Shown here piece by piece: positions 1-34,159 of a stretch of DNA of 34,159 nucleotides. Source of the DNA: Rhodobacteraceae bacterium HLUCCA09 (GTDB lineage: Bacteria; Pseudomonadota; Alphaproteobacteria; Rhodobacterales; Rhodobacteraceae). The position numbers and the translations under genes are program-made. The stretch covers positions 1 to 34,159 of the forward strand of contig LJNT01000123.1 of NCBI GenBank assembly GCA_001314685.1, read 5' to 3'. The notes beneath the pieces were generated by a model, which was not told the origin of the DNA, did not search any database, and was given only the letters and a program-made list of their open reading frames with translations. Numbering within the stretch: the stretch's first letter is position 1; each line of letters starts with the position of its first letter.

Positions 1-27
1 GCGCAGGAGAAAATGATCGCAGCCTGA
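1..27 (+). CDS. Possible 3' end of an upstream gene (partial)
   Basis: From the first base, frame 1 reads AQEKMIAA and stops at a TGA at 25-27. This could be the tail of a gene that lies mostly left of the window. Eight codons are too few to identify it, and an open frame this short can arise by chance. The rest of the edge (28-117) shows no gene, only a weak inverted repeat at 80-93 (GAAGT/ACTTC) just beyond the oxyR-like stop codon. Confidence 0.2.
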   Translation, partial: AQEKMIAA

Positions 28-117
28 TCGGCATCGGACAGGCGCGACCCGACCGACATCCAGACGCCAAGTGTCAGACGAAGTCTAAACTTCTACAAGA
101 CAGTCCTGCCGGGGTCG

Positions 118-993
118 TCAGCTTTCCGGACGGGACTCGCGCAAGGTCTCGGTGATCATGCGGAACACGTCCGCCCGCGGCGACGTCGGACGCCAGACGA
201 CGGCGATCGTCCGCGGGCAAGCCTCTGGGAGCCGGGTGAGCGCCACCGCGCTTTCGGAGGCGACACCACCCGAAACGGCCAGGTCGGGCAACAGCGTGAT
301 GCCCAGCCCCTCCGAGACCATCGCGGTCAGCGTGCCGAGGCTCGTCGCGGCGAAGCTCTCGTCGGGCGCCAGCCCCGCTTCGGGAAAGGCGCGCAGGGCG
401 TGGCGCTGCAGGCAATGGCCCCGCTCCAGCAGGAGCAGGCGCGCCCCGTCGAGCGCGGGCGGCCCTGGCGCACCGGCCGGCGTGACGAGGTGGTAGCCGT
501 CGTCGAACAGCTCCACGCAGTGCAGCCCGCCGACATCGAATGGCAGCGCGATCAGCGCGAGGTCGAGGCGGCCCTGAGCCACGCCGTCGAGCAGGCTCTC
601 TGTCAATTCCTCGCGCAGGAACAGGCGGAGTTCGGCGAACCGCGCGCGCAGCCGGGGCAACGCGCGAGGAAGCAGGTAGGGCCCGACGGTCGGGATCGCG
701 CCCAGCCGCAGCGTGCCGGCGTCGGGCCGCCGGTGGGCCGATGCCACGCCCTCGATCTCGTCGGCGCCGAGGATCAGTGCGCGGCCCCGCTCGGCGATCT
801 CGGCGCCGACTTCGGTCATCATCACGTGCCGCCGGCTGCGTTCGACCAGTTGCACGCCGAGCCCCGCCTCGAGCGCCCTCAGCCCGGCGCTGAGCGTGGG
901 CTGGGCGACGTGGCAGCGCTCGGCCGCCCGCGAAAAGCTGAGCTCGTCGGCCAGGGCGACGAGGAAACGGAGCTGCTGGAGGGTGACACTCAT
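118..993 (-). CDS. oxyR: OxyR-type LysR-family regulator lacking the resolving cysteine
   Basis: A 291-residue LysR-type regulator. The N-terminal helix-turn-helix (about residues 1-60) carries the OxyR-like stretch CHVAQPTLS. The effector domain includes IPTVGPYLLP, RGHCLQ and GITLLPDLAV, all close to E. coli OxyR. OxyR senses peroxide by a disulfide between Cys199 and Cys208. Here the Cys199 equivalent is present (C194), but a gapless alignment places Phe203 where Cys208 should be. Other cysteines are C27, C159 and C259. The ATG at 991-993 was chosen because the LysR domain begins there; the frame stays open upstream but crosses the shared control region. It is divergent from a peroxiredoxin, as is usual for oxyR. 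OxyR family assignment is strong; its mode of peroxide sensing is uncertain. Confidence 0.88.
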   Translation of the reverse strand: MSVTLQQLRFLVALADELSFSRAAERCHVAQPTLSAGLRALEAGLGVQLVERSRRHVMMTEVGAEIAERGRALILGADEIEGVASAHRRPDAGTLRLGAIPTVGPYLLPRALPRLRARFAELRLFLREELTESLLDGVAQGRLDLALIALPFDVGGLHCVELFDDGYHLVTPAGAPGPPALDGARLLLLERGHCLQRHALRAFPEAGLAPDESFAATSLGTLTAMVSEGLGITLLPDLAVSGGVASESAVALTRLPEACPRTIAVVWRPTSPRADVFRMITETLRESRPES

Positions 994-1002
994 GCCGTGC
1001 TT

Positions 1003-1039
1003 ATAGTCTGAACCTATCAATGGGTCAATTATTATCCAT
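1003..1039. promoter_or_regulatory. OxyR-like tandem operator between oxyR and peroxiredoxin
   Basis: The AT-rich gap between the divergent genes contains ATAGTCTGAACCTAT at 1003-1017, which fits the OxyR half-operator consensus ATAGnTnnnAnCTAT at all but one specified position. Seven bases later, 1025-1039 is a weaker second copy (TCAATTATTATCCAT) that keeps about half of the specified positions. Two 15-base elements separated by 7 bases is the spacing known for OxyR tetramers. A TATATC at 1046-1051 could be the -10 of the peroxiredoxin promoter, which would put the operator where an activator binds. Confidence 0.65.
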
Positions 1040-1098
1040 TTCAGGTATATCTTTGCGACTGCTAGCCCTTCGTCATCGACATCACGATGGAGGACACG

Positions 1099-1743
1099 AT
1101 GACCGACCAGACCCAGCTCCCGATGCCCCGGCTGAACGAGCCTGCGCCCGATTTCGACGCGCCCACCACTCACGGCCCCCGCACGCTGGCTGACTACCGT
1201 GGCAAGTGGCTGGTGCTGTTCTCGCACCCGGCCGACTTCACCCCGGTCTGCACCACCGAGTTCATGGCCTTCGCCAGGCGCCAGGACGACTTCGCCGCGC
1301 TGAACGCCGAGCTTCTGGGGCTGTCGATCGACAGCCACTACGCCCACATCGCGTGGGTGCGAAACATCAAGGAGAAGTTCGGCGTCGAGATCGGGTTTCC
1401 GATCATCGCCGACCTGTCGATGCAGGTGGCCGCCGCCTACGGCATGATCCAGCCCGGCGCGTCGAACACCGCCGCCGTGCGCGCCACCTTCGTCATCGAC
1501 CCAGAGGGCGTGCTGCGGGCGATGGTCTACTACCCGATGAATGCGGGCCGCTCGGTCGACGAGATCCACCGCCTCGTGCTCGCCCTGCAGACGGCGGAGC
1601 AGAATGGCTGCGCCATGCCCGAGAACTGGCAGCCAGGCGCGCCCGTGATCGTGCCGCCGCCGTCGACGGCCGAGGCCGCCGAGGCGCGCGCGGGCGAGGG
1701 CTACGACACGGTGGACTGGTATTTCTCGACGCGCGCTCTCTGA
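1099..1743 (+). CDS. Peroxiredoxin, Prx6-like (1-Cys type)
   Basis: A 214-residue thioredoxin-fold peroxidase that reduces hydrogen peroxide or alkyl hydroperoxides in the cytoplasm. The peroxidatic motif PADFTPVCTTEF puts Cys51 in the expected place, and a conserved Arg follows in AVRATFVIDP. The long C-terminal part (NWQPGAPVIVPPPST) is typical of the Prx6/archaeal-type group rather than AhpC. The only other cysteine is C171; the extra C-terminal cysteines of archaeal 2-Cys relatives are missing, so a 1-Cys mechanism with an external thiol is likely. The ATG at 1099 is preferred over one at 1087 because GGAGG at 1089-1093 sits 5 bases before it. Control by the divergent OxyR-like protein is inferred from the operator between them. 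Confidence 0.9.
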   Translation: MTDQTQLPMPRLNEPAPDFDAPTTHGPRTLADYRGKWLVLFSHPADFTPVCTTEFMAFARRQDDFAALNAELLGLSIDSHYAHIAWVRNIKEKFGVEIGFPIIADLSMQVAAAYGMIQPGASNTAAVRATFVIDPEGVLRAMVYYPMNAGRSVDEIHRLVLALQTAEQNGCAMPENWQPGAPVIVPPPSTAEAAEARAGEGYDTVDWYFSTRAL

Positions 1744-1755
1744 GCGGCGGCGCCG

Positions 1756-1769
1756 TTGATCTGGGTCAA
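1756..1769. promoter_or_regulatory. FNR/FnrL-type box
   Basis: TTGATCTGGGTCAA matches the FNR-family pattern TTGAT-N4-(A/G)TCAA, the form used by FnrL in Rhodobacter. It lies 12 bases after the peroxiredoxin stop codon. AT-rich AATAAA at 1790-1795 lies where a -10 would fall for a class II promoter centred near -41.5. The next gene on this strand is the secreted DsrE-like protein about 350 bases away. The match is by eye; binding is not shown. Confidence 0.5.
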
Positions 1770-2121
1770 TGGCGACCGCTCGGCGCTGGAATAAAGGTGC
1801 ATCGCCAATGAAGCTTAATGGAACGGATTCGGCCGACCTCGTGGAACACACCGCTTGGGGGCAGCTTGGTCATGTGGGGCAAGGTCACCGGGGACGACGC
1901 GATCGGCCGTCCGGGCTGGCACCTGCCGAGGAGGGAACCGCGCGCATGGTTTGCCTGTCTGCTCGGCCATCGGCTCGCCACTATGTTCGCCGTTTCAACA
2001 CCACCGGACTCGAGCCGCGCAAGGATGCGCGGCCGTCCCGAGACGACCCAGCGAGCCCCGCTCACCACCCGCGGCCTGGCGCAGCCGGGTCCGCATTTCC
2101 ACCGAAAAGAAGGAGACCTTC
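1770..2121 (+). other. Long gene-free leader before the DsrE-like gene
   Basis: About 350 bases separate the FNR-type box from the next credible start codon. The stretch contains a 7-bp hairpin at 2014-2033 (GCCGCGC, loop AAGGAT, GCGCGGC) and several open frames without recognisable protein character. I see no RNA gene or repeat. If the FNR-type promoter is used, this would be a long 5' untranslated leader. Confidence 0.35.
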
Positions 2122-2559
2122 ATGAAACGCATGCTTGCTGCCGCGCTCGCGGCCCTCGCAGTCGCCGGCGCGGCCCAGGCCCAGGACGGCCCCTCGCGCC
2201 TCGTGACCGTGCTCACGGCACCAGAGCCTCAGACCCAGCTCATGGCCATGGTGCTGACGATGCAGGCGGCCGAGCAGGGTGCGGCACCGCACATCCTGCT
2301 CTGCGGGCCGGCCGGCGACCTTGCGCTGGCCGACGCCCCCGAGAGCGCCACGGCGGGCCAGCCGCCGAGGGACATGAGCCCGCAGGGTCTGATGCAGGCA
2401 ATCATGCAGCAGGACGGGGCCCGCGTTGAGGTCTGCGCCATCTACCTGCCCGGCCGCGGCGAGGGCCCGGAGGTGCTGCTCGACGGCGTGGGCGTGGCCG
2501 AGCCCGGCGCAATGGCCGCCGCCATCATGGCCCCCGACGCCCGGGTGATGAGCTACTGA
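2122..2559 (+). CDS. Secreted DsrE-like protein
   Basis: A 145-residue protein with a clear Sec signal peptide (MKRMLAAALAALAVAGAAQA, cleavage likely after residue 20), so it is probably periplasmic. The mature part reads like a DsrE/DsrF-fold domain: a beta strand RLVTVLTAPE, then a helix of repeated MQ/MV residues (TQLMAMVLTMQAAEQGAA), then HILLCGPAGDLAL and EVCAIYLPG. DsrE-fold proteins often handle sulfur or sit beside sulfur and peroxide genes, but no sulfur-transfer motif is obvious apart from two cysteines in the mature chain. The start is supported by GAAGGAG at 2109-2115. It sits after the peroxiredoxin and behind an FNR-like box; a role in redox or anaerobic physiology is a guess. 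Family call moderate, function unknown. Confidence 0.7.
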   Translation: MKRMLAAALAALAVAGAAQAQDGPSRLVTVLTAPEPQTQLMAMVLTMQAAEQGAAPHILLCGPAGDLALADAPESATAGQPPRDMSPQGLMQAIMQQDGARVEVCAIYLPGRGEGPEVLLDGVGVAEPGAMAAAIMAPDARVMSY

Positions 2560-2566
2560 GGATTGG

Positions 2567-2600
2567 CGGGGCGCGCGCGCAACGCCGCGCGCGCGCCCCG
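2567..2600. terminator. Strong GC hairpin after the DsrE-like gene
   Basis: A perfect 14-bp inverted repeat (2567-2580 with 2587-2600, loop AACGCC) begins 8 bases after the stop codon. The arms consist mostly of alternating CG. No T-run follows, so it is either an atypical intrinsic terminator or an mRNA 3'-end stabiliser. The rest of the gap to 3018 holds no gene; a short inverted repeat (CGCCAC-GCG-GTGGCG, 2937-2951) followed by GATATA at 2957-2962 may mark the promoter of the next gene. Confidence 0.55.
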
Positions 2601-3018
2601 CGTGCCCGGCGCCACCGATGCCTCGCGCCCCGCGCTGCGCCCCCGCGGGCATGCGGGCGGCAACATGGGCGTTGCGCCGCAGCCGATGCCGCCGCTCGCT
2701 CACCCCGCGGCCGGACCTGCCGGTCTGCGACTCCAAGCTGGCGCTGCCTTGAACTGGCCCCTCCGAACGGGCCCGCCAACTCTCTCCCGAACAGATCCAC
2801 GAACCGCTAGATTGCGGCGTGCCGGACGGTGAGCCGACGCGCCGCCTTCCGTGCCGACGACGCGGGACGGCACACCCCGGAACGACGGGGCCGACCCGCC
2901 CTCGCGCGCCCCCATCGGCGGCATTCCGCGACAGTTCGCCACGCGGTGGCGTTTCCGATATACCGGGGCGAATCGCGCTGGCACACGCACCGCCCCGCGC
3001 GCACGGAGGAGGACACCC

Positions 3019-4569
3019 ATGCACGACGACACGATCCGCAGCCTGATCGCCCCCCACCCCGACGACGCGCCCGCGCTCGGCGCGCCGGGGCGCGCCTGGC
3101 TGAGCTATGGTGGCCTGCGCGCGCTGTCGGATCGGGTCGAGGCGGGGCTGCGCGCGGCTGGCGTGGGCGCCGCCGATCGCGTGGCGATCGTGCTGCCGAA
3201 CGGGCCCGAGATGGCGGCGGCCTTCGTCACCGTGGCGCAGGCTGCCACGACCGCGCCGCTCAACTCAGCCTACCGCGAGGACGAGTTCGCCTTCTACCTC
3301 GAAGACCTCAAGGCGAAGGCCATCGTGGTCGAGGCGGGCTACGACGGGCCGGCGCTCGCCGCCGCCAACCGCTTCGGCCTGACGGTGCTGCGGCTCGAAC
3401 GCGACGAGGCCGACTCGGCCGGCACCTTCACGCTGACGCCCGACCACGCGACGGAGGCGACCCCCGCCGGCACGCCGGGGCCGGGCGACGTGGCGCTGAT
3501 CCTGCACACATCGGGCACCACCTCGCGCCCCAAGATCGTGCCGCTCCTGCACTCCAACGTCGCCGCCTCGGCCCGGCACATCGCCCAGTCGCTGGCGCTG
3601 ACGCCCGACGACCGGTGCCTCAACGTGATGCCGCTGTTCCACATCCATGGGCTTGTGGCTGCGGTCTCGGCGTCGCTCTCGGCCGGCGCCTCGGTCTGGT
3701 GCGCGCCGGGCTTCGACGCGCTGCGCTTCTTCGGCTGGCTGAAGGACGCGCGCCCGACCTGGTACACCGCCGTTCCGACGATGCACCAGGCGATCCTCGC
3801 CCGCGCGCCGCGCAACGCCGAGATCATCGCCGAGGCCAACCTGCGCTTCCTGCGCTCGTCGTCGGCCTCGCTGCCCGGCCCGGTGATGACCAAGCTCGCC
3901 GAGACCTTCGGCGCGCCGGTGATCGAGGGCTACGGCATGACCGAGGCAGCGCACCAGATGGCGTCGAACCCGCTGCCGCCCAGGGCGCAGAAGCCCGGCT
4001 CTGTCGGCCTGCCCGCGGGGCCCGACGTGCGCATCGCGCACGAGACCGAGGACAGGCTGCTGGCGGATGCAGGGCCCGACGCGGTGGGCGAGGTCGTCAT
4101 CTCCGGGCCCAACGTGACGCCGGGCTACGAGGGCAACCCCGACGCCAATGCCAGGTCGTTCTTCGAGGCCGAGGGCAGGCGCTGGTTCCGCACCGGCGAC
4201 CAGGGCGCCTTCGATGCCGAGGGCTATCTCGCGCTCACCGGCCGCCTGAAGGAGATCATCAATCGCGGCGGCGAAAAGGTCAGCCCGCTCGAAGTCGACG
4301 GTGTGCTGTCGGATCACCCGGCCATCGCGCAGGTCGTCACTTTCGCCCTGCCGCACGCCAAGCTGGGCGAGGAGGTGGCCGCGGCCGTGGTGCTGCGCGA
4401 GGGGGCCGAGGCGACCGAGCGCGAGATACGCGACTTCGCCTCCGGGCGCCTCGCCGACTTCAAGGTGCCGCGCAAGGTGGTGATCGTGGACGAGATCCCG
4501 AAGGGCGCCACCGGCAAGCTGCAGCGCATCGGGCTGGCCGAGAAGCTGGGGCTGGCCGAGACCGCCTGA
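3019..4569 (+). CDS. AMP-forming acyl-CoA ligase, oxalate-CoA ligase-like
   Basis: A 516-residue ANL-superfamily enzyme that would activate a carboxylic acid with ATP to an acyl-AMP and then the CoA thioester. Motifs in order: TSGTTSRPK at 164-172 (P-loop), PLFHIHGL near 205, YGMTE at 305-309, RTGD at 391-394, NRGGEK near 415 and the C-terminal catalytic Lys500 in PKGATGK. The signatures TSGTTSRPK, GMTEAAHQM-SNPLPP and KPGSVG resemble plant AAE3 and yeast Pcs60, which are oxalate-CoA ligases, more than generic FadD. No formyl-CoA transferase or oxalyl-CoA decarboxylase is nearby, so the substrate is inferred only. The start has a strong GGAGGAGG at 3005-3012. A ketopantoate-reductase-like gene follows on the same strand. 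Confidence 0.85.
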   Translation: MHDDTIRSLIAPHPDDAPALGAPGRAWLSYGGLRALSDRVEAGLRAAGVGAADRVAIVLPNGPEMAAAFVTVAQAATTAPLNSAYREDEFAFYLEDLKAKAIVVEAGYDGPALAAANRFGLTVLRLERDEADSAGTFTLTPDHATEATPAGTPGPGDVALILHTSGTTSRPKIVPLLHSNVAASARHIAQSLALTPDDRCLNVMPLFHIHGLVAAVSASLSAGASVWCAPGFDALRFFGWLKDARPTWYTAVPTMHQAILARAPRNAEIIAEANLRFLRSSSASLPGPVMTKLAETFGAPVIEGYGMTEAAHQMASNPLPPRAQKPGSVGLPAGPDVRIAHETEDRLLADAGPDAVGEVVISGPNVTPGYEGNPDANARSFFEAEGRRWFRTGDQGAFDAEGYLALTGRLKEIINRGGEKVSPLEVDGVLSDHPAIAQVVTFALPHAKLGEEVAAAVVLREGAEATEREIRDFASGRLADFKVPRKVVIVDEIPKGATGKLQRIGLAEKLGLAETA

Positions 4570-4580
4570 CACCCGCCCCG

Positions 4581-4636
4581 GCGGCGGCCAGCGCCGCTGC
4601 CGGAGGATTTTGCGTATTTGAAACAGAAAGAAGCAG
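4581..4636 (+). terminator. Hairpin plus T-rich Rhodobacterales-style intergenic motif
   Basis: Shortly after the ligase stop codon, GCGGCG (4581-4586) pairs with CGCCGC (4592-4597) and is followed by GGAGGATTTTGCGTATTTG and then AAACAGAAAGAAG. The hairpin with a T-rich tail looks like an intrinsic terminator. From memory, similar TATTTGAAACAGAAAGAAG-like strings recur between genes in Rhodobacterales genomes; this window contains only one copy, so the repeat status cannot be shown here. Confidence 0.45.
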
Positions 4637-4669
4637 GGGCGGGCGCGCGAGAGGCGTCCGGGGTGAGCG

Positions 4670-5650
4670 ATGCGGATCTGCGTGTTCGGGGCCGGGGCGA
4701 TCGGCGGGTACATGGGCGCGAAGCTCGCCCAGGCGGGGGCGGAGGTGAGCCTCGTGGCGCGGGGGCCGCACCTGGCCGCCATGAAGGCGAACGGGCTGAC
4801 GCTGATCGAGGAGGGGGAGCGCACGACCGTGCCCGTCACCGCCTCCGACGACCCCGCGACGCTGGGGCCGCAGGATTACGTGATCGTCACGCTCAAGGCC
4901 CATTCGGTGCCGCCCGTCGTGGGCAGGATGCAGCCGCTGATCGGCGACGACACCACGATCGTCTCCGGCGTCAACGGCGTGCCGTGGTGGTATTTCCACA
5001 AGATCGGCGGCCCGCTCGAGGGCACGCGGCTGGAGACGGTCGATCCCGGCAACGTCCAGTGGAACGGCTTCGGCCCCGACAGGGTGCTGGGCTGCGTCGT
5101 CTACCCGGCGGCCGAGGTGATCGAGCCGGGCGTCGTCAAGCACGTCGAGGGCAACCGGTTTTCGCTCGGCGAGCCCGACGGCTCGAAGTCGGAGCGGGCC
5201 GTGCGGCTGTCGACGGCGCTGACCGAGGCCGGGCTGAAGGCGCCCGTGCGACCCAAGCTGCGCGACGAGATCTGGGTCAAGCTCTGGGGGAACCTGTCGT
5301 TCAACCCCATCTCGGCGCTCACCCACGCCACGCTCGACGTCCTGTGCACCGACGAGGGCACGCGGCAGGTGGCGCGCGACATGATGCTCGAGGCGCAGAC
5401 CGTGGCCGAAAAGCTGGGCGTGAAGTTCCCCATCGACGTCGACCGGCGCATCCGGGGCGGCGCCGAAGTGGGCGCGCACCGCACCTCGATGCTGCAGGAT
5501 CTCGACATGGGCCGCCCGATGGAGATCGACGCGCTCGTGGCCTCGGTGGCCGAGCTCGGCCGTGTGACCGAGACGCCCACGCCCACCATAGACACGGTGC
5601 TGGCGCTGGTGCGTCTGCGCGCGCGGGTGGCGGGCCTCTACGGCGGCTGA
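4670..5650 (+). CDS. Ketopantoate reductase (ApbA/PanE) family protein
   Basis: A 326-residue NADP-dependent dehydrogenase. The N-terminal Rossmann motif is GAGAIGG (residues 7-13). The C-terminal domain has EIWVKLWGNLSFNPISALT, where Lys204 matches the catalytic lysine of PanE and the Asn-rich segment the substrate site. PanE reduces 2-dehydropantoate to pantoate for CoA synthesis, but many paralogues of this length act on other 2-oxo acids. The segment NGVPWWYFHKIGG marks a proteobacterial paralogue group rather than E. coli-like PanE, so the substrate is open. It lies 100 bases behind the acyl-CoA ligase with a terminator-like element between, so co-transcription is uncertain. Confidence 0.82.
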   Translation: MRICVFGAGAIGGYMGAKLAQAGAEVSLVARGPHLAAMKANGLTLIEEGERTTVPVTASDDPATLGPQDYVIVTLKAHSVPPVVGRMQPLIGDDTTIVSGVNGVPWWYFHKIGGPLEGTRLETVDPGNVQWNGFGPDRVLGCVVYPAAEVIEPGVVKHVEGNRFSLGEPDGSKSERAVRLSTALTEAGLKAPVRPKLRDEIWVKLWGNLSFNPISALTHATLDVLCTDEGTRQVARDMMLEAQTVAEKLGVKFPIDVDRRIRGGAEVGAHRTSMLQDLDMGRPMEIDALVASVAELGRVTETPTPTIDTVLALVRLRARVAGLYGG

Positions 5651-5716
5651 CCGGAGGCGGCGCGCCCGTCACGCACCGTTTACCATTCACATCCTGCATA
5701 GCGGCAATGCTCCGGC

Positions 5717-5777
5717 CCCGGATTGTGTCCGCAATCCGGGCAAGTAGATAACGGGCATGGGCCGGGGTTCCCCGGCC
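5717..5777 (+). promoter_or_regulatory. Two-hairpin leader before the first DUF1127 gene
   Basis: Between the reductase gene and the small DUF1127 gene there are two perfect inverted repeats: CCCGGATTG/CAATCCGGG (5717-5740, loop TGTCCG) and GGCCGGGG/CCCCGGCC (5760-5777, 2-base centre). The first may terminate the upstream gene; the second lies 27 bases before the DUF1127 start and would be in its leader. No T-run follows either. Confidence 0.4.
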
Positions 5778-5804
5778 ATCCCATTTCTATTCCGGAGACA
5801 CACC

Positions 5805-6011
5805 ATGGCTACCATCGCACGGGGCCACGCCCCCCAGCATTTCGGCATCGCCGGCTGGCTCGCCCGCACCCTTGACGACCTTCGCCGCGCCCGCCTCGAG
5901 CGGCAGACCTATGCCGAGCTGTCGGAACTGTCGGATCGCGAACTCGACGACCTCGGCCTGACCCGGGCGACCCTGCGCGAGGCCGCCCGCCGCGCCGTCG
6001 AGGCCTATTGA
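5805..6011 (+). CDS. DUF1127 mini-protein (YjiS-like)
   Basis: A 68-residue basic protein. The C-terminal half carries the DUF1127 signature: a helix rich in Arg and Leu, then LSELSDRELDDLGLTRATL. DUF1127 proteins of alphaproteobacteria are small and often stress-induced; CcaF1 of Rhodobacter sphaeroides is an RNA-binding protein that affects sRNA maturation and RNA turnover. The start ATG follows CGGAG at 5793-5797; an in-frame ATG at 5757 lies before a hairpin and is unlikely. It is monocistronic by position and has a structured leader. A second, divergent DUF1127 protein lies at 9471. Family assignment is firm; a role in RNA metabolism here is inferred. Confidence 0.88.
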   Translation: MATIARGHAPQHFGIAGWLARTLDDLRRARLERQTYAELSELSDRELDDLGLTRATLREAARRAVEAY

Positions 6012-6063
6012 GCGCGCGTCGCAACGCTCTGACACGTGAGCAGAGGCGCCTTGCCGGCGCCCC

Positions 6064-6741
6064 TCAACTGGCCCGCCGCAGCCGCGCCTCGAGGCGCAGG
6101 GCGTGGACCGGATCGCGCGCCACGTCTGGCAGGACCGGGTCGTAAGCCGCGCGGATCACCGAGGCGATACCCGGGCGCAGCACCGTCTGCCCCTCCGGGG
6201 TGCGCGCGAGCGGCGGCTCGGCCGCCCGGCCCTCGGCCTCGGCCGAGAACGCCCTGTCCGACCACAGCAGGATCGCCTGCACCGCCTGCGTCAGCGCGAG
6301 GGCATCCGCGGGGGCCGCCTGCATGTGCGCGTCCATCCGCACGAAGGCGAAGCAGGCGCGGATCGCGCCGCCCTCGTCGAAGCGGAACACGCGGTACTGG
6401 TTGGCCTCGGCCCTGTCGAGCCGGGCGACCAGCGGCGCGAGGCCGGGGATCAGCCGGTCGAGGCCGGGCGTCTCGGTCAGCTCGCCCCAATCGCGCACGA
6501 AGAACAGCATCAGGTTGGCGCCGATCTCGGGGTCGGTCTCGGCCACGTCGAGGCCGGCGAGCGACGCCACCGCCTCTATCGCACCCTTGATCGTGCCGAG
6601 GCTCTCCTCGGTCACGCCGAAGACGACGGGCGCCAGAGGCCGCCCCCACCGCGCGCAGAGGAAGGTGCCGTCGGAGCGGGTGAAGTAGCCGGCGATGTCG
6701 TCGGCCGAAAGAGGATCGGGCGTGATCTGCGGCGTCGCCAT
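6064..6741 (-). CDS. Conserved-looking protein of unknown function
   Basis: A 225-residue soluble protein without signal peptide or membrane segment. I do not recognise the family. It is acidic to neutral, with a possible alpha/beta N-terminus (GTFLCARWGRPLAPVVFGVT) and a central segment LMLFFVRDWGELTETPGLDRL followed by ANQYRVFRFDEGGAIRACFAF. Coding character is supported by the strong ribosome site AGGAGGA just before the ATG at 6739-6741 and by ordinary residue composition throughout. It sits between the DUF1127 gene and ruvB, on the ruv strand, 116 bases downstream of ruvB, so it may belong to the same transcript. Confidence 0.75.
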   Translation of the reverse strand: MATPQITPDPLSADDIAGYFTRSDGTFLCARWGRPLAPVVFGVTEESLGTIKGAIEAVASLAGLDVAETDPEIGANLMLFFVRDWGELTETPGLDRLIPGLAPLVARLDRAEANQYRVFRFDEGGAIRACFAFVRMDAHMQAAPADALALTQAVQAILLWSDRAFSAEAEGRAAEPPLARTPEGQTVLRPGIASVIRAAYDPVLPDVARDPVHALRLEARLRRAS

Positions 6742-6857
6742 GCGTCCTCCTGTCAGGCAGCGGCAAGGTGGAGAGCGGCGAGAGCACGCGGGTCACACGG
6801 CCTCGCGGGTGCAATTGATGCGCTATGTGGCATGTCGGCGCCGCGTGTCCAGCCTCG

Positions 6858-7895
6858 CTAGCCCTCGAACAGGCCGGGCTGCGGTGGCGCCCCGCCGCCT
6901 GGGGCGGGCAGGCCGAGATGTGTCCAGCCCTTGTGCGCCAGCATCCGGCCGCGCGGGGTGCGCAGGATCAGGCCCTGCTGGAGCAGGAAGGGCTCGATCA
7001 CCTCCTCCAGCGCGTCGCGGGAGTCTGCCAGCGCGGCGGCCATCGTCTCGACCCCCACCGGCCCGCCGCCGTAATTCTCGGCCATCAGCGCCAGGTAGCG
7101 GCGGTCGGCCCCGTCGAGGCCGAGGTGATCGACGCCGAGCCGGGTCAGCGCAGCGTCGGCGAGCGCGCGGGTGATCGTGCCGTCGCCCTCGACCAGCGCG
7201 AAGTCGACCATCCGGCGCAGCAGCCGCCCCGCGATACGCGGCGTGCCGCGAGCGCGGGCCGCGATCTCGCGCACGCCGTCGGGCTGGGCGGCTACCCCCA
7301 TGAGCTGCGCGCCGCGGGCGACGATCCGCTCGAGCTCGGCGACGGTGTAGAATTGCAGCCGCACGGGGATGCCGAAGCGGTCGCGCAGCGGCGTCGTCAG
7401 CAGTCCGAGGCGCGTGGTGGCGCCGACGAGGGTGAAGGGCTGCAGGTCGATCCGCACGGTGCGCGCCGCCGGCCCCTCGCCGATCACGAGATCGAGCGCG
7501 AAATCCTCGAGCGCGGGGTAGAGCACCTCTTCTACCACTGGATTCAGCCGGTGAATCTCGTCGATGAACAGCACGTCGCGCGCCTCGAGATTGGTCAGGA
7601 TCGCGGCGAGGTCTCCGGGCCGGGCGAGCACGGGGCCCGAGGTGGTGCGGAAGCCCACGCCCAGTTCCTTCGCCATGATCTGCGCGAGCGTCGTCTTGCC
7701 GAGGCCGGGAGGGCCGTGAAACAGCGTATGGTCCATCGCCTCGCCCCGTCGCCGGGCGCTTTCGACGAAGACGCGCAGGTTGGCGCGCGCCTCCTCCTGC
7801 CCGACGAAGTCGGTCAGCCGCTCGGGCCGGAGCGCCCGATCGGCGGTGTCGCCCTCCATCGGCTCGGGGCGCAGGGTGGGGTCGGGCTCGGTCAT
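6858..7895 (-). CDS. ruvB: Holliday junction branch migration helicase RuvB
   Basis: A 345-residue AAA+ ATPase that drives branch migration of Holliday junctions with RuvA. Walker A is GPPGLGKT (61-68), Walker B VLFIDEIH (108-115), with sensor-type segments [19 protein letters not shown] and the winged-helix C-terminus ([18 protein letters not shown]). Length is normal for the family. The ATG is one base after the ruvA stop codon, so translation is very likely coupled. The operon order is ruvC, ruvA, ruvB. No LexA box was identified by eye upstream of ruvC. Confidence 0.98.
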
Positions 7896-7896
7896 C

Positions 7897-8562
7897 TCAC
7901 CCCTGCGGTGCCAGCGCCTTCAGCGCAGCGCGGATCAGGGCAGAGGCGTCGGCCTCCGGCGTTTCGGAGGCCGCCTGCGCCACGGCTGCCGCCGCCTCGC
8001 CCTGCGCGTAGCCCAGGTTGACGAGCGCCGACAGCGCGTCGGACTGCGCCGAGGCCGTCGGCGGCGGCGCGGCGGGCGCCGGGGCAGGTGCGGCTGGCAC
8101 GCCCTCCGTCGCCGAGGCCGCGCCAGGGGCGGATGCGGGCGTCGTGCCCATCGCCATGACCTCGGCCGCGCGACCCTTCAGCTCGTTCACCACCCGTTGC
8201 GCCAGCTTCGGCCCGACGCCCGGCGCGGCCTTGACCGCCGCCCAGTCGCCGAGCGCGATGGCGCGGCTCACGCCGTCGGGCCCCAGCGCGCCGAGGATGG
8301 CGAGGCTTGCGCGCGCGCCGATCCCCTGCACCGATGTCAGCAGGCGGTGCCACTCCTTTTCCTGCAGCGTGGAAAATCCGAAGAGCTGCAGCAGGTCTTC
8401 CCGCACCAGAAGGTCGGTGTAGAGCGCCGCGTGCCCGCCCACCGCCGGCAGCGCCGCGAGCGTGCGGTCCGAGACGTGGACGATGTAGCCCACACCGCCC
8501 ACGTCGAGCAGCACGTGGTCGGGGCCTCGCCAGTCCACCCGCCCCGCGAGCCGGCCGATCAT
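7897..8562 (-). CDS. ruvA: Holliday junction DNA-binding protein RuvA
   Basis: A 221-residue protein that binds the four-way junction and loads RuvB. The OB-fold N-terminus is [13 protein letters not shown] with GVGYIVHVS; two helix-hairpin-helix motifs follow ([14 protein letters not shown] and [17 protein letters not shown]). A flexible Ala/Pro linker precedes the RuvB-binding domain III ([20 protein letters not shown]). The ATG at 8560-8562 was chosen because MIGRL is the conserved family start; the open frame upstream lies in the ruvC region. The 10-base gap to ruvC and one-base gap to ruvB show an operon. Confidence 0.98.
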
Positions 8563-8572
8563 TGCCTCCCCC

Positions 8573-9082
8573 TCACTTTGCCGCGGCCCGCGCCAGCGCG
8601 GCCGAGAGGCGCCCGGCCGATTGCAGGTGATGGGCGTGGCAGATGGCGACGGCCAGCGCGTCGGCCGCGTCGGGGCCGGCAAGCGAGACGCCGGGAAAGT
8701 GCAGCCCGATCATGTGCGCGACCTGCCGCTTGTCGGCATGGCCTACCCCCACCAGCGCCTTCTTCACCGCATTGGGCGCGTATTCCCCCACTGGCAGACC
8801 CGCCTGCGCCGGCACCAGCAGCGCCACGCCGCGTGCCTGGCCCAGCTTCAGCGTGCCCGCGCCGTCGCGGTTGACGAAGGTCGCCTCGACCGCGGCGTGG
8901 GTCGGGGCATGGGCGGCGACCACCTCTGCCAACGCGTCGTGCAGGGCCAGCAGCCGCTCGGCCAGCGCCGCGCCCGCGCCCCGGCAGGTGCCGTTGGCGA
9001 CGTGGGCGATTCGCGCGCCCGACACGTCGATCACCCCCCAGCCCGTGCTGCGCAGGCCCGGATCGATGCCGATCACCCGCAT
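8573..9082 (-). CDS. ruvC: Crossover junction endodeoxyribonuclease RuvC
   Basis: A 169-residue RNase H-fold nuclease that resolves Holliday junctions. The catalytic acidic residues are visible: D7 in [16 protein letters not shown]67 in AVEATFVN, and D138 and D141 in [15 protein letters not shown]. The ATG at 9080-9082 is the family start; the upstream extension of the reading frame is not RuvC-like. It is the first gene of the ruvCAB operon, with 10 bases to ruvA. Its likely promoter lies in the 9083-9470 gap shared with the divergent DUF1127 gene. Confidence 0.97.
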
Positions 9083-9470
9083 CGCTGCCCCTCTCCCGCC
9101 TCCGGGTCCGCGCGCCTGCGGCGGCGCGGCCACACTTTGTTGCGACGTTTTGACGAGACTTAGCACGAACGGCGAACATCCGCCAATGCCCCGCGCCGCG
9201 CCGTCGCTTGTGAAGCGGCCCGGAAGCGACATCGCGCAGCCGGAATCCGCCATCTCTTTTCCGAAAGCGACATCCGCGATGTCGCGAACAGGCCTTTGAG
9301 AAGAAAAGAAAAATTTGGACTACCCGTCATGCGCACGGTGCATGGGAGCGATGCGGAACATACGGATTGCGCGGGCAATTCCCGCCTCATAATTCATCAC
9401 TGGAAGCGACGCTTCCCCGACCGGTTCCCCAACCCCCGCGCCCGCGCGGATCAGCCCACGGAGCAGCCCA
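9083..9470. promoter_or_regulatory. Shared upstream region of ruvC and second DUF1127 gene
   Basis: This 388-base gap has no credible gene. It holds several symmetric elements: GCGACATC-CGC-GATGTCGC (9267-9285), GCGGG-CAATT-CCCGC (9371-9385) and GGAAGC-GAC-GCTTCC (9402-9416). The string AAGCGACATC occurs near 9224 and again near 9265, and GGAAGCGAC near 9222 and 9402. A possible promoter for the DUF1127 gene is TTGCGC (9367-9372) and CATAAT (9388-9393), with a short 15-base spacer. The section around 9300-9330 is A-rich, unlike the surrounding DNA. Confidence 0.4.
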
Positions 9471-9677
9471 ATGGCCTATTTCGACATCAGAACCCCCGCC
9501 ACCGCCGGCCGTCTGGGCCGTGCCGTCGACACCCTCATCGCCTCGGTTGCCGACTGGCGCGAAGCGCGGATCAACCGGCGTGCCCTCGCCAAGCTGTCCG
9601 ACCGCGAACTGGCCGATATCGGCCTGCAGCGCTCGGACCTCGACACGATGACGCGCCGCGCGCTCAAGCGCTTCTAG
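9471..9677 (+). CDS. DUF1127 mini-protein, second copy
   Basis: A 68-residue protein ending in the DUF1127 signature ALAKLSDRELADIGLQRSDLDTM. It shares the core LSDREL-D-GL with the protein at 5805 but differs strongly in the N-terminal half (MAYFDIRTPATAGRLG), so the two are paralogues of different subgroups rather than a recent duplication. Start ATG is preceded by CGGAG about 7 bases upstream. It is divergent from ruvC and ends before a clear intrinsic terminator, so it is probably a single-gene transcript. An RNA-binding regulatory role is inferred from characterised DUF1127 proteins. Confidence 0.88.
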   Translation: MAYFDIRTPATAGRLGRAVDTLIASVADWREARINRRALAKLSDRELADIGLQRSDLDTMTRRALKRF

Positions 9678-9690
9678 GCCCGGAGCTGGC

Positions 9691-9760
9691 CGGGGGCAGA
9701 AGCCCCCGCGAGCCTCGGTCGAGCGAACCCCCGCCGTGCATGCCGCCGGCGGGGGTTTTT
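9691..9760 (+). terminator. Hairpin pair ending in an intrinsic terminator
   Basis: Two hairpins follow the DUF1127 stop codon: CGGGGGC-AGAA-GCCCCCG (9691-9708), then an 11-bp stem AACCCCCGCCG/CGGCGGGGGTT (9726-9736 with 9747-9757) running into TTTTT (9756-9760). The second is a textbook rho-independent terminator. In the reverse direction its AA/TT ends give little U-tract, so it mainly serves the plus strand. Confidence 0.85.
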
Positions 9761-9774
9761 CGTTCGTGCGCCGC

Positions 9775-11301
9775 TCAGTCCGCTCCCCTGACCGGGACCG
9801 CCGCGTCAGGGTCGGGGTGAAGTACCCGTTGCGCGAAGAGCGCGAGCGCCGCGCAGGCGAGCCCGGCTAGGTCGGTGGCCCAGCCCCCCTCGATCATCAG
9901 CAGCGCCGCGAGGATCAGCAGCGCGCGCAGATACCACGCCGCGCGCCCCCCCAGCACCCAGCCCTGCACGCCCGAGGCCAGCAGGAACACCCCCGCGGTG
10001 GCGGTGACGCCCGCGCGGCCCACCTCGAACCACGTGCCGTCCATCAGGAGCGCAGAATTGTAGAAGAACATGAACGGCACCACGAAGGCCGCGATGCCGA
10101 TCTTGAACGAGGCGACCGACGTCTCCATCGCGTTGGCCCCCGATATGCCGGCGGCCGCGTAGCTCGCCAGCGCCACGGGCGGCGTGATCGCCGAAAGCAC
10201 CGCGAAGTAGAACACGAAGAAATGCGCCGTCAGCGTGGGGATACCCAGCTCGACCAGCCCCGGCGCCACCACCGAGGCCGCGACCGCGTAGGCGGCGGTC
10301 GTGGGCATCCCCATGCCGAGCAGGATCGCGATGCACATGGCGAAGAACAGCGCGAGCAGTTGCGACACGCCGGCGAGGCCCAGCAGCAGGTTGGAGAACC
10401 GCGCGCCGACGCCGGTCAGCGAGATGACGCCCACGATGATGCCCGCGCAGGCACAGACCGCAATGATCTGCAGCGACATGACGCCCGCCACCTCGAAGGC
10501 CCGGCGGATGGCCCCGAGGCCCATGCGATAGGGCGTCAGCCACGACACGACCGCAGCCGCGGCGGTGGCATAGGTGCCCGCCCGGATCACGGAGTATCCG
10601 GCGAAGAGCGCGGCGATCAGGATGACGATGGGGATGAACAGGTAGATCTGCCCCAGCATCCGGCCGAGCTTGGGGATCTCGTCGTCGCGCATCCCCCGCA
10701 TGCCGAGCTTGGCCGCCTCGAAGTCGACCATGAAGTAGACCGAGACGAAGTAGAGCACCGCCGGAATGATCGCGGCGATGGCGATCTCCTGGTAGGGTAT
10801 GCCGGTGATTTCGGCCATGATGAACGCGCCGGCGCCCATGATGGGCGGCATGATCTGCCCGCCGGTGCTCGCCGCGGCCTCGACCGCGCCGGCCGTCTGC
10901 TTGCGGTAGCCGACCTTCTTCATCAGCGGGATCGTCAGCGAGCCTGTCGCCACCACGTTGCCCGCCGAGGTGCCGTTGATCATGCCCATCAGCCCGGAGG
11001 CGAAGATCGCCACCTTCGCCGGCCCGCCGCGTGCCCGCCCGGCGGCGGCGAAGGCGAAGTTGACGAAGTAGTCGCCCACCTTGGAGGCCTGCAGGAAGGC
11101 GGCGAAGATGATGAAGAGGATGATGTAGGTCGACGACACCGCCGTCGTCGGGCCAAGGATGCCCGCGTCGGAATAGACGTGTCCGAAGAAGCGCTGCCAC
11201 GAATACGGGTTCTGCACCGCGAGGATGCCGGGCAGCAGATGCGCGGTGAATACGTAGGCGAGGAAGATGCCGGTGATGATCACCAGCGCCAGGCCGGCCA
11301 C
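9775..11301 (-). CDS. TRAP transporter fused permease, N-terminally truncated
   Basis: A hydrophobic protein of about 508 residues with many transmembrane segments and DctM-type motifs (GLMGMINGTSAGNVVATGSLTIP, GGQIMPPIMGAGAF, GMGMPTTAAYA). This is the large permease of a TAXI-type TRAP transporter, which takes up organic acids using an ion gradient. Fused 4TM/12TM proteins are usually well over 600 residues; the N-terminal small-permease part is missing here. Permease-like coding continues upstream to about 11343 (GTALILELTRR) with no ATG, then abruptly meets the binding-protein gene in another frame. The GTG at 11299-11301 is the first possible start but has no clear ribosome site. It may be a pseudogene or be translated by reinitiation after the upstream stop at 11322-11324. 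Confidence 0.8.
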   Translation of the reverse strand: MAGLALVIITGIFLAYVFTAHLLPGILAVQNPYSWQRFFGHVYSDAGILGPTTAVSSTYIILFIIFAAFLQASKVGDYFVNFAFAAAGRARGGPAKVAIFASGLMGMINGTSAGNVVATGSLTIPLMKKVGYRKQTAGAVEAAASTGGQIMPPIMGAGAFIMAEITGIPYQEIAIAAIIPAVLYFVSVYFMVDFEAAKLGMRGMRDDEIPKLGRMLGQIYLFIPIVILIAALFAGYSVIRAGTYATAAAAVVSWLTPYRMGLGAIRRAFEVAGVMSLQIIAVCACAGIIVGVISLTGVGARFSNLLLGLAGVSQLLALFFAMCIAILLGMGMPTTAAYAVAASVVAPGLVELGIPTLTAHFFVFYFAVLSAITPPVALASYAAAGISGANAMETSVASFKIGIAAFVVPFMFFYNSALLMDGTWFEVGRAGVTATAGVFLLASGVQGWVLGGRAAWYLRALLILAALLMIEGGWATDLAGLACAALALFAQRVLHPDPDAAVPVRGAD

Positions 11302-11321
11302 CCGGCGCGTCAGCTCGAGGA

Positions 11322-12077
11322 TCAGCGCCGTGCCGGCGATGGCGCCGGTGCTTCCAGCGTCTGGTAGGTATCGGCCGCGATCTCGAACTCAGATACCGGG
11401 AACGCCTCCAGGATCTGCGCCCGCTCCTCCTCGGTGAACTCGATGATGTTGATGTCGGTCTGCACCTCGAGCTGGCTCACCGCCGGCACCGGCACGCCCG
11501 CGGCGAAGGCGATCACGTCGAGCAGACCGTCCTGCAGCTGGCTGCCGAGATCCGACCAGCCGCCGTTGCGGCGCTCGAAGTCGACGCCGAGCTCTTCCAT
11601 CATCCGGGGGAAGTAGGTGTCGGAGGTCGAGCCGGCCGGGCCGTAGCCGATCCGCGCGCCGTCGGGGATGTCGGAGATGCTCTCGATGCCCGACGAGGCC
11701 AGCGTCGTGATCGAGAACGGCGTCTGGTACATCGGGAACATCGCGCAGGCGTTCGTCATCTGCACGCCGGGCGCGATCGGGTTGGTGCCTTGCAGGCTCT
11801 CGGCCGCGGGGCCCATCGTCGTCATGCCGAACTGCGCCTCGCCGGTGTGCACGAGCGCCATGTTCTGCATTGGCCCGCCGGTGACTTCGCCGCCGCCCGA
11901 CAGGCCCAGCTCGTCGGCCACGAGGTTCGCCCAGCCCGAGCCATAGGCGAAGTAGGTGCCGCCCTGGCTCGCCGTGCCGACGGTGAAGCTCTCGGGCCAG
12001 CCTTCGCGGTCCTGCGCGAAGGCCGCGCCGGCGGTCGCCATGGCGACGGCGGCGGCGGTGATGGTGGTGATCTTCAT
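11322..12077 (-). CDS. TAXI-family TRAP substrate-binding protein, C-terminally truncated
   Basis: A 251-residue periplasmic binding protein with signal peptide (MKITTITAAAVAMATAGAAFA) and the TAXI-family opening FTVGTASQGGTYFAYGSGWANL. Further family segments are GGPMQNMALVHTGEAQFGM and the ARIGYGPAGSTSD region. TAXI proteins are normally about 320 residues; here the native sequence ends around residue 243 (DTYQTLEA) and is followed by a short foreign tail PAPSPARR. The tail is read out of frame from the permease gene. The start is firm, with AGGAGGAG just upstream of the ATG at 12075-12077. The missing C-terminal lobe makes normal binding doubtful. Confidence 0.82.
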   Translation of the reverse strand: MKITTITAAAVAMATAGAAFAQDREGWPESFTVGTASQGGTYFAYGSGWANLVADELGLSGGGEVTGGPMQNMALVHTGEAQFGMTTMGPAAESLQGTNPIAPGVQMTNACAMFPMYQTPFSITTLASSGIESISDIPDGARIGYGPAGSTSDTYFPRMMEELGVDFERRNGGWSDLGSQLQDGLLDVIAFAAGVPVPAVSQLEVQTDINIIEFTEEERAQILEAFPVSEFEIAADTYQTLEAPAPSPARR

Positions 12078-12303
12078 CTTGCTCCTCCTGTTGGGGCACG
12101 CGGGGGCATTGCGCAGTAGCGGCCTTCCTCCCCGCCCCTTGTCGTTGTGGCGACGCTGCGTTGCCGCCGCGCAGGTACCGCCAGTGGCGCCCGATATGCA
12201 ATCTTTTACCGCCGACAGCGGCCGGTCTTGACCCGCGCCGGGTCGCGGGCCAGCAAGGCGCAAAGGCGCCGGCGGGCGCGGCCGGGAATCGGGAGGAGCG
12301 AGC

Positions 12304-12888
12304 ATGATCGAGGTCAGGCCGATCCGGAAGGAGGGGCTCGACGCGGTGCTCGACGATCTTGCGCGGCTGCGGATCGAGGTGTTCCGCGCCTTCCCGTATC
12401 TCTACGATGGCGACATGGACTACGAGCGCGGCTATCTCGGCCGGTTCGCCGCCACGCCCCGCCCCTTCGTCGCCGCCGCCTTCGACGGCGCGCGGCTCGT
12501 GGGCGCTGCAACCGCGAGCCCGATGGAAGAGCACGAGGACGATTTCGCCGCGCCCCTCGCCGCGGCCGGCATCGCGCCCGAGACGGTCTATTACTGCGCC
12601 GAGAGCGTGCTCTTGCCCGAGTATCGCGGCCATGGCCTCGGCCACCGATTCTTCGACCTGCGCGAAGCGGAGGGGCGCGCGCTGGGCCGTGGCCACGCGG
12701 CCTTCTGCGCGGTAATCCGCCCGTCCGATCACCCCGCCCGGCCCGCGGGCTATCGCCCGCTCGACGGCTTCTGGCGCAAGCGCGGCTATGCGCCCGTCGA
12801 GGGGGGCGTCGCGCGCTTTTCCTGGCGCGACCTCGGCGACGCGAACGAGACCGAGAAGCCGCTGCAATTGTGGATGCGCGCGCTGTGA
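12304..12888 (+). CDS. GNAT-family N-acetyltransferase
   Basis: A 194-residue acetyltransferase using acetyl-CoA. The cofactor-binding motif A is visible as ESVLLPEYRGHGLGHRFFD, with RGHGLGHR at residues 108-115; the C-terminal segment FWRKRGYAPVEGGVARFSW is the usual closing strand. The substrate is not predictable. Its stop codon overlaps the next gene's GTG (GTGA), so it is translationally coupled to a nitrilase-family hydrolase. In other bacteria these two domains occur fused as one protein (GNAT/carbon-nitrogen hydrolase, YhcX-like), which supports a joint role. The start ATG follows GGAGGAGCGAGC. Confidence 0.88.
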   Translation: MIEVRPIRKEGLDAVLDDLARLRIEVFRAFPYLYDGDMDYERGYLGRFAATPRPFVAAAFDGARLVGAATASPMEEHEDDFAAPLAAAGIAPETVYYCAESVLLPEYRGHGLGHRFFDLREAEGRALGRGHAAFCAVIRPSDHPARPAGYRPLDGFWRKRGYAPVEGGVARFSWRDLGDANETEKPLQLWMRAL

Positions 12889-13778
12889 CCGCCATGCTGC
12901 CCCCCCGCCCCGTGCGCCTCGCTGCTGCCTGCTATCCGATCGAGGCGCTGTCGGGGTGGGATGTACTGGAAAGCAAGCTGGACCGATGGGTTGCCGAAGC
13001 CGCGGCCGAGGGCGCCGGGATCGCCGTGCTGCCGGAATATGCCGGGCTCGAGGCCGCCTTCGCGCTCTCGCGCGAGACGACGACCGCCGGCTGGTGCGAG
13101 GCTTCGGCCGCCGCGGCGGGCCGATACGCCGCGCTCTGCGCCACGCTCGCCCACGATTACAGGCTGACCCTGCTCGCCGGCAGCCTGCCCGCCCGCGCCC
13201 ACGGCAGGCTGGTCAACCGCGCCTTCCTCTGCCGCCCCGACGGGCAGGTGATCGCGCAGGACAAGCAGGTCCTCACCCCCTGGGAGCGTGCCGAGACGCC
13301 CCTCGCCGCCGGCGCGCCCCTCGCCGCGCTGGACACGGGCGTGGGCCGCCTCGCGACGCTCGTCTGCTATGACTCGGAGTTTCCGCCGCTCGCCCGCGCG
13401 CTCGCGCCCGACATCCTGCTGATCCCCTCCTGCACCGAGGCGCCGGCGGGAGACGCCCGCGTGCGTGCGGCCGCCCGCGCCCGTGCGCTCGAGGGCCAGT
13501 GCGTGACGGTGCACGCGCCGCTGACCGGCGCCGTGCGGCAGTGCGAGATCGTCGACGCCAATACCGGCGCCGCCGGCATCTTCGGCCCGCCCGACCTGGG
13601 CTTTCCCGACGACGGGGCGCTCGCGCTGGGCGAGAGGGATGCGCCCGGCTGGGTCGTGGCCGACCTGCCCGCGGGGGCACTGTCGGCCACCCGCGCGGAG
13701 GGCGCGGTCGCCCCCCGCGCCCATATGGCCGAGGCCGAGGCCCGCGCGCCCCACGCCACGGTGCGGCCCGCCCGGTAG
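12885..13778 (+). CDS. Carbon-nitrogen hydrolase (nitrilase superfamily)
   Basis: A 297-residue amidase/nitrilase-fold enzyme. The Glu-Lys-Cys catalytic triad can be read as E51 (VLPEYAG), K127 (AQDKQVLTPWE) and C161 (LVCYDSEFP). The family hydrolyses amide or nitrile C-N bonds; the substrate is unknown. The GTG at 12885 overlaps the GNAT stop as GTGA; an ATG at 12894 is the alternative start and costs three residues. The pair with the upstream GNAT gene mirrors fused two-domain proteins seen elsewhere, suggesting acylation and hydrolysis of related amines or amides. Confidence 0.88.
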   Translation: MTAMLPPRPVRLAAACYPIEALSGWDVLESKLDRWVAEAAAEGAGIAVLPEYAGLEAAFALSRETTTAGWCEASAAAAGRYAALCATLAHDYRLTLLAGSLPARAHGRLVNRAFLCRPDGQVIAQDKQVLTPWERAETPLAAGAPLAALDTGVGRLATLVCYDSEFPPLARALAPDILLIPSCTEAPAGDARVRAAARARALEGQCVTVHAPLTGAVRQCEIVDANTGAAGIFGPPDLGFPDDGALALGERDAPGWVVADLPAGALSATRAEGAVAPRAHMAEAEARAPHATVRPAR

Positions 13779-13798
13779 CGCGGCACGCAACTTCGCCC

Positions 13799-13827
13799 TT
13801 GATTTGCGCCCGGTTCGGGCGCATCTA
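13799..13827 (+). promoter_or_regulatory. infA: Possible infA promoter with internal inverted repeat
   Basis: TTGATT (13799-13804) and CATCTA (13822-13827) are spaced by 17 bases. The spacer is largely a perfect 7-bp inverted repeat TGCGCCC-GGTTC-GGGCGCA (13805-13823). The repeat could be an operator, or simply a terminator-like hairpin for the nitrilase gene that ends at 13778. The -10 is weak. Confidence 0.35.
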
Positions 13828-13889
13828 CCGACCACGCCGCCGCGGCAGGGCCGCGCGCGGCGCAAGACGTAGTGGACGAAGGAGTGACC

Positions 13890-14108
13890 ATGGCCAAGGA
13901 AGACACGCTCGAATTTCCTGGCGTCGTGAAGGAACTCCTGCCCAACGCGACGTTCCGGGTCGAGCTGGAAAATGGCCATGAGATCATCGCGCATACGGCA
14001 GGAAAGATGCGGAAGAACCGCATTCGCGTGCTCGCGGGCGACCGCGTGCAGGTAGAGATGACGCCCTACGACCTCACCAAGGGACGCATCAACTATCGCT
14101 TCAAGTAA
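13890..14108 (+). CDS. infA: Translation initiation factor IF-1
   Basis: A 72-residue OB-fold protein that binds the ribosomal A site during initiation. The family sequence is plain: [50 protein letters not shown] and the end [13 protein letters not shown]. Length is exactly that of IF-1. A strong GAAGGAG (13878-13884) sets the start; an upstream in-frame ATG at 13872 would overlap this site. It opens the common alphaproteobacterial block infA-maf-RNase E/G-yacG. Confidence 0.98.
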
Positions 14109-14112
14109 GGCG

Positions 14113-14697
14113 GTGCGACCCCGCCTCGTTCTCGGCTCGGGCAGTCCGCGCCGGCTCGATCTGCTCGCGCAGATCGGCGTCGCACCCGATGCCGTCCGTC
14201 CCCCCGATATCGACGAGACGCCGCGCAGGGGCGAGCTGCCGCGCCCCTACTGCGCCCGCATGGCCCGTGAAAAAGTGCAGGCGGTCGAAGCCGGAGACGG
14301 CGACATCGTGCTCGCCGCCGATACGACCGTGGCGCTCGGCCGCCGCATCCTCGGCAAGCCCGAGGGCGAAGAGGAGGCCGCACGCTTCCTGCGGCTGCTG
14401 TCGGGCCGGCGGCACCGCGTCTACACCGCCGTGGCGGTGCGCCTCGGCGCGCGGCTGTGGGAGCGCGACGCCGAGACGGTGGTGCGGATGAAGCCGCTCT
14501 CCGAGGCCGAGATCGCCGCCTACCTCGCCACCGGCGACTGGCACGGCAAGGCTGGCGGCTATTCGATCCAGGGGCCGGCGGGCGCCTTCGTGCCGTGGAT
14601 CCGTGGTTCGTACCCCGCCGTCGTGGGCCTGCCGCTGACCGAGACGGCGGGCCTCTTGCGCGGCGCGGGCTACCCCCTCTACGAGGCGGCGGAATGA
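14113..14697 (+). CDS. maf: Maf-family nucleotide pyrophosphatase
   Basis: A 194-residue Maf protein. The N-terminal loop [14 protein letters not shown] is the Maf signature, and the catalytic-region segments [15 protein letters not shown] and [16 protein letters not shown] follow. Maf proteins hydrolyse non-canonical or certain canonical nucleoside triphosphates and are linked to cell-division control. It starts with GTG 4 bases after the infA stop, using the TAAGG at the end of infA as a short-spaced ribosome site, and ends in an ATGA overlap with the RNase gene, so the cluster is tightly coupled. Confidence 0.94.
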
Positions 14698-15740
14698 AGG
14701 GGTGCTCGGTGCTGCTCGACACGCTCGCGGGGCGGCGGGTGGCGGCGCTGCTCTCCGACGGGCGGCTCGACGACCTGCTGTTCGACCCGCCAGAGGGCGC
14801 GCCCCCCGGCCCCGGCGCCATCGCCCGCGCCTTGCCCGAGCGGGCGGCCAAGGGGATGGGCGGGCTGTTCGTGCGCCTGCCGGACGGCGCCCGCGGCTAT
14901 CTGCGGGGGGAAAAGCCGCTGCCGCCGGGCGAGCCGGTGCTCGTCCAGGTCACCGGCCGGCCCGAACCGGGCAAGGCGCTGCCCGTGACCCGCAAGCTGC
15001 TGTTCAAGTCGCGCTTCGCCATCGTCACGCCGGGTGCGCCCGGCCTCAACGTCTCGCGCAGCATCCGCGACGAGGAAGCGCGCGCGCGGCTGCGCACGCT
15101 GGCGGAGGATGCGATGGACGGCAGCGCGATGGGTCTGATCCTGCGCTCCGAGGCCGAGCACGAGGCGGAGGGCGAGGTGCTGGCCGACATCGCCGACATG
15201 CGCGCGCTGGCAGAGGCGGTGACGGGTGACGCGGCGGTCGACCCCCAATGGCTGACCGAGGCGCCCGACGCCCACCACCTCGCCTGGCGCGACTGGGGCC
15301 GCCCCGACGAGATCGACACCGCCGCCGGCTGCCTCGCCGATCGCGGGCTGCTGGAAGAGATCGCCGCGCTCGCCTCTCCGGAGGTTCCGCTGCAGGGTGG
15401 CGGCTTCATGTCTGTCGAGCCCACGCGCGCGCTGGTGGCGGTCGACGTCAACACGGGCGCCGATGCCTCGCCCGCCGCCGCGCTCAAGGCCAATCTCGCC
15501 GCCTTGCGTGCGCTGCCGCGCGCCTTGCGCCTGCGCGGCCTCGGCGGGCAGGTGGTGGTAGACCTCGCGCCGTTGATGAAGAAGGACCGCAAGCAGGCCG
15601 AGCAGGTGACCAGGGCTGCGCTCAAGGCGTGCCCGGTCGAGACGGCGCTGGTCGGCTGGACGCCGCTCGGCCATCTCGAGCTGCAACGCAAGCGCGAGCG
15701 CGCGCCGCTCGACGCCGCCCTGATCGAGGCCGCCCGATGA
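14694..15740 (+). CDS. Compact ribonuclease E/G-family protein
   Basis: A 348-residue relative of RNase E/G. Catalytic metal-binding residues line up with E. coli RNase E D303, N305 and D346 as D251 and N253 (VAVDVNTGA) and D290 ([11 protein letters not shown]). An S1-like segment can be placed around residues 40-95. It is much shorter than RNase G (about 490 residues): the zinc-link CPxC motif and the scaffold domain after the catalytic site are absent. Such short forms next to maf are usual in Rhodobacterales, so this is not a local truncation. It overlaps maf and yacG by ATGA at both ends. Confidence 0.88.
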
Positions 15741-15907
15741 CCTGCCCGATCTGCCGCAGGCCCTCCCACCCCGATTACCGCCCCTTCTGCTCGCGGCGCT
15801 GCGCCGACGTCGATCTCGGCCGCTGGCTGACCGGCGCCTACGCCATCCCCACCGACGAGGGCGAGGACGAAGAGGCCGAGCGCCCGAAGCCGCCAGAGGG
15901 GGAGTAG
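15737..15907 (+). CDS. yacG: DNA gyrase inhibitor YacG
   Basis: A 56-residue zinc-binding protein. The four zinc ligands are C3, C6, C18 and C22 ([25 protein letters not shown]), matching YacG, followed by an acidic tail. E. coli YacG binds GyrB and inhibits gyrase. It overlaps the RNase gene by ATGA and ends the infA block. The 100 bases after it contain no recognisable gene or clear terminator. Confidence 0.93.
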   Translation: MTCPICRRPSHPDYRPFCSRRCADVDLGRWLTGAYAIPTDEGEDEEAERPKPPEGE

Positions 15908-16007
15908 GGCAGCGCAGAAGCGGGAAGAGCAGTGCCCGACCGCGACCCGGCGATACGCCTGGCGGAGCGATACTCCCTGCGACTGGACAAGGGACGACGA
16001 GCGCCCG

Positions 16008-16511
16008 CTAGAGCCCCAGATCCCCCGGACCCAGCCGATAGGCCTTGCCGAAGCCGCCGTTGAGATGCGCCTCTGCCACATCGAGCACGGCGAAGGAGAA
16101 ATCGGCGAAATCGATGTAGAGTTGCGCCTTGGGGTGCTGGGAGAGGTAGTGCGCGCGCAGGGGGCCATGCCCCGCCTCGCCGTGGCGCAGGAAGCGCGCC
16201 CGGCATTGCAGGGTGATCCGCGGATGGGTCAGCGGGTCGCCCTTCGGCCCCGGCTCGCCCACGAGCAGCGAGCAGACCGGATCGGCCTTGAGCGCCTTGG
16301 TGTGGTGCGACAGGTCCGAGACCAGCGTGACCGGCGCGCCCTCTTCCGTCGTGCCCACGGCGACACGGCTGACCATCGGCGCGCCCGTCTCGGGGTCGCG
16401 CACGCCCAGCGCGCCGAACCGTGCCCCGTCGATCAGCGCCCGGGCCAGCGCCCGCGCCTCGTCGTCGGTCTCACGGATCGGGTCGATCTTCTTCTCGGGC
16501 GCCTCGGCCAT
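16008..16511 (-). CDS. Pyridoxamine 5'-phosphate oxidase-like (HugZ-type) protein
   Basis: A 167-residue split-barrel flavin or heme-binding fold. It starts DDEARALARALIDGARFGALGV, followed by GAPMVSRVAVGTTEEGAPVTLVSDLSHHTKAL, typical of the HugZ/PNPOx-like group, and ends with the segment YIDFADFSFAVLDVAEAHLNGGFGKAYRL. Members bind flavin or degrade heme; the exact activity cannot be assigned. GGAGGG six bases before the ATG at 16509-16511 supports the start. It is divergent from an AhpD-like protein with about 64 bases between the starts, so they may share control. Confidence 0.85.
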   Translation of the reverse strand: MAEAPEKKIDPIRETDDEARALARALIDGARFGALGVRDPETGAPMVSRVAVGTTEEGAPVTLVSDLSHHTKALKADPVCSLLVGEPGPKGDPLTHPRITLQCRARFLRHGEAGHGPLRAHYLSQHPKAQLYIDFADFSFAVLDVAEAHLNGGFGKAYRLGPGDLGL

Positions 16512-16575
16512 CTTGTGCCCTCCTGCAACCGCGCGCAGGGTAGCCCTGCAGGCAGTCCACGCAAGGGAGGGCGCG

Positions 16576-17172
16576 ATGCCGCTGGTCGAACCGCTGGAGG
16601 AAGAGGCGCTCGAGCCCGAGCTCCGCGACGAGATGCAGTTCTTCAAGGGGCCGCTCGGGGTGATCCCGGCGAGCGTGCGCACGATGGCTCACCGCCCCGA
16701 GATCGCCCGCGCCTTCACCGCGCTGAACCGGGCGGTGATGGCCGAGCAAGGGGCGGTCACGCCCGAGTTCAAGAGGCTCTTGGGCTACATCTCTTCGTTC
16801 GCGTCGGGGTGCCGCTACTGCCAGGCGCACATGATGCTGGCCTCGGAGCGCTTCGGTGCGAGCGAGGCGCGGATGGAGACGGTCTGGAGCTACGAGACGA
16901 GCCCGCACTTCACCGACGCCGAACGCGCCGCGCTCGCCTTCGCGCAGGCCGCGACCGAGGTGCCCAACGCCGTGACTTCCGAGGTCGGCGCCCGCCTGCG
17001 CGCCCACTGGGCGCCGGAGGACATCGTCGAGATCATGGGGGTCGTCGCGCTCTTCGGCTGGCTCAACCGATGGAACGACTCGATGGGCTCGGCGCTCGAG
17101 GACCTGCCGCGCCAGACCGCCGAGACGCGCCTCGTGCGCCAGTCGGGCTGGGAGATCGGCAAGCACGGCTGA
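16576..17172 (+). CDS. AhpD-like / carboxymuconolactone decarboxylase-family protein
   Basis: A 198-residue all-helical protein with the AhpD redox motif CRYCQAHM (C79, C82, H85). The family contains alkylhydroperoxidases that use the CxxC pair and is often annotated as peroxidase-related. Upstream segments GPLGVIPASVRTMAHRPEIARAF and FKRLLGYISSFASG are typical. GGGAGG at 16565-16570 supports the start. It lies opposite the HugZ-like gene and just before a universal stress protein, in a group of small stress and redox genes. Substrate unknown. Confidence 0.88.
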   Translation: MPLVEPLEEEALEPELRDEMQFFKGPLGVIPASVRTMAHRPEIARAFTALNRAVMAEQGAVTPEFKRLLGYISSFASGCRYCQAHMMLASERFGASEARMETVWSYETSPHFTDAERAALAFAQAATEVPNAVTSEVGARLRAHWAPEDIVEIMGVVALFGWLNRWNDSMGSALEDLPRQTAETRLVRQSGWEIGKHG

Positions 17173-17219
17173 ACCCCGGCGAGCGATCCGGGGATGTGCC
17201 GGCCCTCGCGCTGTGCGGA

Positions 17220-17277
17220 GCGCGACACGGCCACATCTTGACCTGCGGCCGCCTTTCCCGGCGTAGTCGTGTCGCGC
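17220..17277. repeat. 10-bp inverted repeat upstream of uspA
   Basis: GCGCGACACG (17220-17229) and CGTGTCGCGC (17268-17277) are perfect inverted copies with 38 bases between them. TTGACC at 17238-17243 lies inside and could be a -35 element, but no good -10 follows at normal spacing. The arms might be an operator pair for the uspA gene at 17316. Confidence 0.4.
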
Positions 17278-17315
17278 GCGCCCGCATCGCCGTAGCAGGC
17301 GGGACAGGAGGATCG

Positions 17316-17723
17316 ATGTACGACAACATTCTGGTGCCCGTCTCGTTCGAGCCCGACCGCAACGCGCAGGAGGCGATCGACATCGCCCAGGGGCTGGCCG
17401 AGGGTGGCGCCGACATTACGCTGTTGCACGTGATCGAGCAGATCCCGCCCTATGCCGCCGCCTACCTGCCGCGCGATCATTTCGATCAGGCGCACCGTCG
17501 CATCGCCGAGGCGCTGGCCACCCTGGCCGACGGGGTGCCGGGCGCACGGGTCGAGGTGATCTCGGGTCATGCCGGGCGGTCGATCGTCGACTGGGCGACC
17601 GAGCATCGCGTCGACTGCATCGTGATCGCCTCGCACCGCCCCGGCATGGCCGACCTTCTGATCGGCTCGACGGCGGCGCAGGTCGTCCGCCACGCGCCCT
17701 GCGCGGTGCACGTGCTGCGCTGA
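17316..17723 (+). CDS. Universal stress protein UspA family
   Basis: A 135-residue single-domain Usp. It opens MYDNILVPVSFEPDRNAQEAI and closes with the nucleotide-binding stretch IVIASHRPGMADLLIGSTAAQVVRHAPCAVHVL, where G-M-A-D-L-L-I-G-S matches the ATP-binding class pattern. Usp proteins accumulate in stress or stationary phase; their molecular role is often unclear. The ribosome site CAGGAGGA precedes the ATG. A 7-bp hairpin CGCCCCG-CGC-CGGGGCG at 17760-17776 after the gene may end the transcript. Confidence 0.93.
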   Translation: MYDNILVPVSFEPDRNAQEAIDIAQGLAEGGADITLLHVIEQIPPYAAAYLPRDHFDQAHRRIAEALATLADGVPGARVEVISGHAGRSIVDWATEHRVDCIVIASHRPGMADLLIGSTAAQVVRHAPCAVHVLR

Positions 17724-17813
17724 AGCGCGCACGCTCCCCCGCGACGCGCCGCCTTTTCGCGCCCCGCGCCGGGGCGTGCTACGCTGTGGCTGCGCACATC
17801 GAGGGAGGAGCCG

Positions 17814-18146
17814 ATGCCGAGGATCGAGAAGGACGCGCCGGGCCAGACCGTGATCACCACGTTCGAGATGACGCCCGGCACCGCGCAGGACCTGATGGAC
17901 GAGCTGCGCGCCGCCTATGACGGCTTCATCTCGCGCCAGCCCGGCTTCATGGGGGCGGGGCTGCACATGAACGACGCGCAGACGCGGATCGCCAACTACT
18001 CGATCTGGGCGAGGCGCGACGATTTCCAGGCGATGCTGCGCTCCGACGAGATGCGCGAATACAACCGCCGCTTCGCCGCGCTCTGCTCGCGTTTCGAGCC
18101 GGTGATGTACGAGGTGATGGCGACCTACGAGGGAGGGCAGGAATGA
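17814..18146 (+). CDS. Antibiotic biosynthesis monooxygenase (ABM)-fold protein
   Basis: A 110-residue ferredoxin-like-fold protein. The strand-helix pattern VITTFEMTPGTAQDLMDELRAAYDGF, then QPGFMGAGLHMNDAQTRIANYSIWARRDDFQAML, is typical of the ABM/dimeric alpha-beta barrel superfamily. Members include small monooxygenases and heme-degrading enzymes, but many are uncharacterised. GAGGGAGGAG precedes the ATG. Its stop overlaps the next start (ATGA), coupling it to a secreted rhodanese. Function is not predictable from sequence. Confidence 0.85.
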   Translation: MPRIEKDAPGQTVITTFEMTPGTAQDLMDELRAAYDGFISRQPGFMGAGLHMNDAQTRIANYSIWARRDDFQAMLRSDEMREYNRRFAALCSRFEPVMYEVMATYEGGQE

Positions 18147-18745
18147 GACGGACGATCGGAGCGGCGGCGCTGGCTGCCTTCGCGCTGACGGGGGCGGCCT
18201 TTGCCGAGGACCGGCCGGTGGGACTCGCGCCCGACCTGCCATCGGTCACGGTCGATACGCCCCAGGGGCCGGTGGTCATCGAGCGCATCCAGGACCCGGC
18301 CCACGAGGTGACGGGCGAATGGGCGCGCACCTCGCGCGAATGCCCGCCCTTCTGCATTCAGCCGATCGAGCCCGCGCCGGGCGTGAAGACGATCGGGGAG
18401 CTGGAGCTGATCGCGGCGCTACAGGATCCCGACGTCGTGGTGATCGACAGCCGGACGCGCGACTGGTTCGAGGGCGGCACGATCCCCGGTGCGGTCAACA
18501 TGCCCTACCTCGAGGCGGTGGAGCGCATGGCCGAGCTCGGCTGCGAGATCGGCTTCGACGAGTGGGATTGCACCGGGGCGACGCGGATCGCGCTGTTCTG
18601 CAACGGGCTGTGGTGCGGGCAGTCGCCCACGGCGATCCGCTGGATGATCGACGCCGGCTACCCGGCCGAGCGCATCTCGTACTACCGGGGCGGGATGCAG
18701 TCGTGGCGCGTGCTCGGCCTGACGGTGACGTCGCCCGACGACTGA
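18143..18745 (+). CDS. Secreted rhodanese-like protein
   Basis: A 200-residue protein with a signal peptide (MRRTIGAAALAAFALTGAAFA) and one rhodanese domain (about residues 80-195). The domain shows VVVIDSRTRDWFEGGTIPGAVNMPY and the active loop region LFCNGLWCGQSPTAIRWM, with the probable catalytic Cys153 and a nearby Cys158. The pre-domain segment also has two cysteines (ECPPFC, 67 and 71). Rhodaneses transfer sulfane sulfur; a periplasmic form with paired cysteines could also bind a ligand or sense redox state. It is coupled by ATGA to the ABM gene. Confidence 0.88.
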   Translation: MRRTIGAAALAAFALTGAAFAEDRPVGLAPDLPSVTVDTPQGPVVIERIQDPAHEVTGEWARTSRECPPFCIQPIEPAPGVKTIGELELIAALQDPDVVVIDSRTRDWFEGGTIPGAVNMPYLEAVERMAELGCEIGFDEWDCTGATRIALFCNGLWCGQSPTAIRWMIDAGYPAERISYYRGGMQSWRVLGLTVTSPDD

Positions 18746-19122
18746 CCGTCAGGTGCCGACCGGCCGGGGGCGCTCCCGCCTCCGCTCGCGGCCATGCGGC
18801 CGCTCGCTCCGTTGGGCCCGGCGCCCGCGCGCGGGCGCTCGGCGCGCCGGGTCCGCGCGCGCCGTGGGATGGTGAGCGACGCGAGGGGCTCGGACTCACC
18901 CGAGCGGATGCGCGCGGGCCCGCCCTGGCCATCCTCGCCAGTTTCGGCCCCTGCCGGCCGCACCGCCTGCCGGGCCATGCCCCGGCAGGCGAGGACGGCT
19001 CGGGAGCGGATCGCCCGCGGGCTGCCGTCGGCGCGGGTGGAGGCGTGGCGGCCTTGCCTTCGGCGCGCGCGGCGCGGAAGATTAGCGGGCAGATCACCGC
19101 AGGGCGAGAGGGAGGCAGCGGC
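18746..19122 (+). other. Palindrome-rich gap before the purine operon
   Basis: This 377-base stretch has no credible gene. It contains an 18-base perfect palindrome at 18821-18838 and a 10-bp stem GCCTGCCGGG/CCCGGCAGGC at 18965-18990 with loop CCATGC. The first could end the rhodanese transcript. No obvious sigma-70 promoter stands out; the purine operon promoter must lie here or further upstream. Confidence 0.4.
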
Positions 19123-20547
19123 GTGCACCGCTATCCGCGCGACATGATCGGCTACGGGGCCATGCCGCCCGACCCGCGCTGGCCCGACCGGCGCTGGCCC
19201 GGCGGCGCCAGGATCGCCGTGCAGATCGTGGTCAACTACGAGGAAGGCGGCGAGAACTGCCTGCTGCACGGCGACCCGGCGTCCGAGGCCTTCCTGTCGG
19301 AGATCGTGGGCGCTGCCGCCTGGCCCGGCCAGCGGCACTGGAACATGGAGTCGATCTACGAATACGGTGCGCGCGCCGGCTTCTGGCGGCTGCACCGGAT
19401 ACTCGGCGCGCGGGGCATCCCCGCCACCGTCTTCGGCGTGGCCACGGCGCTGGCGCGCAGCCCCGAACAGGTGGCCGCCATGCAGGAGGCGGAGTGGGAG
19501 ATCGCGAGCCACGGGCTGAAATGGATCGAGCACGCCGGACTCGGCGAAGGCGAGGAACGCGCCCAGATCGACGCGGCGATCCGCCTGCACGTCGAGGTGA
19601 CGGGCGCCCGGCCGCGCGGCTGGTACACCGGCCGCTGCTCGATGAACACGGTGCGCCTGGCCGCCGAGGCGGGGATGGACTACGTGGCCGACTCCTATGC
19701 CGACGACCTGCCCTACTGGCTGCGCACCGGCGGGCGCGACCAGCTGATCGTGCCCTACACGCTCGATGCCAACGACATGCGCTTTGCCACGGCGCAGGGC
19801 TTCAACTCGGGCGACCAGTTCGAGGCCTACCTGCGCGACAGCTTCGATACCCTCTACGCCGAGGGGCAGGCGGGCGCGCCAAAGATGATGTCGATCGGCC
19901 TGCATTGCCGCCTCGCGGGGCGGCCGGGCCGGGCGGCGGCGCTCGCCCGCTTTCTCGACCATGCCTTGCAGCACGAGGGCGTGTGGTTCGCCCGCCGGAT
20001 CGACATTGCCGAGCACTGGGCGGCGTATCACCCGCCGCGCCCCCGCGAGCGCCCCTCGGAGATGGACAAGGCCCGCTTCGTCGAGCTGTTCGGCGGGGTG
20101 TTCGAGCACTCGCCGTGGATCGCCGAGGGGGCCTGGGGGCTCGAACTCGGCCCCGCCCACGACACGCCGGCCGGTCTGCACAACGCGCTCGCGCGCGTCT
20201 TTCGCACCGCGCCGGAGGAAAGGCGGCGCGAGGTGCTCCGCGCCCATCCCGATCTTGCCGGCAAGCTCGCGGCTGCCAGGCGGCTGACCGCGGACTCGGC
20301 CGCCGAACAGGCCAGCGCCGGCCTCGACGCGCTGACCGATGACGAGCGCGCCCGCTTCACGTCGCTCAACGAAGCCTATATGGAGAAGCACGGCTTTCCC
20401 TTCATCATCGCCGTGCGCGATCACGACAAGCCCTCGATCCTGGCCGCCTTCGCGCGGCGCCTCGGAAACGACAGCGCCACCGAATTCGCCGAGGCGTGCG
20501 CCCAGGTCGAACGCATCGCACGGCTCCGGCTGGACGACACGCTGTGA
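19123..20547 (+). CDS. puuE: Allantoinase PuuE fused to OHCU decarboxylase
   Basis: A 474-residue bifunctional enzyme of urate breakdown. Residues about 1-305 are a PuuE-type, polysaccharide-deacetylase-fold allantoinase (PRDMIGYG, VVNYEEGGENCLLHGD, WEIASHGLKWIEH, HCRLAGRPGR). The last about 165 residues are a 2-oxo-4-hydroxy-4-carboxy-5-ureidoimidazoline decarboxylase (FVELFGGVFEHSPWIAE, the catalytic-His segment LRAHPDLAGKLA, and EQASAGLDAL). The decarboxylase makes S-allantoin, which the N-terminal domain then opens to allantoate. The GTG at 19123 is chosen because GGAGG at 19111-19115 is well spaced and HRYPRDMIGYG is the family start. It overlaps the next gene by GTGA. Confidence 0.93.
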   Translation: MHRYPRDMIGYGAMPPDPRWPDRRWPGGARIAVQIVVNYEEGGENCLLHGDPASEAFLSEIVGAAAWPGQRHWNMESIYEYGARAGFWRLHRILGARGIPATVFGVATALARSPEQVAAMQEAEWEIASHGLKWIEHAGLGEGEERAQIDAAIRLHVEVTGARPRGWYTGRCSMNTVRLAAEAGMDYVADSYADDLPYWLRTGGRDQLIVPYTLDANDMRFATAQGFNSGDQFEAYLRDSFDTLYAEGQAGAPKMMSIGLHCRLAGRPGRAAALARFLDHALQHEGVWFARRIDIAEHWAAYHPPRPRERPSEMDKARFVELFGGVFEHSPWIAEGAWGLELGPAHDTPAGLHNALARVFRTAPEERRREVLRAHPDLAGKLAAARRLTADSAAEQASAGLDALTDDERARFTSLNEAYMEKHGFPFIIAVRDHDKPSILAAFARRLGNDSATEFAEACAQVERIARLRLDDTL

Positions 20548-21389
20548 GACTCGACAACACGACGACGCCCGTCACCTACGCCTTTCCCCGCGCCGGCCTT
20601 CCCGCGCAGGGTGCCGAGCCGCTGGGCCGCGCCATCTTTACCGAGGCCTACGCGGTCATCCCCGCCGACGTGCAGACCGATATCGTCACGTCGTTCCTGC
20701 CCGGCTGGGAGAACGCCCGCGCCTGGATTCTCGCGCGCCCGCTCTCGGGCTTCGCCGAGACCTTCGCCTGGTACGCGCTGGAGCTGCAGCCCGAGGGCGG
20801 CAGCGCCGATCCCGAGCCGGACGTCGAGGCCGAGGCGTGGCTCTTCGTGACGCACGGGCGACCGCGGCTGACGCTGGGGCGCGCGCAGATCGACCTCGAG
20901 CCGGGAAGCTACGCCTACATCCCGCCCAGCGCTGTCTGGACGCTGTGGAACACCGACGGCGAGATGGCGGGCGTCCACTGGATCCGGAAGCGCTACCAGC
21001 GCGCGCCCGGCCTGCCGCGGCCCGAGGCCTTCGTGAAGCACGAGACCGAGGTCGAGGCGGTGCCGATGGAGAACTGCGAGGGCATCTGGGCCACGCAGCG
21101 CTTCGTCGACCCATTCGACCTGACCCACGACGCGCACGTGAACATCGTCAACTTCGCGCCGGGCGGGCGCATCCCCTTCGCCGAGACACACGTGATGGAG
21201 CACGGGCTGTTCGTGCTGCAGGGCACCGCGCGCTACCTGCTCAACCGCGACTGGGTCGAGGTCGGGCCGGGCGACTTCCTGTGGCTGCGCGCCTTCTGCC
21301 CGCAGGCCTGCATCGCCACGGGCACCGAGCCGTTCCGCTACATGCTCTACAAGGATTGCAATCGCCACCCGGGCCTCGCGCGGCCATGA
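20544..21389 (+). CDS. allE: (S)-ureidoglycine aminohydrolase-type bicupin (AllE-like)
   Basis: A 281-residue protein made of two cupin domains. The C-terminal cupin carries the metal-binding pattern in NFAPGGRIPFAETHVMEHG and FVLQGTARYLL; the N-terminal one has the segment EAWLFVTHGRPRLTLG. AllE/UGlyAH uses manganese to deaminate S-ureidoglycine to S-ureidoglycolate. The GTG start overlaps the PuuE-fusion stop and the gene ends in an ATGA overlap with allA, so the three enzymes are co-translated. An allantoate amidohydrolase (AllC-type) needed between allantoinase and this step is not in the window. Confidence 0.88.
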   Translation: MRLDNTTTPVTYAFPRAGLPAQGAEPLGRAIFTEAYAVIPADVQTDIVTSFLPGWENARAWILARPLSGFAETFAWYALELQPEGGSADPEPDVEAEAWLFVTHGRPRLTLGRAQIDLEPGSYAYIPPSAVWTLWNTDGEMAGVHWIRKRYQRAPGLPRPEAFVKHETEVEAVPMENCEGIWATQRFVDPFDLTHDAHVNIVNFAPGGRIPFAETHVMEHGLFVLQGTARYLLNRDWVEVGPGDFLWLRAFCPQACIATGTEPFRYMLYKDCNRHPGLARP

Positions 21390-21919
21390 GGGCGGCGCCC
21401 GAGCTCGCCGCTCTCGTGGCCGAGCCGCTGACGGCAGAGGTCTTCGCCCCCTTCGGCGAGGTGCTCGAGGCGACAGGGGCGCATGTGCTCATCAACGAGG
21501 GGCGATGCCGGCGTTACTCCGATCTCGCCGCGCTCGACATCGCCGAGGGGCGGGCGGGCGTCTCGCTCTTCGCGGCCGAGCCACGGGCGTGGCCCGTCGC
21601 CGTGCCGTTGGTCGAACGGCACCCGCTCGGTTCGCAATGCTTTCTGCCGATGTCGGGGGGCGGGTGGCTGGTAGTGGTGGCGGGCGACGGGCCGCGCGGG
21701 CCCGAGGGCCTGCGTGCCTTCCTCGCCCGGGGCGACCAGGGGGTGAACATCGCGCGCGACACTTGGCACGGGGTGCTCTGCCCGCTGGGCGAGGCGGGGG
21801 CGACGGTGCCGCGCCTGTTCGCCGTGGTTGACCGGATCGGGAGGGCGGGCGAGCCTGCCGGCGCCAACCTCGTCGAGCATCGCTTCGCCGCGCCGCTGGT
21901 CGTGCGCCAGAGCGCGTGA
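21386..21919 (+). CDS. allA: Ureidoglycolate lyase
   Basis: A 177-residue cupin-like enzyme that splits ureidoglycolate to glyoxylate and urea. Family segments include AEVFAPFGEVLEA near the start, the central HPLGSQCFLPM and the DTWHGVLCPLG motif near the end. Length matches AllA. The ATG overlaps the preceding stop (ATGA). Together with the two upstream genes it covers the late part of allantoin degradation to glyoxylate. Confidence 0.92.
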   Translation: MRAAPELAALVAEPLTAEVFAPFGEVLEATGAHVLINEGRCRRYSDLAALDIAEGRAGVSLFAAEPRAWPVAVPLVERHPLGSQCFLPMSGGGWLVVVAGDGPRGPEGLRAFLARGDQGVNIARDTWHGVLCPLGEAGATVPRLFAVVDRIGRAGEPAGANLVEHRFAAPLVVRQSA

Positions 21920-21932
21920 GGGCGCGGGCGCC

Positions 21933-22829
21933 ATGATCGACAAGCTCGAGATGTTCGTGGCGCTCGCCAACGAGCGCCATTTCGGAAGGGCCGCCGAGCG
22001 CTGCGGCGTCACCCAGCCCACCCTCTCGGCCGCGATCAAGCAGCTGGAGGAGTCGCTGGGCGTGCAGCTCGTCCGCCGCGGCTCGCGCTTCCAGGGGCTG
22101 ACGCCCGAGGGCGCCCGCGCGCTCGACTGGGCGCAGCGGATCGTCGGCGACGCACGCACCATGAAGGCCGAGCTGCGCGCCACCCGCGAGGGCCTGTCGG
22201 GCAACCTGCGCCTCGCCGTGGTGCCGACCGCTCTCGCGATGGTCGACCGGCTGACGCGGCCCCTGCTCGACCGGCACGCGGGTCTGCAGGTGACAGTCTA
22301 TTCGCGCACTTCGGCTGAGATCCGCGCTATGATCGACGGGCTCGAGGCCGATGCCGGCATCACATATCTCGACAACGAACCGCTCGGCCGCCTCACCCGC
22401 GTGCCGCTCTACGAGGAGCGCTACCTGCTTCTGACCCATGCCGGCTCGGACATCGCCGGGCGCGATGGCATCACCTGGGCCGAGGCGGCGTCGCGGCCGC
22501 TCTGCCTGCTTACCCCCGACATGCAGAACCGGCGCATCCTCAACCAGCACATGGCCGATGCCGGTGCCGAGGCCGCGCCGCGCCTCGCCTCCAACTCGGT
22601 GCTGGTGCTGGCCGCCCATGTCAGGGCCGGCGGGTGGGATACGATCCTGCCCCACGCGACGGCCGAGCTCTTTGCCGGCGACGGGCGGCTCGTCGCGCTG
22701 CCGGTCGTGGAGCCCGATGCCGCGCACCTGATGGGCCTTGTCGCAGAGCCGCGCGAGCCGCATTCGCCCGTCCTCGCGGCGCTCATCTCCGCGGCAGAGC
22801 GGATCGGCCGGAAGGCCGGGCTCGGCTGA
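21933..22829 (+). CDS. LysR-family regulator, downstream of the purine genes
   Basis: A 298-residue LysR regulator. The helix-turn-helix region (HFGRAAERCGVTQPTLSAAIKQLEESLGVQLV) is followed by a normal effector domain. The N-terminal half, including RRGSRFQGLTPEG and IVGDARTMKAELR, resembles LysR proteins I remember beside formate dehydrogenase genes in alphaproteobacteria, but no such gene is here. It sits 13 bases after allA on the same strand, so it may be part of the purine operon and autoregulated, or the start of another unit on the right. The ribosome site is weak. What it controls is unknown. Confidence 0.88.
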   Translation: MIDKLEMFVALANERHFGRAAERCGVTQPTLSAAIKQLEESLGVQLVRRGSRFQGLTPEGARALDWAQRIVGDARTMKAELRATREGLSGNLRLAVVPTALAMVDRLTRPLLDRHAGLQVTVYSRTSAEIRAMIDGLEADAGITYLDNEPLGRLTRVPLYEERYLLLTHAGSDIAGRDGITWAEAASRPLCLLTPDMQNRRILNQHMADAGAEAAPRLASNSVLVLAAHVRAGGWDTILPHATAELFAGDGRLVALPVVEPDAAHLMGLVAEPREPHSPVLAALISAAERIGRKAGLG

Positions 22830-22844
22830 CGCCGCACCGGTGCA

Positions 22845-23330
22845 CTACCACCACCGGGTGCCGGGGCCGCCCTTGACCGTGCCTTCGAGGTTCGGCGTCA
22901 CCCAGCCGCCGTAGAAATCGCCCGGTTGCGGCGTCACCCGCGTCTCGCCCACCCAGCATTCATCCATCTGGCCGGGGTAGAAGGCGAGATGGCCCGCGAT
23001 GGGCGCGAAGCCGCCGGTCGGGGCGGGGTAGGACCACGCCGCGCGGGGCCGCGTGAGGCCGCCGGCCGTCACGTCCCAATACGCCGCGCGACCCTTCCAC
23101 TCGCAGAAGCTCGACCCCTGGGCGGGCGTCAGCGCGCCGGGCGTCACGTCCTCGGCCGGAACGTAGTAGGTCGGCGCGTGGTGCGTCTCGCAGACCCGCC
23201 AGCCTCGGGTGCTGTCGGCTACCGTCTCCCCTCCCAGCACCACGCGCAGGCGCAGCGCCACGCGCTCCAGCGCCGGCGGGCGCGGATAGTCCTGCACGAC
23301 TTCGGGCTCGAGCGCCGCGATCACGCGCAT
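22845..23330 (-). CDS. DUF427-domain protein
   Basis: A 161-residue protein of the DUF427 family. The diagnostic segment is FCEWKGRAAYWDV with GWRVCETHHAPTYYVP before it, and the C-terminal half has HLAFYPGQMDECWVGETRV. The biochemical role of DUF427 proteins is not known to me. It lies 7 bases behind the DUF4864 gene on the minus strand, so the two are probably one operon, and it converges with the LysR gene (15 bases between stops). Confidence 0.88.
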   Translation of the reverse strand: MRVIAALEPEVVQDYPRPPALERVALRLRVVLGGETVADSTRGWRVCETHHAPTYYVPAEDVTPGALTPAQGSSFCEWKGRAAYWDVTAGGLTRPRAAWSYPAPTGGFAPIAGHLAFYPGQMDECWVGETRVTPQPGDFYGGWVTPNLEGTVKGGPGTRWW

Positions 23331-23337
23331 GGCCGCC

Positions 23338-23769
23338 TCACACGCCCACGTCGGGGGCAGCGAGGATGCGCACGCCGCCGATGCGCCAGCTCTCGCCGTC
23401 GGGCACCATCTCGTAGAGCAGGGTGTGCACGCGCCCCGCCTCGTCGGTGATCGTGACCCGCTGCATGACGCGCGCGCCCCGCTCCTCGGCCGCGCCATAG
23501 GTCACCTCGGCCGGGCGCCAGACCATCGGGTAGCCTTGCTGCACCATGCGCCCGAAATTCTCCGGTGTGCCGAAGAGGCGCTGGATGCCCGGCGCGGCAT
23601 AGGCGAAGGCGCCGGCGAAATCGTCGGCGAGGAACCGGTCGATCTGGGCGCCGATCACCTCGCGCGGGTCGCTCTGCGCCGCGGCCGGCGCGGCCAGCCC
23701 CAGCGCGAGAGCGGCCGCCAGCGCCCGGAGCCACCCCCGCAAAGGGCGGCGAAACGTCTCCCTGTCCAT
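23338..23769 (-). CDS. Secreted DUF4864-type protein
   Basis: A 143-residue protein with a signal peptide (LRALAAALALGLAAPAAAQ) and a mature domain that looks like DUF4864, an NTF2-like small fold: ADDFAGAFAYAAPGIQRLFGTPENFGRMVQQGYPMVWRP, ending in YEMVPDGESWRIGGVRIL. Probably periplasmic, with no known enzymatic motif. It is the first gene of the pair with DUF427 and is divergent from the CHAD gene, with an 88-base gap that must hold both promoters. Confidence 0.82.
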   Translation of the reverse strand: MDRETFRRPLRGWLRALAAALALGLAAPAAAQSDPREVIGAQIDRFLADDFAGAFAYAAPGIQRLFGTPENFGRMVQQGYPMVWRPAEVTYGAAEERGARVMQRVTITDEAGRVHTLLYEMVPDGESWRIGGVRILAAPDVGV

Positions 23770-23857
23770 CGGTCCCTCCGTCTTGGTGGCGCGTTCAGCA
23801 GCCGTTAGCGTCGGAAGGTGGGGCGACCGGCGCCCGCGACAAGCGCGAGGAGGGACG

Positions 23858-24784
23858 ATGGGCTTTCGCTTCGAGGAGGGCGACGCGGATCTCGCCGCCG
23901 GCATGCGCCGCATCGCGGTCGAGGAGGTGGCGCGCGCCGAGGCGGAACTTGCCGACGCGAGCCTCCCGCCCCAGCGCAAGATCCACCAGGCGCGCAAGCG
24001 GACGAAGCGGCTGCGCGGCCTGCTCCGGCTGGTGCGCCCCGCCTTCCCCGACTACGCCGCCGAGGCGGCGCATCTGCGCGAGGCGTCGCGTGGCCTCTCC
24101 GCCCTGCGCGACCGCGACGTGATGATCGCCACCCACGACTCGTTGATGGCGGCGACGGGGGCCGACCGTCGGCGCTACGCCGCTGTCCGCGCCCACCTCA
24201 CCCGCGCCCGTAACCGAGTCGCCGCCGAGGCCGACCCGGAGGCGGCGCTGTCCACCTACATGGCCGAGATGCGCGCGATCGCCGAACGCGCTGGCGGCTG
24301 GCGGCTCGAGGGCAAGGACAAGCCCGCGCTCGAGGCGGGGCTCGCCCGCACCTGGACCCGTGCGCGCAAGGCGCTCAAGGCCGCGCGCAAGCAGGACGAC
24401 ATCGAGCACCTGCATGACTGGCGCAAGCGGGTGAAGGACCACTGGTACCAGGCCCGCCTGCTGTCCCCGATCGACCCGGACGCGCTCAAGGTGCAGGCGC
24501 AGGCAGCGGGCGACCTCGGCGAACTCCTCGGCGACATCCACGACCTCGACGTCTACCGCGCCCATCTCGGCGGCCCCGAGGCGTCGGGGCTCGACCCCGC
24601 GCGCCGCGAGGAACTATCGGCGCTCGCCACCGACCGCATCGCGGCGCTGGAACGCGAGGCCTTCGCCCTCGGCAAGCGTCTCTTTTCGCCCCGAGCCGAA
24701 GATCTCGCCGCCGACTGGGCGGCGAAGTGGAAGGCATGGCGCAAGGCGGCCGGGAGAGCGGCGAAGACGTCGCGCGCCGACTGA
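23858..24784 (+). CDS. CHAD-domain protein
   Basis: A 308-residue alpha-helical protein consisting of one CHAD domain. Two conserved basic helices with histidine are seen: KIHQARKRTKRLRGLLRLVR near residue 43 and EHLHDWRKRVKDHWYQARLL near 190. CHAD domains bind polyphosphate through these basic faces and are linked to phosphate granules. CGAGGAGGGA just before the ATG supports the start. It converges with the VPLPA-CTERM gene with only 7 bases between stop codons. Confidence 0.9.
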   Translation: MGFRFEEGDADLAAGMRRIAVEEVARAEAELADASLPPQRKIHQARKRTKRLRGLLRLVRPAFPDYAAEAAHLREASRGLSALRDRDVMIATHDSLMAATGADRRRYAAVRAHLTRARNRVAAEADPEAALSTYMAEMRAIAERAGGWRLEGKDKPALEAGLARTWTRARKALKAARKQDDIEHLHDWRKRVKDHWYQARLLSPIDPDALKVQAQAAGDLGELLGDIHDLDVYRAHLGGPEASGLDPARREELSALATDRIAALEREAFALGKRLFSPRAEDLAADWAAKWKAWRKAAGRAAKTSRAD

Positions 24785-24791
24785 GCCTGTC

Positions 24792-25484
24792 TCAGCCGCG
24801 CGCGCGGCGGCGGCGGAGCAGGGCAAGGGCCGCGAGGCCCGAAACGAGCAACGGCACGCCGGCAGGCACCGGCACCGCGGGGGGCACCTCGGCCGTCAGG
24901 GTCACCGCGTCGAGAAAGTTGCCGATCGACGCGTTGCCGCTGCCGGTCGAGATCGCCGCGAAAGACAGCCGCACCGGGCCGCCCAGCGCCGTGACGGGTG
25001 CGAAGGTCGACCCGGTATTGAGAACCCAGCTCGCCGTGGTGGCCGAGAACTCTTCGGAGAACAGCGTCGTGTCGTCGCCACCGCCAAGCCCGCCGTCGCC
25101 GCCGAGGTCGATCATGGAAAAGCGCAGCACGTCGGTGCCGCTCCGGGCGCGGTGCGCGAAGCCGAAGGTCAGCGTCGCGCCCGCCGCGATGCCGGCGACA
25201 TCCTGGAACAGTGTTCCGGCGGCGCGGGCGTTGATCTCGGCATGTTGTGTGCCCTCGTAGGAGGTAACGCCGTTGAAGCCGTTGGCCCAGATCTCGATAT
25301 CCGCCGCCGACGAGCCCCAGCCCGGCACCGAGCCGGCCGTTATGAACGAAAAGACCGTGTCGCCGCCCAGGTCGGGCGCCTCGAAGCCGCCGTTGGCGAC
25401 CGTCGCCGCCTGCGCCGCAGAAGCGACCGCGCATGCTGCAACGGCCACTGCGGCCCAAACCGGCCGGAGGATGATCGCACCCAT
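24792..25484 (-). CDS. VPLPA-CTERM sorting-signal protein
   Basis: A 230-residue exported protein. It has an N-terminal signal peptide, a mature region starting ANGGFEAPDLGGDT that looks like a jelly-roll or DUF642-like beta domain (PGWGSSAADIEIW, GTLFQDVAGIAAGATLTFGFAH), and a C-terminal sorting tail: VPVPAGVPLLVSGLAALALL followed by RRRRARG. The tail is the VPLPA-CTERM variant of PEP-CTERM, processed by an exosortase. No exosortase is in the window. The start at 25482-25484 is fixed by the signal peptide; its ribosome site is weak. Confidence 0.85.
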   Translation of the reverse strand: MGAIILRPVWAAVAVAACAVASAAQAATVANGGFEAPDLGGDTVFSFITAGSVPGWGSSAADIEIWANGFNGVTSYEGTQHAEINARAAGTLFQDVAGIAAGATLTFGFAHRARSGTDVLRFSMIDLGGDGGLGGGDDTTLFSEEFSATTASWVLNTGSTFAPVTALGGPVRLSFAAISTGSGNASIGNFLDAVTLTAEVPPAVPVPAGVPLLVSGLAALALLRRRRARG

Positions 25485-25564
25485 TTCAACTCTCGATTAA
25501 CCATACAAGCCCGACCGACGTGGCCGGCCAATGGGGCCATCGAAAGGCGGGGTGGAGTCACGAG

Positions 25565-25588
25565 CGGGGCGTCGACGTCGGCGCCCCG
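25565..25588 (-). terminator. Possible lysyl-tRNA synthetase terminator hairpin
   Basis: CGGGGCG (25565-25571) pairs with CGCCCCG (25582-25588), and the stem extends inward with one mismatch on the minus strand to a 4-base ACGT loop. It lies about 20 bases after the synthetase stop on the minus strand. There is no T-run, so it is only a candidate. Confidence 0.35.
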
Positions 25589-25607
25589 GGGGCGCGGCGC
25601 GGCGCGA

Positions 25608-27188
25608 TCAGGCCGCCAGCCGCCCCGCCAGCCCGTCCTCGATCAGGCGCACGGTCTCGTCGACGCCGTAGAGCGCGACGAAGCCCCCGAAGCGCGGGCC
25701 CTGGCTGGCGCCCAGCAGCACCTCGTAGAGGGCACGGAACCAGTCGCGCAGCGGCTCGAAGCCGTGTTCGCGCCCGACCGCGAACACCACCGATTGCAGC
25801 GCCTCGGCGTCGGTCTCGCCCCGGTGCGCGCGCAGCCGCTCGGCCAGGTCGCGCATCGCCGCCGCCTCCTGCTCGGTGGCCTCGCGGAACACCTTCGCCG
25901 GCTTCACGAAATCGGCGTAGTAGCGCACCGCGCCGGCCGCCGCCGCGTCGAGCTGAGGGTGGGTTTCGGGCGATGCGTCGGGGGCGTAGCGGCGGATGAA
26001 GCCCCACAGCGCGTCCTTGTCGTCGGCATGGGCGACCGAGGCGAGGTTGAGCAGCATCGCGAAGCTCACCACCATGTCCGAGACCGGCGGGTGCCCCTCG
26101 TGGATGTGCCAGACGGGGTTGGCGAGCTGCTGCGCCAGATCCTGCTTCGGGAAGGCCTGAAGCTGCTGGTGATACTCGTCGACCGCCTTGGGGATCACGT
26201 CGAAATAGAGCCGCTTGGCCGTCTTGGGCTTGCCGAACATGAAGTAGGACAGCGACTCGGTCGGCGCGTAGGCCAGCCATTCGTCGATGGTAAGCCCGTT
26301 GCCCTTCGACTTGGAGATCTTCTCGGCGTTCTCGTCGAGGAACAGCTCGTAGGTGTAGTGCTCGGGCGCCCGCGCGCCGAGGATCTCGCAGATCCGGTCG
26401 TAGACCGGCGTGTTGGTCGAGTGGTCCTTGCCATACATCTCGAAATCGACGCCGAGCGCCGCCCAGCGCGCGCCGAAATCGGGCTTCCACTGCAGCTTCA
26501 CGTTGCCGCCGGTAACGGGCAGCGTCCATTCCCGTCCGTCCTCGTCGTCGAAGGTGACAGTGCCCTCGCGCCCGTCCACCTGCTTCATCGGCACGTAGAG
26601 CACCCGGCCCGTCTCGGGATGGATCGGCAGGAAGATCGAGTAGGTCTGCCGCCGCTCGTCTCGCAGCGTCTTGAGCATCACGGCCATCAGGTCGTCATAG
26701 CGCTGGGCGGCGCGCAGCAGCACCTCGTCGAAGGCGCCCAAGCGATAGAACTCGGTCGCCGAGATGAACTCGTACTCGAAGCCGAACGTGTCGAGAAAAC
26801 GCCGGAGCATCGCGTTGTTGTGGTGGCCGAAGCTCTCGTGCGTGCCGAACGGGTCGGGCACGGAGGTCAGCGGCTTCTGCAGGTGCTCGCGCAGCGCGCC
26901 CGGGTCCGGCACGGTGTCGGGGATCTTCCGCATCCCGTCGAGGTCGTCGGAAAAGCAGATCAGCCGGGTGGGGATGTCGCTGATCGTCTCGAAGGCCCGG
27001 CGCACCATCGTCGTGCGCAGCACCTCGCCGAACGTGCCGATGTGCGGCAGGCCGGAGGGGCCGTAGCCCGTCTCGAACAGGACGTGCCCCTTCTCGGGCG
27101 GGCCGGCCTCGTAGCGCCTGGCGACGGCACGGGCCACCTCGAAGGGCCAGGCCTTGGACGAGAGCGCGGCGTCGCGGAGATCGGACAT
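25608..27188 (-). CDS. lysK: Lysyl-tRNA synthetase, class I
   Basis: A 526-residue class I LysRS, the archaeal and alphaproteobacterial type that charges tRNA-Lys. The HIGH-type motif is [14 protein letters not shown] (HIGT at 49-52) and the KMSKS motif is KISKSKGN (290-296). Length is normal. The ATG at 27186-27188 is the family start ([17 protein letters not shown]); the reading frame stays open upstream but lacks family features. A good sigma-70 promoter lies 40 to 70 bases upstream. Confidence 0.96.
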
Positions 27189-27227
27189 CTTGGGGCTTCC
27201 GGGATGGGGGGGAGCGGTCAGGCCGCG

Positions 27228-27256
27228 TATATCGCCCCTCGGCCCGCCCGCGTCAA
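27228..27256 (-). promoter_or_regulatory. lysK: Probable lysyl-tRNA synthetase promoter
   Basis: On the minus strand, TTGACG (27256-27251) and GATATA (27233-27228) are separated by exactly 17 bases. Transcription would start near 27221, giving a leader of about 33 bases before the ATG. This is one of the better sigma-70-like promoters visible by eye in the window. Confidence 0.55.
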
Positions 27257-27302
27257 CAAAAGGCCGGCCGTCCATGGGCGCGGGCAAGCGACGCGCGTGA
27301 CA

Positions 27303-27332
27303 AGAAAATGGCCGGGGCACGAGGCCCCGGCC
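27303..27332 (-). terminator. Intrinsic terminator of the response-regulator gene
   Basis: A 9-bp stem GGCCGGGGC/GCCCCGGCC (27310-27318 with 27324-27332) reads on the minus strand into ATTTTCTTG. The stem and T-rich tail fit a rho-independent terminator for the minus-strand response regulator that stops at 27473. Confidence 0.65.
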
Positions 27333-27410
27333 CAGTCCAACAGGGAGGGTGCCGCACCATTGCCCCGGCGCGGCGAGGGGATCCGATGTCCTGAACGTAA
27401 CCCGGACCGG

Positions 27411-27435
27411 TTAATCTAGAATTGATCCAGATCAC
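27411..27435. promoter_or_regulatory. CtrA-like and FNR-like motifs overlapping
   Basis: TTAA-N7-TTGA (27411-27425) resembles a CtrA site (TTAA-N7-TTAA) with one mismatch, and TTGAT-CCAG-ATCAC (27422-27435) resembles an FNR box with one mismatch. They overlap by four bases. The location, downstream of the response regulator and 220 bases above the lysyl-tRNA synthetase start, makes function uncertain. Confidence 0.3.
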
Positions 27436-27472
27436 CACGCGATGTCGCAGGTCCGGCAGGGGATGCGCCGCT

Positions 27473-28159
27473 TCAGGCCACCAGCCGGTAGCCCCCGCTC
27501 TCGGTCACCAGCAGGCGGGCGTTCGAGGGGTCGGGTTCGATCTTCTGCCGCAGGCGGTAGATGTGCGTCTCGAGCGTATGGGTCGTCACGCCGGCATTGT
27601 AGCCCCAGACCTCGTGCAGCAGAACGTCGCGCGCCACCACCCCTTCCGTCGCCCTGTAGAGGAACTTGAGGATGTTCGTCTCCTTCTCGGTCAGACGGAT
27701 CTTGCGCTCGTTCTCGTCGATCAGAAGCTTCATCGACGGCTTGAACGTATAGGGCCCGAGCTGGAATACCGCGTCCTCGCTCTGTTCGTGCTGGCGCAAC
27801 TGCGCCCGGATTCGCGCGAGCAGGACGGGAAACTTGAAGGGCTTGGTGACGTAGTCGTTCGCGCCAGCATCGAGGCCGAGAATCGTGTCGGCATCGCTGT
27901 CGTGGCCTGTAAGGATGAGGATGGGGCACTTCACCCCCTGCTTGCGCATCACCCGGCATAACTCGCGCCCGTCGGTGTCTGGCAGGCCCACATCGAGGAT
28001 GACGAGGTCGAAAAAGCCCTCCTTCACCTTCGTCATGGCCTCGTGGCCATCGCCCGCCTCGAACACGTCGAAATCCTCGGTCATCACGAGTTGTTCCGAC
28101 AGCGCCTCGCGCAGGTCTTCGTCGTCGTCGACGAGCAGGATCTTCTTGAGGTTGGGCAT
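27473..28159 (-). CDS. OmpR-family response regulator
   Basis: A 228-residue two-domain regulator. The receiver domain has the acidic pocket VDDDEDL (10-16), phospho-acceptor Asp56 (LVILDVGLPD), Thr84 (LILTGHD) and a Lys in NDYVTKPF. The C-terminal winged helix (KIRLTEKETNILKFLYRATEGVVARDVLLHEVWGYN, THTLETHIYRLRQKIE) is OmpR/PhoB-type. No histidine kinase is adjacent. It could be the CenR-type regulator described in Rhodobacter and Caulobacter envelope control, but I cannot confirm this without a search. It is divergent from ribA. Confidence 0.94.
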   Translation of the reverse strand: MPNLKKILLVDDDEDLREALSEQLVMTEDFDVFEAGDGHEAMTKVKEGFFDLVILDVGLPDTDGRELCRVMRKQGVKCPILILTGHDSDADTILGLDAGANDYVTKPFKFPVLLARIRAQLRQHEQSEDAVFQLGPYTFKPSMKLLIDENERKIRLTEKETNILKFLYRATEGVVARDVLLHEVWGYNAGVTTHTLETHIYRLRQKIEPDPSNARLLVTESGGYRLVA

Positions 28160-28318
28160 GTCTCGCGTTCCCTTCCTGATGTTATCACGCAGATGGGAGG
28201 GGCTGCGGGACGGGCAAGGCTTGCTACAGCCTCTCACGGCCATGTGTCGCAGAGGCGGGATATGTTTCAATTCGGCCCGCGCGCGGCTACATCTCGCGGG
28301 TCCGCCCGAGGCCCGCCC

Positions 28319-29425
28319 ATGACCGACGCCCCCGACCCCCTTGCGCTCCGCCATCTCGGCCTCCGTCCCGCCGAGCGGCGTGCGCGCGCCCGCGCCGACC
28401 TGCGGCTCGGCCTGCCCGTCGGGATGGTCGCGGGCGGCGAGGCGGCGCTGGTCGCTGCGGTCGAGACGGTCTCGCCCGACCGCTTCGCCGCGCTCGCACC
28501 CGGCGCGGCGCTGGCGGTCACGGGGCGGCGGGCCGAGACGCTGAAGGCCCGCGCCTATGACGGCGACATCGCCCGCATCCTGCTGCCGGGGGATGCGAGC
28601 CTCGGCTGGGCGCGGGCAGTGGCCGACCCGGCGGGCGACCTCGAGACGCCGATGAAGGGGCCGTTTTCCACCAGGCGGGGCGGCGACGCCACCCTCGCGC
28701 GCGCCGGCATCCAGCTCGCCAAGGAGGCGCAGGTGCTGCCGGCCGTGCTGGTAGCGCCCCTGCTCGAGCCCGACGCCGCCCGCGCGGCGGGTCTCACCCT
28801 GCTCGACCTCGTCACCGACGGGCCGCCGAGCGATGGCGCCTCCTATGCCCATGTCGTCGACGCCCGCCTGCCGATGGAGGCGGCGGGGGCGGGGCGCCTG
28901 CACGTCTACCGCCCCGACGATGGCGGGGCCGAGCATTACGCGGTCGAGGTGGGCCGGCCAGACCGTGCAGCGCCGGTGCTGACGCGCCTGCATTCGGCCT
29001 GTTTCACCGGCGACATCCTCGGCTCGCTGAAATGCGATTGCGGCCCGCAGCTGCGCGGCGCTCTCGCGGCGATGGCCGAGGCGGGCGGCGGCGTGCTGCT
29101 CTACCTCAACCAGGAGGGCCGCGGCATCGGGCTGGCCAACAAGATGCGCGCCTATGCCCTGCAGGACCAGGGCTTCGACACGGTCGAGGCCAACCACCGC
29201 CTCGGCTTCGAGGACGACGAGCGCGACTTCCGCATCGGCGCGGCGGTGCTGCGGCGGCTCGGCATCGGGCGGGTGCGGCTGATGACGAACAACCCCGCCA
29301 AGATCGCGATGATGGAGGCGCAGGGCATCGCCGTGACCGAGCGCGTGCCGCTCAGGGTCGGCCAGACGGCGGAGAATGCCGCCTACATCGCGGCCAAGGT
29401 CGCCAAGTCGGGGCATCTGCCGTGA
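28319..29425 (+). CDS. ribA: GTP cyclohydrolase II
   Basis: A 368-residue enzyme for the first step of riboflavin synthesis. The C-terminal domain (about 185-368) has the zinc ligands C228, C239 and C241 in HSACFTGDILGSLKCDCG, the catalytic segment NQEGRGIGLANKMRAYALQD and the end RVRLMTNNPAKI. The N-terminal about 170 residues do not show the DHBP-synthase active-site motif, so this half is probably a degenerate or accessory domain, as in other Rhodobacterales RibA. It overlaps the L,D-transpeptidase gene by GTGA. Confidence 0.93.
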   Translation: MTDAPDPLALRHLGLRPAERRARARADLRLGLPVGMVAGGEAALVAAVETVSPDRFAALAPGAALAVTGRRAETLKARAYDGDIARILLPGDASLGWARAVADPAGDLETPMKGPFSTRRGGDATLARAGIQLAKEAQVLPAVLVAPLLEPDAARAAGLTLLDLVTDGPPSDGASYAHVVDARLPMEAAGAGRLHVYRPDDGGAEHYAVEVGRPDRAAPVLTRLHSACFTGDILGSLKCDCGPQLRGALAAMAEAGGGVLLYLNQEGRGIGLANKMRAYALQDQGFDTVEANHRLGFEDDERDFRIGAAVLRRLGIGRVRLMTNNPAKIAMMEAQGIAVTERVPLRVGQTAENAAYIAAKVAKSGHLP

Positions 29426-29928
29426 TCGGCCCGGTCTCGCCGGCCGACATGGTGCTCATGCGCACCGGCCTGCGCTTCGCCGGCCGCAGGTTCCCGGTGG
29501 CGGTCGGGCGCGGCGGCCTGACGGCGGACAAGGGCGAGGGTGACGGCGCGACGCCGCGCGGTGTTCTCCGCGTCACGGGAGTGCTCTACCGGGCCGATCG
29601 GCTTGCCCCACCCGCCCCGTGGGCCGTGCCCATCGGGCCGGGCGACCTCTGGTCAGACGACCCGGCCGATCCCGCCTACAACCGGCCTGTGCGCGCACCG
29701 CACGCCCATTCGCACGAGCGGCTGCGGCGGGCCGATCGGCTCTATGACATCGTGCTGACGACCGACTGGAACGCCGATCCCCCACGTCCCGGGCGCGGCT
29801 CGGCGATCTTCCTCCATGTCTGGCGCGGGCCACGGCACCCCACCGCCGGCTGTCTCGCCTTTCGCCGCGACCACCTCCTCTGGGTCGTCGCGCGCATCGG
29901 GCTCGGGACGCGGGTGATCGTGCCCTGA
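29422..29928 (+). CDS. L,D-transpeptidase (YkuD) domain protein
   Basis: A 168-residue protein with a single YkuD domain. The catalytic motif is spread over IFLHVWRGPRHPTAGCLAF, with His132 and Cys144. Such proteins form or edit peptidoglycan cross-links or attach proteins to the wall. The GTG start overlaps the ribA stop (GTGA), so translation is coupled; an ATG at 29449 is a shorter alternative. No signal peptide is seen with either start, which is unusual for a wall enzyme but common in this small family (COG3786-like). Confidence 0.86.
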   Translation: MIGPVSPADMVLMRTGLRFAGRRFPVAVGRGGLTADKGEGDGATPRGVLRVTGVLYRADRLAPPAPWAVPIGPGDLWSDDPADPAYNRPVRAPHAHSHERLRRADRLYDIVLTTDWNADPPRPGRGSAIFLHVWRGPRHPTAGCLAFRRDHLLWVVARIGLGTRVIVP

Positions 29929-29944
29929 CGGCGCCGCCGCGCCG

Positions 29945-29991
29945 CGAATTTTCGTACGAAAATTCGGCTCGATCGTTCGTACGAACGATCG
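29945..29991. repeat. Two perfect palindromes sharing core TTCGTACGAA
   Basis: Two perfect 22-base palindromes, 29945-29966 and 29970-29991, are three bases apart. Both are built on TTCGTACGAA; the outer arms differ (AATT against GATC-type sequence). They lie in the 67-base gap between the converging L,D-transpeptidase and yggS genes and end 4 bases before the yggS stop codon. As RNA each would fold into a 9-bp stem with a GUAC loop, so a bidirectional terminator is the simplest reading. The first is strikingly AT-rich for this DNA. Confidence 0.85.
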
Positions 29992-29995
29992 GGAC

Positions 29996-30649
29996 TCAGC
30001 CGTAGGCGCGCGCGCCGAAAATGGCCGAACCTACGCGGACATGGGTCGCACCCTGCGCGATGGCGCGCTCGAAATCGTCCGACATGCCCATCGACAGCCC
30101 CTCGAGCCCGTTGCGCGCCGCGATCTTCGCCAGGAGGGCGAAGTGCAGCGACGGCTCCTCGTCGACGGGCGGGATGCACATCAGACCCTTGAGCGGCAGG
30201 CCGAGCTCCCGCACCTCTGCCACCAGCGCGTCGGCCTCGGCCGGCAGGACGCCGGCTTTCTGCGCCTCCTCGCCCGTGTTGACCTGCACGAAGAGGTCGG
30301 GGCAGCGGCCTTCCTCGTCGGCCAGCCGCGCCAGCGTGCGCGCCAGCTTGGGCCGGTCGACGGAGTGGATCGCGTCGAACAGCTCCATCGCCGCGCGCGC
30401 CTTGTTGGTCTGCAACGGCCCGACGAGGTGCAGCTCGACTCCCTCGAACCGCTCGCGGAGGGCGGGCCACTTGCCCTGCGCCTCCTGTACCTTGTTCTCG
30501 CCGAAGACGCGGTGGCCCGCCTCGAGCACCGCCTCGATCCGTTCGAGCGGCTGCACCTTCGACACCGCAACGAGCGTCACCGCTCCTTCCGGCCGGCCGG
30601 CCCTGCGCGCGGCGGTGGCGATCTTCTCCCGGATATCGGACAGGCTCAC
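29996..30649 (-). CDS. yggS: YggS-family PLP-binding protein
   Basis: A 217-residue alanine-racemase-fold protein that binds pyridoxal phosphate and helps PLP homeostasis. The PLP lysine is K31 in TLVAVSKVQP; other marks are FGENKVQEA, HLVGPLQTNKA and the C-terminal LSMGMSDDFERAIAQGATHVRVGSAIFG. The GTG at 30647-30649 overlaps the sulfotransferase stop codon (GTGA), so translation is coupled to that gene. Confidence 0.93.
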   Translation of the reverse strand: MSLSDIREKIATAARRAGRPEGAVTLVAVSKVQPLERIEAVLEAGHRVFGENKVQEAQGKWPALRERFEGVELHLVGPLQTNKARAAMELFDAIHSVDRPKLARTLARLADEEGRCPDLFVQVNTGEEAQKAGVLPAEADALVAEVRELGLPLKGLMCIPPVDEEPSLHFALLAKIAARNGLEGLSMGMSDDFERAIAQGATHVRVGSAIFGARAYG

Positions 30650-32148
30650 GACAGATCCACTCCTTCGCGCTCCAGCGCGGCGATCATCGGCGCGAGATCG
30701 GAGTCGTATTTTCGCCAGCCGCCGGCCGCGCCGCCGTGGATCGGCTGGCGCACCTGCTGGATCGACAGCGTCGCCACCTGACGCTCGGTCCGGTGGAACG
30801 ACAGGCACGCATCGTCCCAGTCGAGGCCCGCGGCGGCGACCAGCGCGCGCGTCTGCGGCTCGGGGTCGGCGACGAGATCCTCGTAGCGCATCTCGGTGAA
30901 GCGGCCCGGCAGCGTCTCGCGCCAGAACGCCATCATGCGCTCGAACGTGGCGACGTAGGCGGCGATGTCGGTCTGGTTGTAGGCGTAGAGATGCGTGCCG
31001 GGCGCAAAGACGTTGCGGTAGATCGACAGGCCCAGATCGCGCGGGTCGCGCCGCACCACGATGATCCGCGCCTCGGGAAGCGCCTTCGCGACCAGCCCGA
31101 TCACGAGGTGGGTCTGGATCGACTTGTCGGTGACGGTGGCCGCGTCGGGCACGGCCCGCGCCAGCAGATCGAGATAGGCGCGGCCGAAGCCCGCGATCGA
31201 CTCGTCCGCCAGGTCGGCGAGCGGGGTGAAGCCGCGCCCCGGGTCGCCCATCAGCCGATAGGCCTCTTCCAGCACGAAGCGCATCTCGCCGCCGCCGCTT
31301 ACCTGCGCGTGGCTCGCGAGGATCTGCTCGACCAGCGTGGTGCCGGAACGGGGCAGGCCGGTGACGAAGATCGGCCGTGGCCCCTCGGGCGCGACGGCGA
31401 GCGGGGTGAAATCGGCCCCCTCGAACGCGGCGATCAGCCCCTCCACCTCGGCCCGCCGGCGGGAGATGTCGTAGGGCTGGGCGGCGCGCATCGCGGCGTT
31501 CGCCGGGTCGAGGTAGCGGAACACCCGGTCGTGCTGGCCCGTGTCGGCCATCGCCTTGGCCAGCGCGAATTGCAGTTGCATGCGGGAGCGCCCGGTCACG
31601 GCCGGGTCGGCATGCGCCTCGAGCATCTGGCGCAAGAGCGGCTCGCCCTTGCGCACCCGGCGCGTGGTCACGCACATCCGGTAGAGTTCGCCATCCTTCG
31701 GCGCGCGTTTCAGAGCGCGGCGAAACTCCTCCTCCGCCGCCTCGAAATCGCCCATCCGCTGAAGGAGCAGCGCCTTGTCGGCGCGCGGCTTCACCTCGCG
31801 GGGCATACGGCGGATCAGGTCGTCCCACGCGGCGAGCGCCTCGCCGGTGCGGCCGGCGGCGCCCAGCGCTTCGGCGCAGGCGGCAAGGATCGCGGGTTCG
31901 TCGGGCTTGAGCCGCCGCGCCTCGTCGAGCGCGGCAAGCGCGGCCTCGGCATCGCCGCGGGCAAGCGCGATGCGGCCGAGCTGAAAGCGCGGCTCGGCAA
32001 GGGCCGGCGCGGCGCGGGCGACGGCGGCATAGCCCTGCGCGGCCTCGCGCAGGCGGCCGGCCTGGTGCAGCGCACGGGCCTTGCGATAGGCGGCCTCGAT
32101 GTCGGCCTTGCGCGGGGCAGGTCGCGCTGTGCCATTCTGAGCGGCCAT
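30646..32148 (-). CDS. TPR-sulfotransferase fusion protein
   Basis: A 500-residue cytoplasmic protein with TPR-like helices in the N-terminal half (AYRKARALHQAGRLREAAQGYAAV, then FQLGRIALARGDAEAALAALDEA, and ADKALLLQRMGDFEAAEEEF) and a PAPS sulfotransferase domain in the C-terminal half. The 5'-phosphosulfate loop is GLPRSGTTLVEQIL (264-277) and the 3'-phosphate region is RIIVVRRDPRDLGLSIYRN. The acceptor is unknown; such proteins may sulfate protein or small molecules. The ATG at 32146-32148 is preferred over one at 32161-32163 because GAGGA lies just before it. Confidence 0.88.
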   Translation of the reverse strand: MAAQNGTARPAPRKADIEAAYRKARALHQAGRLREAAQGYAAVARAAPALAEPRFQLGRIALARGDAEAALAALDEARRLKPDEPAILAACAEALGAAGRTGEALAAWDDLIRRMPREVKPRADKALLLQRMGDFEAAEEEFRRALKRAPKDGELYRMCVTTRRVRKGEPLLRQMLEAHADPAVTGRSRMQLQFALAKAMADTGQHDRVFRYLDPANAAMRAAQPYDISRRRAEVEGLIAAFEGADFTPLAVAPEGPRPIFVTGLPRSGTTLVEQILASHAQVSGGGEMRFVLEEAYRLMGDPGRGFTPLADLADESIAGFGRAYLDLLARAVPDAATVTDKSIQTHLVIGLVAKALPEARIIVVRRDPRDLGLSIYRNVFAPGTHLYAYNQTDIAAYVATFERMMAFWRETLPGRFTEMRYEDLVADPEPQTRALVAAAGLDWDDACLSFHRTERQVATLSIQQVRQPIHGGAAGGWRKYDSDLAPMIAALEREGVDLS

Positions 32149-32242
32149 CACCGTCCTCGGCATGGGAAACGTCAGGTTCCTGCTAACACCGGGGCGGGGC
32201 CTGCGAAAGACGCTTGCGGGGCGGTGGGGTGGGGGCGCGGGC

Positions 32243-32279
32243 AAACGAAACGGGGCGGCGGGCCATGCGGCCCGCCCCG
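32243..32279 (-). terminator. Intrinsic terminator of the porin gene
   Basis: On the minus strand, GGGGCGGGCC (32278-32269) pairs with GGCCCGCC plus CCCC (32264-32252, one bulged G) around an ATGC loop, and then reads GTTTCGTTTGC. The strong stem and T-rich tail about 25 bases after the porin stop codon fit a rho-independent terminator. Confidence 0.7.
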
Positions 32280-32304
32280 AAATCTTGCCGTCTCTCGCGT
32301 CGGA

Positions 32305-33360
32305 TCAGAACGAGAAGGACAGGCCGAGCGAGTAGTCGTCGATCTGCACGTCGATCTCCGAACCGTCGACGTCAACGTCCGAGCGGCCGTAGCCGAACAG
32401 CAGCGAGGCGCCCCCGCCGAGGTCGTAGCCGGCCGCCAGGCCGAAGCCCGACACGTTCACGTCGTCGGTGTTCCACTGGCCGTAGTTGGCGTGCACCGAG
32501 AAGGCGTCGAACGAGTAGCCTGCACCGACGCCGATGTGGTCGACGTCATCGCCCTCATCCACGTCGAAGTAGGTGTAGGTCAGCGCCGCGGAGAGACCGT
32601 TGTCGAGGCTGACATCGCCGCCGATGGCGGTCGCCGCGACCTCGCCCACGAGGACGGGCACGTTGACCGTCTGGCCGTCGGCATCGCCCCCGACCGAGAC
32701 CGAGCCGTTGTCGGAGTACTGGTATCCGAGGCCGACGCCGGCCGAGCCGCCAGCGAAGTCGAAGTCGTAGGCGAAACCGATCGCCCACGTCAGGTCATCG
32801 TCGTCTTCCAGAACGGTCCCGTTGGGGCCCGACGGCATCTGCTCGACCGAGAGGGCGAAGGTGAAGGCGTCGAACGAGTAGTCGTAACGCACGACCTGGT
32901 TGTCGCCCGAACCGTCGAGCCACGAGCCGAGGTAGCCGAGGTGCCCGGTTTGGGCATCGTTGATCGAACCCGGGTTGCCCGCGTTGCCCATGTCGGTCAG
33001 CACGAAGTCGACGGCACCGTCGGTATCGCCCATCGTCAGGGTGCCGAAGTCGCCCGAGATGAAGATCGCCACGCCCTGGTTGGCGAGTTCGTTGCCGAGG
33101 TTGCCGGCCTCGTCGAGGTCGACCGACACGCCGAAGGCGAGGCCGCCATCCGTCTCGCCCGACATCGAGAACGTCACGTCGACATCGTTGAAGAACTGGG
33201 TGGGGATGGTTTCGTCGAAGTCGTTGCCTGCGGCATCGGTCACGGAGACGTTGCCACCGACGACACCCATTTCAGCCGAGCCCGAGATCGCGACTTCCGC
33301 GGCTGCGAACGACGCGGAGGTCATCACCAGGGCCGTGGACGTGAGAAGAACCTTTTTCAT
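32305..33360 (-). CDS. Outer-membrane porin, Rhodobacter type
   Basis: A 351-residue porin precursor. It has a signal peptide (MKKVLLTSTALVMTSASFAAA) and a mature barrel of alternating beta strands rich in Gly, Asp and aromatic residues (GYLGSWLDGSGDNQVVRYDY, LTWAIGFAYDFDF). The last residues SLGLSFSF end in Phe, the signal for outer-membrane assembly. The domain resembles the general porins of Rhodobacter. ACGAGGGAAAACG precedes the ATG at 33358-33360 and supports the start. It is divergent from a DUF3576 lipoprotein. Codon use is A/T-richer than its neighbours, as for a highly expressed protein. Confidence 0.93.
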   Translation of the reverse strand: MKKVLLTSTALVMTSASFAAAEVAISGSAEMGVVGGNVSVTDAAGNDFDETIPTQFFNDVDVTFSMSGETDGGLAFGVSVDLDEAGNLGNELANQGVAIFISGDFGTLTMGDTDGAVDFVLTDMGNAGNPGSINDAQTGHLGYLGSWLDGSGDNQVVRYDYSFDAFTFALSVEQMPSGPNGTVLEDDDDLTWAIGFAYDFDFAGGSAGVGLGYQYSDNGSVSVGGDADGQTVNVPVLVGEVAATAIGGDVSLDNGLSAALTYTYFDVDEGDDVDHIGVGAGYSFDAFSVHANYGQWNTDDVNVSGFGLAAGYDLGGGASLLFGYGRSDVDVDGSEIDVQIDDYSLGLSFSF

Positions 33361-33421
33361 CGTTTTCCCTCGTATGTTCAAAGGTGGACCGCAACCCGGA
33401 GGGCCAGATTGGGTATGCGCC

Positions 33422-33451
33422 TCTATTCGCTCCGCAGGTCACTCAAGGCAA
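33422..33451 (-). promoter_or_regulatory. Candidate porin promoter
   Basis: On the minus strand, TTGCCT (33451-33446) and AATAGA (33427-33422) are 18 bases apart, giving a leader of about 55 bases before the porin ATG. The match is modest. A hairpin CGGGGCCG-GGAACA-CGGCCCCG at 33526-33547 further up lies between this and the DUF3576 gene; the rest of 33361-33632 shows nothing else. Confidence 0.35.
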
Positions 33452-33632
33452 GGAGAGCGCGGCCCGGCGCCGGCGGCCCGCGAAATTTGGTGCAGCTTTG
33501 CCACAGTGTTGCCGAAGGCGCGTAGCGGGGCCGGGAACACGGCCCCGGGGGATTGATCTTGCCGCCCCGGCGGGGCTGCGATACCCAAGCGCGGCACGGG
33601 TGACTGCAGCACTAGTGACGACAGGGGGCCAC

Positions 33633-34157
33633 ATGCGCCAGACGACATGGCAGGGAAGCGCCAGGGCGCGCCGCATGGCCTTGGCGCTCGGTCTCACGGG
33701 CGCGGCGGTGCTGGCAGCGTGCGGCGACGGCGGCGGCGGCGCGAGCCTCCAGACGACCCAGTCGGTGCCCGATCAGTTCAACCCGCGCTTCGACGAACGC
33801 TCGGGCACCGAGCGCGCCACGATCTGGGATCTCTTCGTCAACACCGACGACCCCAACACCGTGCTCGAGGTCAACCGTTACCTCTGGAACGCCTCGCTCG
33901 ACGTGCTCGGCTTCCTGCCGATCGAGACTGTCGATCCGTTCTCTGGCGTGATCGTCACCGGCTACGGCGTGCCGCCCGGCGGAGGCAGCGCCTATCGCGC
34001 CACGATCCAGGTGCGCGACCCCGCGCTCGACGCCCGCTCGCTCAAGGTGGCGCTCGCCAGCCGCTCGGGCCCGGTCGACGCGGACACGGTGCGCGCCGTC
34101 GAGGACGCGATCCTGACCCGCGCCCGTCAGCTGCGCGTGCAGGACAGCCGGCTCTGA
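33633..34157 (+). CDS. DUF3576 lipoprotein
   Basis: A 174-residue lipoprotein precursor. The signal sequence ends in the lipobox LAAC (Cys30). The mature domain reads TIWDLFVNTDDPNTVLEVNRYLWNASLDVLGFLPIETVDPFSGVIVTGYG, a hallmark of DUF3576. The gene ends 2 bases before the window edge. In Rhodobacterales this family is typically encoded just before leuS and the LptE and HolA genes, so leuS is expected to the right. GGGGGCC precedes the ATG at 33633. Role likely in outer-membrane biogenesis, from context. Confidence 0.9.
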   Translation: MRQTTWQGSARARRMALALGLTGAAVLAACGDGGGGASLQTTQSVPDQFNPRFDERSGTERATIWDLFVNTDDPNTVLEVNRYLWNASLDVLGFLPIETVDPFSGVIVTGYGVPPGGGSAYRATIQVRDPALDARSLKVALASRSGPVDADTVRAVEDAILTRARQLRVQDSRL

Positions 34158-34159
34158 CC

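Follow-up and report, generated by a model that had tools for sequence, protein, structure and literature searches.

A recent internal deletion of about 1.15 kb has probably broken a TAXI-TRAP gene pair in the stretch of 34,159 nucleotides analysed here (the window), which is the entire contig C75 of the draft genome G000. It would have joined the 5' three quarters of the binding-protein gene to the 3' two thirds of the gene for the fused permease, with a change of reading frame. The outcome would be the loss of one transporter, leaving no complete binding protein and a transport domain deprived of both its scaffold part and a good start; three other complete TAXI-TRAP systems are still present. 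The gap is presumably present in the DNA of the organism itself, although an assembly misjoin would look alike, because G000 (4.13 Mb) is a draft of 226 contigs and 92.7% complete. Overall, the finding looks like either the ordinary loss of one transporter or a flaw of the assembly. The features concerned are as follows.

11322..12077, minus strand: 5' remnant of a TAXI-family TRAP binding-protein gene, recognized by partial matches to Pfam PF16868 and TIGR02122, by tblastn and by the intact homologue in genome G001
9775..11346, minus strand: 3' remnant of a TAXI-TRAP fused permease gene, recognized by Pfam DctM (PF06808), TIGR02123 and alignment with G001
11341..11350, strand not given: deletion junction, at which 1151 bp of G001 are absent (local and global alignment)

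The two remnants and the junction

One other genome of the same genus, G001, served as the intact reference. On its locus L035, the binding protein (6792-7772, 326 aa) and the permease (7939-10242, 767 aa) are separated by a spacer of 166 bp. This pair (TIGR02122/PF16868 and TIGR02123/PF06808) has the same gene order, strand and family as that in the window, but the window lacks 1151 bp and both of its genes are incomplete. The binding-protein frame starts with the ATG at 12077, is homologous to about 11347 and then runs through an out-of-frame tail to the TGA at 11324-11322, giving 251 aa compared to 326 aa in G001. Its homology is lost near residue 245-247, and tblastn with the G001 protein matched residues 1-247 in the window. 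The remnant covers profile positions 5-251 of 320 in TIGR02122, above the family cut-off, and a full-length TAXI binding protein is not encoded at this locus.

The permease begins at about 11346 in a different frame, which is open and corresponds to residues 246-767 of the 767 in G001, with 98% amino acid identity. It matches positions 103-609 of 615 in TIGR02123, again above the family cut-off, and positions 3-406 of 413 in DctM. The tblastn match with the G001 permease begins at residue 238, slightly ahead of the true join because a few residues match by chance. With residues 1-245 of the intact homologue missing, the locus does not hold a fused permease with both a Q-like and an M part. Among the best 80 of 592 matches, the nearest relatives of the permease were Marivita and other alphaproteobacterial assemblies, at 86-87% protein identity. 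Profiles and alignment thus confirmed the initial annotation, in which the binding-protein sequence stopped and the permease sequence started within a few bases and in another frame.

Global alignment of window positions 11500-11200 with G001 contained a single gap of 1151 bp (L035 7523-8673), lying between window positions 11347 and 11346 and within the deletion of roughly 0.6-1.3 kb that had been proposed earlier. Local alignment returned these two blocks as well, with a three-base overlap at 11342-11344, so that the join could be placed to within a few bases. Lost with the 1151 bp were binding-protein residues ~245-326 (the last ~82), the spacer and permease residues 1-245 (735 bp, 245 codons). 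Because 1151 is not a multiple of 3, the frame shifts at the join. The C-terminal lobe of the binding protein, the spacer and the N-terminus of the permease had been named as missing, and all three stretches are indeed absent. However, a separate lobe would be the wrong description if the layout of the TAXI protein VcGluP applies, in which, according to the available text of PMC11574862, domain 1 includes the C-terminal residues, which follow a hinge strand and form no separate C-terminal lobe. By analogy, this layout may hold for the binding protein of the window too.

The kept parts share 92-93% DNA identity with G001, and the only other indel within their coding parts is one of 3 bp at 9796-9798. 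Relative to its intact orthologues, the locus is disrupted as a pseudogene would be. Pseudogene formation by internal deletion is a known process, and the window resembles it in the clean internal loss, the frame shift and the intact relatives, with nothing unusual. Accumulated further damage, another trait of pseudogenes, was not found in the kept parts.

Related loci were compared with the G001 proteins at 90 places, ten from whole genomes (one being the G001 locus itself) and 80 from a named collection; all of them had been retrieved by likeness to the kept part of the permease, and the same species may occur twice. A pair was taken as full length when the binding-protein match reached at least residue 300 and the permease match began at residue 60 or before. 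Both genes were full length in 87 of the 90 loci. L137 and L139 had a binding protein matched to residue 322 and a permease matched from residue 75, and L073 was cut by a contig edge, leaving 89 loci that could be judged, none of which had a short form like that in the window. The expectation of intact loci in relatives was therefore borne out in G001 and in these 87 loci. Two irregularities were seen among the comparators. In L038 (G049:C4), the spacer between binding protein and permease was estimated at ~1.5 kb, compared to about 8-284 bp in the other full-length loci, and may hold an inserted gene. In L024 (G012:C20:37682-39466) and L025 (G059:C3:40981-42675), the permease match fell into two adjacent pieces, each of which includes query residues about 234/241 to 294/297; a duplicated internal segment, or an insertion that splits the match, would give such a pattern.

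Route and age of the loss, and the assembly

Exact matches were sought between the two 200-nt ends of the missing piece in G001, with 60 random pairs at the same distance as a control. The best match was 10 nt long, at unmatched offsets (-69, +23), and the random pairs gave 6-12 nt. Repeat-mediated deletion and repeat collapse were both rejected, since the shared 10-mer lies within the random background, and a repeat scan of the area in the window returned only imperfect, GC-rich similarities. Because the ends share no repeat above background, the join was most likely made with little or no homology, and a deletion between such sites would be the likely route. Judged by eye, a microhomology of 2-4 nt is possible at the join.

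The same result bears on the assembly. We consider it rather unlikely, though well worth weighing, that the locus is intact in the organism and that ~1.15 kb was lost when contig ends were joined, or when a chimeric or minority molecule was followed by the assembler or in scaffolding. A draft of 226 contigs is open to such errors, neither side of the gap shows decay, and 87 of the 90 comparator loci are intact. However, an ordinary repeat collapse, one form of the assembly collapse that the initial annotation had suggested, is unlikely given that any similarity between the ends stays within the random background; a misjoin of another kind may have occurred. Nor was the missing DNA recovered at another place among the G000 candidates that were scored. 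A search for the 1151-bp piece covered four genomes and matched it in G001 (100%), in G025 (69%) and in G048, where the match came in two parts; in G000, where 40 of the 462 first-look candidates were scored, there was no match. Within these scored candidates, translocation of the piece within the genome was rejected, the same search having recovered it in G001 and its positive controls having worked.

The lack of a second loss of this size also argues against an error of assembly. Collinearity with G001 extends over window positions ~1950-34159, and the aligned blocks contain no other indel of more than 20 bp. Two stretches between blocks differ in length, with 174 bp in the window compared to 146 bp in G001, and 121 bp (15887-16007) compared to 17 bp. 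From three further contigs of G000, 58.8 kb was fetched and ~44.6 kb aligned (blocks of at least 300 bp at 80% identity or above). The largest loss there was about 70 bp, between two blocks, alongside two gains, one of about 0.24 kb and one of about 2.2 kb. In the ~77 kb of G000 sequence aligned in all, no other loss was as large as the gap of 1151 bp.

In comparison with G001, the kept parts of the two genes have dN/dS values of 0.153 for the binding protein (244 codons) and 0.050 for the permease (507 codons). Four outgroups allowed two amino acid changes in the binding protein to be assigned to the window lineage and none to that of G001, with 9 of 11 unassigned; in the permease, three fell on the window lineage and four on the G001 lineage, with 5 of 12 unassigned. 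In these small numbers, neither dN/dS nor the assignment to lineages revealed relaxed selection or further damage in the kept parts. As a yardstick we used 15 other reading frames of the window, picked from the list of open reading frames. Values of 0.125 (RuvB), 0.121 (RuvA), 0.068 (GNAT) and 0.156 (Maf) were obtained for four frames that are sound and match a Pfam family, and the binding protein lies at the upper end of their range. Three frames that had no family test gave 0.092 (4670-5650), 0.088 (25608-27320) and 0.172 (32305-33381). The remaining eight had higher values and were set aside by judgement, their frames being taken as wrong, over-long or overlapping.

8573-9253: ruvC, dN/dS 0.349; starts upstream of its domain and overlaps ruvA
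18319-20547: dN/dS 0.349
20339-21919: dN/dS 0.680
27473-29416: dN/dS 0.736
29996-31828: dN/dS 0.724
16890-18242: dN/dS 1.189
3265-4839: dN/dS 1.820
118-1851: dN/dS 1.046, matched at 33% identity only

The frames at 18319-21919 (plus strand) include one of 742 aa with polysaccharide deacetylase and OHCU decarboxylase domains and another ending in ureidoglycolate lyase, which suggest a purine-degradation cluster.

Because the kept pieces show no decay, the lesion is either very young or absent from the organism as an error of assembly, and the lack of secondary damage fits an artefact equally well as a recent deletion. The transporter had earlier been described as possibly decaying; this holds in that the pair is broken, but the retained codons have not accumulated damage.

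What is left of the transporter

The structure of an intact Marivita homologue (L060) was modelled from 30 sequences (mean pLDDT 79.7, pTM 0.79). Its long helices comprise residues 36-57, 81-98, 115-143 (broken at 124), 163-189, 199-219 and then 234-255. Using a common Gly (243 in L060, 250 in G001), the cut maps to about L060 residue 239, inside the helix 234-255, so that the removed part holds five long helices predicted for the Q-like part, plus the beginning of a sixth. The fused HiSiaQM (8thi_A) aligns to the model over 37-675 (Z 20.4). The separate M subunit of the Photobacterium SiaQM (7qha_B) aligns over 256-676 (Z 18.7) and starts ~17 residues past the cut; almost the same region is covered by VcINDY and other DASS-type carriers. 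Foldseek TM-scores by query length were modest, at 0.40-0.48 for the TRAP entries. On this model, the deletion is predicted to take away the Q-like part and to leave nearly the whole transport (M) domain.

Past the join, no ATG, GTG or TTG occurs in frame before the GTG at 11301, ~45 nt on, and a start there would drop the first 15 residues after the cut. The list of start codons contained none between the in-frame stop at 11391 and this GTG, and no clear ribosome-binding site was seen by eye ahead of it. In the consulted sections of PMC11574862, transport by TRAP systems is said to depend obligately on the binding protein, and the membrane components of TAXI systems are described as only ever single fused chains. 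Without a start codon close to the join or a complete binding protein, the transporter of the window has most likely lost its function.

It is very unlikely that the short form is functional, with the M domain translated from the GTG at 11301 or later, for instance if ribosomes re-initiate past the stop at 11322, and working without scaffold and binding protein or with another TAXI protein. The nearly complete DctM match in the kept part, the alignment of 7qha_B from L060 residue 256 and of VcINDY-like DASS carriers over nearly the same stretch, and the permease dN/dS of 0.050 are in keeping with this. However, the time before the deletion accounts for the low dN/dS, the first start lacks a clear ribosome-binding site and costs 15 residues, no such form occurred in the 89 judgeable comparator loci, and the Q part of HiSiaQM is entirely scaffold as far as the excerpt of PMC10942642 describes it. 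A minimal carrier, that is an M domain which is expressed alone, free of scaffold and binding protein, and moves its substrate like a DASS-type carrier, would in principle agree with the nearly whole M domain that is left but is more improbable still; if true, it would be the sole part of wider interest. The earlier suggestion of a reduction to a core permease, taken as a product that works, is not supported, since the locus offers neither a start close to the join nor a complete binding protein.

For annotation, both reading frames should be marked incomplete and the genome should not be credited with the transporter of the window. The locus could serve as a small case of the loss of one of four parallel TAXI-TRAP systems, with little general importance. 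Four TAXI proteins above the cut-off were found in each of G000 and G001. In G000, three others are complete and each adjoins a TRAP_fused match, on C62, C90 and C129, which answers the question of whether another intact TAXI-TRAP system exists in the genome; G001 has three other TAXI systems and the intact copy of that in the window. With the window permease as query, one other place in G000 reached E 1e-80 (C90, 46% identity; 14 of 20 candidates scored), and on this result from sequence comparison the other permeases are distant paralogues. The pair is like the two-gene system rsp_1412/rsp_1413 of Cereibacter sphaeroides in consisting of a TAXI binding protein and one membrane component, a likeness of composition and not of orthology or substrate. 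In the portion of PMC12632250 at hand, sodium-dependent L-glutamate uptake is proposed for that system, and deletion of both genes removed the corresponding growth. Near another TAXI-TRAP locus of G000, on C62 (L159 13618-16208), ~2.6 kb stands against 0.4 kb in G001 and may represent an insertion.
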